Below are positions 1-58,717 of a stretch of 58,717 nt of DNA, one piece after another; position 1 is the stretch's first letter, and each line of letters starts with the position of its first letter. Origin of the DNA: Calditerrivibrio nitroreducens DSM 19672 (GTDB taxonomy: Bacteria; Chrysiogenota; Deferribacteres; Deferribacterales; Calditerrivibrionaceae); the NCBI RefSeq assembly GCF_000183405.1, contig NC_014749.1, positions 1 to 58,717 on the forward strand. Reading direction: 5' to 3'. The notes beneath the pieces were generated by a model. That model was given only the letters and a program-made list of their open reading frames with translations. It did no database searches and was not told where the DNA came from. The position numbers and the translations under genes were made by a program.

Positions 1-235
1 AGTTTTTGGGTGTAAAAAATATAATCAGATATAATATAGATTTTTATTAAAACACCAATCTAAAATTTGTACCCCCTATAAGGTCATGAAATGGGTCTAT
101 TTTGCAAGATAGGGGGTAGGTGGCTGTTGGGGTATGCCAGACCACAAAAATGCGTTAAAACAAAAAAATATGGCTTCTGGTGTAACATTGCATTCTGGAG
201 GTTTGGATCCTGGAAGATTTTATTTTTGATCAATT
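1..235. repeat. Repeat module, copy A (no gene)
   Basis: I see no gene here. The stretch shares several blocks with 30841-31232: a block reading GAAATGGGTCTATTTTGCAA (about 88-107 here, 30850-30869 there), and about 85 bases around 150-235 that match 31143-31230 closely, including ATGGCTTCTGGTGTAACATT. A shorter, more diverged third version lies at 35860-35960. The block order is not the same in the copies, so this looks like debris of an older repeated or mobile unit. If the molecule is circular, A and B are direct repeats that divide it roughly in half. Confidence 0.6.
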
Positions 236-272
236 GAAATTTTAACCTAAAAAAATCACCCGTAGTGACAAA

Positions 273-617
273 ATGTACAATTTTAAAATTGTAAAGTTAA
301 TATCTACAATGAGTTACGAAATCAAAGTGTCAAAGATGGGTCCAAACAATATCTTTTCTGCTCTGACTTTTGGAGGAGCGGTCGTCGGGCTTTGTATTTT
401 GCTTTATAGCGCGCTTGTTCGCTCTGTATCTTACGAGGATTTTGTCATCTGGGCTGTATATGCTATTTAGCTCATTTTTGCGTTTTTTATCGCTCGCACA
501 AAAGGCAAATACTGCGTAGTAGAGCATATATCAAACGGCTCTATATCTGTTGGACTGCTGATGGCGTTTATCTCTATCGCGATAGGTATACTAAACGCTG
601 GGTCGATGAGTTACTAA
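273..617 (+). pseudogene. DUF350 (YjfL-type) membrane protein, broken
   Basis: The reading frame matches the second half of the DUF350 family of small inner-membrane proteins, whose role is unknown. A glycine-rich helix (FGGAVVGLCILLYSALV) is followed by VSYEDFVIWAVYAI and, after an in-frame TAG at 468-470, by LIFAFFIARTKG and a last helix ending IGILNAGSMSY. The frame continues unchanged across the stop to TAA at 615-617. The first transmembrane helix of the family is missing. Base composition is clearly higher in GC than the surroundings, which suggests acquisition from another lineage. The stop and the missing 5' end make it a pseudogene; readthrough is possible but unsupported. Confidence 0.7.
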
Positions 618-678
618 GAATCAAATTCGATAGAGGGTTGATGGCAAAAGCTTAAGTTAGTCTTTTTCCGAATGCATT

Positions 679-906
679 TTAATCTTTAGGCTTATTTGTA
701 TTGCGGTATCCAAGCCAAAGCACGACTAGTCCTATTGCGATAAAAAAGCCACCTTCGATAAAGATGAGTGGGGCATAAGCTCTGGTAGAAGCGTCTGAAG
801 CGATGTCAATATATCCGGTGATGGTATATATGGTGGCGACAAGAGTAATACCCCATCCGGCATACTTTGTGACTTTTTTGCCTAATCCTTCATTTGCGCT
901 TTGCAT
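679..906 (-). CDS. Small two-helix membrane protein, unknown
   Basis: This 75-residue protein has two hydrophobic segments. The first is YAGWGITLVATIYTITGYI (about 15-33) and the second is APLIFIEGGFFIAIGLVVLW (about 44-63); a short charged tail follows (YRNTNKPKD). A clear ribosome binding site (AGGAGAG) sits 5 bases before the ATG, which supports a real gene. I do not recognise the family. It lies tail-to-tail with the broken DUF350 gene and shares that gene's higher-GC composition, so the two were probably acquired together. Confidence 0.6.
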   Translation of the reverse strand: MQSANEGLGKKVTKYAGWGITLVATIYTITGYIDIASDASTRAYAPLIFIEGGFFIAIGLVVLWLGYRNTNKPKD

Positions 907-1055
907 TTTTACTCTCCTGGTAAATGTTTGGTCTGGTATCTTATAAGTCGCAAGCTGTGGCCCTCACCCATTTTTAGGACATTCCAAAAATTAAGTTTTT
1001 CTGTATTTGAGATTGTAACACAAACTGCCCTCATTAGTCAAGACAACTTTATCTG

Positions 1056-1082
1056 CTGCCATCACCCCATTTTTTGCACCCC
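1056..1082. repeat. Solo end of the CTGCC terminal-repeat element
   Basis: CTGCCATCACCCCATTTTTT followed by GCACC is the terminal inverted repeat seen on the small elements at 7725, 10714, 33821 and 58415. No partner end is visible within a few hundred bases on either side, so this is an orphan end left by deletion or recombination. The rest of 940-1150 shows nothing codable. Confidence 0.6.
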
Positions 1083-1152
1083 TGAACCAAAGATAAATGT
1101 CTCTTCCAAAAATTATGCAATTTGAAATTAAAATCATTTAAATAGATTGATG

Positions 1153-1811
1153 TCAGTAAATATCTCTTATTCTATTAACATAAATTTTAGAGTTTATTAC
1201 ATCTACCTTACAAGAGTTATCTTTGTATAATCCATAAGTATTTTTGTATAGTGTGGAATTTAAAATTTTTACCTGTGATGATACACAATAAACACCAGTT
1301 CCATTTACAGAATTAAACACCTGACTGTCATCTAATTCTACTTCAGAGTTTCAAATCCATATTTGTGGTTAGCTACCTTCATTATTTCCATTTTCGTAGA
1401 TTTTAGAATTTATAATTTTTACTTTACTGTTTTCTTCAGATTTTAATCCGTGGTAATAATTTTTATAGACTTTACAGTTTTGAATTTCCAATTCAGAAGA
1501 ATTGCATCTAATACCACTACTACCAGAATTGTGTATTTCACACTCTATGATATGACCTTGCGAGTTTTCAAAATAAACTTCTCCCTCTATTTTACAGCTT
1601 AATATATTTATTTCTCTTTTACCTATTACCTTTATGATAGGATTCAGATGCATTCTTTGATCTTTTTATTTCCAAATCTATCAAACTAACGTTATCATCA
1701 TCTATAATTATCTCTCCACCTTTAAGAATTTTTATCTTTCCTCCTTTACCTATTAAAGTTTCTTTTAGATACGACTTTTCTTTTACCTCTATGTAACCAT
1801 CAACCTTTATG
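1153..1811 (-). pseudogene. Right-handed beta-helix protein, decayed
   Basis: Three blocks on the minus strand are homologous to the beta-helix protein at 12894-14942. Block one (about 1811-1650) includes IEVKEKSYLKETLIGKGG and GGEIIIDDDN, matching the LRGSGLNKTL/GGELYLDDDV part of that protein. A frameshift near 1655 leads into block two, 1653-1369 (CEIHNSGSSGIRC, CKVYKNYYHGL, NSKIYENGN). After two in-frame stops (near 1369 and 1350) block three runs to 1153 in the same frame (ELDDSQVFNSVNGTGVYC, NSTLYKNTYGLY, NSKIYVN). It immediately follows the third dynamin gene, whose stop lies in an A8 run. The damage is too extensive for a working product as it stands, although read in the other frame the first block is continuous with the dynamin gene. 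Confidence 0.75.
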
Positions 1812-1817
1812 CTATTT

Positions 1818-3566
1818 TTAGATTTTTTTTAAGCTTAATCTTTTCTCTTTGAAGAAGAGATTATCAAATTCTTTTAAAACAATCTCTTCTAAATTTTTTA
1901 GATCCGCTAAGTTCTTTTTATTTTCTGCAATTTTGCTTTGAAATTTAGTTTTTAAGCTATCTAATCTGTCATAAAAAGATGTAGACTTTGCAAGTTTTTC
2001 ATCTTTTCCAACCTGAAAAATGTCAAGTTCCATTGATTTGAACGATGATAAAAAGCTTTCAGCTTCTTTTATGTCGCTCTTTAAAAATGTCTCATAATCT
2101 CTGAAAATAGATTTTAGCTCTTCTCTTAAACTATCTTTCAAATCAGAAGGCCTGTCTTCCTCTTTTAAAAATTGAAATAAACTTTTACCGTGATACCATA
2201 ATTCTTGGTTATTTATAGATGAAAAGGCACTTATCCCTTCCACTTTTATACCATTTTTCTCAAGCTCATTTTTAACTGCCTCGCCAATTTTTTCTATATC
2301 TGGTAAACTCCTTGTATCTGCCTTGTTTAAGGCTATGTATATTTTCTTATTGCTTGAATTAATACCACGTAAAAAGTCTATATCTGATTTTGGAATTGTT
2401 CCGTTTACGTCTATACCTATCAGCCATAATATTACATTGGCTTCATCTATATACTTTAGTGTAATTTCATGATCCTCTACGGATATACTACCGCCAGGGT
2501 TATATCCAGGTGTGTCTATAAAGCAGATGTTTTTGTAATCTTTAAACGGGTTAGATACTATTAAAAACTGCACTAAAGTTCTCATATGAAAACCAAAGTC
2601 TTTTATATTGTAATGGTCAAACATACTTGTGTATTCTGGCTTTATCTCTTTTAATGTGTTGTTTATAGATGCTGCCTTAATATTTAAACTGTCACCATGC
2701 ACTACATAGGTAGGAATGGCTGTTGTAGGGGTTATGTTTGTTGATAGTTGAAAGTTTGAATTATCATTACTGAAAAAAACACTATTTATAAAAGAAGATT
2801 TGCCAGTACTGAATCCTCCGCATATAGCTACTATGTTTTTACTAAATTTATCTTTGAAAGATAAAACAAATTCTATTCTTTCTATTATAGATTTTAACTT
2901 TATTATGGTTTTTGCTTCTTCTTTATAAGGTATTTTGTTGATAAGTTCGACAAAATCTTTTTCTAATAAATTTATAAGTTTTTCCGGACTGTTATCTTGC
3001 TTTTCTTCTTTTGATAGAATAAGGCTTATGGCTTGTAATTTTTTACCCAAATCGTTTCGTTCATTTGTGAGTATTTTAATCTCTCTTTCTTTCTTTTGAT
3101 TTTCTTCATCTAATTTTTCTTTTTCTTCTTCTAAAGTTTGGATTTTGTCTGCCAGATCTGCACATTTGTTCATAAATGTATCGCGTTCTTCTTCAATCTC
3201 ATTGTATTTAGAGTGAAGATTTTTTAATACTAAAGTTTGATTATCGTGTATCTTCTTAAGATCTTCAAGCTCTATCTTGTAAGTTTCTTTCTCTTTTCCT
3301 AAAATTTCTATTGTATCATTGAGTTTTTTATTTAAGTTTCCAATTTCTTCATAATCTGTCAATAAATTACTGTATTTAAGTTGTAATTCAATAAGTTTGA
3401 TGTTTAAGTTTTTGTATTCATCTTCAAGTTTTTTATTTTCACTAATAAGATTACTGTATTTTTTTCTCAGCTTATCATATTCTACAGATATCTCTTCATA
3501 CATCCTTTTAAAGTTTTTTCCAAAAAATACTCTGTATAAAAAGTTCAATATAGTGCTAAAACTCAT
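1818..3566 (-). CDS. Dynamin-like GTPase with N-terminal coiled coil (third of three)
   Basis: This 582-residue protein has a long heptad-rich coiled coil (about 20-185) and then a dynamin-type GTPase domain. The G1 motif is GGFSTGKS at 250-257, a Thr-rich G2 region is near 277-283, G3 is DTPG at 351-354 and G4 is NKAD at 414-417. A second helical region ends at LKKI. Bacterial dynamin-like proteins hydrolyse GTP while remodelling or sealing membranes, and some have been linked to phage tolerance; the role here is inference. It is the last intact gene of a minus-strand set, 122 bases after the 750-residue GTPase. The stop lies directly after an A8 tract, and deleting one A would extend the frame into the beta-helix remnant downstream. 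Confidence 0.85.
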   Translation of the reverse strand: MSFSTILNFLYRVFFGKNFKRMYEEISVEYDKLRKKYSNLISENKKLEDEYKNLNIKLIELQLKYSNLLTDYEEIGNLNKKLNDTIEILGKEKETYKIELEDLKKIHDNQTLVLKNLHSKYNEIEEERDTFMNKCADLADKIQTLEEEKEKLDEENQKKEREIKILTNERNDLGKKLQAISLILSKEEKQDNSPEKLINLLEKDFVELINKIPYKEEAKTIIKLKSIIERIEFVLSFKDKFSKNIVAICGGFSTGKSSFINSVFFSNDNSNFQLSTNITPTTAIPTYVVHGDSLNIKAASINNTLKEIKPEYTSMFDHYNIKDFGFHMRTLVQFLIVSNPFKDYKNICFIDTPGYNPGGSISVEDHEITLKYIDEANVILWLIGIDVNGTIPKSDIDFLRGINSSNKKIYIALNKADTRSLPDIEKIGEAVKNELEKNGIKVEGISAFSSINNQELWYHGKSLFQFLKEEDRPSDLKDSLREELKSIFRDYETFLKSDIKEAESFLSSFKSMELDIFQVGKDEKLAKSTSFYDRLDSLKTKFQSKIAENKKNLADLKNLEEIVLKEFDNLFFKEKRLSLKKI

Positions 3567-3688
3567 ATATAATTATCTCTTCACTCTCTGGAAAACTTAT
3601 TTCTTACTTTTCCTATAAACTTTCCTTTAAATACAACGTCACTCTAATCTTAGATTTTTAAAATAGTTCTAGTGTTTACCATGGCAAA

Positions 3689-5941
3689 TTACACTTCCTG
3701 TAATAGAACTTTTTTCTTTAAATTTTTTAGCTCTTTCGATGTATTGTTTAGTTTGTCTATCATAAACTGCTTAGATTCAATATCTTTCCTTAAGTTTTCT
3801 ATTTCAATCCTATACTTGTCAAATATCGATTTGATAACTTTACTTCCTTTTTCACCTAAATTTTTCTTAATTGTTTTAGAAAATTCATTTAAGTTATCTT
3901 TAAATTCAGATTCCAGGTCATCTAAAAAATCTGTAAGCTTACTACGATAATCTTCTATTTCATCTTCATTTTTTAAAATACCTCTTCTTCGTAAAGAACT
4001 TGGAATTGTGATGTCATCTAATGATGGAAAGTCAATTTCACTTTTTTCTATGCTTGTTATACTTTTTATCATTATATCTTTGTCAATAAATTCATCTCCT
4101 ACAACTTCCCTTATAGTAGATGTAAGCTCTCTACGTAATTTTACTTTCCATTGTTTTATCGCTTCTTCTAACTTTTCTTCAGTTGAAATTTTTTGATTGT
4201 TTACACTTTTGACTAACTCTGCTTCTACATATCCTGTTTTCAAAATCCTTACATTTTCCTCTACTTTCTTTTCTCCAAAAAGAAAATCAGCAAGAAACCC
4301 AAGCAATCCACCTCTTCCTTCGTTTTTTGGCTCCGTTTTGTATCCTTCTCCTACATTTTGAAGGTCATATATAGATTTACTTATATCCATGGTGATTTTT
4401 CTGCTGATCTTTTTTATATCATCAATCAATTCTTCTACTAACTCGTCATACTTATGTTCTACAACTCCCGAATTAGATGTTTTCTTTTGTAGTTCTTGTA
4501 TGTTTTTTTCGAGGTCTTTTATCTCTGTACTTTGTATTTTTGTTAATCTTTCTTCCACAGCTTTAATAAGACCATCTATATACTTTCTAAGGCTTTGAGA
4601 TTTAGCTTTCATGATTTCTTCTGATCTTTTCTTTAAAATCTCCTGTTTTCTCTCTTTTACCTTTTCCAGAGCCTCTACTATTTCAACTATCCCTGATAAA
4701 AGTTTTAGATTTTCCAGTGCTATATCTTTGTTGTCCTCTGAAAAAAAGTCTGGATAGTTATTTGTTAGATTTTTCCAGACTATTTTCATATTATCGTCCC
4801 ACAATTGTTTGTTATCAAAAAGTTTGTATAAACTGTAGCAAGCTCCAGATGATAGAAACATCCTCTCTTTACTTTCTTCAATTAATTGGTTGTAAGTATC
4901 TCCTATTTCGGGACTATTTCTTTTTAAGTCTTTTATGGTTCTCCGTGTGTAATCTGCGAGGTTTTTCTTTATATTTTCAAGTGCTGTAAAAAGGTTCCCT
5001 CTTGATTTTATCTTTTCATCTCCATGAAGCTGTAAATCTACCTGGCTACCTACCAAAAACAGCTCTCTTATACCTTCTTTCATCGTTATTCTGTCCATAA
5101 GATCTAAATCTTCTTCGCTTAGAAACTGTCCCGCATTACTCAATATAAAAACTACGTCTGCGTTTTTTAGCAACTCTCTTGTCCTTGCTTCCCTTGAGAC
5201 TACAGGATCATTTATCCCTGGTGTATCTACTATTTCAACCCCTTTAAGACTTTCTAAAGGTGCTTTTATACGTACACTTTTTGTGTAAGGTGTGTATTTA
5301 CCTTGGGAACCAACATAATCAAGGAGTTTTTTACTTAGTTCTTCAAGGCTATCTGCCGATATAACTTCATTGTTACTAAAATTTTGGTTTAAGCCTTTGT
5401 TTTCCATATCATTGTAATGTTCATATGCTGCTTGAAGATGGATATATTTTTCAAACAGTTCCTTTTTTGCCATATCTTCCGCTTTTTTCTCAATGTTTCC
5501 TGATTGAAGTTCCTTTTCATCATTTTTAAACTGTTCGATGTATTTTTCTTTTAGATCGTTTAGCTTTGTTAAGTATTCATCATGTTTCTTTTTTATCTCC
5601 TTTACATCTTTTTGAGTATAAAACTCTACTTCAGCAGATATCTTATCGTCGTAAGAAAGGAGAGTAAGAGATGCGGTCATAGGTGTTGCTGCTTTTGGAA
5701 GTATGGATTCCCCTTCAAACAGTAAAGCGTTTAATAAAGATGATTTACCAGCTTTAACCCTTCCTACGATACCTATTGTGAGTGTTTTGGAATCTCTATC
5801 TAAATCTGCAAGTTGTTTTTCTAAATCTTCAAGTTTTTCTAATGCAAGATCTTCCTTCAGGTTTTCAGCGTCATCTTTCAAAATAGTATAGTTTTTGTCT
5901 ACTACTGCTTCAACTTCTCTGAAAAGTTTTAATAGCTCCAT
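3689..5941 (-). CDS. Dynamin-like GTPase (second of three)
   Basis: This is a 750-residue large GTPase. G1 is GRVKAGKS at 60-67, the G2 region is ATPMTA near 85-90 and G3 is DTPGIND starting at 239. The G4 position reads SQVD (299-302) rather than the usual T/NKxD, a departure seen in some dynamin relatives. Long helical stalk segments follow, with a short hydrophobic patch (GGLLGFLADFLFG) in the C-terminal half that could be a membrane-contacting paddle. The gene starts 12 bases after the 566-residue GTPase ends, so the two are co-transcribed. Size and the stalk/paddle layout fit a full bacterial dynamin-like protein; partner heteromers, as in known paired bacterial dynamins, are inferred. 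Confidence 0.87.
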   Translation of the reverse strand: MELLKLFREVEAVVDKNYTILKDDAENLKEDLALEKLEDLEKQLADLDRDSKTLTIGIVGRVKAGKSSLLNALLFEGESILPKAATPMTASLTLLSYDDKISAEVEFYTQKDVKEIKKKHDEYLTKLNDLKEKYIEQFKNDEKELQSGNIEKKAEDMAKKELFEKYIHLQAAYEHYNDMENKGLNQNFSNNEVISADSLEELSKKLLDYVGSQGKYTPYTKSVRIKAPLESLKGVEIVDTPGINDPVVSREARTRELLKNADVVFILSNAGQFLSEEDLDLMDRITMKEGIRELFLVGSQVDLQLHGDEKIKSRGNLFTALENIKKNLADYTRRTIKDLKRNSPEIGDTYNQLIEESKERMFLSSGACYSLYKLFDNKQLWDDNMKIVWKNLTNNYPDFFSEDNKDIALENLKLLSGIVEIVEALEKVKERKQEILKKRSEEIMKAKSQSLRKYIDGLIKAVEERLTKIQSTEIKDLEKNIQELQKKTSNSGVVEHKYDELVEELIDDIKKISRKITMDISKSIYDLQNVGEGYKTEPKNEGRGGLLGFLADFLFGEKKVEENVRILKTGYVEAELVKSVNNQKISTEEKLEEAIKQWKVKLRRELTSTIREVVGDEFIDKDIMIKSITSIEKSEIDFPSLDDITIPSSLRRRGILKNEDEIEDYRSKLTDFLDDLESEFKDNLNEFSKTIKKNLGEKGSKVIKSIFDKYRIEIENLRKDIESKQFMIDKLNNTSKELKNLKKKVLLQEV

Positions 5942-5953
5942 GATTACTCCTCC

Positions 5954-7654
5954 CTATGAAAGGTACTTATTGTAACTGTCTACAATATTTTTCTTGATGT
6001 TTTGATATTTAGATATTTTAACTGAAATTTCTTCTGCTTTTTCTTTAAGATTTTTTTGGGCTTGTTCTATCGAATCTTTTTTGAGCCTTAACATATTTTC
6101 ATATTCGTTTATGACGTTCGTTGTGAGTTTTTTTATCTCATTATTCACAATTTCTAAAAGTTTTGGTCTTAGCTCTGCCTTCAATGAAGGTATAATTTGA
6201 GTCATGATTATAGATTTTGCTTTTTCTTTCTGTTTTTGTTCTATGGATGAGGATAGCAACTTATTGACTATGTCAGGAAGTGCGATAATAATAAGCTCTA
6301 AAACTGGAGCAATAAAGTTGGTTGTAACTGCTAAAATTACAGCTGCTGCTCTGGCTGTATTTTTATACTGCTCAAGCTTATTTGTAATTGAAAAAAGTAA
6401 GTTGTCTTTTAACTGTGTAGCTTTTTCTGATATCCAGTTAGTTGGTATATTTACACCTAAATCAGAAGAGTTTTGAATTGATTTTAGATGTACTCCCACA
6501 TCATCAATAATTTCAGAGCCTATGTCAGAAATTATGTTTGGAACATCTACAGAGAGCACATTTACCACCATATCGTTGACTATTTTGGAGAATTTATCCG
6601 GGCTTGAAACTGCAATATTAGCCAAATAATCCTTTTGGGCTATCATCTCCCTCTCTATACTGGACAGTATCCTGTTTACGTTTGTCGAAGAGTGTTTACT
6701 TTCTATTTCTCGAATTTTTTTGTCTTTTTCTTTTATTAGAGACTCTATCTCCTTTTCTAAGGCTTTTATCTCTTTGTCATTTTGTTCTACGGTTTTTTGC
6801 ATACTTGATATTATTGTCTCTATTGTATCAACTACCTGAAAAGTTTTATACTTTAAGTCCGGTAAATACATCTTTTTTATAAGTTCATCTGTATTTAAAG
6901 ATGTAAGTATTTTTTCTAAAATTTTACCGCCATTTTCTCCTACAAGGTGCACTTCTTTATCAAAGTTTAAGTAAGTTTTAATATCTTCCTCTATTTTTTC
7001 CTTTATTGCTAAAACATCTTTCTCTGATTTTAAATTTACCTTGTTTAAGATTACTTCAAAATCTCTCTGCAAACTTTCAAGACCCTTTAACCTGTTTAAA
7101 AAAGATCTTGGTAAAGTCCCGCTTTCTACACTGATTACAACTACATAAAAAATACCTTTCCCTAAGTAATTTAATATTGCCTTGTTGTGGATATCAACTG
7201 GAGACTCAAATCCTGGCATGTCCACCAGAACAGCAGGTTGGATCCTCTTAAGATTTGGATTGTTTAGGTAAACTACCATATACTCGTAAGCATTGGCTTT
7301 TTCTTTTATCTTCTCAAAATCTGATAAACTGTAAATATCAGGTTTATCAGAGTTATCAGACATGATACACTCAATCCGTTCATTTTCTGAATATCTTATT
7401 TCTGTAGCCAATGAAGTTTCTGGAGTTATTCCTACTGGTAGATAGTCAGTTTCTAAGAAAGAGTTTATAAGGCTGCTCTTTCCAGCACTAAAAGGTCCTA
7501 TTATGGGAACTATAATCTCTCTTTGCAAAATATCTTCTTTTAACTCATCAATGTTTAAGTCAATTGAAGATATTGAATCGTGTAGCTCCTGATCTGATTT
7601 AATTTGAGAATCAAGGATACTTAAAAACTCCACCATATTTTCTTTTACCTTCAT
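5954..7654 (-). CDS. Dynamin-like GTPase (first of three)
   Basis: This is a 566-residue GTPase. G1 is GPFSAGKS at 53-60, a G2 threonine lies in VGITPET, G3 is DMPG at 145-148 and G4 is NKVN at 204-207. Coiled-coil segments flank a hydrophobic stretch at about 445-475 (AAAVILAVTTNFIAPVLEL), which could insert into membrane. A strong Shine-Dalgarno sequence (AGGGGGT) lies upstream of the ATG. It is the promoter-proximal gene of the dynamin operon, and a small TIR element (7725-7895) sits about 70 bases upstream. The three GTPases are clearly different from one another rather than recent duplicates, which suggests a multi-component machine. Confidence 0.87.
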   Translation of the reverse strand: MKVKENMVEFLSILDSQIKSDQELHDSISSIDLNIDELKEDILQREIIVPIIGPFSAGKSSLINSFLETDYLPVGITPETSLATEIRYSENERIECIMSDNSDKPDIYSLSDFEKIKEKANAYEYMVVYLNNPNLKRIQPAVLVDMPGFESPVDIHNKAILNYLGKGIFYVVVISVESGTLPRSFLNRLKGLESLQRDFEVILNKVNLKSEKDVLAIKEKIEEDIKTYLNFDKEVHLVGENGGKILEKILTSLNTDELIKKMYLPDLKYKTFQVVDTIETIISSMQKTVEQNDKEIKALEKEIESLIKEKDKKIREIESKHSSTNVNRILSSIEREMIAQKDYLANIAVSSPDKFSKIVNDMVVNVLSVDVPNIISDIGSEIIDDVGVHLKSIQNSSDLGVNIPTNWISEKATQLKDNLLFSITNKLEQYKNTARAAAVILAVTTNFIAPVLELIIIALPDIVNKLLSSSIEQKQKEKAKSIIMTQIIPSLKAELRPKLLEIVNNEIKKLTTNVINEYENMLRLKKDSIEQAQKNLKEKAEEISVKISKYQNIKKNIVDSYNKYLS

Positions 7655-7724
7655 TTTTCAATACCCCCTACAGAATTTTAAAGCATTTTAACATAAATTC
7701 TGAGTTTTTAAAATAACAAATTTC

Positions 7725-7895
7725 CTGCCGTCACCCCATTTTTTGCACTCTAAAATAAGTTCAAAGTTCTACGTTCAAAGTTCAACGTTCTAACGTTCTA
7801 ACGTTCTAACTTTTCAACGTTTTATTCTGGAGGCTTTTACAAATATAACTTATTGAAAATTCAAGATCTAATAATAAAAATGGGGGAGATGATAG
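7725..7895 (-). mobile_element. Small TIR element (MITE-like), copy 1
   Basis: The element is bounded by CTGCCGTCACCCCATTTTTT on one side and AAAAATGGGGGAGATGATAG on the other, an imperfect inverted pair. Inside is the degenerate 7-8 bp minisatellite (units like TTCTAACG and TTCAACG, the complement of TTGAACG), then the conserved internal block CTTTTACAAATATAACTTAT next to TTGAAAATTCAAG. Against the copies at 33821 and 58415 the order of parts is the same. I see no convincing target duplication. It has no coding capacity. It lies just upstream of the dynamin operon. Confidence 0.7.
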
Positions 7896-7953
7896 GATAT
7901 TTCCTTGTTTAGAACTTACTTTTTCTATATAATTTCGTAAAAAAGGAGTTTTT

Positions 7954-8061
7954 ATGAGAATGTCATTAAAAATCGAATTAGAATTTGATGAGGATGAGCT
8001 TTTAAAGAATAAAAAAGGTAAAATTTATGTTTTATTAAATCACGTGCCGATTTTAGGATAA
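7954..8061 (+). pseudogene. 5' part of a small gene interrupted by IS200/IS605
   Basis: An ATG with a good ribosome binding site (AAAGGAG, 5-6 bases upstream) and a promoter-like TTGTTT-N17-TATAAT begins a short acidic frame starting MRMSLKIELEFDEDELL. The IS200/IS605 element enters at about 8044. Beyond it, bases 9806-9907 encode a matching-style tail (KNKISSEIIEQLKRNLEDTL, ending FSEED and a stop). Simple excision would leave the two parts one base out of frame, so the exact junction is unresolved. I do not recognise the product. Confidence 0.4.
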
Positions 8062-8178
8062 TCTGGCGGGAATCCTCTGGGTTTCAACTCAGAGATGAAA
8101 GCCAGATGGTAACTATATGTTATTTATTTTTTTGTTTCATTTATTCTAAAAATTATTTATTTTTGCTATACTATATGT

Positions 8179-8586
8179 ATGAGTAAAATTAATATTAAAC
8201 ATGGAAGAACAGTTGTTTATAATGTGAACTATCATATTGTCTGGTCAACCAAGTATAGAAAAAAAGTTTTGACAGGCAACATAGAGCAAAGACTAAGAGT
8301 ACTTATGAATGAGATAACAAAAGATAAAGGGTTTGAAATAAAATCTATGAAAATCATGCCAGATCATATTCATGTATTTGTGACAGCGCATCCAAAGTAT
8401 TCGCCGTCTTACATTTATAAAATGCTTAAAGGAATATCAGGGAGAAAACTTTTTATCGAATTTCCCGATTTAAAAAAACAATCATGGAGAGGACATCTAT
8501 GGAACCCATCTACTTATATTGAAACCATAGGTCACATATCGGAAGAAACGATAAAAAAATACATAGAAGATCAAAAAAAGAAATAA
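8179..8586 (+). CDS. tnpA: IS200/IS605 transposase TnpA (HUH, Y1)
   Basis: This is a 135-residue single-strand transposase, the usual size for the family. The N-terminal VNYHIVWSTKYRKKVL is the standard start of the fold. The metal-binding HUH motif is in MPDHIHVFV (about 60-68), and the catalytic tyrosine is probably the one in STYIETIG near residue 115. The enzyme cuts and joins single-stranded element ends at hairpins like those at 8063-8108 and 9771-9790. The stop codon overlaps the tnpB start by one base (TAATG), so the two are translationally coupled. Confidence 0.92.
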   Translation: MSKINIKHGRTVVYNVNYHIVWSTKYRKKVLTGNIEQRLRVLMNEITKDKGFEIKSMKIMPDHIHVFVTAHPKYSPSYIYKMLKGISGRKLFIEFPDLKKQSWRGHLWNPSTYIETIGHISEETIKKYIEDQKKK

Positions 8587-9791
8587 TGGTATTAAAAGCA
8601 TACAAATATAGATTATATCCAACGAAAGAGCAGGCAGAGTTAATAGAAAGACACTTCGGGTGTTGTAGATTTGTATGGAATTATTTTCTTTCTTTAAGAA
8701 AGGAAACCTGGGATAAAGAGAAAAAACATTTAAGTTTTTATGAAATCAAAAAACTGCTACCTGAACTAAAAAAACAAAACCCATGGTTAAAAGAAGTAAA
8801 TTCTCAGTCTTTACAGGAAGTAGTGATAGAACTTGAAAGATCTTACCAGAGATTTTTCAAAGGTATCTGTAATTTCCCATTATTTAAAAAGAAGAAAAAA
8901 TCTCAAAGTTTTTCTATTCCGCAACATTTCAGAATAGAGAGTGATAGAGTGTACTTACCAAAGTTCAAGACAGGGATAAAGTTCAAAAAACATAGGGAAT
9001 TTACTGGTTTACCAAAGAGACTTTATATAACCAGAACACCATCAGGGAAATATTTTTTATTAGTTGTATGTGAAACAGAAATAAACGTTTTACCTGAAAA
9101 CAAATACATAGCAGGTGTGGATTTAGGCATTAAAAACTTTGTAACTATAGCCAGAGTTAATAAAGACAATACACTAATTAAAACAGAAAAAGTTCCACAT
9201 CCCAAAACACTACAGAAATATGAAAAACGCATAAAAAGACTACAGAGACAACTATCAAGAAAACAGAAAGGTTCTAAAAACAGACAAAAAGCAAGAATAA
9301 AACTTGCAAAAATCTGGGAAAAAGCAAAAAATGTAAAATACGATTATTTGCATAAGTTGTCTTCAAGGCTGATAAACGAAAACCAAGTTATCTGTCTTGA
9401 AGATTTAAATATCAAGGGAATGATAAAGAACAGAAAATTATCAAAAAACATTTGGGACAGTGCATGGTATGAGTTTATAAGGCAACTGCGTTACAAGGCA
9501 ATGTGGTATGGAAGAAAAATAGCAACTATTCCATTATTTTATCCTTCAAGTAAAACGTGTAGTAATTGTGGATGGATTTTTTCTGATATGGATTTGTCTG
9601 TAAGGGAATGGGAGTGTCCCTGCTGTGGAGCAAAGCATGACAGAGACATAAACGCATCGATAAATGTAGTTAAAGTAGGGATGGAACAGCCCGAATTTAT
9701 GCCTGTGGAGGAAACTACCAGGGTCTTCTCTATGAGAAGGCAAGTGGTTCCTGTGAAGCAGGAAGCGATGCACGGGATTTCAATCCCGTGA
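8586..9791 (+). CDS. tnpB: TnpB, RNA-guided nuclease of IS200/IS605
   Basis: This is a 401-residue OrfB/TnpB. The RuvC-like catalytic residues are all present: Asp in GVDLGIKNF (about 178), Glu in CLEDLNIKG (about 272) and Asp in HDRDINASINV (about 355). A four-cysteine zinc finger (CSNCGW...CPCCGAKH) lies just before the last motif. Proteins of this family use an RNA from the element's right end to cut DNA next to a short motif matching the IS target. The 3' end of the gene overlaps the structured right end, as usual for guide-RNA production. Identity to the copy at 29423 is moderate, so these are different lineages. Confidence 0.93.
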   Translation: MVLKAYKYRLYPTKEQAELIERHFGCCRFVWNYFLSLRKETWDKEKKHLSFYEIKKLLPELKKQNPWLKEVNSQSLQEVVIELERSYQRFFKGICNFPLFKKKKKSQSFSIPQHFRIESDRVYLPKFKTGIKFKKHREFTGLPKRLYITRTPSGKYFLLVVCETEINVLPENKYIAGVDLGIKNFVTIARVNKDNTLIKTEKVPHPKTLQKYEKRIKRLQRQLSRKQKGSKNRQKARIKLAKIWEKAKNVKYDYLHKLSSRLINENQVICLEDLNIKGMIKNRKLSKNIWDSAWYEFIRQLRYKAMWYGRKIATIPLFYPSSKTCSNCGWIFSDMDLSVREWECPCCGAKHDRDINASINVVKVGMEQPEFMPVEETTRVFSMRRQVVPVKQEAMHGISIP

Positions 9792-9801
9792 GCAGGTCAC
9801 G
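9680..9801 (+). ncRNA. Candidate omega RNA (right-end RNA) of IS copy 1
   Basis: TnpB guide RNAs derive from the 3' end of tnpB and the element's right end. Here a block conserved at the base level with the other copy (GTAGGGATGGAACAGCCCGA, 9675-9694 here and 30506-30525 there) is followed by imperfect hairpins and the strong 9771-9790 palindrome. The natural guide would be the host sequence from 9802 onward. This is inferred from family knowledge and the conserved block; no transcript is seen. Confidence 0.45.
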
Positions 9802-10099
9802 AAAATTTATTAAAAATAAAATTAGTAGCGAAATAATAGAACAATTAAAAAGAAATTTGGAAGATACTTTGAATGCAGAAGTTTATATTTTTTCAGAGGA
9901 AGATTAAATAAACAAAAATAAGACTTTTGAAAAATTTAGTTCTCTCTTCTTTTTTACGTAATGAAATAGAGTGCCTCCCGCATTCTTGGAGTAAAAAAAT
10001 ATTTTAACAAATGGGGGATACCAAAAATGTAGTTATGAAATTATTGTCAATTATTTGGATATATGTTATATATTTAAAAATTTTATATAGGGGGTAGTT

Positions 10100-10339
10100 A
10101 TGCCAAAATATTATTGCAAATATTGTGGTGCAAGTGCTTCTTCAGTTTCAAGTTTGACAGCAGGTAGCTGTTCAAGAAATCCTGTAAAAGGTGGAAAGCA
10201 TGTTTTATATGAAGGTTCTGAAAAATCTCAATACGTATGCAAATATTGCGGTATAAAAGCATCAACTATCTCAACTTTGACAGCCGGTACATGCTACAGA
10301 CATCCTAATAAAGGGGGGAGACATGAACCAATGTTGTGA
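10100..10339 (+). CDS. Tandem zinc-ribbon small protein
   Basis: This 79-residue protein consists of two near-identical repeats of about 37 residues, each with a CKYCG knuckle and, after a Ser/Thr-rich stretch (SVSSLTAG, TISTLTAG), a further Cys and a His (CSRNP..GGKH, CYRHP..GGRH). Each repeat probably binds one zinc. Such small proteins are widespread, and I know of no fixed function. A Shine-Dalgarno GGGGGT lies 4 bases before the ATG and an AT-rich promoter-like region precedes it. It stands alone between IS debris. Confidence 0.75.
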   Translation: MPKYYCKYCGASASSVSSLTAGSCSRNPVKGGKHVLYEGSEKSQYVCKYCGIKASTISTLTAGTCYRHPNKGGRHEPML

Positions 10340-10429
10340 TATGAAAAAACATAGTTCATCGCTCCTGAATTTTATATCCTAATTTTTCTAAACGTATTAC
10401 AATATTAATCTAAAAGACGCTAAAATATA

Positions 10430-10952
10430 GTAGTGTATAATTAATCGTGTCATTGAAATCCCCCTTGAAGGGTTGTAGTATTTATCTGCAACAAACAAGA
10501 CAAAAAAACCCTTAAAGAAAGACTTTGCAATGAATAATAAATCAATTACCAAGATATTTCAAGTAAATGACCACTGCATTCCTTCCATTTTTTTACTCTA
10601 ATCTGCAGGTAATTTTTTTCATCTCACAAATCTAAATATCCTATCGCCATTTTAAATAACAGAGACGATTTATAATGAATAAAAATGCTTTAAGGGTGAT
10701 GGTTGACACAATTCTGGCATCACCCCATTTTTATGATTTTGATCATAAGTTTCAATAATTTATGCTTGTAAAAATCTACACAATAAAGAAGAAAAGTAGG
10801 GGCAGACCTGTGTGTCTGCCCTGATGATGCATCTATGGGCAAACGCTCAGGTTTGCTTCTATATAGGGCGAACACATAGGTTCGCCCCTACGTATTGTCT
10901 ATGTATGCAAAAAATGGGGTGACGGCAGTGACACAATTAAGTTGACATTACC
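10430..10952 (+). mobile_element. IS256-family remnant, split by a TIR element
   Basis: The left end (TAGTGTATAATTAATCGTGT from 10431) and about 130 further bases match the intact IS256 copy at 31409, including the leader hairpin and the first codons of the transposase (from about 10531). The match fades near 10580. The right end resumes at about 10676 (ATGAATAAAAATGCTTTAAG) and reaches GGTTGACACAATT, where the 215-bp element of 10714-10928 is inserted. It finishes after that element with AAGTTGACATTACC at 10939-10952. The transposase gene is deleted, so this is an inert relic. Confidence 0.8.
10714..10928 (+). mobile_element. TIR element, copy 2, with 10-bp target duplication
   Basis: It starts CTGGCATCACCCCATTTTTA and ends AAAATGGGGTGACGGCAG, which are inverted repeats. 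The 10 bases TGACACAATT stand immediately before it (10704-10713) and immediately after it (10929-10938), a direct target-site duplication in the right end of the IS256 relic. This is the clearest proof that the family transposes. Unlike the other copies its core has no minisatellite; it holds REP-like palindromes (GGGCAGACCTGTGTGTCTGC at 10801, and GGGCGAAC...GTTCGCCC at about 10866). Confidence 0.88.
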
Positions 10953-10999
10953 AAAAGTTTACTTGTGGACTAAAGAGATAAAGAATGGGGTTGAAATGT

Positions 11000-11070
11000 T
11001 AAAATGTTAAAACGTTGGCACGTTAGAACGTTGAACGTAGAACGTAGAACATTGAACTTTGAACATTTTA
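11000..11070. repeat. Degenerate 7-8 bp minisatellite, left flank of DUF1703 copy 1
   Basis: Tandem units such as TTAGAACG, TTGAACG, TAGAACG, TAGAACA, TTGAACT and TTGAACA run head to tail. The preceding bases (AAAGAGATAAAGAATGGGGT) are shared with 17585 and 37265, so array, promoter and gene travel as one block. The rest of 10953-11136 has no gene. Confidence 0.75.
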
Positions 11071-11074
11071 TGAT

Positions 11075-11102
11075 TTGACAATTTATCACATTAGATTATA
11101 AT
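11075..11102 (+). promoter_or_regulatory. Promoter of DUF1703 copy 1
   Basis: TTGACA (11075-11080), a 16-base spacer and TATAAT (11097-11102), both hexamers perfect, lie 35 bases before the ATG. The same promoter is present at 17680-17707, 20977-21004 and 37366-37393 ahead of the other family copies, so expression signals are conserved with the gene even where the gene is broken. Confidence 0.75.
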
Positions 11103-11136
11103 TACTTACATAGAGTATTATCATCTGGAGCAAATA

Positions 11137-12675
11137 ATGAAAAAACTGCCAATAGGGATACAGACTTTCAGCAAGATAAGAGAAGAAGGGTATATCTATA
11201 TTGATAAAACCGAAGAAGCTTTTGAACTGGTTAATAATTTTACATACGTTTTCCTCTCCCGCCCCCGCAGATTTGGTAAGTCATTATTTGTTGACACATT
11301 AAAAGAGTTATTTGAAGGGAATAAGAAGCTTTTTGAAGGATTATACATTTACGACAAATGGAATTGGGATGAGAAATACCCTGTTATCAAGATAAGCTGG
11401 GCAGGTGATCTTACTACTCTTGAAAGAGTAGAAGATAGGGCAATTGATATTTTTAAAACTAACCAGAGATTACTTGGGATTGAATGTGAAAACAACAAAA
11501 ACCCTTCTTCTTGTTTTAACGAGCTGATACAAAAAGCTTATGAAAAATATAATCAAAAAGTTGTCATTCTCATAGATGAATACGATAAGCCTATATTGGA
11601 TGTGATTGAGAATGTTGAGCAGGCAAAAATAAACAGAGGATTTTTAAGAAATCTATATTCAATCATAAAAGACAACGATGCTTATATTCGCTTTGCCTTT
11701 CTTACAGGAGTGAGTAAATTTTCAAAGGCATCGATATTCAGTGGCTTAAATATGCTTACCGATATATCGCTGAATCCAAAATATGGCAACATCTGTGGAT
11801 ATACCCAGAGGGATATTGAGACGAGCTTTAAAGATTATTTTGTCGATGTGGATATGGAAAAGGTTAAGAGGTGGTATAATGGGTATAATTTCTTAAAAGA
11901 TAATGTTTATAATCCTTTTGATATTCTACAATTTATCAGTAATGGTCTTGTTTTTGATAATTACTGGTTTGAAACCGGAACACCATCGTTTTTGATAAAG
12001 CTTCTAAAAGAGAGGAGATATTTTCTGCCAAATTTTTCAAATATCGTTGTGGATAAGAAACTTCTTTCCAGCTTTGACGTAGAGAATATAGATCTTGAAG
12101 TGATCCTATTTCAATCAGGTTATCTGACAATAGAGAAGGTAATTCAGACCCCCAGAAGTATAGGATACAAGCTTAAAATACCTAATCTTGAAGTCCAGAT
12201 ATCGTTAAATGATTATATACTTAGATACCTCTTTAACTATCGAGAATCTAATGATATTCAAAATCAGAGCTATGATGCATTTTACAATGGTGAACTTGAT
12301 GTGATAAGAGATAACCTTACGACCCTTTTTTCATCGATTCCCTACACCAATTATACAAATAACGAACTAAAGCTATACGAAGGTTTTTATGCCAGTGTTG
12401 TATATTCTTACCTTGCATCTCTTGGTGTGGATTTGATAGGTGAGGATGTGACAAATAAGGGTAGGATTGATTTAACGGTATTTGTGTCAGATAAGATATA
12501 CATTATGGAATTTAAGGTGGATGGTGCAAAAGGTGAGGCCTTATCCCAGATAAAGCAAAAGAACTACGCCCAGAAGTATATGGATAGAGGCAAAGATATT
12601 TACCTTGTGGGTATAGAATTTAGCTCAAGTGAGAGGAATATAGTAAATTTTGAGTGGGAGAAGTTGGAACGTTAG
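11137..12675 (+). CDS. AAA-ATPase-like / PD-(D/E)XK protein (DUF1703 type), copy 1
   Basis: This is a 512-residue protein of the AAA-ATPase-like plus PD-(D/E)XK (DUF1703) family, common in multicopy form in anaerobes. The N-terminal ATPase has a P-loop variant SRPRRFGKSL (41-50) and Walker B VVILIDEYDKP (about 143-153). The C-terminal nuclease-like domain has GRIDLTVFVSD...EFKV (about 442-461), with the Asp and ExK residues intact. The cellular role of the family is not established; its frequency in variable regions suggests genome conflict. Shine-Dalgarno CTGGAGC is upstream. The stop codon lies inside the downstream minisatellite. It is nearly identical to the copy at 37428 over most of its length. 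Confidence 0.9.
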   Translation: MKKLPIGIQTFSKIREEGYIYIDKTEEAFELVNNFTYVFLSRPRRFGKSLFVDTLKELFEGNKKLFEGLYIYDKWNWDEKYPVIKISWAGDLTTLERVEDRAIDIFKTNQRLLGIECENNKNPSSCFNELIQKAYEKYNQKVVILIDEYDKPILDVIENVEQAKINRGFLRNLYSIIKDNDAYIRFAFLTGVSKFSKASIFSGLNMLTDISLNPKYGNICGYTQRDIETSFKDYFVDVDMEKVKRWYNGYNFLKDNVYNPFDILQFISNGLVFDNYWFETGTPSFLIKLLKERRYFLPNFSNIVVDKKLLSSFDVENIDLEVILFQSGYLTIEKVIQTPRSIGYKLKIPNLEVQISLNDYILRYLFNYRESNDIQNQSYDAFYNGELDVIRDNLTTLFSSIPYTNYTNNELKLYEGFYASVVYSYLASLGVDLIGEDVTNKGRIDLTVFVSDKIYIMEFKVDGAKGEALSQIKQKNYAQKYMDRGKDIYLVGIEFSSSERNIVNFEWEKLER

Positions 12676-12809
12676 AACGTTGGAACGTTGAAACGTTAGA
12701 ACGTGAAACGTGAAATGTGAAACGTTGAAAAGCTGGAACGTTGGAACGTTGAACTTTGAAAGTAGAACTTCGAACTTATTTTAGGGTGCAAAAAATGGGG
12801 TGACGGAAG
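12666..12809. repeat. Minisatellite plus right terminal repeat after DUF1703 copy 1
   Basis: The array of AACGTT-type units starts inside the last codons of the gene (TTGGAACGTTAG, encoding LER and the stop). It runs to about 12776 and joins directly to TTTTAGGGTGCAAAAAATGG and GGTGACGGAAG, the right end of the TIR element family. No left end belongs to it except the distant one at 10714, so the gene may be a passenger between ends. Confidence 0.7.
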
Positions 12810-12822
12810 ATCAGTATGATTA

Positions 12823-12851
12823 TTGACATTGTTTCTATTATATTATATGTT
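12823..12851 (+). promoter_or_regulatory. Promoter of the beta-helix/AAA+ operon
   Basis: TTGACA (12823-12828), 17 bases and TATGTT (12846-12851) lie 14 bases beyond the TIR end and about 43 bases before the ATG at 12894. I see no operator-like palindrome. Placement just outside a TIR end is the same as at 22698 and 34027. Confidence 0.55.
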
Positions 12852-12893
12852 AACACAATAAATCAAATATAAAATTATCTTGGAGTAAAAGCT

Positions 12894-14942
12894 ATGTTTA
12901 ATTTAGGAAGGATTGTAATAGGGATAAATATAAAAGATGGTGATAGTGTAAAGTGTATAAAAGAGGTAAATGAGTTTAAAAAATATTTTAAAGATGAGTA
13001 TTTAATATATATTTTAAAAGCTTATGAAAGTGGAGTACTTAAGCAATTCTTTTATGGACATGGAAAAGATGAAATATCAGAGATGTTGGAGCAGGCAAAA
13101 CTAAATGGGAAGCCACAATTTGAAGTATTAAATGATTTAGCTAAAATTTTGGGAATCAGTGAAATAAAATCGGAATCTGTCCTCAAAAATATGCGTATTT
13201 TTGATAAAGAAATTCTCCTTGATAATTTGTTGGAAAACGGAGGGGAGATATATTTGATGGCGGATACCTATGATTTTAAATTTCAAAATAGCAAGCTATT
13301 AAAAAATATTTTTTTAAGAGGTAGTGGTTTAAATAAAACCTTGATAAATATAGGAGGGGAACTTTATTTAGATGATGATGTTGAAATGATTATAGAAAAT
13401 TTTGATTTAAAAATAATTGATAGTTTGAAGATAGAAAATGGTAAAGTAATATTTAGAAATGTCAGTATAGATGGTGGGAGTATTGATTTAACATCTACAT
13501 TTGCGGAATTGGATAATGTCAATGTTTCATCAACAATAAACTCTTATTCTTCAAATTTAATTGTTTCATCTTCTAAAATTTTTGGCGGAGAGAGTTTAAA
13601 TCTAATAAACTCGCAGTCAGAAATAAAAAACTCTCAAATTTATAAAATGAATGGAAATGGTATTGATGCTAAATCATCAAATGTAATAGTTGATAATAGC
13701 GAAATATATGAGAATTTAAAAAATGGCATTGTAATAAAGGAGTCGTCAACATTAACCCTTACATCTTCAAATATTTACAAGAATGGCAGGAAAGATGAAT
13801 GGTATCATCAGATATGGGTTGAAAACTCATATGCAGAGATATCAGATTCAAGAATATTTGAAAGCAAGGGAGGAGCAGGAATTTATGGTGTATTTGCCAA
13901 AATAGTTATAAAAAATAGCGAGATATATGAGAATTCAGGACGCGGCATTTCTATAAGAGAGTCATCAATGCTAATCCTGATGTCCTCAAATATTTACAAA
14001 AATGGCAGGAAAGATGAATGGTATCATCAGATATGGGTTGAAAACTCATATGCAGAGATATCAGATTCTAAAATTCATGAAAGCAAGGGAGGAGTAGGAA
14101 TTTATGGAAATTCTGCTAAAATAGTTATAAAAAATAGCGAAGTGTATGGGAACACAGGAAATGGCATTGGTATGATAGATTCGTCAACATTGACTCTTAC
14201 ATCCTCAAATATCTACGAAAATGGTATGAAAGATAAATCTTATCATCAGATATATGTTGAAAAATCAGATGCAGAAATATCAGATTCAAGAATATTTGAA
14301 AGCAAGGGAGGAAGTGGAATTTATGGTGAATCTGCCAAACTTGTAATAAAAAATAGCGAAGTATATGAGAATTTAGGAAATGGTATTAATATAAAAGAGT
14401 CGTCAACATTAACCCTGATATCCTCGAATATTTACAAAAATGGCACAGAAGGTAAATCGTATCCTCAAATATGGGTTGAAAAATCAGATGCAGAAGTATC
14501 AGATTCAAGAATATTTGAAAGCAAGGGAAGAAGTGGAATTTATGGTGAATCTGGCAAACTTGTGATAAAAAATAGCGAAGTGTATGAAAATTTATGGTAT
14601 GGTATTGAGATAAAAGAGTCGTCAACATTAACCCTTACATCCTCAAATATTTACAAAAATAGATTTACTCAAATATATATTGAAAAATCAGATGCAGAGA
14701 TATCAGATTCTAAAATATATGAAAATAGGAGTGAAGGAGATGGAATTTATTGCATATCTTCAAAAATAGTCATAAAAAATAGCGAAGTATTTGAAAATCA
14801 AGGTGTAGGTATAAATATTCGACGAGATTCAGATGCTTATTTATATAGTGTTGTAACATATAAAAATAAAATAGGATTAAAGCATTATCCATCAATATCT
14901 AAAGAAAACTGTGATTTTAAGGATGGATATCAATATAGATGA
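12894..14942 (+). CDS. Right-handed beta-helix repeat protein
   Basis: This is a 682-residue protein. The first 100 residues or so form a mixed helical domain with no family I can name (KDEYLIYILKAYESGVLKQF). From about 110 the chain becomes short beta-strand rungs typical of right-handed parallel beta-helices, with repeated signatures NSEVYEN, GNGI, ESSTLTLTSSNIYKNG, AEISDSRIFESKGG and SGIYG. The central part is built of 73-residue super-repeats. There is no signal peptide, so it is probably cytoplasmic. It heads an operon with a Ycf46-like ATPase (39 bases downstream) and two small proteins. A decayed homologue follows the dynamin operon (1153-1811). A binding or scaffold role for ligand, phage protein or polysaccharide is inference. 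Confidence 0.85.
   Translation: MFNLGRIVIGINIKDGDSVKCIKEVNEFKKYFKDEYLIYILKAYESGVLKQFFYGHGKDEISEMLEQAKLNGKPQFEVLNDLAKILGISEIKSESVLKNMRIFDKEILLDNLLENGGEIYLMADTYDFKFQNSKLLKNIFLRGSGLNKTLINIGGELYLDDDVEMIIENFDLKIIDSLKIENGKVIFRNVSIDGGSIDLTSTFAELDNVNVSSTINSYSSNLIVSSSKIFGGESLNLINSQSEIKNSQIYKMNGNGIDAKSSNVIVDNSEIYENLKNGIVIKESSTLTLTSSNIYKNGRKDEWYHQIWVENSYAEISDSRIFESKGGAGIYGVFAKIVIKNSEIYENSGRGISIRESSMLILMSSNIYKNGRKDEWYHQIWVENSYAEISDSKIHESKGGVGIYGNSAKIVIKNSEVYGNTGNGIGMIDSSTLTLTSSNIYENGMKDKSYHQIYVEKSDAEISDSRIFESKGGSGIYGESAKLVIKNSEVYENLGNGINIKESSTLTLISSNIYKNGTEGKSYPQIWVEKSDAEVSDSRIFESKGRSGIYGESGKLVIKNSEVYENLWYGIEIKESSTLTLTSSNIYKNRFTQIYIEKSDAEISDSKIYENRSEGDGIYCISSKIVIKNSEVFENQGVGINIRRDSDAYLYSVVTYKNKIGLKHYPSISKENCDFKDGYQYR
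13700..14790 (+). repeat. Intragenic 219-bp tandem repeats in the beta-helix gene
   Basis: The codons for NSEIYEN/NSEVYEN recur at about 13921, 14140, 14359, 14577 and 14784, a spacing of 219, 219, 218-219 and 207 bases. Neighbouring units are almost identical in places: the stretch around AAAGATGAATGGTATCATCA is the same near 13790 and 14010. DNA-level identity implies recent expansion and the potential for in-frame gain or loss of 73-residue blocks. Confidence 0.8.
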
Positions 14943-14981
14943 TAGAAATAAGTATTTTAAAAAATTAGTAAGGATTATATA

Positions 14982-16511
14982 ATGATGGATTACAGAAGAT
15001 CATGGGAAAAAATTAAAGAAAAGATTCTCACACATATAAATTGTGATGATTATAAACTTTTTTATGTATCAACTATTGAAGAGACAAAAGTTTTAAAAAT
15101 GTTAGGGGAGATTGCGGACCAAAAAGATGTTTTTCTGTATACTTATGATATTGCAAGTGGTTTAAAATGTGACAAAGATAAGAGGATAAAAAATCTTTCA
15201 GATGACTTCAAAAAAGATCTCTCTTCTGTTATTGAATGGGTCGAAGGACAAAAAAAGGGTTATCTTGTTTTTGTTAATATAAATCAGCATATTGAGCAAA
15301 ATTATTTTTTAATAAGAAAAATCAAAAATTTTGTAAACTCTATAATTGAAAATAATTATTATATAAAGATTTTTATGGTTTCTCAGTTTGTAAGAATTCC
15401 AGATGAACTTCAACATGAAGCATGTTTTATTGATTTCCCATTACCTACAAGAGATGAAATAAAAGATATAGTTGATAATTTTTTCAAAATAATACAGAAT
15501 GAACCTACAAAAGAGTTTAGAGAACAAATAATTGATAGTTTGTTGGGACTTAGAGAAATTGATATAGTAAATGCTTTGAAGTTTGCTCTATATAGTGGTG
15601 CATTAGATAAAGGAGATGTCCATACAATAATAGATATAAAAAGCCAGATTATTAAGAAAGAAAGCCTTCTGGAATTTATTAAAATAACAGAAAATATAGA
15701 AAACGTAGGGGGTATGAAAAATTTAAAAGATTGGGTTTTGCAAAAGAAAAAAGTTATTTTTAATTTGTCAGATGCATATAATTACGGGTTGGAAAATCCT
15801 AAAGGAATTTTACTTTTTGGGATGCCTGGATGCGGTAAAAGTCTGGTAGCAAAGGTTATTTCTAATGAATGGAAATTACCCCTTCTAAGGCTTGATATAG
15901 GTATGATACTTGGACCCTATGTTGGGCAATCTGAAGAAAACATCAGAAGAGCAATAAAGATAGCGGAATCTATTGCACCTGTTGTTCTCTGGATCGATGA
16001 ACTCGAAAAGGCTTTTGCAGGAATCAGTGATGGTAACAGTGGAGGATCGGATGTGATGAAAAGAGTTTTTGGTTCTTTCCTAACATGGATGCAAGAAAAA
16101 ACAAAACCTGTTTTTGTTGTAGCAACAGCAAATGATATATCGGCAATACCACCGGAATTTTTGAGAAAAGGTCGCTTTGATGAGATTTTTTATGTGGATT
16201 TACCTAATAAAGATGGAATAAACGAGATTTTGAAGATACATCTTAGAAAAAGGAATAAAGAAAGTTGGCATGAATTTTTTCAAGAATTTATGCCTAAGTT
16301 GAGTGGTTTTTCTGGTGCGGATATAGAAGCTCTTGTTAAAGAGATAATAGAGCTTTCTTTTGTGAATAATATGACGAATAAAAAAGATGACATTAGCAAG
16401 TTTATTGAAAAAACAATTGGAGATTTTAAACCCATTACAGCTACAATGAATTCGAAAATTGAAAATTTAAGAAATAAGATGAAAGAAATAAATGCAAAAT
16501 CTGTAGATTAG
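14982..16511 (+). CDS. Ycf46-like AAA+ ATPase
   Basis: This 509-residue protein has the whole layout of the Ycf46 family: an N-terminal domain (about 1-230) and then a single AAA+ module entered through NVGGMKNLKDWVLQKKK. Walker A is GMPGCGKS (about 285), Walker B is VVLWIDELEKAF (about 333-344), sensor 1 is in VVATANDIS and the arginine finger is in FLRKGRFDEIF (about 393). The C-terminal lid has SGFSGADIEALVKE. Ycf46-type proteins are known from plastids and many bacteria but are poorly understood; the AAA+ core resembles FtsH/Cdc48 remodellers. Here it sits between a beta-helix protein and two small proteins with close spacing, so it is probably the motor of that complex. Confidence 0.88.
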   Translation: MMDYRRSWEKIKEKILTHINCDDYKLFYVSTIEETKVLKMLGEIADQKDVFLYTYDIASGLKCDKDKRIKNLSDDFKKDLSSVIEWVEGQKKGYLVFVNINQHIEQNYFLIRKIKNFVNSIIENNYYIKIFMVSQFVRIPDELQHEACFIDFPLPTRDEIKDIVDNFFKIIQNEPTKEFREQIIDSLLGLREIDIVNALKFALYSGALDKGDVHTIIDIKSQIIKKESLLEFIKITENIENVGGMKNLKDWVLQKKKVIFNLSDAYNYGLENPKGILLFGMPGCGKSLVAKVISNEWKLPLLRLDIGMILGPYVGQSEENIRRAIKIAESIAPVVLWIDELEKAFAGISDGNSGGSDVMKRVFGSFLTWMQEKTKPVFVVATANDISAIPPEFLRKGRFDEIFYVDLPNKDGINEILKIHLRKRNKESWHEFFQEFMPKLSGFSGADIEALVKEIIELSFVNNMTNKKDDISKFIEKTIGDFKPITATMNSKIENLRNKMKEINAKSVD

Positions 16512-16525
16512 AAAAGGAGGATTTT

Positions 16526-16840
16526 ATGAAAGAAATTTCACCGGAGTTTATAAAGGAGATATCGAGATTTGCAGATGAAATAACGGATGAATTCATGAAA
16601 AATCAAGATAAGGATCCATTGGAGTTTTCTATACAATTAATTATGAAGTATAAGGATATTTCTTATGAAGAAGCTAAAGATTATTTGAAAAGAATAATAG
16701 AAGGTATTTTGCGATACAGAAATATGGATGAAAATATAAGTATTTCAGAAATTACAAAAGGTGAAATTAAAGACGAGCAACTTGCGGAAATAACCGAAGA
16801 TTTAGTTGATATCTCTAAAAAAATGTTAGAATCTGAATAA
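16526..16840 (+). CDS. Small acidic helical protein in the beta-helix/AAA+ operon
   Basis: This is a 104-residue, highly charged, helix-rich protein (ISRFADEITDEFMKNQ, DISYEEAKDYLKRIIEGILR). It has no transmembrane segment, cysteine or catalytic motif I can see. The start is well supported by AAAGGAGG just upstream, 14 bases after the ATPase stop. I do not recognise the family. It could be an adaptor or an immunity-type partner for the 146-residue protein that follows; this is a guess from position only. Confidence 0.75.
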   Translation: MKEISPEFIKEISRFADEITDEFMKNQDKDPLEFSIQLIMKYKDISYEEAKDYLKRIIEGILRYRNMDENISISEITKGEIKDEQLAEITEDLVDISKKMLESE

Positions 16841-16859
16841 TATTTTTAGGGGGATAAAA

Positions 16860-17300
16860 ATGAATGATAAAAATGAAAAAAATTTTACTTTAGAGGATAT
16901 TATAAATAGTATTGCTTTGGTAAGAGCACAAGAAGCAGGGCTTTTGGGAAATGAACAAATCAAACCTGAAGATGCAGGAATACTGGGAGCATTGTCTACA
17001 GATTTATTGGATATATTTAACAAGGTATTAAAAAATGAAATATCGAAAGAAAAAGCATCTATCGAGATTAAAGAACATACAAGTAAGGCATTCAAAGCCT
17101 TGGTTTCAAATGTATATGACATAGCTACGAATTTTGCTGTTTCTGCAACAAAAAAAATCCCTATTATAGGCCCTGTTTTGAGTACTACAATAAAAGTAGT
17201 AGCAGAAAGAGCAAAAAAACCTGTTGTTAATAAAATTGTGGAAGCTGGTATGAAAATTGCAAAAAGTGTAGAGAAACTTTTTGATTCATTATTCTCATAA
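16860..17300 (+). CDS. Small protein with amphipathic C-terminus (beta-helix/AAA+ operon)
   Basis: This is a 146-residue protein. The first half is soluble and helical (LEDIINSIALVRAQEAGLLG). The second half is rich in small and hydrophobic residues with interspersed lysines (FAVSATKKIPIIGPVLSTTI, KVVAERAKKPVVNKIVEAGM), a pattern compatible with membrane-associating helices. Shine-Dalgarno AGGGGG lies 5 bases before the ATG and the gap to the preceding gene is 19 bases. No family is recognised. A membrane-acting effector held by the ATPase is one reading; a structural subunit is equally possible. Confidence 0.72.
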   Translation: MNDKNEKNFTLEDIINSIALVRAQEAGLLGNEQIKPEDAGILGALSTDLLDIFNKVLKNEISKEKASIEIKEHTSKAFKALVSNVYDIATNFAVSATKKIPIIGPVLSTTIKVVAERAKKPVVNKIVEAGMKIAKSVEKLFDSLFS

Positions 17301-17602
17301 ATTCAGACTATTAGAGGCTGCTTCATACTTTGTCGATACTGCTTCAAAGCTTGTATAGATTTATATAAACACCGACCACATTCAAAGCTTGCATGCTTGA
17401 GAAATTCTCATTGCTTATGCAGAGATTCAAACCATTATAAAACAGCTATATCTACTATATTAAAAGGACATTATAGATTCATGCCCTTGCAATTAAAAGA
17501 CTGAATCTTAAAGCCGTAGTATGTTATTTATAGGATATTTGGCCTGGGTAAGATGAAAAGAAAGAAAAGTTTACTTGTAGACTAAAGGGATAAAGAATGG
17601 GG
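17301..17602. other. Intergenic, no gene seen
   Basis: I find no codable frame or RNA. A short motif like GCTGCTTCATACTTTGT occurs at 17318 and, in variant form, at 18985 and 35598, so a minor dispersed repeat is present. The last 30 bases (ACTTGTAGACTAAAGGGATA) begin the conserved left flank of the DUF1703 cassettes. Confidence 0.5.
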
Positions 17603-17707
17603 TTGAAATGTTAAAATGTTAAAACGTTGGCACGTTAGAACGTAGAACGTAGAACATTGAACTTTGAACATTTTATGATTTGACAATTTATCACATTAGA
17701 TTATAAT
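17603..17707. repeat. Minisatellite and promoter, left flank of DUF1703 copy 2
   Basis: Units such as TTAAAACG, TTGGCACG, TTAGAACG and TAGAACG run to 17672, followed by the conserved promoter TTGACA (17680-17685), N16, TATAAT (17702-17707). This is nearly identical to the flank of copies 1 and 4. Confidence 0.7.
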
Positions 17708-17741
17708 TACTTACATAGAGTATTATCATCTGGAGCAAATA

Positions 17742-18872
17742 ATGAAAAAACTGCCAATAGGGATACAGACTTTCAGCAAGATAAGAGAAGAAGGGTATAT
17801 CTATATTGATAAAACCGAAGAAGCTTTTGAACTGGTTAATAATTTTACATACGTTTTCCTCTCCCGCCCCCGCAGGTTTGGTAAGTCATTATTTCTTGAC
17901 ACATTAAAAGAGTTATTTGAAGGGAACAAGAAGCTTTTTGAAGGATTATACATATACGACAAATGGAATTGGGATGAGAAATACCCTGTTATCAAGATAA
18001 GCTGGGCAGGTGATCTGCAGACGCTTGAAAGCGTAAAACGGGTAGCCCTTTATAAATTCAAATCAAACCAGGAAAATCTCGGAATAAGCTGTGATAATAC
18101 AACAGATCCTGGTAGCTATTTCAGTGATTTAATACATAAGGCTTATAAAAAGTATGGCAAAAAAGTGGTAATTCTCGTAGATGAATACGATAAGCCGATA
18201 CTGGATGTAATTGATAAGATCGATCAGGTAAAGATATATATGGAATTTTTAAAAGGTCTTTACTCAATCATAGAAGATAATGAGGTTTATATCCGCTTTG
18301 CTTTTCTGACAGGTGTAAGCAAATTCTCAAAGTCATGTATATTTAGTGACCCTGATAGACTTACAGACATATCGCTAAGTCCAAAATTTGGTAATATTTG
18401 TAGCTGTACCCAGAGGGAGATTGAGACGACCTTTAAAGACTATTTTGTCGATGTGGATATGGAAAAGGTAAAGAGATGGTATAATGGGTACAATTTCCTG
18501 AAAGATAATGTTTACAACCCTTCTGATATATTAAATTTTATTAAAAATGAATGTAAATTCGACAACTACTGGTTTGAGACAGGTACACCATCTTTTTTGA
18601 TAAAGCTTATAAAAGAGAGGAAATATTTTATACCAAATTTTGCAAATTTGATTGTAGATGACAAAGTACTTTTTAGCTCTGACATAGAGAATTTAGGTAT
18701 TGAAGCTATTTTATTTCAGTCAGGTTATTTGACAATTGAAAAGGCGATCCAGACCCCCAGAGGTATAGAATATAAGCTAAAGATACCTAATTTTGAAGTA
18801 GAGCTATCGTTAAACAATTATATACTTAGATATCTCTCTGGATTCGAAGACTCTGCGGCTAACACTATGTAA
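17742..18872 (+). pseudogene. DUF1703-type ATPase, copy 2, lacking the nuclease domain
   Basis: This is a 376-residue frame. The first 90 or so residues are nearly identical to the copy at 37428, including P-loop SRPRRFGKSL; beyond GDLQTLESV it diverges, as if recombined from another family member. Walker B VVILVDEYDKP is present. The frame stops after LSGFEDSAANTM, just where other copies continue for about 135 residues into the PD-(D/E)XK domain, and no downstream remnant of that domain is visible. The ATPase part is intact, so a truncated product could still be made from its perfect promoter; I treat it as a 3'-deleted gene. Confidence 0.75.
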
Positions 18873-19048
18873 ATTCATAAAAATTATGTTAAAAAAAGGT
18901 GAGTCGTGAAAGGATTTGTACACGTAAAATGATAGATAAGTCAGCGCAATCCCTACATTTTTAAGACGAAAAAATCTGGCATAATTCATTCTGAGACCGC
19001 TTCATGCTTTGTGTAAAAGGGTTATTTGCGACCTATGTGCCTTTGTAA

Positions 19049-19462
19049 TTAAAAATTCTTAGCCATTACAATGCCTTTGATTCCACGCTCATTATTTAGA
19101 TACTCTTTTATTCTTTCAACTGCTTTTTCGTTGTAATACCATACAGTTGCATATTTTTTTTCGGACACTTTCATTACAAAACCTCTGGAGTATTCAAGAT
19201 TCCCTTTTAACCCCAATATGTTTGTGATACGCCCTATTTTATTCTTATTCACACCGAGCATTCTGGCAATTTCACTCGCTGTAAAAAGATTCTCTAAAAC
19301 ACAAGAAACTGCTTCAGGATGACTGTTTGCAAGAATCTTGCTCAAAATTTCTATCTGCGTGTATTTATCCTCAGATTTATATTCTTCGATAAAATCTTTA
19401 AATTCATTAAGAAAAAATAGACTTTGAATAGTCTTTATCTTTTCTCTGGTAAAGTTTGGCAA
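19049..19462 (-). CDS. Helix-turn-helix protein, antirepressor-like
   Basis: This is a 137-residue protein. The central part, FTASEIARMLGVNKNKIGRI, is a clear helix-turn-helix. It is followed by a winged segment (TNILGLKG...FVMKVSEKKYATVWYYNEKAV) reminiscent of the KilA-C/antirepressor DNA-binding domain of phages. The start is TTG, supported by TAGGAG six bases upstream. It is probably co-transcribed with the 65-residue gene upstream (9-base gap) and divergent from the recombinase, so a regulator of the shared intergenic region is likely. Family assignment is tentative. Confidence 0.6.
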   Translation of the reverse strand: MPNFTREKIKTIQSLFFLNEFKDFIEEYKSEDKYTQIEILSKILANSHPEAVSCVLENLFTASEIARMLGVNKNKIGRITNILGLKGNLEYSRGFVMKVSEKKYATVWYYNEKAVERIKEYLNNERGIKGIVMAKNF

Positions 19463-19471
19463 AATTAGCTC

Positions 19472-19669
19472 CTATTGCAAATTTTTAAGTTTATTTTGTA
19501 TTTCTTCAGATTTAAAGTAATTTTCTATTGCTTTATTGACAATATAGTTTATTGCCTCCTTGTCAGATAAAGTTTCTGTTTCTTCTGAAAATAGTGCTTT
19601 AATAATCGTAATTCTCTTCATATTCACTTCATTTACATTTACTCTGTAACTCTTTTCTTTTTCTTCCAT
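19472..19669 (-). CDS. Small protein upstream of the HTH gene, unknown
   Basis: This is a 65-residue charged protein (SYRVNVNEVNMKRITIIKAL, then SDKEAINYIVNKAIENYFKS). The layout of a short strand followed by two helices would suit a ribbon-helix-helix DNA-binding protein, but I cannot confirm it. A ribosome binding site (GAGGTG) precedes the ATG. It reads away from the recombinase across a 240-base AT-rich control region. Confidence 0.55.
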   Translation of the reverse strand: MEEKEKSYRVNVNEVNMKRITIIKALFSEETETLSDKEAINYIVNKAIENYFKSEEIQNKLKNLQ

Positions 19670-19856
19670 ATTTCACCTCTTTTCTTTAATTATTTCAAAT
19701 AATCCAAATCTACATCAAACATTTAAATTTTCTCATTTATTGTCAAATTTAATTAATTTTTATTTTTTGTCAAGAAAAATGTTTCTTTGAACATGCATGA
19801 ATATAATATTTTCTATTTTATTACATACCATAATTATACACGAGAGATATTTTTTA

Positions 19857-19910
19857 TTGACTTGGCCATAAATATGGCTATATAATATTACATACTACAT
19901 AGTATGTAAT
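19857..19910 (+). promoter_or_regulatory. Recombinase promoter with two operator-like palindromes
   Basis: TTGACT (19857-19862), an 18-base spacer and TATAAT (19881-19886) form a good promoter. Between the boxes lies GCCATAAATATGGC (arms GCCATA/TATGGC). Directly downstream of the -10 lies ATTACATACT-ACAT-AGTATGTAAT (19887-19910), a perfect 10-bp inverted repeat, with a further half-site TTACATACC near 19821. A repressor at these sites would block polymerase; the neighbouring HTH or 65-residue protein is the obvious candidate. Confidence 0.6.
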
Positions 19911-19933
19911 AATAAATGACGTGGAGGCAAAAA

Positions 19934-20890
19934 ATGACCCCAAAACCAGCCGAAAATCCTATACCAATTTTACAAAAACATAAAGAAAACTTCCTAAACG
20001 AACTAAAATCACAAAATTACTCAAAAAACACAATAACCGCTTATTCTCAAGAAATAGATTACTTTATTGAATTTTTTAGAGGTTTTCAGGATGATATGGA
20101 GATAATTGATATAAATCGCCCTTTTATACAACAATCTCTCATTTTTCGTGAAGAAAATTCAAAAACAGGTAAAATTGCCACAAATACTAAAAAAATGTAT
20201 CTAAAAGCCCTATATCAATTTTTTGTATATCTTACCGATGCAATGAATGGAATTAAAGATTTTACTACTTTATTTAGTAAAATAAAAATAAAAGCAGAAA
20301 CGAGGCAAAAAGAGTATTTAAATGAGGTAGAGATAAAAAGATTACTAAATTATATAAATGTGAAGAAAAATAAGCGAATGAGCTTTATAACTTGCAGAAA
20401 TATTCTTTTGATTAAAATTCTACTTTATACTGGGATGAGAGCGTCAGAAGTTATAAATATCAAGCTATCTGATATAACCACATATGAACAGGATAAAAAC
20501 ATCATCCAGATAAGAATTATTGGAAAAGGGAACAAAGAAGGATTTTGTTATATTGATCATCTCAAAATATCAGAGGAGCTGGAAGATACCTTACTTTTCC
20601 GCAAAAGGCTCAATATTACATCTGAATACCTATTTACCACAAAAACAGGTAGGCAGATGACAAGGCAGGAAGCTTTTTTAGCTACTGCAAATATTTTGAA
20701 AAAAGCGGGTATAAATAAAAAGGGCTTACACCTTTTTAGGCATACATTGGGTTTTCATCTTGCACAAAAGGGGGTAAGGATAGAAGATATACAGGAGATA
20801 TTAAGGCACTCAAATATAAATACTACAAGGATATATGTCCAGAGGAGGGAAGCCGACAAAATCAATGGGATTAAAAAGATAGATTATTGA
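19934..20890 (+). CDS. Tyrosine recombinase (XerC/D-like)
   Basis: This is a 318-residue site-specific recombinase. An N-terminal SAM-like core-binding domain (LKSQNYSKNTITAYSQEIDY) is followed by the catalytic domain. It has Arg in TGMRASE (about 170), HLFRHTLG giving the HxxR pair (about 267-270), His in ILRHSN (about 292) and the nucleophile Tyr in TRIYVQ (about 300). I chose ATG 19934 because GTGGAGG lies 6 bases before it; an upstream ATG at 19916 has no such site. On a plasmid with parAB, dimer resolution is the likely job. Integration is possible but I see no attachment-site pair. Confidence 0.85.
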   Translation: MTPKPAENPIPILQKHKENFLNELKSQNYSKNTITAYSQEIDYFIEFFRGFQDDMEIIDINRPFIQQSLIFREENSKTGKIATNTKKMYLKALYQFFVYLTDAMNGIKDFTTLFSKIKIKAETRQKEYLNEVEIKRLLNYINVKKNKRMSFITCRNILLIKILLYTGMRASEVINIKLSDITTYEQDKNIIQIRIIGKGNKEGFCYIDHLKISEELEDTLLFRKRLNITSEYLFTTKTGRQMTRQEAFLATANILKKAGINKKGLHLFRHTLGFHLAQKGVRIEDIQEILRHSNINTTRIYVQRREADKINGIKKIDY

Positions 20891-20927
20891 AATCAGTCTG
20901 GAGCATTGATTTGATTTTGTACGAGTA

Positions 20928-21004
20928 ACGTTAGAACGTTGAACCTTGAACGTAGAACGTTGAACATTTTTATCATTTGACAATTTATCATATTATACTA
21001 TAAT
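20928..21004. repeat. Minisatellite and promoter, left flank of DUF1703 copy 3
   Basis: A shortened array (AACGTTAGAACGTTGAACC and following units, to about 20970) precedes TTGACA (20977-20982), N16, TATAAT (20999-21004). The flank is like that of the other copies but somewhat diverged. Confidence 0.65.
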
Positions 21005-21038
21005 TATTTACATAAAGTATTATCATCTGGAGCAAATA

Positions 21039-22581
21039 ATGAAAAAACTGCCAATAGGGATACAGAATTTTAGGGAAATAATTGAAGAAAACTATATTTA
21101 TATTGATAAGACTGAAGAAGCCTATCAGCTTGTGTCCAACTATAAGTACGTTTTTCTTTCCCGCCCCCGTAGATTTGGTAAGTCATTATTTGTTGATACA
21201 TTAAAAGAGTTGTTTGAAGGGAATAAGAAGCTTTTTGAAGGATTATACATATACGACAAATGGAATTGGGATGAGAAATACCCGGTAATAAAAATCAGCT
21301 GGGATGGTAAAAATAGGAGCATCAAAGATCTCGAGGCAAACCTCAGGGAAACTTTACTGGAAAATCAAAAAAAGGACTAAATATTAAAATAGTGACGACG
21401 ATCTGGATCTGGTAATCTGCTTTAGAAGGCTCATTACAGAAGCGGCTGAAAAATACAATCAAAAGGTAGTAATACTGATTGATGAGTATGATAAGCCGAT
21501 ATTGGATGTGATAGACGATATAGAGCAGGCTAAGGAGCATAGGGAATATTTAAAAGGACTATATTCTGTATTAAAAGGTGTGGATGCCTACATTAGGTTT
21601 GCTTTTCTTACAGGTGTGAGTAAATTCTCAAAAGCATCTATATTCAGTGGTTTAAATATGCTTGAAGACATTTCATTAGTTGATACATTCGGCAATATCT
21701 GTGGCTATACCCAGAGGGATATTGAGACGAGCTTTAAAGACTATTTTGTGAATGTGGATATGGAAAGCGTAAAGAGATGGTATAATGGGTACAATTTCCT
21801 GAAAGATAATGTTTACAACCCTTTTGATATATTAAATTTTATTAGAAATAAATGTCAATTTAGAAACTATTGGTTTGAAACCGGTACACCATCTTTTTTG
21901 ATAAAGCTTATCAAATCAAGAAACTACTTTTTGCCAAAGCTTACAAATTTGATTGTAGATGATAAACTTCTTTCCAGCTTTGACGTAGAGAATATAGATC
22001 TTGAAGTGATCCTATTTCAGTCAGGTTATCTGACAATAGAGAAGGTAATTCAGAGCCCCAGAAGTATAGGATACAAGCTTAAAATACCTAATCTTGAAGT
22101 CCAGATATCGTTAAATGATTATATACTTAGATACCTCTTTAACCATCGGGAAGCTAATTATATTCAAAATCAGAGCTATGATGCATTTTACAATGGTGAA
22201 CTTGATGTGATAAGAGATAATCTTACGACCCTTTTTTCATCGATTCCATACACCAATTATACAAACAACGAACTAAAGCTATACGAAGGTTTTTACGCCA
22301 GTGTAGTGTATTCTTATCTTGCATCTCTTGGGTTTGATTTGATAGGTGAGGATGTGACAAATAAGGGTAGGATTGATTTAACGGTATTTGTGTCAGATAA
22401 GATATACATTATGGAATTTAAGGTGGATGGTGCAAAAGGTGAGGCCTTATCCCAGATAAAACATAAAAACTACGCCCAGAAGTATCTGGATAGGGGTAAA
22501 GATATTTACCTTGTGGGAATAGAATTTAGCTCGAGTGAGAAGAATATAGTAAATTTTGAATGGGAGAAGTTGGAACGTTAG
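21039..22581 (+). pseudogene. DUF1703-type ATPase/nuclease, copy 3, frameshifted
   Basis: The first frame (21039-21380, P-loop SRPRRFGKSL) ends at ENQKKD and a stop. The second open segment runs in another frame to 22581 and encodes Walker B VVILIDEYDKP and the intact PD-(D/E)XK motif (GRIDLTVFVSD...EFKV). Restoring one A in the A7 run at 21367-21373 and one A in the A4 run at 21385-21388 would give a continuous protein (QKKGLNIKNSDDDLDL...). Both lesions are single-base losses in A runs only about 15 bases apart. That suggests either slippage or sequencing error rather than long decay, since the rest is intact. Confidence 0.8.
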
Positions 22582-22682
22582 AACGTTAAAACGTTGAACG
22601 TTGAACGTTGAACTTTGAACGTAGAACCTTGAACGTAGAATTTTGAACATATTTTAGCGTGCAAAAAATGGGGTGAGGGTAG
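22572..22682. repeat. Minisatellite plus right terminal repeat after DUF1703 copy 3
   Basis: The array again starts within the final LER-stop codons, continues to about 22650 (TTGAACGTAGAACCTTGAAC), and joins TTTTAGCGTGCAAAAAATGG and GGTGAGGGTAG, a slightly mutated right end of the TIR family. Confidence 0.7.
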
Positions 22683-22697
22683 AGAAACAATTTAGCC

Positions 22698-22726
22698 TTG
22701 ACAATAAGGATAAAAGATAGTATTTT
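22698..22726 (+). promoter_or_regulatory. Promoter of the DUF4143-type ATPase
   Basis: TTGACA (22698-22703), 17 bases and TATTTT (22721-22726). Transcription would start close to the ATG at 22734, giving a very short or leaderless message. This is also why I do not accept the in-frame TTG at 22698 as the start codon. The promoter begins 16 bases beyond a TIR end. Confidence 0.5.
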
Positions 22727-22733
22727 TATCCCT

Positions 22734-24029
22734 ATGAGAAATGATAAAATAAAAGATATATTTAAAAGAGTGATTATCGATTTTATAGAATCTTCTCCAA
22801 AAAAAGTAATGGCAAGAGATTACAATATACCTCTTAATAGCAAAAAGATTGTCTCACTTGTTGGTGTTAGAAGAAGTGGTAAAAGCTCAATACTCTTTGA
22901 TATGATAAATCGTTTAAGAGAAAAATTACCAATAGAAAATATCATATATATCAATTTCGAAGATGATAGGCTATATCCATTAGATTTGAAATCTTTAGAT
23001 TTTTTACTCGAAGCTTATTATGAATTATACCCATCCAAAAGAGATCAAAAGATATATCTATTTTTAGATGAGATTCAAGCAGTGCAAGATTGGGAACTTT
23101 ATGTAAGAAGGATATATGATACTTTAGATGTCCAAATTTTTATTACAGGCTCCAGTGCAAAACTACTTTCTACCGATATAGCCACAAGCTTGAGAGGTAG
23201 AACAATCACCTATGAGATATTTCCTTTTTCTTTTAAAGAGTACCTGCGATATAAGAATATAGATGTCAATCTACACTCTTCAAAGTCACTTAGTTTTATA
23301 AAAAATGCACTTGCGAATTATATAATTAATGGAGGATTTGCTGAGACAATAGACGAGGATGAACAAATATCAAGAAAAATTTTAAGTGATTATCTCGAAC
23401 TTATAGTCTACAAAGATATAATAGATAGGTACAATATACAAAACAGAAGCTTACTCAAAGTATTAAATAAATACTGTTTTACAAATATTGCCACGCTTGT
23501 AAGCTTTAATAAACTTTATAATGAATTTAAGTCACAAGGTTATAAGCTTGGCAAAGATACTATTTTCCAATATATATCACATCTTGAAGATGCCTATGCT
23601 ATATTTACATTACCAATATATAGAAATTCTATCAAAGAGGAGCAACGAAATCCTAAAAAAATATATGCTATAGATAATGGTTTTAAAAAGATTTATGATT
23701 ATGCTATTAGTGAAGATATAAGTAAATTATATGAGAATGTCGTCTATTTACATTTAAGGTCTCAAACTAAAAATATCTACTATTTTAAACAAAAACATGA
23801 GGTGGATTTTTACGCAAAATTTCATGATAAAGAGATGTTGATAAACGTAAGTGTAGATATAAAAGATCAAAAAACAAGGCAAAGAGAGTTAGAGGGCTTG
23901 AAAGAAGCTATGGAATATTTTAATTTGAAACAATCATACCTTATTACAAAAGATGAAGAAAGTACAGAAGTGATTGATAGCAGAAAAATATACATTATCC
24001 CCCTTTATAAGTGGTTATTGTTATACTAA
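22734..24029 (+). CDS. ATP-binding protein, AAA_14/DUF4143 family
   Basis: This is a 431-residue protein of the AAA-plus-DUF4143 type. The P-loop is GVRRSGKSS (about 43-51) and Walker B is IYLFLDEIQ (about 105-113). The sensor/arginine region TGSSAKLLSTDIATSLRGRT is followed by the C-terminal DUF4143 domain with a nuclease-like fold (HEVDFYAKFHDKEMLINVSV), where ExD...V may be a PD-(D/E)XK relic. Members are abundant in anaerobes and archaea and their role is unsettled. It is a single gene next to the DUF1703 copies, which share the ATPase-plus-nuclease plan without sequence identity. Confidence 0.82.
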   Translation: MRNDKIKDIFKRVIIDFIESSPKKVMARDYNIPLNSKKIVSLVGVRRSGKSSILFDMINRLREKLPIENIIYINFEDDRLYPLDLKSLDFLLEAYYELYPSKRDQKIYLFLDEIQAVQDWELYVRRIYDTLDVQIFITGSSAKLLSTDIATSLRGRTITYEIFPFSFKEYLRYKNIDVNLHSSKSLSFIKNALANYIINGGFAETIDEDEQISRKILSDYLELIVYKDIIDRYNIQNRSLLKVLNKYCFTNIATLVSFNKLYNEFKSQGYKLGKDTIFQYISHLEDAYAIFTLPIYRNSIKEEQRNPKKIYAIDNGFKKIYDYAISEDISKLYENVVYLHLRSQTKNIYYFKQKHEVDFYAKFHDKEMLINVSVDIKDQKTRQRELEGLKEAMEYFNLKQSYLITKDEESTEVIDSRKIYIIPLYKWLLLY

Positions 24030-24211
24030 CTATACTATACTGACTCCAAGAAAACTGGAAGTGGATGGAGTGTAGAGGTTTGGTTTCTAAGAAATCCACA
24101 TTCCTACTACTTACACAAACTTTGAAGCAGTATTGCAGTGTTCTAACTTCTCTACAATCCAGCTACCTCATTTTGAAGAGACACCGTATTTTAATTCTCG
24201 TTTTTTTAATA
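24030..24211. other. Intergenic, possible insertion-sequence scrap
   Basis: There is no gene. The bases CTGACTCCAAGAAAACTGGA near 24049 resemble CTGACCCCAAGAACCCTGGA near 50317, a pattern typical of IS3-type ends, so both may be relics of one element. The evidence is weak. Confidence 0.3.
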
Positions 24212-24952
24212 TCATTTTTTATTTAATTCCTTATAAGCATCACAACCTTTTTGTAATTTCATATCACAAGCTTTCCCAAACAATTCTTTAGCTCTAAAGT
24301 AATCTTGCCTAACACCTTGTCCTTCATAGTACATAACACCTAAATTATAACATCCCTTTGCCTCTCCCCCATCACAAGCTTTTTGGTAGAACTCTGCAGC
24401 CTTGAAATAATCTTGCCCAACACCTTGTCCTTTGGCGTACATAACACCTAAATTATTACATCCCAAAGCATATCCCCCATCACAAGCTTTTTGGTAGAAC
24501 TCTACAGCCTTAAAGTTATCTTGCCCAACACCTTGTCCTTTCTCGTATTGAACACCTAAATTATAACATCCCCATGCATCTCCACCATCACAAGCTTTTT
24601 GGTAGAACTCTACAGCCTTGGAGTAATCTTGCCCAACACCTTGTCCATTATAGTACATAAAACCTAAATTAAAACATCCCAAAGCCTCTCCCCCATCACA
24701 AGCTTTTTGGTAGAACTCTACAGCCTTGGAGTAATCTTGCCTAACACCTTGTCCATTGTCGTACATAACACCTAAAATAAAACATCCCTTTGCATCTCCC
24801 CCATCACAAGCTTTCTTAAATTTCTGAAATGCCTCTTTATATTTCTTTTGATCAAGCAGTTTTAATCCATCTTCCACTAAACCAGCCCAACTGTTGATAC
24901 AAATTGCTAAAAAGATTAATCCGAAAAGAAGAAAATTTAGTTTTTTTGACAT
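24212..24952 (-). CDS. Secreted Sel1-repeat, Cys-rich (Hcp-like) protein
   Basis: This is a 246-residue protein with a signal peptide (KKLNFLLFGLIFLAICINSW, cleavage after SWA). After a partial unit come five full 36-residue Sel1 repeats with the pattern GC..LGVMY..GQGV.QDY.KA..FYQKACDGG. Two cysteines per repeat at fixed spacing match the disulfide-bonded Helicobacter cysteine-rich proteins. It is probably periplasmic or secreted and disulfide-stabilised, with a protein-binding role. Repeats are near-identical at the DNA level (108 bp). The ribosome binding site is AGGAGG. It stands alone. Confidence 0.85.
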   Translation of the reverse strand: MSKKLNFLLFGLIFLAICINSWAGLVEDGLKLLDQKKYKEAFQKFKKACDGGDAKGCFILGVMYDNGQGVRQDYSKAVEFYQKACDGGEALGCFNLGFMYYNGQGVGQDYSKAVEFYQKACDGGDAWGCYNLGVQYEKGQGVGQDNFKAVEFYQKACDGGYALGCNNLGVMYAKGQGVGQDYFKAAEFYQKACDGGEAKGCYNLGVMYYEGQGVRQDYFRAKELFGKACDMKLQKGCDAYKELNKK

Positions 24953-25087
24953 ACTATCCTCCTGAAGTATTTGTTTTAAAAACTAAGCATCTACTAAAAT
25001 TTAAATTTATCACTTTATACATAAGAAATTTCTTGATGTCAATTGATTGTGTCCCCACCTTCCCCACATTTTTTGAAGTCCTAAAAT

Positions 25088-25122
25088 AGGATCATCAGGG
25101 CAGACACACAGGTCTGCCCCTA
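25088..25122. repeat. REP-like palindrome
   Basis: GGGCAGACACACAGGTCTGC followed by CCCTAC is the inverse of the palindrome at 10797-10822, which lies inside the TIR element at 10714. It would form a strong hairpin in RNA downstream of parB and of the Sel1 gene region. The rest of 24953-25258 shows no gene. Confidence 0.6.
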
Positions 25123-25258
25123 CTTTTCTACTTTTTCCCCTTAGCTAATGCAAATATCTTACCCTGCATATATTATGCCAGATTATCTGATATAACCTTT
25201 CATTAGAATCATCGCAAATATTTGAAAAATTAAACCCTTCCTTCCAGATTTTATGCAA

Positions 25259-26236
25259 TTATACTACATTGTCATCTTCTTTTAATTTTAATTCTATCTC
25301 ATTAATATATCTTTTGAGCCTTTCGATTTCATTTCTTACCTTATCTTTTTCCCTTATGATGATATTCTCATCCTCCAGCGTTCTTTTTAACTTTTCAAAA
25401 TTATTCACAGCTGTTTTGATATTCTGTAAAATACGGATACGCTTTTTTACTTCTGTTTTTTGATTTGTATCTTTTTTCCCACTAACTAATCTCTTGATCT
25501 TCTCTGCATTTATTTTGCCCTCTAAATATTTATCAAGGCATTCTTCAATAAATTCTTTATCATTTTTCACTGATATAAATAACAAGAAGATAGTTATAGG
25601 GATATTCGCTTCGTGCATATACTTAATATGATCAATATTAAAGCTCAATGGGTATAACAAATAGATAATACTCATTAACGACATGCCAAAATACTTTTCA
25701 ATATCTTCTTTGATTGTGGCCACTTTAAGGTTTAAAGAACTCTTACCATCATTAATTTTTATCAATTCTGACAATATATTATCTATACTTTTATCTATGC
25801 CCACCTTTTCGGCTAAGAAATCCTGCATTAGCTCAAAAATGGCAGTTGATTTTTCGTATAACGTCAAATCTTCTCTTCTTACATTTTCTTCAAATTGCAT
25901 TATCTTCTTTTCATTTTCACTTCTCGAACCCAATACGTGAACCGTAATTTTATTAATACCTAACTTTTTGCAAGCTAAATATCGTCTTTCACCTGCAATA
26001 ATTTTAAACATTTGTGTTTTATCGTCTAACTCCACAAGGATAGGATTGATCAAGCCATACTTCTTTATAGACTCAGCTAATTCTTCAATACCCTTTTCAT
26101 CAAATTTTTTTCTTATCTGTTCATCGGCAACTATTTTATCTATAGGCACTTTAACCATATTTGTTTGATACAGATCACCACTTAAAATATTTGTGGCTCT
26201 TGATTTATTAAACATATTATCTTTTTTCATCGCCAT
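25259..26236 (-). CDS. parB: ParB-family partition protein
   Basis: This is a 325-residue protein. The N-terminal nuclease/CTPase-like domain carries IVADEQIRKKFDEKGIEELA, GLINPILVEL, IAGERRYLACKKLG (the GERR box) and EENVRREDLTLYEKS. A central helix-turn-helix region follows and then a charged coiled-coil tail. ParB binds parS and spreads using CTP, and with ParA it segregates the plasmid. The start overlaps the end of parA by 20 bases, so it is co-translated. I could not find a consensus parS palindrome nearby. The tail is lysine-rich and not well conserved. Confidence 0.9.
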   Translation of the reverse strand: MAMKKDNMFNKSRATNILSGDLYQTNMVKVPIDKIVADEQIRKKFDEKGIEELAESIKKYGLINPILVELDDKTQMFKIIAGERRYLACKKLGINKITVHVLGSRSENEKKIMQFEENVRREDLTLYEKSTAIFELMQDFLAEKVGIDKSIDNILSELIKINDGKSSLNLKVATIKEDIEKYFGMSLMSIIYLLYPLSFNIDHIKYMHEANIPITIFLLFISVKNDKEFIEECLDKYLEGKINAEKIKRLVSGKKDTNQKTEVKKRIRILQNIKTAVNNFEKLKRTLEDENIIIREKDKVRNEIERLKRYINEIELKLKEDDNVV

Positions 26237-27122
26237 CCCACCTTATCCATTTTACTCTTGAATCAATCTCATTAAGAAGTTTCTTGGCATTTTCAATAGA
26301 TTTTTGCCCCCTTACCTGCTTATAGTCAGTTAAAATATATTTCCTTTCCAACAAAGCCTGTTTATAATCAACATAATCATTTAATACGGTATCTATAATA
26401 TAATCCCCATAGCTCTCTTTTACAAATGCAACAAAATCATTATCATAACTGTTTTGTTTTACTTTATTTATCACTACACCTACAAAATTTAAGTTTTTAT
26501 TGATTAAAGAGGAAGATTTAAATGTGGCTATCATTTTATTTAACCCAGTTAATCCAAATTCACCCACATCAGTTACAGTAAGCAAATTTTCTACAGACAT
26601 TAATGCAAATTGTGATGGTAAAAAGTCAACTCCAGGCGGAGTATCTATAATAATAACATCGTAATATTTATACGCTATTTCCAACAAAACCTTGAATACA
26701 AGATGGGATAATGGAATTGTTTTAGACATTTTATTGCTTATTTCACCAAACTCAATATCGCTGGCTATTACAGCAAAATTATAATCAATCTGTAATTCAT
26801 CATTCTCGTCATTATATTTAAACGGAATTAAACTATCCAAAAACTTCTTTTCCAACTCCATCCTTGTTTCGGAATATTTATCTACAACTGTATTTATGTT
26901 ATTAATTATATAATCAAGTAGCGTATATAAGTTTTTATGACGCATATCAGCAAGTAATGTTTGTTCAGCAAAATATTGACAGGTATTTACCTGTTGGTAA
27001 TCAAGATCAATCATTAAAACTTTTTTATTTTTAATCTGCCTATAGTACTCGCCAAGCATAAGCGCTAATGTTGTTTTTCCTGTCCCACCTTTTACATTTC
27101 CTATATAAATACTTGTTTTCAT
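26217..27122 (-). CDS. parA: ParA-family partition ATPase
   Basis: This is a 301-residue deviant-Walker ATPase with KGGTGKTT at 11-18, Asp in VLMIDLDYQQ, and IIIDTPPGVDF as Walker B. It lacks the N-terminal HTH of large plasmid ParA proteins, so autoregulation through an operator is less likely. It lies between the dnaA-like gene (9-base gap) and parB (overlap), forming one minus-strand replication/partition operon. It binds DNA non-specifically as an ATP dimer and is displaced by ParB. Confidence 0.92.
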   Translation of the reverse strand: MKTSIYIGNVKGGTGKTTLALMLGEYYRQIKNKKVLMIDLDYQQVNTCQYFAEQTLLADMRHKNLYTLLDYIINNINTVVDKYSETRMELEKKFLDSLIPFKYNDENDELQIDYNFAVIASDIEFGEISNKMSKTIPLSHLVFKVLLEIAYKYYDVIIIDTPPGVDFLPSQFALMSVENLLTVTDVGEFGLTGLNKMIATFKSSSLINKNLNFVGVVINKVKQNSYDNDFVAFVKESYGDYIIDTVLNDYVDYKQALLERKYILTDYKQVRGQKSIENAKKLLNEIDSRVKWIRWDGDEKR

Positions 27123-27131
27123 AGTTTACCC

Positions 27132-28589
27132 CTACACTCTTATTATTATATCCAATACTTCCTTGTGTTTTTCATTATTTTTTTCAATTTCTTCTTCAAA
27201 CTCTCCATAACCACTATGGGCACTGACTTTACTTATTTTAAATACCTCGGATATGGCTTGAAATGAAAAATCGTGGTATTTATTTAAAACGTAAATAATT
27301 GCATTTCTTATTATCTTTAACTCACTACCTTTTTTAAGACGTCCTTGAATTTCAGATAACCTTATGCTAAATTTTTCACACATTCTTTCAACTAAATAAT
27401 TTATCCTATGATTTTGATTGTTTATTTTTAACTTTTCTTTTAGCCCCATATTATCAGCTAATTCCATGATTGCAGAGTTGATATTGTTATGTAAAGTATA
27501 TTTTTCTAATAACTCGTTCATAATGCCATTTATATACCTAAAATCACCTCTGTGTGAATCAATAATTATTGCTAAAATATCTTGTGAGGTTTTATTTAAT
27601 TCTTCAAAATCGATTTGTAATGAATATTTTAACACTCTTTTGGCAAACAATAATTTCAGATTAAATGATGGCTCAGAAATATAGATCATATTCGACTTTA
27701 ATCTGGAAACAAATGGACTTCCTAAAACAACATCACCATTTTTATTCAATTCAAAATAACTGCCTGTGGCATTATCCGCAAGCTCTTTATTCAGTTTGAT
27801 ATAATCAGGTTGAACTGGAGTAGTAATTACAGTCACTTTCTCTTTTACCACCCTTAAATTGATCAAATCGTAAATCAACTGAATATAAACAGGGCGATTG
27901 GTATCACAAATAAAGGATAAGTCATCTATAGCGATAATATCTGCTTTGTTTATTTCCCTTAAAAATATTTCTAATTGCCGCATTGATGAGTATTTTTTAA
28001 TTAACTCAACCCAGTAACTTTTGACAAAATAATATGCTGACTTCCCCTCATACTTTTCACTAAAAGCATTTAACATGGCTGAAACAAGGTGAGTTTTTCC
28101 CACACCTGTTGGCCCATAGAGAGTTATAATTTTTCCACCATAGTTGCCTTCAGCTACTGATTTCATAGTCATATAAGCACTATGATTTGTAGAATCTACT
28201 AAGTAATTATCAAAACTGTATTTTGTGTTGAATGAGTCTGCTTGTGATATAATTATATTCTTTGGTAAAGTGTATTCTTTTTCTATAAAACCATCTTCGG
28301 TTTTAATTGTATTTATTATCTTTTCTGCTTGAAAAATAATATCCTCTATGTCATAAGCAATAATAACATCTTTGAGTAAATCCATCATTTTTTCTTTTTC
28401 ATTCTTGAGTTTTTCTATAATAAACGATGAGGCAGTAGCTATAATTTTTTTATTTTCTAATGTAAACTTGGTTGACAATATTCCTATAATAAAAAGAATA
28501 CCATATTTTTCGTTGTAGGTTTCTCCATCTTTTTTAATTTCATTTTGTATGTACTCGATGTACTCTGAAAATTCCATTTTATCACCCAT
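27132..28589 (-). CDS. DnaA-like replication initiator
   Basis: This is a 485-residue protein whose middle and end follow DnaA. YSFDNYLVDSTNHSAYM leads into Walker A LYGPTGVGKTH (about 158-168) and Walker B IIAIDDLSF (about 221), with a C-terminal helical DNA-binding domain (ISEVFKISKVSAHSGYGEF). The DnaA signature that contacts DnaA boxes (normally near DHTTV) is replaced here by KVSAHSGY, so binding specificity should differ. The first 120 residues do not resemble chromosomal DnaA domain I. An alternative ATG 12 bases in (28577) has a better ribosome binding site (GGGTG). It leads the parAB operon and faces the iterons. I infer that it is the plasmid Rep. Confidence 0.85.
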   Translation of the reverse strand: MGDKMEFSEYIEYIQNEIKKDGETYNEKYGILFIIGILSTKFTLENKKIIATASSFIIEKLKNEKEKMMDLLKDVIIAYDIEDIIFQAEKIINTIKTEDGFIEKEYTLPKNIIISQADSFNTKYSFDNYLVDSTNHSAYMTMKSVAEGNYGGKIITLYGPTGVGKTHLVSAMLNAFSEKYEGKSAYYFVKSYWVELIKKYSSMRQLEIFLREINKADIIAIDDLSFICDTNRPVYIQLIYDLINLRVVKEKVTVITTPVQPDYIKLNKELADNATGSYFELNKNGDVVLGSPFVSRLKSNMIYISEPSFNLKLLFAKRVLKYSLQIDFEELNKTSQDILAIIIDSHRGDFRYINGIMNELLEKYTLHNNINSAIMELADNMGLKEKLKINNQNHRINYLVERMCEKFSIRLSEIQGRLKKGSELKIIRNAIIYVLNKYHDFSFQAISEVFKISKVSAHSGYGEFEEEIEKNNEKHKEVLDIIIRV

Positions 28590-28615
28590 TCTTTAGTATA
28601 ATAGTAACATAGTTT

Positions 28616-28644
28616 TATTTAAACAACTATTATTATTATGTCAA
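28616..28644 (-). promoter_or_regulatory. Promoter of the dnaA-like/parAB operon
   Basis: On the minus strand TTGACA (28644-28639), 17 bases and TAAATA (28621-28616) lie about 27 bases before the start codon. It is between the iterons and the gene, so initiator binding at the iterons could also control its own transcription. Confidence 0.55.
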
Positions 28645-28699
28645 CAGAAAATTGTTAGTTTATTTTATGCGTAGTATATAACTTATTTACAAATAAGAA

Positions 28700-28860
28700 A
28701 ATTTATATTTTATTGGCGTTAGTTTTAGTGTTAGTTTTGTGTTAGTTTTAATGTTAGTTTTTGTTAAGTTTGTTAGTTTACTTCTAAAATAATGAAAAAA
28801 TGGCCTAAAACTAACGAAAACCTAACGATAAGCTAACGGTAAAACTAACGATTTGTTAAT
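28700..28860. other. Probable replication origin with iterons
   Basis: GTTAGTTTT occurs at 28718, 28730, 28741 and 28753, with GTTAGTTTA at 28772, spaced 11-12 bases in the first four. A pause of AT-rich DNA (28781-28800) is followed by the same motif inverted: AAAACTAAC at 28807 and 28841, with variants AAACCTAAC and AAGCTAACG between them. Helical-period direct repeats flanking AT-rich DNA beside an initiator gene are the standard look of an iteron origin. No gene lies in 28645-28980. Confidence 0.7.
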
Positions 28861-28980
28861 AGAAAAAGATTATTCTCATTTTCAACGTCCCTAAAAACCG
28901 AAGATATCGTCAGCTTGATTATTTTAACAAGTTCTTATCAAGAAGTCTCTATCTTCTATAAGATGGAGATGAATTGATGG

Positions 28981-29439
28981 TTGACAAATAATCAGTTTAG
29001 AATTATATTATTTCTTATAAATAAAGTAAAACTTGACACAAATAAGCATTCAGTTTATCTGCTGTATTATCATCTTGTTTTAGTGGTAAAGTATAGAAAA
29101 AAGGTCATAGATGATAGGATATCTAACAGACTAAAAGAAATATTTGAATACATACAACCAAATTACAACATAACACTAATTGAGTGGAGCCACGATGAAG
29201 ATCATGTGCATATCCTATTCAAAGCTACCCCTACATCTTCATTAGCTAAATTTATAAATGCATACAAGAGTGCATCTTCAAGATTGATTAAAAAAGAGTT
29301 TCCTAAAATTAAAGAAAAACTATGGGATAAATACTTCTGGTCAAGAAGTTATTGTCTATTAACAAGTGGTGGAGCTCCAGTTGATGTTATTAGGAAATAT
29401 ATAGAAAATCAAGGAAAGAAAAATGCTAAAAGCGTATAG
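28981..29439 (+). CDS. tnpA: IS200/IS605 transposase TnpA, copy 2
   Basis: The family-typical protein begins near KLDTNKHSVYLLYYHLVLVV (codons from about 29029) and ends QGKKNAKSV. The HUH motif is in DEDHVHILF, and LLTSGGAPVDVIRKYIENQG is the usual C-terminal part. The real start codon is unclear. The TTG at 28981 begins TTGACA, which with N17 and TATATT looks like a promoter instead, and no ATG lies between there and the conserved part. Either a rare start is used or the ATG has been lost. The end overlaps tnpB by 17 bases. Confidence 0.8.
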   Translation: MTNNQFRIILFLINKVKLDTNKHSVYLLYYHLVLVVKYRKKVIDDRISNRLKEIFEYIQPNYNITLIEWSHDEDHVHILFKATPTSSLAKFINAYKSASSRLIKKEFPKIKEKLWDKYFWSRSYCLLTSGGAPVDVIRKYIENQGKKNAKSV

Positions 29440-30631
29440 ATACAGAATTTATCCTGATAAAGAGCAAGAAGAATTTTTCACTAAAACTTTTGGTGCTTGT
29501 AGATTTGTTTGGAATAAGATGCTTGAAGAGAAGTTAAAATTCCTTGATAGAAAAGAAAAAATACCAATAATAACACCAGCCAACTATAAGAAAGAATTTC
29601 TATTTCTAAAAGAAGTAGATAGTTTAGCATTAGCTAATATCCAATTACAAAATGAAAAAGCTTTTAGAGATTATTTTAGAAATCCTAAACATTTTAAACT
29701 ACCAAAATTTAAAAATAAAAAAGGTAAGCAATCATACACCACAAACAATGTAAAAGTTGATTTTGAAAAAGGGTTATTATTTCTACCAAAAATCAAATCT
29801 GGTATTAAGGCTTGTTTCCATAGAACCTTTACAGGAAAAATCAAATCTGCGACTATAACAAAAACTAAAACAGGAAAATACTTTGTTAGCATTCTTGTAG
29901 AGATAGAACAACAATGTAATATCCAACCACCGAAGAATGAAGTCTGCGGAATAGATTTAGGCTTAAAAGATTTTGCAATTATTACAAATGAGAAAAAAGA
30001 AACGATCAAAATACCAAGTCCAAAACATTTAGTAAAAGCAGAGAAAAGATTAAAAAGACTGCAAAATCAGCTATCAAAAAAGCAAAAAGGTTCTAAAAAT
30101 AGAGAAAAACACAGAGTAAGATTGTCTAAGTTACATGAACATGTTTCTGCTGCAAGAAACGATTTCTTACATAAATTATCCTTTGCTATTATTCGTGATA
30201 ACCAAACGATAGTAGTAGAGGACTTAAACGTTAAGGGTCTATCTCAAAGTAATCTATCTAAAAGCGTTCTTGATAGTTCTTGGGGTAAGTTCTTAAACTA
30301 TCTAAAGTACAAAGCAGAGTGGTATGGTAGAACGATTATAGTTGTAGATAAGTTCTATCCGTCATCTAAAACTTGTAGTGTCTGTAACTTTATCAATCAT
30401 AGACTAACGCTTAAAAATAGGCACTGGACTTGTGAAGAGTGTGGAACTTATCACGATAGAGACATAAACGCATCAGTAAATCTGATGTTTTATGGAATGA
30501 AGAAAGTAGGGATGGAACAGCCCGAATTTACGCCTGTTGACTGTGCTCTGGCGGCGGAACTGAAGCAATTCAGGTCTACGAGTCATCACAGGATGAAACA
30601 GGAAGCCACCACTTCTATAAGTGGTTGGTAG
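29423..30631 (+). CDS. tnpB: TnpB, RNA-guided nuclease, copy 2
   Basis: This is a 402-residue TnpB with the full RuvC set: Asp in CGIDLGLKDF, Glu in VVEDLNVKG and Asp in YHDRDINASVN. The zinc finger CSVCNF...CEECGTYH is intact. The N-terminal DNA-recognition part is FGACRFVWNKMLEEKL. It is only moderately similar to the 8586 copy, and its right-end hairpin also differs, so each should work with its own guide RNA. The 3' codons overlap the presumed guide-RNA region. Confidence 0.92.
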   Translation: MLKAYRYRIYPDKEQEEFFTKTFGACRFVWNKMLEEKLKFLDRKEKIPIITPANYKKEFLFLKEVDSLALANIQLQNEKAFRDYFRNPKHFKLPKFKNKKGKQSYTTNNVKVDFEKGLLFLPKIKSGIKACFHRTFTGKIKSATITKTKTGKYFVSILVEIEQQCNIQPPKNEVCGIDLGLKDFAIITNEKKETIKIPSPKHLVKAEKRLKRLQNQLSKKQKGSKNREKHRVRLSKLHEHVSAARNDFLHKLSFAIIRDNQTIVVEDLNVKGLSQSNLSKSVLDSSWGKFLNYLKYKAEWYGRTIIVVDKFYPSSKTCSVCNFINHRLTLKNRHWTCEECGTYHDRDINASVNLMFYGMKKVGMEQPEFTPVDCALAAELKQFRSTSHHRMKQEATTSISGW

Positions 30632-30640
30632 TTCACATAC
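30500..30640 (+). ncRNA. Candidate omega RNA of IS copy 2
   Basis: The block GTAGGGATGGAACAGCCCGA (30506-30525) is shared with copy 1 and is followed by diverged sequence ending in the ACCACTT/AAGTGGT hairpin. The guide would be taken from the flanking DNA after about 30635. Inferred from family knowledge. Confidence 0.42.
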
Positions 30641-30689
30641 ACCATAACCCAATAATCCCAAAGTCTCTTTCTAATCGGCTTTTAAGAAA

Positions 30690-30752
30690 AAAATGGGCTA
30701 TTTGGGCTATTTAGGCTATTTAGGCTATTTAGGTTATTTAGGCTATTTATCC
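30690..30752. repeat. Nine-base tandem repeat GGCTATTTA
   Basis: About six head-to-tail units of GGCTATTTA (one GGGCTATTT and one GGTTATTTA variant) occur just beyond the IS200/IS605 right end. No gene spans it. It could be a slippage-prone tract. Nothing else is evident until the repeat module at 30841. Confidence 0.65.
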
Positions 30753-30840
30753 CACTTATTGGAGGTAAAAAAATTTCTTTCAACAAAAGCCCCTACTTCT
30801 CCATACTAGATACCCACTGACTTTTTTCACCCCTCTGTTA

Positions 30841-31232
30841 GGGCAGGAAATGGGTCTATTTTGCAAGATAGATATGGAGGCTTTTAATTGTAACCCCCTC
30901 ACAAAAAATTCGTTATAACGAAAAATATGGCCTTATAGCCATATCTTTATAAAAAAAGATTATTATGGTTTATAAAAAAGGTGAAAAATTATGGAAAAAA
31001 TTTTATTTCCCCTTTTTGTAAATATTGTAATATATTGCATGGCTAAAAAAAGATATTTATTAGCAATAAGTTGTAAATTCAAATACGAGTTTTTGATTGT
31101 TAAATACGAGTTTTGGGGTGTAAAATGCGAGGTTTTGGTTGTTAAAACGAAAAATATGGCTTCTGGTGTAACATTTCATTCTGGAGGTTTGGATCATGGA
31201 AAATTTTATTTTTTAAGTTGTGAATCTCCCTG
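30841..31232. repeat. Repeat module, copy B
   Basis: Shares GAAATGGGTCTATTTTGCAA and ATGGCTTCTGGTGTAACATT blocks with 1-235, and AACGAAAAATATGG with 35928-35945. ATATGGCCTTATAGCCATAT (30927-30946) is a perfect hairpin followed by an A/T tract and could terminate transcription. A possible 82-codon frame at 30991 lacks a good ribosome binding site and runs into the repeat; I do not call it. Confidence 0.5.
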
Positions 31233-31441
31233 GACTTGAGTCATAAGCTTTTGCTTGTTTATTTAGTCTTCGTGATCTACTAACTTCACGGGCATAACTT
31301 TGGATAAGCTTTTCATTTTTGCAATGACATTTTCTTATATATCGATAATTACACTGATTGGAATAATGTTGCGTTTATGTTATGTACTAATTGAGGATCA
31401 AAAGATATGGTAGTGTATAATTAATTGTGTCATTGAAATCC

Positions 31442-31502
31442 CCCTTGAAGGGTTGTAGTATTTATCTACAACGAACAAGATAAAAAACCCTTCAAAGGAG
31501 GA
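31442..31502 (+). promoter_or_regulatory. Leader hairpin over the IS256 ribosome binding site
   Basis: CCCTTGAAGGGTT (31442-31454) pairs with AACCCTTCAAAGG (31486-31498), one mismatch; an inner TTGTAG/CTACAA stem (31453-31458 with 31466-31471) stacks within. The right arm covers the first bases of the Shine-Dalgarno AAAGGAGG (31494-31501) eight bases before ATG 31510. A transcript entering from outside the element would be folded shut. Confidence 0.6.
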
Positions 31503-31509
31503 CTTTAAA

Positions 31510-32616
31510 ATGGATAATATAATAATAAATGAATTATCCAAATATTTCAAGTCAATGATACAAGAAATAATGCTAAGTGAAAGAGAAAAATACTTGAAAG
31601 AACACTCAGAAACAAGAGGGAATGGGTACTACATAAGAACACCTAAAACTATATTGGGCGATATGGAGCTTGAAATACCAAGAACACGTGATGGTAATTT
31701 TAAGCCATCCATAATTCCAGAGCGGAAAAGAGTTACTTTTATGTTAGATGATGTGATAAGAGCATTGTTTACTGCTGGCTTAAGCTCGAGGAAGACAGGA
31801 GAAGTAATAAGAAACCTTATGGGTACTTCTGTATCAGCTTCGTTTGTAAGTTCAAATTTAGAGATATCAGAAGAAGTTATAAGTAAATTTATGAATAGAG
31901 AACTTACAGAAAATTATCCTGTAATTTACATAGATGCCACTTATATTTCGTTGAAGAGGGATACCGTATCTAAAGAATCTGTTTATGTTGTGTTAGGTCT
32001 TAGTACAGATGGCAGACGTGAAATATTGACATATTGTTTACCTGGTGGAGATGAGAAATCATCGGTATGGAGAGATATCTTTATAAATTTGACCAACAGA
32101 GGATTGAGAGGTGTAAAAATGGTCATTAGTGATGATTTACCTGGTATAGGAGAAGTAATTAAAGAAGTATTTCCCAATGCCGACCATCAGCTTTGCTGGT
32201 TTCATTTGAAGAAAAATATTAAGAATAAAGTCAGAAAATCAGATTTTGATGAGATATTAAAAGAATTGGAGTATGTATTTGAATCTAACAACGAAGATGA
32301 AGCTAAAAGTCGGCTACATGCCTTTATCAACAAATGGAGCAAGCTTTATAGATACTTTAATAACTTGAGAGATAAAATAAATAGTTATTGTTACTTTTTT
32401 AAATTTCATCCTAAATTAAGGAGTTATTTTAGTACCACAAATTGGTTAGAGAGATGTTTTAAGGAACTTAAAGACAATATAAGAATTAGGGGGTATTTTC
32501 ATTCTGAAGAGAGTGCAAATAAGTTTTTATATCTATTTTTTAGTGATAAAAGTTTAAAATATCATGAGAGAAAATTAAGGTACTCAAATATAATAGAGGA
32601 GACTCTTAATGGATAA
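31510..32616 (+). CDS. IS256-family (Mutator-type) transposase
   Basis: This is a 368-residue DDE transposase. The catalytic acids are likely Asp in VIYIDATYISL (about 141), Asp in KMVISDDLPG (about 207) and Glu in NWLERCFKEL (about 313). The family signature DHQLCWFHLKKNIKNKVRK is present between the second and third. The start is ATG with AAAGGAGG, under the leader hairpin. The size is a little short of the usual 390-400 residues, but all motifs are present. Confidence 0.92.
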   Translation: MDNIIINELSKYFKSMIQEIMLSEREKYLKEHSETRGNGYYIRTPKTILGDMELEIPRTRDGNFKPSIIPERKRVTFMLDDVIRALFTAGLSSRKTGEVIRNLMGTSVSASFVSSNLEISEEVISKFMNRELTENYPVIYIDATYISLKRDTVSKESVYVVLGLSTDGRREILTYCLPGGDEKSSVWRDIFINLTNRGLRGVKMVISDDLPGIGEVIKEVFPNADHQLCWFHLKKNIKNKVRKSDFDEILKELEYVFESNNEDEAKSRLHAFINKWSKLYRYFNNLRDKINSYCYFFKFHPKLRSYFSTTNWLERCFKELKDNIRIRGYFHSEESANKFLYLFFSDKSLKYHERKLRYSNIIEETLNG

Positions 32617-32669
32617 AAATGCTTCAAGGGTGATGGTTGACACAATTAAGTTGACATTACCGGGAGTAG

Positions 32670-32819
32670 TCATTTACTTTAAATATTTTGGTAATTTATT
32701 TATCATTATATTATCCATTTTAAAGTCCTCCTTTGAACGGTTTTTTATCTTGTTCGTTGTAGATAAATACTGTAACTCTTAAAGGGGGATTTCAATGACA
32801 TGACTAATTATACACTACC
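32670..32819 (-). mobile_element. IS256 left-end fragment, inverted
   Basis: Read on the minus strand from 32819, this repeats the IS256 left end (GGTAGTGTATAATTAGTCAT), the leader hairpin and the first codons of the transposase (ATGGATAATATAATGATAAA), then stops matching near 32670. It abuts the intact element's right end, giving an inverted pair. From 32820 to 33041 I see only AT-rich DNA. Confidence 0.8.
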
Positions 32820-33041
32820 GAATCACCAAAGATTAGCATTGCATCGAAGCAGATTTTTGATTAATTTTACAATAAATTGCTATTTATATTTTTTTACGAT
32901 TTTTAAAAAATTCTAAAAAATCAACTAAAGGTTCGATGCAAAAAAATTAAAATTTTCGGGGGTTGATTTTTTTAAGAAATTTTATTAACATGTTAATATA
33001 GTAAGCAAATTTAATATTTAAACAGCACCATGATATTTTGG

Positions 33042-33397
33042 GTTTCATCTGAACCATGTGGGATTTAAAGGTTTCTTCCACTTTCTTTACTTCTTCTTGT
33101 ATTTCAGTTTCATCTGAACCATGTGGGATTTAAAGTTAAATATTCAACACGTATGTCTTCAATAATGTTCGCGTTTCATCTGAACCATGTGGGATTTAAA
33201 TCAGGGTACGTAAGGGCAGTTTTGGACGTGGGGTTGAGTTTCATCTGAACCATGTGGGATTTAAATTATGTCACCGGTGATCATCCAACTATGGGAGAAG
33301 CAAGTTTCATCTGAACCATGTGGGATTTAAAGTCGAAGAAAATGGATTTTAGAGAGGTTGGCAGAGAGTTTCATCTGAACCATGTGGGATTTTTAAA
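33042..33397. CRISPR. CRISPR array, 6 repeats and 5 spacers, no cas genes
   Basis: The repeat GTTTCATCTGAACCATGTGG + GATTTAAA (28 bases) starts at 33042, 33107, 33173, 33238, 33304 and 33368. Spacers are 36-38 bases. The complement of the repeat ends GATGAAAC, the usual 3' handle form, so transcription is probably on the minus strand. The last copy on the right has two extra T (33391-33397), and a degenerate copy is normally leader-distal, which argues the other way. Orientation is therefore open. No cas gene is in the window, so chromosomal Cas proteins would be needed. Confidence 0.92.
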
Positions 33398-33538
33398 GCT
33401 TGGGACAAAAAATGGGGGCATTCACCCACCAGCTATTTTTAAAAAAGCTTTTTCATTGTTGATTTAGATATTTTCTTACCGTTTCTGGGTCAAAAGACTG
33501 CAAGTCTTTAGGGTGATATATTTATGCAGGATTATACT

Positions 33539-33736
33539 TTAATCTTGTGTCTGCTTGCTTTCCAACATGTCCAATATCTTGTATGACATCCTTAGGTCTT
33601 GCAATAAAGATTCTATCTCTGAGTCCGTCAAGAGTACTGAACCGCAGAAGGTAATTCGTTCTTCATTTTGAGGTTCTTTTGCTTGTTCCTGCGATGTCTG
33701 TTCATTTGAGGATTTTTTCGACTTCTTGACTGCCAT
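33539..33736 (-). CDS. Small charged protein next to the CRISPR array
   Basis: This is a 65-residue protein. A Lys-rich, Gln/Glu-rich N-terminus (VKKSKKSSNEQTSQEQAKEP) is followed by a short ordered part (ITFCGSVLLTDSEIESLLQD, LRMSYKILDML). A good ribosome binding site (TGGAGG) supports it. No family is recognised. It lies between the CRISPR array and a TIR element, reading toward the array; any link to CRISPR is speculation. Confidence 0.55.
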   Translation of the reverse strand: MAVKKSKKSSNEQTSQEQAKEPQNEERITFCGSVLLTDSEIESLLQDLRMSYKILDMLESKQTQD

Positions 33737-33820
33737 ATTTTTCCTCCAGTGTAGATATTTACTCAGGTATTATTCTTAATATATCTGAATTTCCTACTTT
33801 TGTCAAACCAAACGCACTTG

Positions 33821-34013
33821 CTGCCGTCACCCCATTTTTTGCACCTCTAAAATAAAAAATAAGTTCAAGGTTCTATGTTCAATGTTCTATGATCAACGTT
33901 CCAACGTTTTAACGTTTCAACGTTCTAACTTTTCAACGTTTTATTCTGAGAGCTGTTACGAGCATATCTTATTGAAAATACAGTGTTAAATCATAAAAAT
34001 GGGGTGATGCCAA
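33821..34013 (-). mobile_element. Small TIR element, copy 3
   Basis: Ends are CTGCCGTCACCCCATTTTTT (left) and AAAAATGGGGTGATGCCA (right). The core holds the minisatellite (TTCTATG, TTCAACG, TTTAACG-like units, 33864-33945) and the conserved block near CTTATTGAAAATAC. Orientation and order match the copy at 7725. It lies 14 bases before the promoter of the restriction-modification genes. Confidence 0.72.
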
Positions 34014-34026
34014 AGTTGAATAAACC

Positions 34027-34055
34027 TTGACATATCATTGTTAACATATTATAAT
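34027..34055 (+). promoter_or_regulatory. Promoter of the restriction-modification genes
   Basis: TTGACA (34027-34032), 17 bases, TATAAT (34050-34055): both hexamers perfect. It is about 50 bases before the methyltransferase ATG. A strong constitutive promoter would suit a protective methylase. Confidence 0.65.
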
Positions 34056-34104
34056 TTTTTATTGAATTTCAAAATACATAATGGATATATAAAAGGTTAA
34101 AATA

Positions 34105-34971
34105 ATGCTCAGCAAAGTATATAAATGCCCAAATCACACAGAATATCAAAGCAAAAATGTCAACAACGAGGATATATTTAATTATTTAATTGAAAAGTTA
34201 AAAGCTAAAACTATCCTTCATCATAAAAGAGCGATTCTTTTAAAAGGAGATGTTTTAAATAACAACTATTTTGAGAATGACATTTTTGATTTGATAGTTA
34301 CATCGCCTCCTTATAATGTTGATATCAAATATAATACACATAAAGATAATATTTCTTATGAAGAATATCTTCAATTCTCAGAAGCATGGCTGAGCAATTG
34401 CTATAAATGGAGTAAGAAACAAGCACGCTTATGTTTAAATATTCCACTAGATAAAAATAAAGGGGGACAGCGAAGTGTAGGTGCAGATCTTACAATACTT
34501 GCCCAAAAAGTAGGGTGGAAATATCACTCAACAATTATTTGGAATGAAGGTAATATCTCACGTAGAACGGCTTGGGGATCATGGTTGTCAGCATCAGCCC
34601 CATATGTTATTGCACCTGTCGAACTTATTGTAATTCTTTATAAAGAAGAATGGAAAAAAACTCAAGGTACAAGAATATCAGATATTTCAAAAGATGAATT
34701 TATGCAATGGACAAACGGTCTATGGACATTCAATGGAGAAAGCAAAAAAAGAATTGGTCATCCAGCACCATTCCCATTAGAATTACCATATAGATGTATA
34801 AAATTATTTAGTTTTGTCCAGGATATAGTTTTTGATCCATTTGCTGGTAGCGGAACTACTCTCATAGCAGCAAATAATACTAACAGATATTCAATTGGAT
34901 TAGAAATTGATTCCTCATATTGTGAGTTGTCAAAACAAAGGGTATTACAAGAAAGTGAAATGTTATTTTAA
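34105..34971 (+). CDS. DNA methyltransferase (beta-type, N4/N6 amino)
   Basis: This is a 288-residue methylase. Catalytic motif IV is VTSPPYNVD (about 65-73) and comes before SAM-binding motif I FDPFAGSGTT (about 242-251), the order of beta-class amino-methyltransferases. TSPPY suits N4-cytosine or N6-adenine modification. The central region (GQRSVGADLTILAQK to RRTAWGSWLSAS) should be target recognition. It is followed after 15 bases by an HNH endonuclease, so together they make a type II restriction-modification pair; the recognition sequence cannot be read from this. Confidence 0.88.
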   Translation: MLSKVYKCPNHTEYQSKNVNNEDIFNYLIEKLKAKTILHHKRAILLKGDVLNNNYFENDIFDLIVTSPPYNVDIKYNTHKDNISYEEYLQFSEAWLSNCYKWSKKQARLCLNIPLDKNKGGQRSVGADLTILAQKVGWKYHSTIIWNEGNISRRTAWGSWLSASAPYVIAPVELIVILYKEEWKKTQGTRISDISKDEFMQWTNGLWTFNGESKKRIGHPAPFPLELPYRCIKLFSFVQDIVFDPFAGSGTTLIAANNTNRYSIGLEIDSSYCELSKQRVLQESEMLF

Positions 34972-34986
34972 CTATGTAGATATATT

Positions 34987-35571
34987 ATGGTAAAAGAAAA
35001 AACTATTACTGATTTAATCATTGAATTTTTTAAAAAACATCCTAAAGAAGATATGCCACATGGGCCAGTAGTTGATTGGGTCGAAGAACAATATTCCAAA
35101 TTATATAATAGAAAACCACGAGACACATGGCGTTCAATACGTCGTTTGCATCAGGAAGGGTTTTTGATAAAAGTAAAGAAAGGTATTTATAGATATGATC
35201 CAGATTTAGTAGCTGATAAGCATCTTGAAGAGTTTTCCCAAGAATTAAAAAATCAGATTTTAAAACGAGATAACTATAAATGTGTAATATGTGGACGTAC
35301 TGCTAAAGAAGGATATGAATTGCATATAGATCATATTTTACCTAAAGATAAGGGAGGAAAAGCTACATTAGACAACGGTCAAACACTTTGCTCAATATGT
35401 AATTTTAGAAAGAAAAATTATAATCAAACCGAAAGCGGCAAAAGGATGTTCATTCGTTTGCTAAAAATCGCAAAAAAAATTGGAGATATTGAAACACAAA
35501 AATTTTGTGAAGAAATATTAAAAATTTATGAAAAATACAATATAAATGGACATATAGAGTGGGATGATTGA
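34987..35571 (+). CDS. HNH restriction endonuclease with winged helix
   Basis: This is a 194-residue protein. The N-terminal winged-helix-like part (DTWRSIRRLHQEGFLIKVKK) is followed by an HNH nuclease motif at about 98-147. It has CVICG and CSIC zinc-knuckle pairs, IDHILPKDKGG with the catalytic His, the DNGQTLC Asn and the final N/K positions in CNFRKKNY. It is downstream of the methylase on the same strand. Cleavage of DNA unmodified by its partner is the expected role. A hairpin CTCCTC...GAGGAG follows the stop (35576-35600) and might act as terminator, though no T run is present. Confidence 0.82.
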   Translation: MVKEKTITDLIIEFFKKHPKEDMPHGPVVDWVEEQYSKLYNRKPRDTWRSIRRLHQEGFLIKVKKGIYRYDPDLVADKHLEEFSQELKNQILKRDNYKCVICGRTAKEGYELHIDHILPKDKGGKATLDNGQTLCSICNFRKKNYNQTESGKRMFIRLLKIAKKIGDIETQKFCEEILKIYEKYNINGHIEWDD

Positions 35572-35849
35572 CTTCCTCCTCTTTCTTTAGAAATGAGGAG
35601 AGACTGCTACATACTTTGTGTGAAATGGTGATTTGCTTTGATTGCAAAATCAAATCCACGGTCAGATGGCCAGTAATTCTTTTATTTTTAACTACAAAAG
35701 CCCTTTACAATATTTGAAAGAATTTGGGGAAAGGTAAGAAAAAAAGATAAATTGCAGAAAAATAATCTTAACTTTTTGTACGGAAAAATGTTGCGTTTAT
35801 GATCTGAACGCAAAAATATTCAAATACCATTCGAGCATTTTATGCCTTT

Positions 35850-35965
35850 ATGAAGACAGGAGATGGATCTATTTTAAAAGATGGAGCTGTGATAACTAAT
35901 CACACCATAACAATACCAAAAATTCTTTAAAACGAAAAATATGGCTTTTTTGCCATAAGATTGGT
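35850..35965. repeat. Repeat module, copy C (diverged)
   Basis: GGAGATGGATCTATTTTAAA and later AAAACGAAAAATATGG match copies A and B. AATATGGCTTTTTTGCCATA is a hairpin. The remainder of 35572-36016 has no gene; a short motif like CTGCTACATACTTTGTGTGA at about 35604 recurs at 17318 and 18985. Confidence 0.45.
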
Positions 35966-36016
35966 CGCAAGCATACCCCCAGCTGTATATTTACTTTCAA
36001 AAAAGGATTGACAGGT

Positions 36017-36391
36017 TTACAAATGGTTAATTTTATAGATAGAAGAATCGGGATTTACACAAATCAGGTTACAGGGTCTTTGGAAGTTTTGATCTTTTTT
36101 CCTACAAATAATAAACATGGTTGACAAAAAGAAATTGTTTTTTATTTTTAAATCTGTTGCAATAGCATTACCTTTCCCACTATTTTTTTCTTTTCTAATT
36201 ATTTTTATAAGATTAGAATTAATAGTAAGCTCAACAGGGTTAACAGAACCATCGTCTATTATGATAATTTCTTTTATATCATATTTTAGTAGTTTATAGC
36301 AAATTGCCTCAATTACAGCGTTGTTTTCGTTATAAGCAGGAATCAAGCAACTAAACATAAATATAAGACTTCCATATTTGACTTTTAACAA
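36017..36391 (-). pseudogene. Glycosyltransferase family 2, N-terminal remnant
   Basis: The start is a clear GT-A fold: FSCLIPAYNENNAVIEAICY, EIIIIDDGSV with the DDG nucleotide-sugar motif, and then IIRKEKNSGKGNAIATDLKI. After about residue 85 similarity to the family ends and the frame runs on as unrelated residues to a stop. The catalytic DxD and acceptor regions are absent. It is a broken gene left by deletion. Confidence 0.7.
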
Positions 36392-36435
36392 AACCTAAAC
36401 GTATTACCAATTAGACATAAAAATCTTCATAAGTT

Positions 36436-36624
36436 TTAAAAACTATTTATTTTTGAAAAAACAAAGTAAAGAAACAATGGGATACAAATTGCCATAAAGA
36501 ACGTCCCAATTATTCCAATTATTTGTTCTAACCTTAATTTCTTTTTAGTATAGTAAAAGCCATCTCTCTCAATCCTTTTTTCTAATAATTTTTCTACAAA
36601 ATGATTTTTATTTACATGCCTCAT
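36436..36624 (-). CDS. Small single-helix membrane protein
   Basis: This is a 62-residue protein: a basic N-terminal half (EKLLEKRIERDGFYYTKKKL) and one transmembrane helix (IIGIIGTFFMAICIPLFLYF). A strong ribosome binding site (TGGAGGTG) is present. It lies 18 bases after the 54-residue gene at 36643, in one operon with it. The family is unknown. Confidence 0.6.
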   Translation of the reverse strand: MRHVNKNHFVEKLLEKRIERDGFYYTKKKLRLEQIIGIIGTFFMAICIPLFLYFVFSKINSF

Positions 36625-36642
36625 AAAACACCTCCATATTAT

Positions 36643-36807
36643 CTATTTTTTACCAATCGAAAACAACAAAAAACCAAGGACAAAACCCAAAATAATAGCA
36701 AAAAGTGTAAATTTGTATGCTTGCAACTCTAATTTAGATTTATACTCAACTATATCCTCAAGAGAACCTGGCCTTATTTTTCTTTTTTTTATTTCACCGT
36801 TTTCCAT
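36643..36807 (-). CDS. Small tail-anchored-type membrane protein
   Basis: This is a 54-residue protein starting MENGEIKKRKIRPGSLEDIV, with a charged half and a C-terminal helix (FTLFAIILGFVLGFLLFSIG) and the tail KK. It has a strong ribosome binding site (AGGAGGTG). With the 62-residue neighbour it forms a two-gene set of single-helix proteins. Possible readings are a toxin/antidote-like pair, small subunits of a membrane complex or phage-type helper proteins; the sequence does not decide. Confidence 0.58.
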   Translation of the reverse strand: MENGEIKKRKIRPGSLEDIVEYKSKLELQAYKFTLFAIILGFVLGFLLFSIGKK

Positions 36808-36884
36808 AAGCACCTCCTACACACATATTTTATAATTATATACATAATTAATTCGATTTTTTTTGTTTTGTCAAGGTATTAATT

Positions 36885-36961
36885 CTGCCATCACCCCATT
36901 TTTATGATTTAATAGTGAATTTTCAATAAGTTATACTTGTAAAAGCCTCCAGAATGTTGTA
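36885..36961 (+). mobile_element. Left terminal repeat of the TIR family ahead of a transposase fragment
   Basis: CTGCCATCACCCCATTTTTA, ATGATTTAATAG, then TTTTCAATAAGTTATACTTG and TAAAAGCCTCCAGAAT match the left ends of the non-coding elements at 58415 and (reversed) 33821 and 7725 over more than 70 bases. Here the sequence leads into a transposase start rather than a minisatellite, so this is probably the left end of the autonomous parent. Confidence 0.75.
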
Positions 36962-37011
36962 TGATGATTTTAGACAAAAAAGCAACAATAACAACAAACT
37001 GGAGGTACTTT

Positions 37012-37248
37012 ATGATATATGAAATTGCAGAAAATGTGAAGAGAAAAATTTTAATCCTAACACAAAACCTTAATGATTACATTACAAGACCCCAACAGAA
37101 ATATCTGATTGAAATGGTTTCAGGTGTATTTGCAACCAAGAGCCTGAATCTTACATCGATAGCAGGTTATTTAAATGAGAGATGTGGTGTAAAACACCCT
37201 CTAAAGAGGTTGCAGAGAAATACGTTAAGTTTCCAGACGAGCGGATGA
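37012..37248 (+). pseudogene. DDE-type transposase, N-terminal fragment
   Basis: From ATG 37012 (GGAGGT six to seven bases upstream) about 65-70 residues read as a transposase N-terminus: VKRKILILTQNLNDYITRPQ, QKYLIEMVSGVFATKSLNLT and SIAGYLNERCGVKHPLKRLQ. After LQRN the frame is cut by the DUF1703 cassette flank (CTAAAGAGATAAAGAATGGG at 37260). The catalytic domain is gone. The family is probably IS4-like, which would suit the 10-bp target duplication at 10704/10929, but I cannot fix it. Confidence 0.65.
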
Positions 37249-37281
37249 AAATATTTGGATCTAAAGAGATAAAGAATGGGG

Positions 37282-37393
37282 TTGAAATGTTAAAACGTTG
37301 AAAAGTTAGCACGTTAGAACGTTGAACGTAGAACGTAGAACATTGAACCTTGAACATTTTATGATTTGACAATTTATCACATTAGATTATAAT
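37282..37393. repeat. Minisatellite and promoter, left flank of DUF1703 copy 4
   Basis: Units TTAAAACG, TTGAAAAG, TTAGCACG, TTAGAACG, TTGAACG and TAGAACG run to about 37356, then TTGACA (37366-37371), N16, TATAAT (37388-37393). Nearly identical to the flank at 11000-11102. Confidence 0.72.
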
Positions 37394-37427
37394 TACTTAC
37401 ATAGAGTATTATCATCTGGAGCAAATA

Positions 37428-38966
37428 ATGAAAAAACTGCCAATAGGGATACAGACTTTCAGCAAGATAAGAGAAGAAGGGTATATCTATATTGATAAAA
37501 CCGAAGAAGCTTTTGAACTGGTTAATAATTTTACATACGTTTTCCTCTCCCGCCCCCGCAGGTTTGGTAAGTCATTATTTCTTGACACATTAAAAGAGTT
37601 ATTTGAAGGGAACAAGAAGCTTTTTGAAGGATTATACATATACGACAAATGGAATTGGGATGAAAAATACCCTGTTATCAAGATAAGCTGGGCAGGTGAT
37701 CTTACTACTCTTGAAAGAGTAGAAGATAGGGCAATTGATATTTTTAAAACTAACCAGAGATTACTTGGGATTGAATGTGAAAACAACAAAAACCCTTCTT
37801 CTTGTTTTAACGAGCTGATACAAAAAGCTTATGAAAAATATAATCAAAAAGTTGTCATTCTCATAGATGAATACGATAAGCCTATATTGGATGTGATTGA
37901 GAATGTTGAGCAGGCAAAAATAAACAGAGGATTTTTAAGAAATCTATATTCAATCATAAAAGACAACGATGCTTATATTCGCTTTGCCTTTCTTACAGGA
38001 GTGAGTAAATTTTCAAAGGCATCGATATTCAGTGGCTTAAATATGCTTACCGATATATCGCTGAATCCAAAATATGGCAACATCTGTGGATATACCCAGA
38101 GGGATATTGAGACGAGCTTTAAAGATTATTTTGTCGATGTGGATATGGAAAAGGTTAAGAGGTGGTATAATGGGTATAATTTCTTAAAAGATAATGTTTA
38201 TAATCCTTTTGATATTCTACAATTTATCAGTAATGGTCTTGTTTTTGATAATTACTGGTTTGAAACCGGAACACCATCGTTTTTGATAAAGCTTCTAAAA
38301 GAGAGGAGATATTTTCTGCCAAATTTTTCAAATATCGTTGTGGATAAGAAACTTCTTTCCAGCTTTGACGTAGAGAATATAGATCTTGAAGTGATCCTAT
38401 TTCAATCAGGTTATCTGACAATAGAGAAGGTAATTCAGACCCCCAGAAGTATAGGATACAAGCTTAAAATACCTAATCTTGAAGTCCAGATATCGTTAAA
38501 TGATTATATACTTAGATACCTCTTTAACTATCGAGAATCTAATGATATTCAAAATCAGAGCTATGATGCATTTTACAATGGTGATCTTGATGTGATAAGA
38601 GATAATCTTACGACCCTTTTTTCATCTATTCCATACACCAATTATACAAAAAACGAACTAAAGCTATACGAAGGTTTTTACGCCAGCGTTGTATATTCTT
38701 ACCTTGCATCTCTTGGGTTTGATTTGATAGGTGAGGATGTGACCAATAAGGGTAGGATTGATTTAACGGTATTTGTGTCAGATAAGGTATACATTATTGA
38801 ATTTAAGGTGGATGGTGTAAAAGGTGAGGCCTTATTCCAGATAAAGCATAAAAACTACGCCCAGAAGTATCTGGATAGAGGTAAAGATATTTACCTTGTG
38901 GGTATAGAATTTAGCTCAAGTGAGAGGAATATAGTAAATTTTGAATGGGAGAAGTTAGAACGTTAG
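37428..38966 (+). CDS. AAA-ATPase-like / PD-(D/E)XK protein (DUF1703 type), copy 4
   Basis: This is a 512-residue, apparently intact gene. P-loop SRPRRFGKSL (41-50), Walker B VVILIDEYDKP and nuclease motif GRIDLTVFVSD...EFKV are present. It is almost identical to copy 1 up to about residue 400. The C-terminal 110 residues instead share variants with copy 3 (LGFDLIGED, IKHKNYAQKYL), and the first 90 match copy 2 (SLFLDTL). That is a mosaic pattern expected of gene conversion among the copies. The stop again falls within the following minisatellite. Confidence 0.9.
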   Translation: MKKLPIGIQTFSKIREEGYIYIDKTEEAFELVNNFTYVFLSRPRRFGKSLFLDTLKELFEGNKKLFEGLYIYDKWNWDEKYPVIKISWAGDLTTLERVEDRAIDIFKTNQRLLGIECENNKNPSSCFNELIQKAYEKYNQKVVILIDEYDKPILDVIENVEQAKINRGFLRNLYSIIKDNDAYIRFAFLTGVSKFSKASIFSGLNMLTDISLNPKYGNICGYTQRDIETSFKDYFVDVDMEKVKRWYNGYNFLKDNVYNPFDILQFISNGLVFDNYWFETGTPSFLIKLLKERRYFLPNFSNIVVDKKLLSSFDVENIDLEVILFQSGYLTIEKVIQTPRSIGYKLKIPNLEVQISLNDYILRYLFNYRESNDIQNQSYDAFYNGDLDVIRDNLTTLFSSIPYTNYTKNELKLYEGFYASVVYSYLASLGFDLIGEDVTNKGRIDLTVFVSDKVYIIEFKVDGVKGEALFQIKHKNYAQKYLDRGKDIYLVGIEFSSSERNIVNFEWEKLER

Positions 38967-39048
38967 AACGTTTAAACGTTGAAACGTTAGAACGTTAAAA
39001 CGTGTGAACGTTAGAACATTGAACATTGAACATTGAACTTTGAACGTT
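38958..39048. repeat. Minisatellite between DUF1703 copies 4 and 5
   Basis: TTAGAACG, TTTAAACG, TTGAAACG, TTAGAACG and TTGAACA-type units start at the stop codon of copy 4 and end just before the -10-like TATAAT of copy 5 (about 39055). There is no TTGACA here, unlike the other copies. Confidence 0.7.
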
Positions 39049-39094
39049 TTATATTATAATTATATACATAAAGCATTATAATCTGGAGTAAAAA

Positions 39095-40642
39095 ATGAAG
39101 AAGCTACCAATAGGTATATCAACTCTACAATCTATAAGAGAAGATAACTGCTACTATGTAGATAAAACCCCTTTCGTTAAAAAATTAGTTGATAACGGCA
39201 AATACTATTTCTTAAGCAGACCCAGAAGGTTTGGGAAATCTTTGCTTGTAGATACTATAAAACAGGCTTTTTTAGGAAATAGGGAGCTATTTAAAGGATT
39301 ATATTTAGAAAATAACTGGGATTGGGAGAAAAAGTATCCCGTTATACATATAGATTTTGGTGGTGGAGTAGTTCAAGATGCACAGGACCTTAAAGAGTGG
39401 ATAATAAAACAGTTAAAACGTCATATGATAACCTACAACGTATCAGTAGAAGAACAAAACAATGCAAGATTTATTTTTACTGACCTTATAATTAGTCTGA
39501 AAGAGATTTACAAAAACCCTGTCGTAGTGCTGGTGGACGAGTATGATAAACCGATCCTTGACAATATAGATGATACAGAAAAAGCCATCGAGATAAGGGA
39601 AGTTTTAAAAGACTTTTACAGCGTTTTAAAAGCTTCCGACCAGTACTTAAAACTTGTATTCTTAACAGGAGTGTCAAGATTTTCAAAGGTCTCTATATTC
39701 AGCGGTTTAAATCAACTTCAAGATATTACCCTATCCCCTGCCTTTGCAACAATCTGTGGATATACCCAGTCAGAACTTGAGACCGTATTTTCAGACAGGT
39801 TGGAAGGAGTAGAGTTAGAAAAGCTAAGATATTGGTATAACGGCTACAGTTGGCTTGGAGATAAAGTTTACAATCCATTTGATGTTTTGTTATTTCTAAG
39901 TGAGAAAATTTTCAGACCCTACTGGTTTGAGACGGGAACACCTACATTTTTGATGGAAATTATCTTAAACAATAAAGTATTTTTACCAAAACTTGAAGAA
40001 ATAAAAGCAAGCGATGAAATACTTGCCAACCTTGATGTAGACTTTTTAAAAATTGAAAATTTACTATTTCAATCAGGCTATTTAACGATAAAGGAAACAA
40101 AAAAATTAGGTTTAAAGACAATTTATATTTTGACATATCCAAACTTTGAAGTAAAAATGAGTTTCAACAACTTTTTCCTGTCAGACATACTTCCAGTAGC
40201 ATCAGACAAAGAAGAAGTTCAAAACAGTATAGTAGAAGCTATAGAGGAAAACAGTTTAGAAAACCTAAAAACAGCGTTATACAGTTTCTTTGCAAGCATA
40301 CCAAACGACTGGTACAGGAAAAATGATTTAGACAGCTATGAGGGATTTTACGCTTCGGTAGTGTATGCACTTTTTACAGGAAGTGGATTAAATACAAGAT
40401 CGGAAGATACGACAAATTTAGGAAAAATAGATTTGACGGTCTTATATCAGGATAGAGCCTATATCATAGAATTTAAAGTAGTAGAGAAAGACAGTGAAGG
40501 CAAGGCTTTAGGTCAGATAAAAGAGAAGAGGTATTATGAAAAATATACAGACAGTTGCCGTGAGATAAACCTGATAGGTATAGAGTTTAGTAAGGAAAAA
40601 AGGAATGTAGTTTATTTTGAATATGAAACGTTAGAACGTTAG
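39095..40642 (+). CDS. AAA-ATPase-like / PD-(D/E)XK protein (DUF1703 type), divergent copy 5
   Basis: This 515-residue protein has the same domain plan (SRPRRFGKSL at 41-50, VVLVDEYDKPIL, GKIDLTVLYQD...EFKV) but is only about half identical to the other four copies, so it is a distinct family member rather than a duplicate. Shine-Dalgarno CTGGAG lies 8 bases before the ATG. Even so it ends in the same way, TLER with the stop inside the minisatellite, which shows that the flanking array is associated with the family rather than with one copy. Confidence 0.88.
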   Translation: MKKLPIGISTLQSIREDNCYYVDKTPFVKKLVDNGKYYFLSRPRRFGKSLLVDTIKQAFLGNRELFKGLYLENNWDWEKKYPVIHIDFGGGVVQDAQDLKEWIIKQLKRHMITYNVSVEEQNNARFIFTDLIISLKEIYKNPVVVLVDEYDKPILDNIDDTEKAIEIREVLKDFYSVLKASDQYLKLVFLTGVSRFSKVSIFSGLNQLQDITLSPAFATICGYTQSELETVFSDRLEGVELEKLRYWYNGYSWLGDKVYNPFDVLLFLSEKIFRPYWFETGTPTFLMEIILNNKVFLPKLEEIKASDEILANLDVDFLKIENLLFQSGYLTIKETKKLGLKTIYILTYPNFEVKMSFNNFFLSDILPVASDKEEVQNSIVEAIEENSLENLKTALYSFFASIPNDWYRKNDLDSYEGFYASVVYALFTGSGLNTRSEDTTNLGKIDLTVLYQDRAYIIEFKVVEKDSEGKALGQIKEKRYYEKYTDSCREINLIGIEFSKEKRNVVYFEYETLER

Positions 40643-40734
40643 AACGTTAGAACGTTGGAACGTTGGAACGTTAGAAAGTTAGAACGTTGAACTTTGAACA
40701 TATTTTAGGGGTGCAAAAAATGGGGTGACGGCAG
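40630..40734. repeat. Minisatellite plus right terminal repeat after DUF1703 copy 5
   Basis: TTAGAACG/TTGGAACG units run to about 40702 and join TTTTAGGGGTGCAAAAAATG and GGGTGACGGCAG. The next bases TGACACAATTAAGTT are again an IS256 right end, the same junction as at 10917-10943, so the two places share ancestry. Confidence 0.75.
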
Positions 40735-40735
40735 T

Positions 40736-40857
40736 GACACAATTAAGTTACAGTGTCTTTTAAAGTCCTCCTTTGAAGGGTTTTTTATCTTGTTCGTTGT
40801 AGATAAATACTACAACCCTTCAAGGGGGATTTCAATGACATGATTAATGATACGCTA
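40736..40857 (-). mobile_element. IS256 end fragments, inverted
   Basis: A short right-end piece (GACACAATTAAGTT) is fused to an inverted left end: read from 40857, GGTAGCGTATCATTAATCAT and the whole leader hairpin CCCTTGAAGGGTT/AACCCTTCAAAGG, ending near the ribosome binding site. It lies between convergent genes (DUF1703 copy 5 and the ABC-2 permease), where the hairpin could serve as a two-way terminator. Confidence 0.7.
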
Positions 40858-40868
40858 CCGAATAATTT

Positions 40869-41609
40869 TTACGTTGTTTCTATTTTATTCACGATCTTAT
40901 TTGCTATAAAAGATAAAATAATTATCATAATTAATAAGATACAAAAATCTGTCGTAGAGATAGTTTTTAATAGCAAAGAACTTCTTATTAGGTGAGTAGA
41001 ATATGTTAACGGGAAAATATGTGCAATGTATTTTATAATGGATGGCATCTTATCTACGGGATAAAATGTGCCAGATAAAAAAATCATAGGTGTAATAAAA
41101 AATGTATTAAAGCTAAATTGGTCTCCGTGGTTTTTTACAACTAATGCAATAATAAAACCAAGTAAAGAAAATGTAATCAAATGCATCATTAATGATATAA
41201 AAAAATAAAAATTTATGCTTAATTTAACTCCTATTATAAAGCTATAAAAGATAACAATAAAACCAGGCATTAACCCTTTGGTAATACCATAAAAAACTTC
41301 ACCCAATATAATCTGCCACTTTGGAATTGGAGCAAGTAAAAATTCATCAAATACTTTGAAATAAAACCTTGAAATATTAATTTCGGTAGATATTCCATAA
41401 GCTTGATTCATAGAACTCATGGTAATTAATCCAGGCAGTAAAAATGATAAATAACTAAAGCCATTTATCTCTGAATTCCTGCCCACTCCATACCCAAAAG
41501 CTAGTAAAAATAAAAGTGGTGAGATGGCACTAGATAATATTACTTTCCACAATCTTGATTTTAAAACCAATAATTCTCGTAAATATACACCATAAAACCC
41601 ATTTATCAT
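40869..41609 (-). CDS. ABC-2 type transporter permease
   Basis: This is a 246-residue membrane protein with six hydrophobic segments, typical of ABC-2 permeases (ISPLLFLLAFGYGVGRNSEI; FISLMMHLITFSLLGFIIAL; the conserved FFITPMIFLSGTFYPVDKMP). It pairs with the ATPase upstream (4-base overlap) to make an exporter; the substrate cannot be read. The operon diverges from the cobalamin operon, so a functional link is possible but not shown. Confidence 0.87.
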   Translation of the reverse strand: MINGFYGVYLRELLVLKSRLWKVILSSAISPLLFLLAFGYGVGRNSEINGFSYLSFLLPGLITMSSMNQAYGISTEINISRFYFKVFDEFLLAPIPKWQIILGEVFYGITKGLMPGFIVIFYSFIIGVKLSINFYFFISLMMHLITFSLLGFIIALVVKNHGDQFSFNTFFITPMIFLSGTFYPVDKMPSIIKYIAHIFPLTYSTHLIRSSLLLKTISTTDFCILLIMIIILSFIANKIVNKIETT

Positions 41610-42457
41610 ATATCTATTTTTTTCCCGGTTAATTTTAGATACACATCTTCAAGATTAACTTCTCTAATTTTTGCCATATCAACGTATGTAAGTTGTTTTA
41701 ATCTTTCTATCGCCTCAGTTTTAGATTCAAAATATTCTTCTCTCGTTTTCCCTTCTATAAATATTTCTAAAGCATATTTGCCCATTTCGTTTTTTAAATT
41801 TTCTGGTTTACCATGTTTTATAATTTCACCTTTATCGATAAAATAAACATAATCTGATAAGAGCTCAGCTTCTTCTATATAATGTGTTGTTAGTACCACA
41901 GTACAGCCAAAATTTTTATTTATGTTTTTTACAAAGTCCCAAATATGTCTTCTCGTTGCAGGATCAAGCCCAACAGTTGGTTCATCTAAGAACAGAATCT
42001 TTGGTCTATGCAAAATAGCCCTTCCTATGACAAGTCGCCTTTTCATTCCACCCGACAATTTCCCGGCTTCCTTATTTTTATGATTAGTTAAACCGGTAAA
42101 ATTTAAAATTTCTTCAATTCGGTTTTTAATTTCATTTTTCTTAACCCCAAATAAAATTGAATGAATTAGCAGATTCTGGTAAAGGGTTAAGTCTTTGTCT
42201 ATGTTATTATACTGGGGAACTAACCCTATTATACTTTTAATTTTATTGCTATTGGTTAGGAAATCTAAGTCACCATAATATATTTCTCCATCATCAGGTT
42301 TGAGTAAACCTGCTAATATATTGATTGTTGTTGTTTTACCTGCTCCGTTTGGCCCAAGGAGTGCAGTAATAGTTTTGTCTTCAATTCTAAAAGTGATATT
42401 TTTTAAAGCTACACTGTTACCATATTTTTTCATAAGATTAATAATTTTTATTTGCAT
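41606..42457 (-). CDS. ABC-2 type transporter ATPase
   Basis: This is a 283-residue ATPase with Walker A GPNGAGKTTT, Q-loop IIGLVPQYNN, signature LSGGMKRRL, Walker B ILFLDEPTVGLDP and H-loop LTTHY. It has a C-terminal extension of the DrrA/NodI kind (IREVNLEDVYLKLTG). I begin at ATG 42457; a TTG nine codons upstream would add FNYFHQ, which is not typical. The ATPase drives the ABC-2 permease encoded next. Confidence 0.9.
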   Translation of the reverse strand: MQIKIINLMKKYGNSVALKNITFRIEDKTITALLGPNGAGKTTTINILAGLLKPDDGEIYYGDLDFLTNSNKIKSIIGLVPQYNNIDKDLTLYQNLLIHSILFGVKKNEIKNRIEEILNFTGLTNHKNKEAGKLSGGMKRRLVIGRAILHRPKILFLDEPTVGLDPATRRHIWDFVKNINKNFGCTVVLTTHYIEEAELLSDYVYFIDKGEIIKHGKPENLKNEMGKYALEIFIEGKTREEYFESKTEAIERLKQLTYVDMAKIREVNLEDVYLKLTGKKIDI

Positions 42458-42499
42458 TTGATGAAAATAATTAAAAATAATCAAATTTTCAAGAATTTA

Positions 42500-42528
42500 T
42501 TGAAAAAATTTTTTTATTATGATATAAA
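42500..42528 (+). promoter_or_regulatory. Promoter of the cobalamin operon
   Basis: TTGAAA (42500-42505), 17 bases and TATAAA (42523-42528) end just before the riboswitch. It is the only promoter-like pair I see ahead of the 18-gene operon. Confidence 0.55.
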
Positions 42529-42529
42529 T

Positions 42530-42690
42530 TTCTTAGGCACAAGGGAAGTCCGGTGAAAATCCGGTGCTGTACCCGCAGCTGTAAGCTGGACGAAAGCCCA
42601 TTATGCCACTGCCAGGCATCTATTCAATATTTGGATGCTGGGTGGGAAGGCGGGCAAGTAGGATGAAGGCAAGCCAGAAGACCTGTGTCT
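42530..42690 (+). ncRNA. Cobalamin riboswitch
   Basis: All the hallmark blocks are present: GGAAGTCCGGTGAAAATCCG at 42544, GTGCTGTACCCGCAGCTGTA, GCCACTG at 42605, and the B12 box AAGCCAGAAGACCTG ending 42685. A variable arm (TGCCAGGCATC...GGATGCTGGGTGGGAAGG) fits between. It lies between the promoter and cbiA and should turn the operon down when adenosylcobalamin or a related corrinoid binds. Confidence 0.95.
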
Positions 42691-42727
42691 CATCCATATT
42701 ATGGTTGAAAGTGTCCCCGGGTATTGG

Positions 42728-42780
42728 GACCGGAGTGCTTTAGTTATTCGGCTCTCCGGTCTTAAAACGAGGCTGGAGAG
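42728..42780 (+). promoter_or_regulatory. Riboswitch expression platform hiding the cbiA ribosome binding site
   Basis: Two folds exclude each other. GACCGGAG (42728-42735) pairs perfectly with CTCCGGTC (42754-42761). Alternatively CTCTCCGG (42752-42759) pairs with CTGGAGAG (42773-42780), which contains the GGAGAG Shine-Dalgarno 5 bases before ATG 42786. No T run follows either hairpin, so control is probably at translation initiation rather than termination. Which fold goes with bound ligand is inference. Confidence 0.6.
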
Positions 42781-42785
42781 TAGAA

Positions 42786-44120
42786 ATGGTTAAAAAAGCA
42801 GTTTTAATAGCATCTGATAAAAGTGGCTCCGGTAAGAGTCTTTTCACAATTTTTTTGTCAAAATATTTTACTTTAAAGCAAAAATCTGTATTACCTTTCA
42901 AGTGTGGCCCTGATTATATTGATACACTCCACTTAAAAAATGCTACTGGAAATAATGCATATAATTTAGACACTGTATTGATAAATAAGAAAAAATTAAG
43001 ATATAATTTTTTATCAAAACTTAATAGCTATGATATGGCAGTAATTGAAGGTGTCATGGGCTTTTATGATGGAATAAACTATAAAACTTTCGCTGGTAGT
43101 ACCTACGAAGTGGCAAAGATGCTCAATATTCCTGTATTATTCATCTTAGATACAAGTTCTACATCTTTTACAATTGCTGCAAGGATAAAAGGTTTGGTAA
43201 GTTTAGGTGAAGATATTAATGTGGCCGGTGTTGTTTTGAATAATGTAGGTTCTGAAAAACATGAAAAAATGCTAATAAACGCTATAGAGTATCACACTGA
43301 TTTAAAAGTTTTTGGTGCTATTCCAAAACTGAAAGATTTTGTTTTACCTTCAAGACATTTAGGTATTTATACAGCTTTTGAAGTAAAAGATAATTTTTAT
43401 GATGATATTGTTAATACTTTCTCAAATTATGTTGATGCAGGAAAAATTTATGATAATACAGACTATATCATTGATGAAATAACTAAAGATAAGAAGTCAA
43501 TAACTAAAGATAAAAAAGCTTATATTGCCTTTGATGAAGCATTTAATTTTTATTATCATGATAATATCGATTATCTTGAAGAGAATGGATTTCAAGTTAT
43601 CAATTTCTCCCCTTTAAAAGGTGAATTACCTGAAAAGCCTGACTTTATATATTTTGGTGGGGGATATCCTGAGCTTTATGCTGAGCAACTATCAAAAAAT
43701 AATAATCTGAAAAACTACATAAAAGAAACATCTAAAAAGGGCTTGCCAATTTTTGCAGAGTGCGGGGGGATGATGTTTTTATCGAATGGGATAAAAGTAA
43801 AGAATAAATTTTTTGAAATGTGTGGAGTATTTGATGTAAATGTTGAAATGACTGAGAAAAGGCAAGCCTTAGGTTATGTAAATGTTACATCATTAAAATC
43901 TACTGGTTTTTTTGAAAAGGATGAAGAATTCATCGGTCATGAATTTCATTATTCCAAAATAAAAGAGTGCAATGAAAATTATGTATTTAAAATCAAAAAA
44001 GTAACTGACAATAGTATTAACTATGATGGCTTTGTAAATAATAACACTATTGCAAGTTACACCCATTTTCACTTTTTAAGTGACAACTGCATAATAAAAA
44101 ATATAATAAAAGGAGTGTAA
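42786..44120 (+). CDS. cbiA: Cobyrinic acid a,c-diamide synthase
   Basis: This 444-residue CbiA amidates the a and c carboxylates of cobyrinate using ATP and glutamine. The N-terminal P-loop domain has SDKSGSGKSLFT and CGPDYIDTLH; the C-terminal glutamine amidotransferase has FGGGYPELYAEQL and the nucleophile region FAECGGMMFLS. A stretch around residue 235-245 is short and lysine-rich (TKDKKSITKDKK), a repeat of 7 residues. It is the first gene after the riboswitch. Confidence 0.93.
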   Translation: MVKKAVLIASDKSGSGKSLFTIFLSKYFTLKQKSVLPFKCGPDYIDTLHLKNATGNNAYNLDTVLINKKKLRYNFLSKLNSYDMAVIEGVMGFYDGINYKTFAGSTYEVAKMLNIPVLFILDTSSTSFTIAARIKGLVSLGEDINVAGVVLNNVGSEKHEKMLINAIEYHTDLKVFGAIPKLKDFVLPSRHLGIYTAFEVKDNFYDDIVNTFSNYVDAGKIYDNTDYIIDEITKDKKSITKDKKAYIAFDEAFNFYYHDNIDYLEENGFQVINFSPLKGELPEKPDFIYFGGGYPELYAEQLSKNNNLKNYIKETSKKGLPIFAECGGMMFLSNGIKVKNKFFEMCGVFDVNVEMTEKRQALGYVNVTSLKSTGFFEKDEEFIGHEFHYSKIKECNENYVFKIKKVTDNSINYDGFVNNNTIASYTHFHFLSDNCIIKNIIKGV

Positions 44121-44121
44121 G

Positions 44122-45111
44122 ATGAAAAAAATTATCATTTTTATTTTTGCAGCGTTGTTCTTATCGAAAGGAGTTAGTATGGCTCAAATGGAAAAAAAGG
44201 AAACAGAAAAAAACAAGACAGAAAAAAATGCAATTGTAATTGCAAGCTTTGGCACGACTTACCCTTCGGGACTAAAATCTATTATCAATATTATCAATAT
44301 GGTTAAAAATGAATTTCCTGATACCGAAGTTAGAGTAACTTTTACTTCAAATATTATAAGAGAAATATGGCAAAAAAGAAATAAGCATCCTGAAGAGTGG
44401 ATAAAAAAAGGTGTGCCAAAAGAGATTTTAAATGTAAAAGGGATTGTGGCTACATTGGGGGAGTTATCCGATGAAGGATACAAAAATATCGTTATCCAAT
44501 CAACGCATATCTACCATGGTGAAGAGTTTTCTGACCTTTTAGAATATGCAAGAGCTCTAAATTCCATTCAGACAATTAAAAAAAGATGGAAGCCATTTCA
44601 CAAAATTACAGTATCTCGCCCAGCACTTGGAACTTATGGTGATAAAATAAATTACCATGAAGATATAAAAAAGGCAGTAAAAGCATTAAAAAATGATGTG
44701 GAATTGGCAAGAAAACATAATGCTGCGCTTGTCTATATGGGGCATGGAAATGAATTTTATTCCACAGGTATATATTCTGAGACAGAAAAAGAGTTTAATA
44801 TTCAATATCCTGATGTAAAAACATTTATAGGGGTGGTAGAAGGTTATCCCGGTCTTGATGATTTAATGGAAAAATTAAAAGAACAAAAAGTTAAAAAAGT
44901 CATTTTAAAACCATTTATGGTTGTAGCTGGAGATCATGCGATAAATGATATGGCGGGTGATGAACCTGATTCCTGGAAAAATGTTTTAAATAAAGAAGGG
45001 ATAGAAGTTATCCCTGTAATTGAAGGGCTTGGTTCAAATGATGATTTTGCAAGGATTTTTTTAGAGCATTTAAAAGACGCTATCAATGATGGTGAAATTA
45101 TTCTTAAATGA
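44122..45111 (+). CDS. cbiK: Cobalt chelatase CbiK, periplasmic type
   Basis: This 329-residue protein has a signal peptide (KKIIIFIFAALFLSKGVSMA) followed by the CbiK fold: IVIASFGTTYPSG, the metal-site His regions STHIYHGEE and VAGDHAINDMAGDE, and MGHGNEFYSTG. CbiK inserts cobalt into sirohydrochlorin. Secreted versions are known from sulfate reducers (a periplasmic form that also binds haem). A periplasmic chelatase within a cytoplasmic corrin operon is odd, because the other enzymes act inside the cell; a role in metal or tetrapyrrole uptake with the adjacent BtuCDF is possible. The ribosome binding site GGAGTG overlaps the end of cbiA. Confidence 0.88.
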   Translation: MKKIIIFIFAALFLSKGVSMAQMEKKETEKNKTEKNAIVIASFGTTYPSGLKSIINIINMVKNEFPDTEVRVTFTSNIIREIWQKRNKHPEEWIKKGVPKEILNVKGIVATLGELSDEGYKNIVIQSTHIYHGEEFSDLLEYARALNSIQTIKKRWKPFHKITVSRPALGTYGDKINYHEDIKKAVKALKNDVELARKHNAALVYMGHGNEFYSTGIYSETEKEFNIQYPDVKTFIGVVEGYPGLDDLMEKLKEQKVKKVILKPFMVVAGDHAINDMAGDEPDSWKNVLNKEGIEVIPVIEGLGSNDDFARIFLEHLKDAINDGEIILK

Positions 45112-46049
45112 GTAGATTGATATTAGCATTGATAGTTACTATTTTGATATTTTCTTTTTCTTTGACCAATGGGGCAGTAAGTTTGGATAGTTTGACAATG
45201 AAGTTGTTATTAAATGTAAGATTACCAAGAGTTTTGACAGCTTTTATCATAGGGGGGATGCTTTCTCTTGGTGGTTCTATTTTGCAGTTGATATTAAGAA
45301 ATCCACTGGCAGATGGATTTACCACCGGCATCTCTGCATCAGCAGCACTTGGTGCAGTAATAAATATTGTGTTGGGATTAAACATCTTATTTACCCCGAT
45401 TATTGCAATTCTATTTGCAATAATCGGAATATATATAATCTTCAAGCTTACCAGTATTGATAAATCATTCCACTATACCACCATTATACTGGCTGGGATT
45501 ATTTTAAATATAATATGTTCGGCGATTATAAGTTTTTTGAAATATTACTTTGATGAATCTTTAGGTTCAATTATTTATTGGTTGATGGGTGGATTTTATG
45601 ATCTATCCTATTCAAAAGTTTTTGTCCTCTTTCTGGTGTTACTTTCAAGTCTTTTTATTCTTCTTAAAAATAGTTTTAAACTGAATATCTTAGCCTACGA
45701 CTATAAGACTGCCAGCTCACTTGGTGTTGATGTGGCAACTATTAGAAAAAAACTTTTTATAATTGTTTCCCTTCTGATCGCCTTTGCCGTGAGTTTTAGC
45801 GGTATTATTGGTTTTGTTGGCCTTATTATTCCTCATATGGTAAGAGGGCTTTTTAAACCTGATATGAAAATCCACTTGATCTATTCTACATTATTCGGTG
45901 CAAATTTTCTTTTGTTATCTGATACAATTTGTAGAATGATTATCCCTTCTGGGGCCGAACTGCCTGTGGGTGTAGCCACATCGTTTTTTGGTGGGATTTT
46001 TTTCTTATTTTTAATGAAGTATAGATTAAAAAATATCTGGTATGGATAA
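45108..46049 (+). CDS. btuC: B12/corrinoid ABC transporter permease (FecCD family)
   Basis: This is a 313-residue polytopic FecCD/BtuC permease. LLLNVRLPRVLTAFIIGGML and LGGSILQLILRNPLADGFTTG at the N-terminus and GFVGLIIPHMVRGLF near residue 245 are family signatures. The start overlaps the cbiK stop (ATGA). With the next two genes it makes a complete importer. Location in a riboswitch-controlled corrin operon points to corrinoid (or cobalt-chelate) uptake rather than siderophores. Confidence 0.88.
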   Translation: MSRLILALIVTILIFSFSLTNGAVSLDSLTMKLLLNVRLPRVLTAFIIGGMLSLGGSILQLILRNPLADGFTTGISASAALGAVINIVLGLNILFTPIIAILFAIIGIYIIFKLTSIDKSFHYTTIILAGIILNIICSAIISFLKYYFDESLGSIIYWLMGGFYDLSYSKVFVLFLVLLSSLFILLKNSFKLNILAYDYKTASSLGVDVATIRKKLFIIVSLLIAFAVSFSGIIGFVGLIIPHMVRGLFKPDMKIHLIYSTLFGANFLLLSDTICRMIIPSGAELPVGVATSFFGGIFFLFLMKYRLKNIWYG

Positions 46050-46782
46050 AATGAATACCATAGATATCAAAAATTTGAATGCCAGAGTTGGAGATTTTAC
46101 ATTAAAAATTGATAGTCTAACTGTATCAAAAGGGGAAAAAATAGCACTATTAGGGGAAAATGGTGCAGGAAAGAGCACATTACTTGATATCATCAGTGGG
46201 GTTAATAAAAATTTTACAGGTGAACTAAATATATTAAACAAACAAATTTCTAACTATAAACCCATCGAGCTTGCAAATTTAATCTCTTATTTACCTCAAT
46301 TTTCTGAAATCATTTTTGGATTTGATGTCTTTGATACTGTTTTATTCGGAAGATACCCCAAAACTTCTGGTAAATTTGAGGATTATGATTTTGAAAATAC
46401 TAAAGAGTGGCTAAAAAAACTGGATATTTATCATTTGAAAGATAGAAAATTCAATGAGCTTTCTGGTGGAGAGAAAAAGCGAGTAATGCTTGCGAGAGTT
46501 TTAAACCAGGACACTGATATTATTCTTCTGGATGAACCCTTTTCCATGCTTGATGTAAAGCATACAAAAATAGCTAAAGAGATTTTAGTAAATGAGAAAA
46601 AAAGCATAATACTATCATCCCATGATATAAATATACTAAAATATTTGGTAGATGAGATAGTTTTTTTAAAAAAAGGTGAGGTTCTTTGCAAAGTAAATAT
46701 AGATAATTTAAACAAGGAGATTTTAAATGAAGTTTTTGAAGTGGATTTTAAATGTATTGATGGGTTTTATTTTGTTAACTAA
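46042..46782 (+). CDS. btuD: B12/corrinoid ABC transporter ATPase
   Basis: This is a 246-residue ATPase with Walker A GENGAGKST, Q-loop YLPQFSE, signature LSGGEKKRV, Walker B DIILLDEPFSMLD and switch His in LSSHDIN. It overlaps the permease by 8 bases and the binding-protein gene by 56 bases, so the three are tightly coupled. Confidence 0.9.
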   Translation: MDKMNTIDIKNLNARVGDFTLKIDSLTVSKGEKIALLGENGAGKSTLLDIISGVNKNFTGELNILNKQISNYKPIELANLISYLPQFSEIIFGFDVFDTVLFGRYPKTSGKFEDYDFENTKEWLKKLDIYHLKDRKFNELSGGEKKRVMLARVLNQDTDIILLDEPFSMLDVKHTKIAKEILVNEKKSIILSSHDINILKYLVDEIVFLKKGEVLCKVNIDNLNKEILNEVFEVDFKCIDGFYFVN

Positions 46783-47521
46783 TAGCTGTATAGCTTATGA
46801 AAGGGTAATTTTGTTGTCCCCAGCCTGCGCTGATATTTTTGCTGAGCTGGGATTAAAAAATAAAGTTGTCGGTATCACAAAGCATGTAAAAGGTTTTGAT
46901 AACGCTATTGAAGTGGGATCTCATTTAAAACCAAACTTAGAATTAATGCTTTCTTTAAATCCAGATTTGATTATTTATTCAAATGATCATTTTTTACCAG
47001 ACAGATTTGATAAATTTAACATAAAAACATACAGATATGACCCAAAAACTGTTGATGAAATCTTTGAGCAAATAAAAGAGATAGCTTCTATGATGAATGT
47101 GTCTGAATCGGGAAATAGTCTGATATTTAAATTAAAAAGCAAATTATCTCAGTTAAAAAAGCTAAATAAAAAGCCTAAAGTAATATATGAAGTCACACAA
47201 ACACCCTATATAGTAGCAGGTAAAAACAGTATAATAAACGATATTATAAAACAAGCTGGTGGGATAAATGCAATAGATATCAATAAAAAACTCGTTAAAT
47301 TTTCAATTGAAAAAGCCGTTTCACTAAATCCTGATATATATATTTATCAAATAGGTCCTATGAATGAAGCCCCAACTTCTCCGGAAGAAAGGCCTATTTT
47401 CAAAAATATGGGAACTATTTTTATCAAAGTAAATGAACTTGATTTTGCAAGAGCAAACACAAAAACGATAGATAACATCCTTTTTTTGAATAACATCTTT
47501 TACAAATGGAGCCTGAAATGA
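46727..47521 (+). CDS. btuF: B12/corrinoid-binding protein
   Basis: This is a 264-residue substrate-binding protein: a signal sequence (LKWILNVLMGFILLTNSCIA, perhaps with a weak lipobox at NSC), then the helical-backbone binding-protein fold with VILLSPACADIFAELGLKNK, PNLELMLSLNPDLIIYSND and IVAGKNSIINDIIKQAGGIN. A strong ribosome binding site (AAGGAG) supports the start inside btuD despite the long overlap. It delivers ligand to BtuCD. Specificity is inferred from context. Confidence 0.85.
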   Translation: MKFLKWILNVLMGFILLTNSCIAYERVILLSPACADIFAELGLKNKVVGITKHVKGFDNAIEVGSHLKPNLELMLSLNPDLIIYSNDHFLPDRFDKFNIKTYRYDPKTVDEIFEQIKEIASMMNVSESGNSLIFKLKSKLSQLKKLNKKPKVIYEVTQTPYIVAGKNSIINDIIKQAGGINAIDINKKLVKFSIEKAVSLNPDIYIYQIGPMNEAPTSPEERPIFKNMGTIFIKVNELDFARANTKTIDNILFLNNIFYKWSLK

Positions 47522-48279
47522 GAAAACTTATCTTGATAGGTGCAGGATTAAACAAAGACTTGATGACATTAAAAGGTTTAAACAAGCTTAAAGAGGCAGA
47601 CATCATCCTGTACGACAGGTTGGTGGATAATAGTTTATTGGAAGCTGTAAATTGTGAAAAAATATTCGTTGGTAAAACACCTTACAGACCAGGCTGTTCG
47701 CAATGTGAAATAAATAGCTTGATAGAAAGAGCTCTTTTAGAAAATAAAACAGTGGTCAGGATAAAAGGTGGGGATTCTTCCATATATTCCAGAAGCCTTG
47801 AAGAGATCGAAGTGGCCCGAAAGTGTAATGCTTTAATTGAAATTGTTCCTGGAGTTACTGCGGCATCACAATTTGTCGCAAAATTAGAAACAGCTCTTAC
47901 TGCAAGGGGTATCTCTTCTGGTGTGATTTTCATAACGGGTCATAAAAAAGATGTTGAACTTAACGAAGCATACAACTGGAAAGCAATCGTTGATTTAAAA
48001 ATGACTATTGTGGTATATATGGGTATTAAAAATTTTATGAAAATATTAAAATTGTTGGTAGAGAATGGTTTACATGAAAAAACACCAATTGCTATTGGCG
48101 AAAAATTAGATTTTGAAGACGAAAATATCATAGTGTCAGATGTTGAAAACCTGCTAAACTCCAATTTTGATATTAGATTCCCTGCAATATTACTGATTGG
48201 AGAAGTGGTTAAATTTTCTAAATTTTTTAAAAATAGCATTACCATTAAAAATGAAAGGTGTATAAAATGCGCAAATTAA
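47518..48279 (+). CDS. cobA: Uroporphyrinogen-III C-methyltransferase
   Basis: This 253-residue SUMT methylates uroporphyrinogen III at C2 and C7 to give precorrin-2, the entry to the pathway. The SAM-binding loops are LIGAGLNKDLMTLKGLNKL, DIILYDRLV, VRIKGGDSSIYSR and IEIVPGVTAASQ. I start at ATG 47518 (GGAG upstream, ATGA overlap with btuF) rather than 47506. No HemD fusion is present, so uroporphyrinogen III must be made elsewhere. Confidence 0.92.
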   Translation: MRKLILIGAGLNKDLMTLKGLNKLKEADIILYDRLVDNSLLEAVNCEKIFVGKTPYRPGCSQCEINSLIERALLENKTVVRIKGGDSSIYSRSLEEIEVARKCNALIEIVPGVTAASQFVAKLETALTARGISSGVIFITGHKKDVELNEAYNWKAIVDLKMTIVVYMGIKNFMKILKLLVENGLHEKTPIAIGEKLDFEDENIIVSDVENLLNSNFDIRFPAILLIGEVVKFSKFFKNSITIKNERCIKCAN

Positions 48280-48974
48280 TTCATGCAATCGGTTTAGGTC
48301 CTGGAGATCCAGAGTCTATCAATTTGAAAGCTTTAGCTACTTTAAAAAATTCAGATGTTGTAGTTACTCCTGAATCAGATAAAAATGGCAGAAGTCTGGC
48401 AAAAGAGATCGTCAGCAAACATATTTCTTCTTCAAAAATTTTCACATATTATTTCCCTATGAATAACGATAAAAATTTACTTGATAAAAGATACAAAGAG
48501 TTAGCTGAAATTATAGATAATTTTTTATCTGAGGGGAAAAAAGTTTCTTATGTTACAATCGGCGATCTTTCCATATACAGTACTTTTAATTATCTTGAGA
48601 AAAAATTAAAACTCTTTGACATAGATGTAATTAAGATTCCTGGAATTCCATCATTTATTGCTGCTGCAAATAGAATTAACGAAAGTTTAGTGGTAAAAGA
48701 TGAGCCTTTTTGCGTGGTGGAGCTTTCAAATAATTTAGATAAATTGGATGATTTATTAAGTAATTTCCCCACAGTAGTGATAATGAAAGTGTATAAAAGG
48801 TTAAATGAGCTTGTAGCTTTTGTTAGAAATAGTAATTTAGTAAAAAAAGGATTTTTGATAGAAAGGGCAACTCTACCAGAAGAGAGGGTTTTTGACCTAT
48901 TAACAGATGATATACCTGAAGAAGCTGGTTATCTATCCACCGCAATACTTTTTAGCAGGGTTAAAGATGAATAA
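48267..48974 (+). CDS. cbiL: Cobalt-factor II C20-methyltransferase
   Basis: This 235-residue tetrapyrrole methylase has the CbiL-like start HAIGLGPGDPESINLKALAT, then VTIGDLSIYSTFNYLEKKL and IPGIPSFIAAANRI. It adds the C20 methyl after cobalt insertion. ATG 48267 has AAAGGTG upstream and overlaps the end of cobA; an in-frame GTG at 48258 is less likely. The product feeds CbiH. Confidence 0.9.
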   Translation: MRKLIHAIGLGPGDPESINLKALATLKNSDVVVTPESDKNGRSLAKEIVSKHISSSKIFTYYFPMNNDKNLLDKRYKELAEIIDNFLSEGKKVSYVTIGDLSIYSTFNYLEKKLKLFDIDVIKIPGIPSFIAAANRINESLVVKDEPFCVVELSNNLDKLDDLLSNFPTVVIMKVYKRLNELVAFVRNSNLVKKGFLIERATLPEERVFDLLTDDIPEEAGYLSTAILFSRVKDE

Positions 48975-49584
48975 AGGGTTATCAATAGAAAAAGAAAGCT
49001 TTGATATTATAGAGCAGAATGTTGATTTATCGAAATACAGTGATGAAGAAAAAGTTGTAGTAAAAAGGGTTATCCACGCATCAGGTGATTTTGATTTTGC
49101 TAAAACAATTATTTTTTCCCATAATTGGCTTACAGACTCTAAAAAAATTATTCAAAAAAAACCAGCAGTAGTATGCGATGTAAATATGGTAAAAGCTGGA
49201 ATTACAGAAAAATATTTAAAAGTTAGTGGGCTAACAACACACTGCTTTATTTCCGATGAAAAGATTCATGAGCTTGCAATACTCGAGGGGAAAACCAGAG
49301 CTGAGACTTCTATTGAGTATGCTTTCAAAAACTTTGATAATATAATATTTGTCATTGGGAATGCTCCAACAGCTTTATTGAAGGTTTTAGAACTGAATAG
49401 TTTATATACCGATAAAAATATATTCGTTGTTGGATTTCCTGTGGGTTTTGTAAAAGCTGAAGAATCAAAGGAAATACTTACAAAAACTGATATACCATTT
49501 ATAACAAATAAAGGGACAAAAGGTGGTAGTGGCATTGCTGCAGCAGCTTTTAATGCCCTGATAAAGGTATGTTTTAATGTGTAA
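48967..49584 (+). CDS. cbiC: Cobalt-precorrin-8 methylmutase
   Basis: This 205-residue CbiC moves the C11 methyl to C12, giving cobyrinate. Family features are VKRVIHASGDFDFAKTI with the catalytic His, VVCDVNMVKAGI and FVIGNAPTALLKVLEL, and the C-terminus GTKGGSGIAAAAFNALI. The start ATG at 48967 overlaps the cbiL stop. Confidence 0.93.
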   Translation: MNKGLSIEKESFDIIEQNVDLSKYSDEEKVVVKRVIHASGDFDFAKTIIFSHNWLTDSKKIIQKKPAVVCDVNMVKAGITEKYLKVSGLTTHCFISDEKIHELAILEGKTRAETSIEYAFKNFDNIIFVIGNAPTALLKVLELNSLYTDKNIFVVGFPVGFVKAEESKEILTKTDIPFITNKGTKGGSGIAAAAFNALIKVCFNV

Positions 49585-50272
49585 AAAGATACTGATATTA
49601 GGTGGGACATCTGATACTGAAAAATATCTAAATATATGTAGTAAAAATGAGTTTATAATTTCTGTAGCCACTGAATATGGGTATAAAATCTTTTCTAAAA
49701 AGTTTGGTAAAGATAGAGTTATTTTAAAACGATTTGACGAAAAAAGTTTAGAAGATTTTATCAAAGAAAATAGTATTTATAAGATTATAGATACTACTCA
49801 TCCTTTTGCTAAAGAGATTACAAAAATTGCTAAAGATGCTGCAAATAATTTAAATATAATATATGAATCGATGATAAGGGAAAATGAGATAAATATAACT
49901 TACGAGAAGTTGATATATGTAAATTCTTTAAAAGAAGCCATAACATTTTTAAGAGAGAATGATTTTAAAAAGATCCTGCTAACAATTGGTAGTAAAATGA
50001 TAAAACATTTTTCATTCTTAAATGAAAAAGCTCATGTCAGAATACTCCCATTTGAACAATCGATAAAAGATGTATTGGAGGCTGGATTTGATTATGATAA
50101 AATTATAGCAATTCAGGGTCCATTCTCTAAAGATTTTAATAAAGCTATTATTAAGGAGTTTGAAATAGAGTTGTTGGTAACGAAAGTAAGTGGGCAATCT
50201 GGTGGTTATGAAGAAAAAGTAGAAGCCTGCAGGGAGATGGGGATTTTTTGTCTTGCTATTAAAAACTGGTAG
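49577..50272 (+). CDS. cbiJ: Cobalt-precorrin-6A reductase
   Basis: This is a 231-residue CbiJ/CobK. ILILGGTSDTEKYL is the NAD(P)H-binding start, IIDTTHPFAKEITK is the family motif, and VTKVSGQSGGYEEKVEACRE is the conserved C-terminal signature. It reduces cobalt-precorrin-6A to 6B. It overlaps cbiC by 8 bases and ends the first uninterrupted run of the operon. Confidence 0.92.
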   Translation: MCKKILILGGTSDTEKYLNICSKNEFIISVATEYGYKIFSKKFGKDRVILKRFDEKSLEDFIKENSIYKIIDTTHPFAKEITKIAKDAANNLNIIYESMIRENEINITYEKLIYVNSLKEAITFLRENDFKKILLTIGSKMIKHFSFLNEKAHVRILPFEQSIKDVLEAGFDYDKIIAIQGPFSKDFNKAIIKEFEIELLVTKVSGQSGGYEEKVEACREMGIFCLAIKNW

Positions 50273-50470
50273 ATAAATAAAGGGACGATTACATGAAAAA
50301 AGATACCAGAGTATACTGACCCCAAGAACCCTGGACATTTAAAAAAAGAGATGAGAAATAAGGTAGTATGATCTCTATACTTTTAGGACAAACAAATGTA
50401 TTGACAGATGGGGTGAAGTACCCCACTGGTGAAAAAATCGAAACAGTTATATCAGTTATAGGGGTGTTAA
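50273..50470. other. Intergenic in the cobalamin operon with IS scrap
   Basis: The only sizeable gap in the operon. TACTGACCCCAAGAACCCTG at about 50315, leading to GGACATTTAAAAAAAGAG, looks like the end of an IS3-type element. GATGGGGTGAAGTACCCCAC (50409-50428) forms a hairpin (TGGGGT/ACCCCA) without a T run. Whether the operon transcript passes through is unknown; TTGACA at 50402 has no convincing -10. Confidence 0.35.
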
Positions 50471-51532
50471 TTGGATAATTTCTCACATGGCGGTAATATA
50501 TATTATTACGCTAACCTGATCGGATGTAATCCCAATGAGATCATTGATCTAAGTAGTAATATTTCCCCTTTTGTGGATGAAAATATATTTGAATTCATTA
50601 AAAATCAGCTATCAAATCTGAAAAATTTACCTTCCTCAAATGCTTTTATCCTAAAAGAAGCTCTTGCTAAAAAATATGATAAAGATATGGAAAATTTTGT
50701 TGTTGGTGTAGGAACAAGTGAAATTATAAAAAATTTATGTTTAATTAACAGTGGAAATAAAGCCCTGATAATAGCTCCAACATATATCGATTATGAAAAA
50801 TATTGCAAACTTTATAACCTTCATACAAGTTTTCATTTTACCAGTGAAAGGAGGAATTTTGCTATTAATTTACAAGAATTAGATTTTTCAAAATTCGACA
50901 TAACTTTCATTTGCAATCCAAACAATCCCACAGGTTACTATATACAAAAAGAGGAAATATTAAAGGCAGCTAAACTGTTTGAAAACTGCTTATTCGTTAT
51001 TGATGAATCGTATCTGCCATTTATGATCGATAGTGATAATGCAAGTTTACTTTTTGAAAAAACTAAAAACATTATTGTATTAAGGTCATTTTCAAAAATT
51101 TACGGACTTGCGGGTCTAAGAATCGGCTATGCTTTCTCTTTTAATAAAGATAATATCAGAGAAATTGAAAAGCATTGTCTCGAATGGGGAGTAAGTAGTC
51201 TAAGTGAGGTAGTGGGAAAATACCTTCTTTCATTAGAAACAGATCAAATTGCATCAAAAATTAATGAAATTAAGGGGTATCTATATGAAGAATTAAAATG
51301 TTGTAATAACATTAAGCCGTTACCATCCTCTACAAATTTCCTTCTAATAAAATTAACTCATCTAAATAGTGAAAAGGTTTTCAATAATCTTTTATCAAAT
51401 AAAATTTTAATCAGAGATTGCAAGAACATTAGAGGGCTTGATGACTTATTTATTAGAGTTGCAATAAAAGATTTAGATTCTATGAAATATTTCTTAAGTG
51501 TTTTTAAAAAGTTAGTGGGGTGTAAAAATTAA
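50471..51532 (+). CDS. cobD: L-threonine-O-3-phosphate decarboxylase (CobD/CobC type)
   Basis: This is a 353-residue PLP aminotransferase-fold enzyme: SHGGNIYYYANLIGC and IDLSSNISPF at the start, ICNPNNPTGYY, VIDESYLPFM, and the PLP lysine in VLRSFSKIYGLAGLRIGYAF. It makes (R)-1-aminopropan-2-ol phosphate for the CbiB step. The start codon is TTG with AGGGGTG four bases before it. A histidinol-phosphate aminotransferase is the main alternative; context argues for CobD. Confidence 0.87.
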   Translation: MDNFSHGGNIYYYANLIGCNPNEIIDLSSNISPFVDENIFEFIKNQLSNLKNLPSSNAFILKEALAKKYDKDMENFVVGVGTSEIIKNLCLINSGNKALIIAPTYIDYEKYCKLYNLHTSFHFTSERRNFAINLQELDFSKFDITFICNPNNPTGYYIQKEEILKAAKLFENCLFVIDESYLPFMIDSDNASLLFEKTKNIIVLRSFSKIYGLAGLRIGYAFSFNKDNIREIEKHCLEWGVSSLSEVVGKYLLSLETDQIASKINEIKGYLYEELKCCNNIKPLPSSTNFLLIKLTHLNSEKVFNNLLSNKILIRDCKNIRGLDDLFIRVAIKDLDSMKYFLSVFKKLVGCKN

Positions 51533-52967
51533 AAACATAATGGTTCAGGGCACCAGTTCCAATGTGGGTAAAAGCATTATAACAGCAGGAATCTGTAGAA
51601 TGCTTGCAAATAAAGGTTACAAAGTTGCCCCTTTTAAAGCGCAAAATATGGCATTAAATTCTGGAGTGACTTTTGATGGGTTAGAAATGGGTCGAGCTCA
51701 GATATTGCAGGCTGAAGCATGCAAGATTTTACCAGATGTAAGGATGAACCCTATTTTACTAAAGCCCACAGGGGATGGTAAATCACAGATAATTAGACTT
51801 GGAAAACCTTATAAAACCGTTTCTTACAAAGACTATTATCAAATTTATGAAGAAAACCTAAAAATAGTAAAAGAAGCATTTTATTCATTATCAAAGGAGT
51901 TTGACATAATTGTATTGGAAGGGGCAGGCTCACCTGCAGAAATTAACCTCCAAAAATTTGATATAGTAAATATGAAAATGGCAGAGATTGCCCGTGCGAA
52001 GGTTTATATAGTGGGTGATATCGATAGAGGGGGTGTATTTGCTGCATTTAAGGGCACCTATGATTTAATACAGCCTCATTACAAAAAATTTGTTAAAGGG
52101 TTTATTATCAATAAATTTAGAGGGGATCTATCTCTTCTAAAACCTGGTATCGATGGGTTTAAAGATTTTTGTGACATACCGATAATAGGTGTTATTCCAT
52201 ATTTTGAGCACAATTTAGAAGATGAAGATTCGCAAAATCTTTTTACGAAGAAAAACAAAAAAAGTGGTGAAATATTATTGAATATTGGAATAATAAGATT
52301 ACCCTACATGTCTAATTTTACTGACTTCCAATGTCTTGAAAATATTGAAAAAATCAATGTAGAGTATTTTACAAAACCTGAAAACTCAGAAAGTTATGAT
52401 TTAATTATCATACCAGGTTCTAAAAATACCATCTCCGATATGGATTATCTGTTAAAAACAGGTTTTTATGAGCAGATTAAAAAATTATATGGTAAAAAAT
52501 GGATTATGGGAATTTGTGGTGGTTTTCAAATGCTTGGTAAAAAAATTATTGATAGTTTAAATGTTGAAAATAAAGGTGAAATAGAAGGATTTGGCTTTAT
52601 AGATATGATTACTGAAATGAAAGAAGAAAAAGTATTGAAAATAGGTGAATATCTACCAGCAAATGATTTCTTAAATAAAAGTATCTGTGGATATGAAATA
52701 CATCATGGGAATACGATTATTAATGATAGGGATGTAATAGATATGTTGGAAAATGAATCTTTACTCGTCTTTAATAAGGAAAAAAGAATAATTGGCACTT
52801 ATTTACATGGGATTTTTGAAAATTCTAATTTTTTACAGTTTATTTTCAACCTGTTTAACAAACAGATAGAAATAAACAAAACATATAAAGTGATAAAAGA
52901 AGAAACATTGGACAAACTTGCAAATTTAATTGAAAAGAACCTCCTTGGGGACATTATTAATGACTAA
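51528..52967 (+). CDS. cbiP: Cobyric acid synthase
   Basis: This is a glutamine-dependent amidase for the b, d, e and g side chains. VQGTSSNVGKSIITAGICRM (P-loop), FKAQNMALNSGVTFDGLEMG, and the amidotransferase nucleophile in IMGICGGFQMLGK are all present. The ATG at 51540 begins directly at MVQG, but the family normally has a few more residues, and GGGGTG lies 5 bases before an ATT at 51528 (and 17 before the ATG). I therefore place the start at that ATT (KNIMVQG), an unusual codon, overlapping the cobD stop. Confidence 0.85.
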   Translation: MKNIMVQGTSSNVGKSIITAGICRMLANKGYKVAPFKAQNMALNSGVTFDGLEMGRAQILQAEACKILPDVRMNPILLKPTGDGKSQIIRLGKPYKTVSYKDYYQIYEENLKIVKEAFYSLSKEFDIIVLEGAGSPAEINLQKFDIVNMKMAEIARAKVYIVGDIDRGGVFAAFKGTYDLIQPHYKKFVKGFIINKFRGDLSLLKPGIDGFKDFCDIPIIGVIPYFEHNLEDEDSQNLFTKKNKKSGEILLNIGIIRLPYMSNFTDFQCLENIEKINVEYFTKPENSESYDLIIIPGSKNTISDMDYLLKTGFYEQIKKLYGKKWIMGICGGFQMLGKKIIDSLNVENKGEIEGFGFIDMITEMKEEKVLKIGEYLPANDFLNKSICGYEIHHGNTIINDRDVIDMLENESLLVFNKEKRIIGTYLHGIFENSNFLQFIFNLFNKQIEINKTYKVIKEETLDKLANLIEKNLLGDIIND

Positions 52968-53907
52968 CATATTGGTGTTAGCAATTCTGATAGATATAGT
53001 CTTTGGTGAGCTACCAAATAAAATCCATCCTGTGGCAATTATCGGTAAGTTAATATCAGTGTATGAGAATATTTTTTACAACCTCAAAAACAAATTTTTA
53101 GGTGGTTTTCTACTGTTCATCTCAACACATATTACAATAATTACTGTCATCTTTTTCCTGTTAAAGATTTTAAAATCAAATTATCTACTATTTCCCCTTA
53201 AGGTCTTTATTGTATACTCTTTAATTTCTGTTAGGGGGATGATAGACCATGCAATGAAAATTTATCAAGCTTTATCGATTGACATCAATTTAGCAAAAGA
53301 AAATTTGAAACTAATTGTTAGCAGAGATGTAGACGCAATGAACGAACAGGATATTATAAAATCATCGATTGAATCCATAGCAGAAAATTTCTGTGACGCT
53401 TTTTTTGCGCCTATTTTTTATGGAGTAATTTTTGGTATTTATGGTATTATTTTTTATAGAGTTACAAACACATTGGATGCGATGGTTGGGTATAAAAATG
53501 AAAAATATATGGAATTTGGTAAATTTTCTGCCAGAAGCGATGATATTCTAAACTTTATACCAGCAAGATTACAGTTGATTATTTTATTGCCAGTTTCACA
53601 AATTTTATTCAAAAATGGATTAAACTCATTGGAAATCTATAAAAAATTCAGAAATACATTATCAAGCCCAAACTCAGGATGTGGAATATCCCTTTTTGCA
53701 GGAGCACTAAATATAACTCTTGGAGGGGATACATATTATTTTGGCAAATTAGTAAATAAACCATTGATAACAGGTGGTGGCGATTTACTTACAAAACAAA
53801 AACTCCTGGATGCCATTTTCCTATATTTGTATAGTGCAATTTTTACTGTATTGCTTATTATTATTTTTCAATTATTATGGAGTCAAAATGTTCCCTTTAA
53901 TCTTTAA
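52960..53907 (+). CDS. cbiB: Adenosylcobinamide-phosphate synthase
   Basis: This 315-residue membrane enzyme joins aminopropanol (phosphate) to cobyric acid. Signatures are ILIDIVFGELPNKIHPVAII, RGMIDHAMKIYQAL, IESIAENFCDAFFAPIFYGV, RVTNTLDAMVGYKNEKY and FSARSDDILNFIPARL. Four or five transmembrane segments are evident. I start at ATG 52960, overlapping cbiP; upstream codons belong to cbiP in another frame. Confidence 0.92.
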   Translation: MTNILVLAILIDIVFGELPNKIHPVAIIGKLISVYENIFYNLKNKFLGGFLLFISTHITIITVIFFLLKILKSNYLLFPLKVFIVYSLISVRGMIDHAMKIYQALSIDINLAKENLKLIVSRDVDAMNEQDIIKSSIESIAENFCDAFFAPIFYGVIFGIYGIIFYRVTNTLDAMVGYKNEKYMEFGKFSARSDDILNFIPARLQLIILLPVSQILFKNGLNSLEIYKKFRNTLSSPNSGCGISLFAGALNITLGGDTYYFGKLVNKPLITGGGDLLTKQKLLDAIFLYLYSAIFTVLLIIIFQLLWSQNVPFNL

Positions 53908-54343
53908 ATTATCTGATAAGAAATTACTTTTTATAGGCGGTGGAAATATTGCAAAAAGAAAACTTTTATCTATTTTGAATCAATCAAACCCTGAAGTGAC
54001 AATAATTTCCAAAGAATTACATCCGGATATAAAAAAGCTTTTATCAACGAATAAGATAACCTGGATAAAGTCAAGCTTTAAAGAGGAATTATTAAAACAA
54101 AAATACGATTTAGCTTTTATCTGCACAGATGATAAAGAATTAAATACAAAAGCAGCTTTAATTTTAAAAAAGATAGGAACTCCCACAAATATATGTGACA
54201 ACAAAGAGTTATCAGATTTTTTTACTCCAGCAATTGTTTCTCAAGACGACATTATTATTTCAATCTCAACAAAAGGGAAATCGCCAGCTTTTGCAAAACA
54301 GTTAAAAGAGGTAATATCAAAAACCTTAAAAGAGTTAAAATGA
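53888..54343 (+). CDS. Precorrin-2 dehydrogenase (SirC/CysG N-domain type)
   Basis: This 151-residue protein covers the NAD-dependent precorrin-2 dehydrogenase domain: LLFIGGGNIAKRKLLSIL, the central strand VTIISKEL, LAFICTDDKELNTKAAL and NICDNKELSDFFTPAIVSQD. It oxidises precorrin-2 to sirohydrochlorin, the CbiK substrate. The start ATG 53888 has GGAG five bases before it. It lacks the C-terminal methylase of full CysG, which CobA supplies. Confidence 0.88.
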   Translation: MFPLIFKLSDKKLLFIGGGNIAKRKLLSILNQSNPEVTIISKELHPDIKKLLSTNKITWIKSSFKEELLKQKYDLAFICTDDKELNTKAALILKKIGTPTNICDNKELSDFFTPAIVSQDDIIISISTKGKSPAFAKQLKEVISKTLKELK

Positions 54344-55314
54344 AAACAGGGATAACAACAGGCACAGCAGCAACAGCAGCAGCTAAAGGCGCTTTAATCT
54401 ATAAATTGACTGGAAAAATTGAGAAAGAGGTGGAAGTAATTTTACCTTATGGGTGCTCTATAAAAATTCCTCTAATTTTTAAAAATAATCTTGTGGGTGT
54501 AAAAAAATGGAGTGGAGATGACCCTGATGTCACAGATGGGATTGAGATTTTTGCATCTGTAAGGATGTTGAATGAAAACCGAATTATAATAAAAGGTGGA
54601 GAAGGTGTAGGTATTGTTACGAAACCTGGTTTACAGATACCTGTTGGTGAGGCCGCAATAAATCCAGTCCCCAAAAAAATGATAGAAAAAAATTTAAAAA
54701 CTCTTTTAGACAATAATCAAGGAGTAGAAGTTACAATTATTGTGCCAGAGGGGAGAGAAATTGCTAAAAATACCTTTAATAAGAGGCTTGGAATAATAGA
54801 TGGCATATCTATCATCGGGACAACTGGAATTGTGAAACCGATGAGTGTCGATGCCTTGATTGAAAGTTTTAAATGTGAAATTGATGTCTTGATTGCACAA
54901 AGATACAATTTTTTGTGGATAGTTCCTGGAAATATTGGGGAAAAATGTTTATTACAAGAGAATATTACGCCATCGGTTATGGTGAGTAACTATTTTAAAG
55001 AGTCTTTCGAGTATCTTAAAGATAGAAATATCAATGAGATAGGTGTAGCAGGACATCCAGGTAAAATAGCAAAGCTTGCCATGGGGTATTTTAATACGCA
55101 TTCTAAAAATTCACCTCAGGCAAACCGATTTGTAAAAGAAGTTTTAAATATCAATCACGATTTTAATACAATAGAAGAGCTGTGTAACAGCTATTCGTTT
55201 GATAAGATAGCTTATTTAGTTAGCAAAAAAATAAAAGAAAAATTTGATTTTACAAAAGTATCGGTAAAATTATTTGATATGAAATGCAACAAAGTAGGAG
55301 AATATCTTGAATAA
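54340..55314 (+). CDS. cbiD: Cobalt-precorrin-5B C1-methyltransferase
   Basis: This is a 324-residue CbiD with the typical start TGITTGTAATAAAKGALIYK, then KWSGDDPDVTDGIEIFASV, GGEGVGIVTKPGLQIPVGEA and GIIDGISIIGTTGIVKPMS, and VAGHPGKIAKLAMGYFNTHS near the end. It overlaps its neighbour by 4 bases. Confidence 0.95.
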   Translation: MKTGITTGTAATAAAKGALIYKLTGKIEKEVEVILPYGCSIKIPLIFKNNLVGVKKWSGDDPDVTDGIEIFASVRMLNENRIIIKGGEGVGIVTKPGLQIPVGEAAINPVPKKMIEKNLKTLLDNNQGVEVTIIVPEGREIAKNTFNKRLGIIDGISIIGTTGIVKPMSVDALIESFKCEIDVLIAQRYNFLWIVPGNIGEKCLLQENITPSVMVSNYFKESFEYLKDRNINEIGVAGHPGKIAKLAMGYFNTHSKNSPQANRFVKEVLNINHDFNTIEELCNSYSFDKIAYLVSKKIKEKFDFTKVSVKLFDMKCNKVGEYLE

Positions 55315-55945
55315 AAATATTTATATAATCTCTGCTGGTTGTGGTAGCAAAGACTATCTTACATTAAGAGCATTTGAAACTGCTAAAAAAGTTGATTTTT
55401 TGATAGGTGCAGAAAGGTTTAAAGATCTCTTCCCGGATAAAAAGTATATAATTTTAAATAATCTCATAAAAGATACCATCAACATATTAGAGAATGAAAA
55501 AGAGAAAATTGTGGGTGTTGTTGTATCAGGTGATGCTGGCTTCTTCTCTTTGGCTAAAATAATTTATAAAAAATTCAAAAACAGAATAATCGAGGTAATA
55601 CCTGGTATTTCCAGTATGCAGCTTGGTATGGCAAGAATGTTTAAAACATATGAAAGTATTGAGTTTTTCTCATTACACGGTAGAAATATCCCAATTGAAA
55701 ATTTTGAAAAAAAGATAGATAAATGTTTACAGCAAAAAAAAGATCTTTATGTATTAGATGATAAAAATAAACAATTTTTCGAGTTGTTATCCAGATCGAA
55801 AGAGATTTTAAGCCTTTTCGATATTTATATTTTAAACAATCTCGGTTTACCAGATGAGACTATATATAAATTAAAAACTATAAATGATTTAAATAATATA
55901 AAATTAGAATTATATTCTATCTATCTGGAGGTAAGAAATAAATGA
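55307..55945 (+). CDS. cbiE: Cobalt-precorrin-7 C5-methyltransferase
   Basis: This is a 212-residue methylase with ISAGCGSKDYLTLRAFETAK, DFLIGAERFKDLFPDKKY, VVSGDAGFFSLAKIIYKKF and VIPGISSMQLGMARM. TTG start with AGGAG six bases upstream, overlapping cbiD. In most anaerobic clusters CbiT, which methylates C15 and decarboxylates, is adjacent or fused; here neither fusion nor separate gene is seen. Confidence 0.9.
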   Translation: MNKNIYIISAGCGSKDYLTLRAFETAKKVDFLIGAERFKDLFPDKKYIILNNLIKDTINILENEKEKIVGVVVSGDAGFFSLAKIIYKKFKNRIIEVIPGISSMQLGMARMFKTYESIEFFSLHGRNIPIENFEKKIDKCLQQKKDLYVLDDKNKQFFELLSRSKEILSLFDIYILNNLGLPDETIYKLKTINDLNNIKLELYSIYLEVRNK

Positions 55946-56637
55946 ACAAAGTTTTTTTTATAGGTGCAGGTCCTGGAGATCCTGAATTAATTACTGTAAA
56001 AGGGATGAAAATACTTACTAAATCAGATATTATAATCTATGCGGGTTCACTGGTAAATAAACAAATTCTGGAGTATGCACCAGCAGGCTGTAAAATTTAT
56101 GATTCTTCAAAAATGAATTTAACGCAGATTATAGAAATAATAGAAAGACACCATCTTGAAGGAAAAGTTATTGCACGATTGCACACAGGTGACCCTTCAA
56201 TTTATGGTGCAATATATGAACAGATGTTAGAACTTGATAAAAGAGGTATCCCTTATGAGATTATACCAGGGGTAACAGCACTATTTGCAGCAGCAGCAAA
56301 ACTAAAAATAGAGCTAACAGCCCCTGAAATTTCACAAACATTGACTATTTCAAGAGTTGAAGGGAAAACAGCGGTTCCGCAAACAGAATCATTAGATTTA
56401 CTTACAAAGCATGGTGGAACATTTTCTTTTTATCTATCAGCTTCTAATGCAGAGAGGATAAAGGAGACTTTTTTAAAAAATGGGTGGAAGGAAAATACCC
56501 CGGTTGCAATATGTTATAAAATTTGCTGGGATGATGAAAAGATTTTAAATACCACTTTGGGTGGTTTAGTTAACACACTCAAAGAGAATAACATTAAAAA
56601 ACCATACTCTTATTATAATTGGCAAGATTTTGGATAG
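55942..56637 (+). CDS. cbiF: Cobalt-precorrin-4 C11-methyltransferase
   Basis: This is a 231-residue CbiF: VFFIGAGPGDPELITVKGMK, IIIYAGSLVNKQILEYAP, ARLHTGDPSIYGAIYEQM and IIPGVTALFAAAAKLKIELT, with the YAGSLV and RLHTGDPS signatures that set it apart from the other methylases. ATGA overlap with cbiE. Confidence 0.95.
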   Translation: MNKVFFIGAGPGDPELITVKGMKILTKSDIIIYAGSLVNKQILEYAPAGCKIYDSSKMNLTQIIEIIERHHLEGKVIARLHTGDPSIYGAIYEQMLELDKRGIPYEIIPGVTALFAAAAKLKIELTAPEISQTLTISRVEGKTAVPQTESLDLLTKHGGTFSFYLSASNAERIKETFLKNGWKENTPVAICYKICWDDEKILNTTLGGLVNTLKENNIKKPYSYYNWQDFG

Positions 56638-56684
56638 AAGTAGTATAGTTAAATATTCAAAGTTATACGATGAGGATTTTGAAC

Positions 56685-57470
56685 ATGGATACAGAAAAAA
56701 AGATTGCAGTAATAGCAATAACTGAAAAAGGGGCATTATTAGCTAACAAAATATCTGATGAACTAAATGGGATTTTATTTTTACCCGAAAAATTTCGGGG
56801 AAGGATTAAAGCTACTTATTTTCAAGAATTACAAGAGATTTGTAAATTCTGTTTTGATAATTTCAAGGGTATTATAGCAGTGATGGCACAAGGGATTGTT
56901 ACAAGGATGATAAATGGGCTCATCAAAAGCAAATATACTGATCCTGCTGTAGTGGTTTGTGATGAGGTGGGTAGATTTTCTATCAGTATGCTATCTGGGC
57001 ATGAAGGTGGGGCAAACGAGCTAACCTTTCTGGTAAGCTCAATTACAGGTGCAGAGCCAGTGATAACTACAGCAAGCGAGGCAAATAAAATTTATGTGGT
57101 GGGTATAGGCTGTAGAAAAGGGGTAGATAAGCAGACTGTTGTTGAAGCAATTTCTTATTGTTCAAAATTAGCTAATATTTCTATAAATGACATAAGGGTC
57201 ATTGTTTCCTGCTGGCACAAAAAGAATGAAACAGGTTTGATCGAAGCTGCAAAAGAGTTAAATTGCTATCTTAGATTTTTACCAAAAGAGATATATAATA
57301 ATGAGTTATACTGTTTTAAAGAATCAACAGCCAAAAAATATTTAGGGATTAAAAGTGTAGCTGAGCCATCAGCTTTACTTGCTGCACGAAATCCTATTTT
57401 AGTTTTAAACAAAACCATTTTTAATGGTGTTACTATAGCAATTGCAAAGGAGAATTTAATAAATGGGTAA
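56685..57470 (+). CDS. cbiG: Cobalt-precorrin-5A hydrolase
   Basis: This 261-residue CbiG opens the lactone and releases acetaldehyde. It has IAVIAITEKGALLANKISDE, GIIAVMAQGIVTRMINGLIK, VVVCDEVGRFSISMLSGHEG and VGIGCRKGVDKQTVVEAI. I choose ATG 56685 (GAGG ahead) over the ATG five codons earlier, which has no ribosome binding site. It is shorter than the longest family members but complete. Confidence 0.93.
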   Translation: MDTEKKIAVIAITEKGALLANKISDELNGILFLPEKFRGRIKATYFQELQEICKFCFDNFKGIIAVMAQGIVTRMINGLIKSKYTDPAVVVCDEVGRFSISMLSGHEGGANELTFLVSSITGAEPVITTASEANKIYVVGIGCRKGVDKQTVVEAISYCSKLANISINDIRVIVSCWHKKNETGLIEAAKELNCYLRFLPKEIYNNELYCFKESTAKKYLGIKSVAEPSALLAARNPILVLNKTIFNGVTIAIAKENLING

Positions 57471-58194
57471 ATTATTTGTGGTAGGTATTGGCCCTGGCAA
57501 ACATGACCTTATAACCAGAAGAGGATTAGACGCTATTTTATCAAGTGATTTAATCTGCGGCTATAACAAATATATCGAACTGCTTGACTCTTTAGTTTGT
57601 AATAAACCTATCTTTTCAAATGGTATGAAAGGGGAAATAGAAAGGGTTAAGTTTGCAATAGACAAAGCAAAATCTGGCAAAACAGTATCTTTAGTATGTG
57701 GTGGAGATTCATCTCTTTATGCTTTAGCGTCACTTGTTTTTGAGTTATGTGACGATTTTGAAAATATCGAAATTATACCAGGCATCACAGCTGCTTTATC
57801 AGCCAGTACAAAACTTGGTGCCCCAATCTGTGAAGATTTGGTAATCCTTTCACTATCTGATTTACTTACCCCTTTTGAAATCATAAAAAAAAGGGTAGAC
57901 GCTATAAATATTGGTGATTTTGTAACAGCAATTTACAATCCTAAAAGTCAAAAAAGGGATAAGTATTTAAAAGAAGTATTGGAATCATTCTATCAACAAA
58001 GGGGTGATTTAATTTGCGGTATAGTAAAAAACTGTGATAGAGATGATGAACTTGTAAAAATTACAAAAATTACCGACTTTGACTATGACATCGTGGATAT
58101 GTCAACTGTAGTGATTGTTGGCAACACTAAAAGCTATATAAAAAATGATAAAATGATAACCCCCCGAGGCTACTTAATAAAATATAACAGATAG
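57463..58194 (+). CDS. cbiH: Cobalt-factor III C17-methyltransferase (ring contraction)
   Basis: This 243-residue CbiH methylates C17 with ring contraction. It has VVGIGPGKHDLITRRGLDAI, VSLVCGGDSSLYALASLVFE, IEIIPGITAALSASTKLGAP and AIYNPKSQKRDKYLKEVLES. It overlaps cbiG by 8 bases and is the last gene of the operon. No clear terminator with a T run follows. Confidence 0.95.
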   Translation: MGKLFVVGIGPGKHDLITRRGLDAILSSDLICGYNKYIELLDSLVCNKPIFSNGMKGEIERVKFAIDKAKSGKTVSLVCGGDSSLYALASLVFELCDDFENIEIIPGITAALSASTKLGAPICEDLVILSLSDLLTPFEIIKKRVDAINIGDFVTAIYNPKSQKRDKYLKEVLESFYQQRGDLICGIVKNCDRDDELVKITKITDFDYDIVDMSTVVIVGNTKSYIKNDKMITPRGYLIKYNR

Positions 58195-58217
58195 TTATAC
58201 TTACTTCCCTACTGCAT

Positions 58218-58357
58218 TTAAAAATACTCTTTGTCGAGAATGCGGTATTGGAAGGATTATAAAAGCTCTTTGATCTGATACTATCGAATAATTCTAAATT
58301 GGCAATGGTTCTTGCTATCTTCAATAATCTGTGAATAGCTTTTGCTGATAAACCCAT
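58218..58357 (-). pseudogene. ComM/YifB (Mg-chelatase-like) C-terminal remnant
   Basis: On the minus strand the residues GLSAKAIHRLLKIARTIANL match the end of the ComM/YifB AAA+ protein. In a shifted frame the expected final residues QYRILDKEYF and a stop follow (58250-58218). A frameshift and a stop lie between. The rest of the gene is absent upstream, so only about 50 codons remain. It is chromosomal-type sequence carried onto this molecule. Confidence 0.8.
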
Positions 58358-58414
58358 CTTTGTTATTGTATAGTATGAAAAAAGTGTAGAGATTATGCTT
58401 TAAAAGGTGAATAA

Positions 58415-58624
58415 CTGGCATTCCCCCATTTTTACGATTAGTTCTTGATTTTCAATAAGTTATACTTGTAAAAGCCTTAGAATAAAACGTTGAAACGTTG
58501 AAAAGTTAGAACGAATAAACGTTAGAACGTTTAAACGTTGAACATAGAACATTGAACGTTGAACTTAGAACGTAGAACGTTGAACCTTGAACTTATTTTA
58601 GGGTGCAAAGATGGGGGAGGGCAG
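58415..58624 (+). mobile_element. Small TIR element, copy 4 (complete)
   Basis: CTGGCATTCCCCCATTTTTA at the left, the conserved block TTTTCAATAAGTTATACTTG and TAAAAGCC, a long minisatellite (58484-58594; TTGAAACG, TTAGAACG, TTTAAACG, TTGAACA and similar), then TTTTAGGGTGCAAAGATGGG and GGAGGGCAG at the right. It is the best template for the family: 210 bases with no coding capacity. No flanking duplication is visible. Confidence 0.75.
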
Positions 58625-58717
58625 AAGAGATTCTGTCTGTAAGTTTATGATTATTGTAATATACTTTGTAGAAATGATAAAAATATTTGCTGACAACAAA
58701 TTGCAAATCTAAATACT

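Follow-up and report, generated by a model that had tools for sequence, protein, structure and literature searches.

A conserved three-dynamin operon on a plasmid of Calditerrivibrio nitroreducens as a candidate mobile membrane-protection system

The window, i.e., the whole stretch of DNA that was analyzed, spans an entire 58,717-bp plasmid of the hot-spring bacterium Calditerrivibrio nitroreducens that is mosaic and rich in repeats. Its minus strand carries, from 7654 to 1818, three intact dynamin-family GTPase genes in the order D2, D1, D3. We consider that this operon is probably a conserved, mobile three-dynamin system akin to the paired dynamins of bacteria, serving as a membrane-protecting machine, and that the beta-helix relic behind it is a local leftover. 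The features of the locus are as follows.

7725..7748, minus strand: 24-bp repeated element, 71 bp upstream of D2
5954..7654, minus strand: D2, a 566-aa dynamin-like GTPase of the Cj-DLP2 type; G4 motif NKVN; hydrophobic segment near residues 439-457
3689..5941, minus strand: D1, a 750-aa dynamin-like GTPase of the Cj-DLP1/BDLP1 type; G4 motif SQVD, altered family-wide
1818..3566, minus strand: D3, a 582-aa dynamin-family GTPase; N-terminal coiled coil, G4 motif NKAD, short helical C-terminus
1138..1800 (about 1800-1140), minus strand: beta-helix relic with a frameshift and several stops, kin of a 682-aa protein encoded at 12894-14942
1056..1079, minus strand: further copy of the 24-bp element, in the same orientation, just beyond the relic

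The sequence-only reading had described three unlike, consecutive dynamin-like GTPases of these lengths in one operon, and their ORFs were indeed in place, all on the minus strand. Each scored well over the 27-bit cut-off of the Pfam Dynamin_N model (PF00350), at 60.8 (D2), 71.5 (D1) and 54.4 bits (D3). The possibility that two of the three are pseudogenes found no support, since all ORFs are open and align over most of their length, at 35-37% identity, to orthologues in a second Deferribacterales genome (G017). An Rfam search revealed no RNA near the operon, and sites resembling promoters or terminators turned up at least as often in shuffled sequence.

When D1, D2 and D3 were queried separately by tblastn, each returned the same 14 plasmids (10 Escherichia, two Pseudomonas, one Photobacterium and one Moraxella), and G017 holds the trio in the same gene order on its main 3.2-Mb contig. 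Orthologues of D1, D2 and D3 were clustered together in all six trio types, a small sample made up of this plasmid, G017, Pseudomonas, Escherichia, Photobacterium and Moraxella. The phylogeny of the GTPase domains that the sequence-only reading had called for gave well-supported D1 (100/100) and D3 (100/99) clades and a weaker D2 clade (71/70), with an identical deep split of organisms within all three. These are three conserved orthogroups that co-occur, and D1 and D2 are related to Cj-DLP1 and Cj-DLP2, a tethering pair of Campylobacter jejuni. Judged by sequence comparison, D2-D1-D3 is a conserved, horizontally moving unit and not a local oddity, which is a stronger statement than the earlier one. 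Since a third orthogroup stands alongside the pair in every plasmid matched, the trio points to an unstudied subunit and a three-part dynamin machine; as copies occur on E. coli plasmids, the question is testable in laboratory strains.

Among solved structures, the best match of the D1 profile was Cj-DLP1 (E 1.2e-22) and that of the D2 profile was Cj-DLP2 (E 4.7e-16). The altered G4 motif previously read in D1 (SQVD) is present and, because it is altered likewise in all six D1 relatives, it does not reflect decay. The G4 motif of D2, which the sequence-only reading had passed over, is non-canonical too, and D3 has the canonical G4 within a full set of GTP-binding motifs. By hydropathy, a strong hydrophobic segment was present in every D2 measured (the Moraxella D2 was left out), and no clear hydrophobic membrane segment was seen in the plasmid's D1 or D3, the latter having no hydrophobic segment outside its GTPase domain. 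The dynamin noted earlier for a long coiled coil is D3, with N-terminal helices predicted at residues 17-90 and 97-187 in a single-sequence AlphaFold2 model that is weak overall (mean pLDDT 54.7, pTM 0.31) and was used for the coiled coil only. No D3 relatives were found in the viral contigs or phages searched. One scan of genome contigs with D3 gave a single false positive, a trigger factor (L010), and nothing else. From these comparisons, D3 is assigned as a third partner distinct from the Cj-DLP1/Cj-DLP2-like pair, a separate orthogroup for which we infer a regulatory or coupling GTPase role.

Under this model, D2 and D1 would form a hetero-oligomer like that of Cj-DLP1/2, in which D2 would provide a hydrophobic, membrane-inserting tip, and the two would jointly use GTP to tether the inner membrane and remodel it. 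The third GTPase, D3, may have a regulatory or coupling part, probably by touching D1 or D2 at the G domain. Most likely the system would guard the membrane when phages lyse the cell or the envelope is damaged in other ways, much as DynA, which delays phage lysis, does in Bacillus subtilis (PMC8844932). Since a WYL regulator lies upstream of the trio in two relatives (the Pseudomonas and G017 copies) and the Zorya genes ZorC/ZorD adjoin a Pseudomonas copy, membrane protection or anti-phage defence is our best guess for its role. Several observations count against it. The plasmid's own trio has neither a WYL regulator nor a recognized defence gene alongside, and the Escherichia copies lie amid plasmid maintenance genes, near parM and parA, with no defence genes. 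Matches in the PADLOC library, which has no cut-offs, were weak: D1 matched LeoBC partially (E 7.7e-7, profile positions 46-430 of 601), D2 matched LeoA over positions 11-76 of 577 only (E 1e-3), and D3 had no match. The LeoA-LeoBC defence system is also called Eleos. A dynamin pair carried by an island that a jumbo phage moves failed to protect against the phages tried (PMC12595487). If phage protection proves true, the trio would add a membrane-level defence that PADLOC models detect only weakly.

More tentatively, the trio could be a dedicated mobile membrane-immunity system whose three dynamins are of necessity inherited together; D3, as a GTPase regulator, would switch on the D1/D2 tethering machine in phage attack, and solenoid accessory genes would be exchangeable (Sel1-type in E. 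coli, possibly once beta-helix in Calditerrivibrio); we regard this fuller scheme as possible, though doubtful. A BLAST comparison among the accessory proteins that go with the trios of Photobacterium, Moraxella and E. coli showed no relationship.

It is rather unlikely that the trio, instead of protecting the cell, takes part in secretion or in the release of vesicles, the function put forward for LeoABC of enterotoxigenic E. coli. Deletions of leoA and leoB halve vesicle-borne markers (PMC4159319), and D2 shares a structural subtype with LeoA by way of Cj-DLP2 (PMC6104087), its profile weakly reaching LeoA (4aur, E 0.004). However, the trio's presence on plasmids and its WYL and Zorya neighbours fit defence better than secretion, and no secreted factor was found among the trio neighbours examined. 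A general part in plasmid or cell-envelope maintenance (e.g., DNA or membrane partitioning), with no role against phage, is improbable. Plasmid-borne copies, the parM and parA genes near the Escherichia trio and the setting of the Photobacterium copy inside conjugation genes are consistent with it, but the G017 trio is on the main contig, and within any one host group few genomes carry the trio (in E. coli, 5 of 5,426) and some copies are broken, as suits an accessory trait.

The sequence-only reading had also proposed that the operon runs into a decayed relative of the beta-helix protein of the 12.9-17.3 kb operon. The relic is real and directly follows D3. The 24-bp element occurs again at 12786-12809, upstream of the beta-helix operon by 85 bp. 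In tblastn, the 682-aa beta-helix protein matched 1900-901 on the minus strand over 148 residues (E = 8e-24, 38% identity) with in-frame stops; the genome search match at 1138-1590 contains two TGA and two TAA codons, and a surviving 94-aa ORF at 1369-1653 matches Pfam Beta_helix (E = 7.7e-9). From its sequence, the segment at 1138-1590 is certainly beta-helix. A second-frame stretch at about 1790-1640, within the relic part at 1590-1800, is probably beta-helix as well, its own score being weak (reached by 10 of 1000 shuffles).

What did not hold was the further proposal that the beta-helix is a shared sensor or scaffold pairing with different effectors. Trio neighbourhoods without an adjacent beta-helix gene, which the proposal itself had named as contrary evidence, were found in all five other trio types inspected: G017 (L015), Pseudomonas (L011, L032), Escherichia (L012, L025, L033), Photobacterium (L014) and Moraxella (L013). 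The intact 682-aa protein has no detected homologue in 51 genomes of the phylum, 72,556 plasmids or the viral contigs, and it is the sole homologue detected for the relic. Its AAA partner belongs to a broad AAA family present on hundreds of plasmids, whose members had no annotated beta-helix neighbour in the three loci viewed. We therefore find it quite improbable that the beta-helix truly belongs to the dynamin operon and happens to be broken on this plasmid, whether as such a sensor or scaffold or as a former C-terminal domain of D3. The relic does share its strand with D3 and begin almost directly past the latter's stop, slippage by one base within the A8 run ahead of that stop would fuse the frames, and solenoid-type genes follow dynamins elsewhere, such as the protein annotated as Sel1-repeat past the E. 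coli D3 and the HcpA-like gene after Cj-DLP1/2 (PMC6104087). However, D3 as it stands and its G017 orthologue end at the same point, for which reason a fusion of D3 to the beta-helix, disrupted within the A8 run, was rejected as the principal reading. The shared repeat module offers a plain route for a stray beta-helix fragment. The relic looks like a local leftover outside the dynamin system, probably left by recombination on this repeat-rich plasmid. That three unrelated dynamins were united by chance is scarcely credible and already largely refuted: the plasmid is a repeat-rich mosaic and the same bacterial order contains a trio of a different type (G009), but across phyla each of the three orthogroups stays distinct, and all 14 plasmids matched carry them together.

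Bacterial dynamins have been described mainly as singles or pairs, and the trio is a variant of the known paired kind; three-dynamin loci are nevertheless less rare than the sequence-only reading assumed, being found in LeoABC and in a Deferribacterales genome, G009, and reported for a Helicobacter pylori island (PMC8935386). The G009 locus (L024) likewise has three clustered dynamin-family genes on one strand (588, 608 and 538 aa), but two small genes are interposed and its members fall outside the D1/D2/D3 clades, a placement made unsure by long branches. DynA is a bacterial dynamin with anti-phage membrane protection demonstrated and two cooperating GTPase heads (PMC8844932); unlike in the trio, the heads are fused in one protein and there is no D3, and the likeness drawn here is one of proposed function. 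LeoABC of E. coli H10407 is also a three-gene dynamin-like operon, and LeoBC and LeoA are the best PADLOC matches of D1 and D2, but its LeoC and LeoB (206 and 572 aa) are described as the two parts of one divided protein (PMC4159319), whereas D1 is a single ORF, the GTPase domain is complete in every trio member and D3 forms an orthogroup of its own. Among solved structures, the closest likeness is to Cj-DLP1/Cj-DLP2 (PDB 5owv; PMC6104087), adjacent genes whose products assemble 2:2 into a tetramer that binds lipid and has GTPase activity. In contrast to Cj-DLP1, which carries an assembly domain some 119 residues long at its N-terminus and aligns as TKAD at G4, D1 has an altered G4 and no such long domain, its P-loop beginning at residue 60 and its profile aligning only from Cj-DLP1 residue 125. 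Compared with that pair, the trio places D2 first and adds a third GTPase, D3.

The C. nitroreducens genome comprises 2,216,552 bp in two contigs, the window being contig 1. Since both replicon lengths match those published for Calditerrivibrio nitroreducens Yu37-1T (plasmid, 58,717 bp; chromosome, 2,157,835 bp; PMC3072091), the window is the complete plasmid. The sequence-only reading placed three dynamin-like GTPases in one operon, and this was borne out, with the genes lying consecutively on the minus strand:

5954-7654, minus strand, D2, 566 aa, above the Dynamin_N cut-off
3689-5941, minus strand, D1, 750 aa, above the Dynamin_N cut-off
1818-3566, minus strand, D3, 582 aa, above the Dynamin_N cut-off

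D2 and D1 are separated by 12 bp and D1 and D3 by 122 bp, whereas D1 and D3 abut or overlap in Pseudomonas, Escherichia and G017, a second Deferribacterales genome.

When 72,556 plasmids were searched with D3, D1 and D2 separately (limits 1e-3, 1e-10 and 1e-6, respectively, with more distant dynamins falling outside the list), an identical set of 14 records was returned each time: ten from Escherichia, two from P. aeruginosa, and one each from Photobacterium ganghwense and Moraxella osloensis. Within the phylum, 51 genomes included one besides Calditerrivibrio that carried the trio, namely G017. Among complete E. coli genomes, only 5 of 5,426 had a near-identical copy, plasmid-borne in every case. 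The order D2-D1-D3 is retained in Escherichia and Pseudomonas; Photobacterium has D2-D3, two small genes and then D1, and the Moraxella proteins are larger, with one gene interposed. Some copies contain split members (D2 in pPAG5, D1 in pZ1323CEC0015-2), as expected of an accessory trait. The trio had been considered unusual; it is indeed present, but since the same 14 plasmids and G017 carry it, it is a conserved three-dynamin system and not a local oddity. No description of this system was found in the literature searched, which is weak evidence of novelty as subscription journals were largely outside its coverage.

Maximum-likelihood analysis of the GTPase domains recovered D1, D3 and D2 each as a clade (100/100, 100/99 and 71/70, respectively); in the D2 clade, the branch leading to Moraxella was very long. 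Within each orthogroup, Calditerrivibrio, G017 and Pseudomonas grouped together (D1, 99/100; D2, 100/98; D3, 99/99), apart from Escherichia, Photobacterium and Moraxella. Since the same organisms separate in each clade, the paralogues are old, and they appear to have been transferred as a set between phyla. Another dynamin trio, from a member of the same bacterial order as Calditerrivibrio, fell outside all three clades, a placement that long branches make uncertain:

4733-10998 of L024 (G009:C1:124000-141000, another Deferribacterales genome), dynamins of 588, 608 and 538 aa with two small genes in between

The G4 motif of D1, SQVD on the plasmid, is SQID, SQID, SKMD, GQLD and TQRD in five relatives; because it is altered in all of them and its aspartate is invariant, the change is a family feature and not decay. 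The D2 motif reads NKVN, SKTN, SKCN, TKCD and TKTD, and that of D3 is NKAD in four of five family members, with SRAD in Photobacterium.

The fragment following D3 is without doubt a broken homologue of the 682-aa beta-helix protein encoded on the same plasmid (E = 8e-24), and D3 is complete without it. The suggestion that the beta-helix is a shared sensor was not supported: in the regions inspected, relatives of the trio had no beta-helix gene beside them, and searches of the 51 phylum genomes, the 72,556 plasmids and viral contigs turned up no homologue of the 682-aa protein beyond this plasmid. The dynamin and beta-helix operons share an upstream module (74 bp, 93% identity) on a plasmid crowded with repeats. 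These include a 24-bp element, GTGCAAAAAATGGGGTGACGGCAG, with 7 plasmid and 20 chromosomal copies (27 in total, none expected by chance) and a density about 13-fold higher on the plasmid:

1056-1079, 7725-7748, 10905-10928, 12786-12809, 22659-22682, 33821-33844 and 40711-40734, plasmid copies of the 24-bp element

Two copies stand 71-85 bp before the first genes of these operons, behind AT-rich iterated sequence, and another, identically oriented, is located just beyond the relic. Recombination between copies of the element or module could have left the relic. Three copies also lie near chromosomal dynamin-like genes in pieces (Dynamin_N with DLP_helical, PF18709), which have a transposase gene among them (L016, G000:C2:2014000-2032000, about 6089-6940 and 12127-15344).

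Several other plasmid features were observed. Besides the beta-helix protein, the operon at 12894-17300 contains two small ORFs and encodes an AAA ATPase whose family is widespread on plasmids; on a Treponema plasmid, a relative of this ATPase adjoins a phage baseplate V gene. Another gene forms a dispersed plasmid family of four copies, some broken (80-97% DNA identity):

11137-12675, 17742-18872, 20927-22612 and 37428-38966, AAA-ATPase_like/PDDEXK_9 copies

A DNA methylase (N6_N4_Mtase) and the HNH endonuclease that comes after it (34105-35571) are likely a restriction-modification pair. At 42491-44120 and onward, a CobB/CobQ-like gene and a long same-strand gene run lie downstream of a cobalamin riboswitch and probably represent a plasmid-borne cobalamin pathway.

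A WYL-domain regulator lies upstream of the trio in Pseudomonas and G017, and in Pseudomonas the Zorya genes ZorC and ZorD follow just past it. The G017 trio is flanked on both sides, ~10 kb away, by members of the PADLOC candidate family PDC-S01, though their presence on both sides may reflect no more than a repeated mobile gene. The E. coli plasmids carry a fourth gene that overlaps the D3 end; its 829-aa product is annotated as Sel1-repeat or CFI-box, with a Sel1 score below the Pfam cut-off. A Sel1-repeat protein is also encoded on the present plasmid (24212-24952, 246 aa, with near-identical ~108-bp DNA repeats).

Both single-sequence and family-profile searches showed that D1 resembles Cj-DLP1 and BDLP1, and D2 Cj-DLP2. 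Every D2 tested has a strong hydrophobic segment late in the protein (19-residue Kyte-Doolittle mean of about 2). The D3 sequence alone had no match in the PDB; its family profile matched mostly GTPase domains, with Cj-DLP1 at the top, and hydrophobic segments of the plasmid's D3 were found only within the G domain. D3 retains its nucleotide-binding motifs, contains a coiled coil and lacks any obvious membrane segment, and is best regarded as a putative regulatory or coupling GTPase. For D1 and D2, the Campylobacter jejuni Cj-DLP1/2 structure (PMC6104087) offers the natural model, in which they would form a hetero-oligomer that tethers membranes. DynA of Bacillus subtilis is a bacterial dynamin able to delay phage lysis (PMC8844932), and the Pseudomonas context likewise points to a putative role of the trio against phage. 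A serious alternative for the trio's function is that it releases vesicles, as has been proposed for LeoABC of E. coli (PMC4159319).

Follow-up and report, generated by a model that had tools for sequence, protein, structure and literature searches.

Can a relative of the chromosomal initiator DnaA act as the initiator of a plasmid after its usual DNA-reading residues have been replaced? This question is raised by a locus on the plasmid of Calditerrivibrio nitroreducens, a hot-spring bacterium that has an ordinary dnaA of its own on the chromosome. The window analysed here is the complete plasmid of 58,717 bp, contig C1 of a two-contig genome, and is named pCALNI01 (accession CP002348). The module studied consists of a dnaA-like gene, parA and parB, in this order and all in the same direction, preceded by an array of short repeats. 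The genome of 2,216,552 bp is made up of a chromosome of 2,157,835 bp and a plasmid of 58,717 bp, 31% GC (PMC3072091).

The preliminary description placed a replicon at 27132-28860. The repeats (28654-28849) lie within this extent, but the module does not end there and continues into parA and parB (25259-27122). Other parts of the plasmid carry three dynamin-family GTPase genes side by side on the minus strand (1818-7654) and a long cluster for cobalamin (B12) biosynthesis and uptake (42786-58194; CbiA, CbiK, FecCD-type transport, CbiC, CbiJ, CbiD, CbiG and tetrapyrrole methylases). A CRISPR array at 33042-33395 has six 28-nt repeats (GTTTCATCTGAACCATGTGGGATTTAAA) and five spacers of 35-37 nt, and no cas gene was recognised on the plasmid. 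Since an array of the GTTTCATCTGAACCATGTGGGATTTAAA repeat is also present on the chromosome (C2:1990498-1990852), the plasmid array could be usable by a chromosomal system. No Rfam match was found in the 22-34 kb region.

Table 1 Positions of the features discussed on the C. nitroreducens plasmid.
Feature	Position	Strand	Details
dnaA-like gene	27132-28589	-	485 aa; ORF list, Pfam, alignment, hhalign, AlphaFold model
N-terminal part	residues 1-118		Without DnaA match
AAA+ domain III	residues ~119-384		Sensor 1-box VII loop enlarged
Domain IV	residues ~390-470		KVSAHSGY replaces DHTTV
parA	26217-27122	-	301 aa; module gene 2
parB	25259-26236	-	325 aa; module gene 3
Palindrome ACAGGTA-TT-TACCTGT	26979-26994		Within parA; weak parS (centromere) candidate, inference only
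AT-rich stretch	28590-28712		123 bp, 16.3% GC, between array and gene; core ranks within the top 0.6% of 100-bp plasmid stretches by AT content
Outlying single iteron	28654-28662	+	GTTAGTTTA; within AT-rich stretch
Left iteron array	28718-28780	+	GTTAGTTTT at 28718, 28730, 28741, 28753; near copies at 28763, 28772; spacing 12, 11, 12, 10, 9
Right iteron array	28807-28849	-	Faces the left one; GTTAGTTTT at 28841, 28807; near copies at 28829, 28818; spacing 11-12
IS200/IS605 genes	28981-30631	+	tnpA 28981-29439, tnpB 29423-30631; inserted next to right end of iteron region; outside module
AACGTTG-type arrays	7757-7821, 11011-11064, 12659-12758, 17602-17672, 22573-22648, 33863-33943, 37289-37355, 38950-39048, 40627-40692, 58486-58592

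A DnaA-type protein with a changed domain IV

The protein encoded at 27132-28589, for which a second ATG at 28577 provides an alternative start, matches the Pfam profile Bac_DnaA (PF00308) with 53.9 bits (cut-off 23). Walker A (GPTGVGKTH), Walker B (DD) and the arginine of box VII (SR) are kept, in agreement with the earlier claim that the AAA+ core of DnaA is retained. The score with Bac_DnaA_C (PF08299) is 18.4 bits, under the cut-off of 31.5, and that with the DnaA equivalog TIGR00362 is 100.1 bits versus the 343.9 required. When domains III and IV of this protein and its plasmid-borne relative described below were compared with a profile of 30 chromosomal DnaAs, hhalign gave a probability of 99.8 (E 4e-30), and domain IV alone still proved homologous (probability 92.8%). 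The AlphaFold model has a mean pLDDT of 62.8, with values of ~80 for domain IV and for some of the ATPase core, and the top solved structures matching it are those of DnaA (8btg, 8bv3, 1l8q and 3r8f; Z 20-21), with residues 114-485 covered. For the N-terminal domain, described earlier as unlike DnaA, no resemblance to DnaA was detected: its 118 residues have no match to Pfam DnaA_N, an hhalign probability of 0.3 against DnaA, and a pLDDT below 50 in the model.

The basic loop and the DHTT signature of DnaA domain IV are the elements that read the DnaA box. At the signature position, [DN]H[ST]x is found in 28 of the 30 chromosomal DnaAs, and KVSAHSGY aligns there in the C. nitroreducens protein, which upholds the claim of a replaced DNA-contact motif; the signature is absent from both plasmid proteins. 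Both likewise lack the preceding basic-loop motif, which the search pattern detected in 22 of the 30 chromosomal DnaAs. The loop between sensor 1 and box VII comprises 33 and 50 residues in the two plasmid proteins, compared with 10-11 in the 30 DnaAs. As read from its sequence, the product is a strongly diverged DnaA paralogue that has lost the usual DNA-reading residues.

Matches of the ATPase part to DnaC-like loaders in PHROG and to IstB profiles would also fit a helicase-loader relative of the DnaC, DnaI or IstB type that is not an initiator. However, the best score is that of the DnaA profile (TIGR00362, 100 bits, versus 28-49 for the DnaI/IstB models), and the ATPase is followed by a DnaA-type domain IV, which the loaders do not have. 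We therefore consider a loader extremely unlikely.

Repeats beside the gene and other candidate replication determinants

The boxes upstream of the dnaA-like gene form two facing sets with steps of 9-12 bp and, including an outlying copy, span 28654-28849. Six of the eight exact GTTAGTTTT copies on the plasmid are located in this region, against an expectation of 0.01. The spaced pair GTTAGTTTTNNNGTTAGTTTT, with up to two mismatches, is unique to it in the 2.2-Mb genome. In dinucleotide shuffles of the array region itself, the commonest 8-mer reached 8 copies in 5 of 2000; the test is strict, since the composition of the repeat is itself carried over into the shuffles. No DnaA box with at most one mismatch was found at 28400-29000, nor any DnaA-box cluster on the plasmid. 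Repeats at 11-12 bp spacing with an inverted set, in place of DnaA boxes, were thus correctly recognised in the preliminary description. The AT-rich stretch at 28590-28712 could act as the unwinding element and also contain the operon promoter. A reading of the TTA run at ~28628-28640 as a DnaA-trio was rejected, since, judged by eye, it is not oriented towards the boxes in the way that this reading requires.

Just past the IS200/IS605 genes, on the side away from the iterons, GGCTATTTA is repeated six times in tandem (30696-30749). This array may be a fragment of the origin region that was separated by the insertion.

Elsewhere on the plasmid, we found at least 10 arrays of AACGTTG/AACGTTAG-type repeats with a spacing of 7-8 bp, some of which contain GTTAG. 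Many of them flank genes of an AAA-ATPase-like/PD-(D/E)XK family (11137-12675, 17742-18872, 37428-38966 and 39095-40642), and arrays and genes together look like a repeated unit that may be mobile. With so many short-repeat arrays present, the occurrence of one more cannot by itself prove an origin. The array upstream of the dnaA-like gene could belong to these general families and stand beside the gene by chance, in which case the DnaA-like protein might be an initiator acting elsewhere. It differs from them, however, in having no AACGTT, a spacing of 11-12 rather than 7-8 bp, two facing sets and most of the exact GTTAGTTTT copies, and an array occupies the same place beside the homologous gene described below. 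A chance position is very unlikely in our judgement.

No second Rep gene was recognised in the scanned plasmid ORFs of at least 100 aa, which covered all but a handful lying antisense within other genes, and profiles of Rep_3 (PF01051, PF21205) and RepA_N gave no match above cut-off. Within this scope, the earlier statement that no other Rep is evident held. Since gene direction explains the strand skew of the C. nitroreducens plasmid, the skew gives no origin location and lends no support to an origin at 28.7 kb. A canonical parS was not found on the plasmid.

The related module of pDF308

Relatives were sought in genome contigs, IMG/VR, phages, plasmids and 51 genomes of the phylum. Among 72,556 plasmid records, a match with more than 80% query coverage was found only in pDF308, the megaplasmid of Deferribacter desulfuricans (WP_013009043, DnaA/Hda family, 27.7% identity), and no further true relative came from any of the collections searched. 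A second, plasmid-borne DnaA-like protein is present in 2 of the 51 phylum genomes, C. nitroreducens and D. desulfuricans, and a ParA match at E 1e-8 was also confined to these two. The dnaA-like-parA-parB order is the same on pDF308, with pairwise identities of ~28%, 25% and 29%. Two candidate relatives were rejected, L034 as a chromosomal DnaA and L040 as unrelated. Three 'plasmid' dnaA matches that were inspected (Clostridioides, Sphingomonas and Monoglobus) look like mislabelled pieces of chromosomes, where dnaA lies by dnaN, recF, rpmH, rpsT and others. A full-length DnaA-type protein with GRGHATV at the signature, encoded on IMG/VR contig IMGVR_UViG_3300014656_000003 (L046:1740-3104), may be a virus-borne DnaA.

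In the tree, the two plasmid proteins form one clade (100/100), separate from the 30 chromosomal DnaAs. Their branches are very long (4.0 and 4.2 changes per site), and mutual attraction is possible. Despite the long branches, the clade is independently backed, because the enlarged sensor 1-box VII loop and the gene order are common to both. The preliminary description had proposed a search for homologues on other plasmids, with the absence of iterons next to them as a finding against it; the pDF308 gene has an array of its own in the same place. Directly upstream of it, 26 TTGCAT boxes lie within ~850 bp, a density that this box reaches nowhere else on the 308-kb plasmid. GTTAGTTTT is absent upstream of the pDF308 gene and TTGCAT upstream of the C. 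nitroreducens gene. Since the array occupies the same place in both plasmids and each lacks the other's box, the box has changed along with the protein. Both modules have a full AAA+ domain with domain IV, whereas they differ in protein sequence, in the box, in a Rep_3-type gene in the intergenic region of pDF308 and in its skew origin elsewhere.

This Rep_3-type gene (222 aa, Rep3_C domain; L033:2804-3472) lies across the same intergenic region from the pDF308 dnaA-like gene, and two exact DnaA boxes are near it. The third-position skew of pDF308, with gene direction allowed for, places the origin at 0-2 kb, ~74 kb from the module, and the terminus opposite; the residual is 479 for this origin, compared with 710 when none is assumed and 700 when the origin is set at 234.6 kb. 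Since the skew origin is at 0-2 kb, the DnaA-like module is probably not the long-term main origin of pDF308. It could represent an additional replicon, such as a plasmid fusion would leave, or serve another purpose. A second Rep gene or origin shown to drive replication had been named beforehand as counter-evidence: no other Rep was recognised in the scanned ORFs of the C. nitroreducens plasmid, but pDF308 comes close to this situation. Close to the 0-2 kb region (L085, L086), pDF308 encodes a topoisomerase, a DNA polymerase of very large size and two large proteins without matches (955 and 542 aa). Judged by its predicted genes, the megaplasmid carries several replication modules together. 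The perfect palindrome ACTTCCACAGTGGAAGT occurs twice on pDF308, inside parB and after it (L033:7790-7806 and 8345-8361), together with one canonical chromosomal parS, TGTTTCACGTGAAACA (L033:2751-2766), and these are likely centromere sites.

The coexistence of the pDF308 module with a Rep_3-type gene and its distance of 74 kb from the skew origin would agree with the DnaA-like protein being a DNA-binding regulator or a partner of ParAB. The repeats would then be an operator or centromere, consistent with their position directly upstream of an operon containing parA and parB, and replication would depend on an unrecognised Rep or on host DnaA. On the other hand, the scanned ORFs of the C. nitroreducens plasmid contain no other recognised Rep, the plasmid has no DnaA-box cluster, and pDF308 has separate centromere-like palindromes in and after parB. 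A full DnaA AAA+ domain with domain IV has no obvious use in a partition regulator. Overall, we regard the regulatory role as rather unlikely.

A proposed DnaA-derived replicon and its known counterparts

What the sequence itself establishes is the gene with its domains and array, the order of the module genes, and the existence of a homologous module whose array differs. We favor the interpretation that the locus is a plasmid replication and partition module whose initiator is the DnaA-like protein, with domain IV and boxes having diverged together (probability about 0.62). We hold the estimate to this value because of the Rep_3-type gene and the distant skew origin on pDF308 and the uninformative skew of the C. 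nitroreducens plasmid. The DnaA-like protein most likely starts plasmid replication independently of host DnaA. It would bind the GTTAGTTTT boxes via the changed domain IV, assemble with ATP through the DnaA-type AAA+ domain and open the adjoining AT-rich stretch (28590-28712), where the host helicase would be loaded as with DnaA at oriC. Since the boxes lie directly upstream of the dnaA-like-parA-parB operon, their binding probably also represses it, setting the copy number, and ParA and ParB would segregate the plasmid copies.

Whether the two modules define a replicon class of Deferribacterota plasmids is, in our estimate, an evenly balanced matter. In such a class, a complete AAA+ DnaA paralogue, with recognition element and box array both swapped, would open the origin by the DnaA mechanism, separately from host DnaA, and its two members would use unrelated boxes (GTTAGTTTT and TTGCAT). 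We found no paper in the open-access literature that discusses this pair, and the pDF308 protein is, as far as we found, annotated only. If the interpretation is true, the pair constitutes a natural experiment in DnaA specificity, in which the same AAA+ opening machine is combined with two new box-reading domains, and provides independent initiators for testing the DnaA-box recognition code. It would also allow us to probe how far the opening mechanism of DnaA depends on the usual boxes, on domain I and on control by the host. A likely replicon type could thereby be assigned to plasmids of Deferribacterota, for which none is described as far as we searched.

The preliminary description regarded the locus as a replicon type based on a repurposed DnaA. 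The diverged DnaA, its own repeats and the lack of a recognised rival Rep support this in part, but the general idea was already known from Rhodobacterales and Rickettsia. Compared with chromosomal DnaA, the plasmid protein shares the AAA+ core, the fold of domain IV, the ATPase motifs and box clusters beside an AT-rich stretch, whereas it has no detected domain I, DHTT or basic loop, has an extra loop and other boxes, and scores 100 rather than 343.9 bits. Rep_3 iteron plasmids similarly place the initiator gene by an AT-rich stretch and reiterated binding sites, but their initiator is unrelated, and the C. nitroreducens repeats are 9-mers, which are short and occur in both orientations. In Rickettsia, shuttle vectors function with plasmid regions that carry a dnaA-like gene and parA (PMC3244465, PMC9004397); among the 72,556 plasmid records, no Rickettsia record matched the C. 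nitroreducens protein. The DnaA-like plasmid type of Rhodobacterales is treated as an accepted functional replicon type in the literature (PMC9025767, PMC3832669 and others, citing Petersen et al. 2011), and it resembles the present module in a plasmid replicase named after DnaA and adjoining parAB. The replicase of Phaeobacter inhibens pPGA1_262 (L039, 227 aa), a type present in 289 plasmid records, consists of DnaA_N (domain I) and a helix-turn-helix, with no AAA+ domain. It thus represents the opposite half of DnaA and a different family, while the C. nitroreducens protein has the AAA+ domain and no DnaA_N match. A plasmid replicon derived from DnaA is therefore not a new idea, and what differs from the Rhodobacterales type tested, by these domain comparisons, is that the present protein keeps the full AAA+ domain and has a box array of its own.
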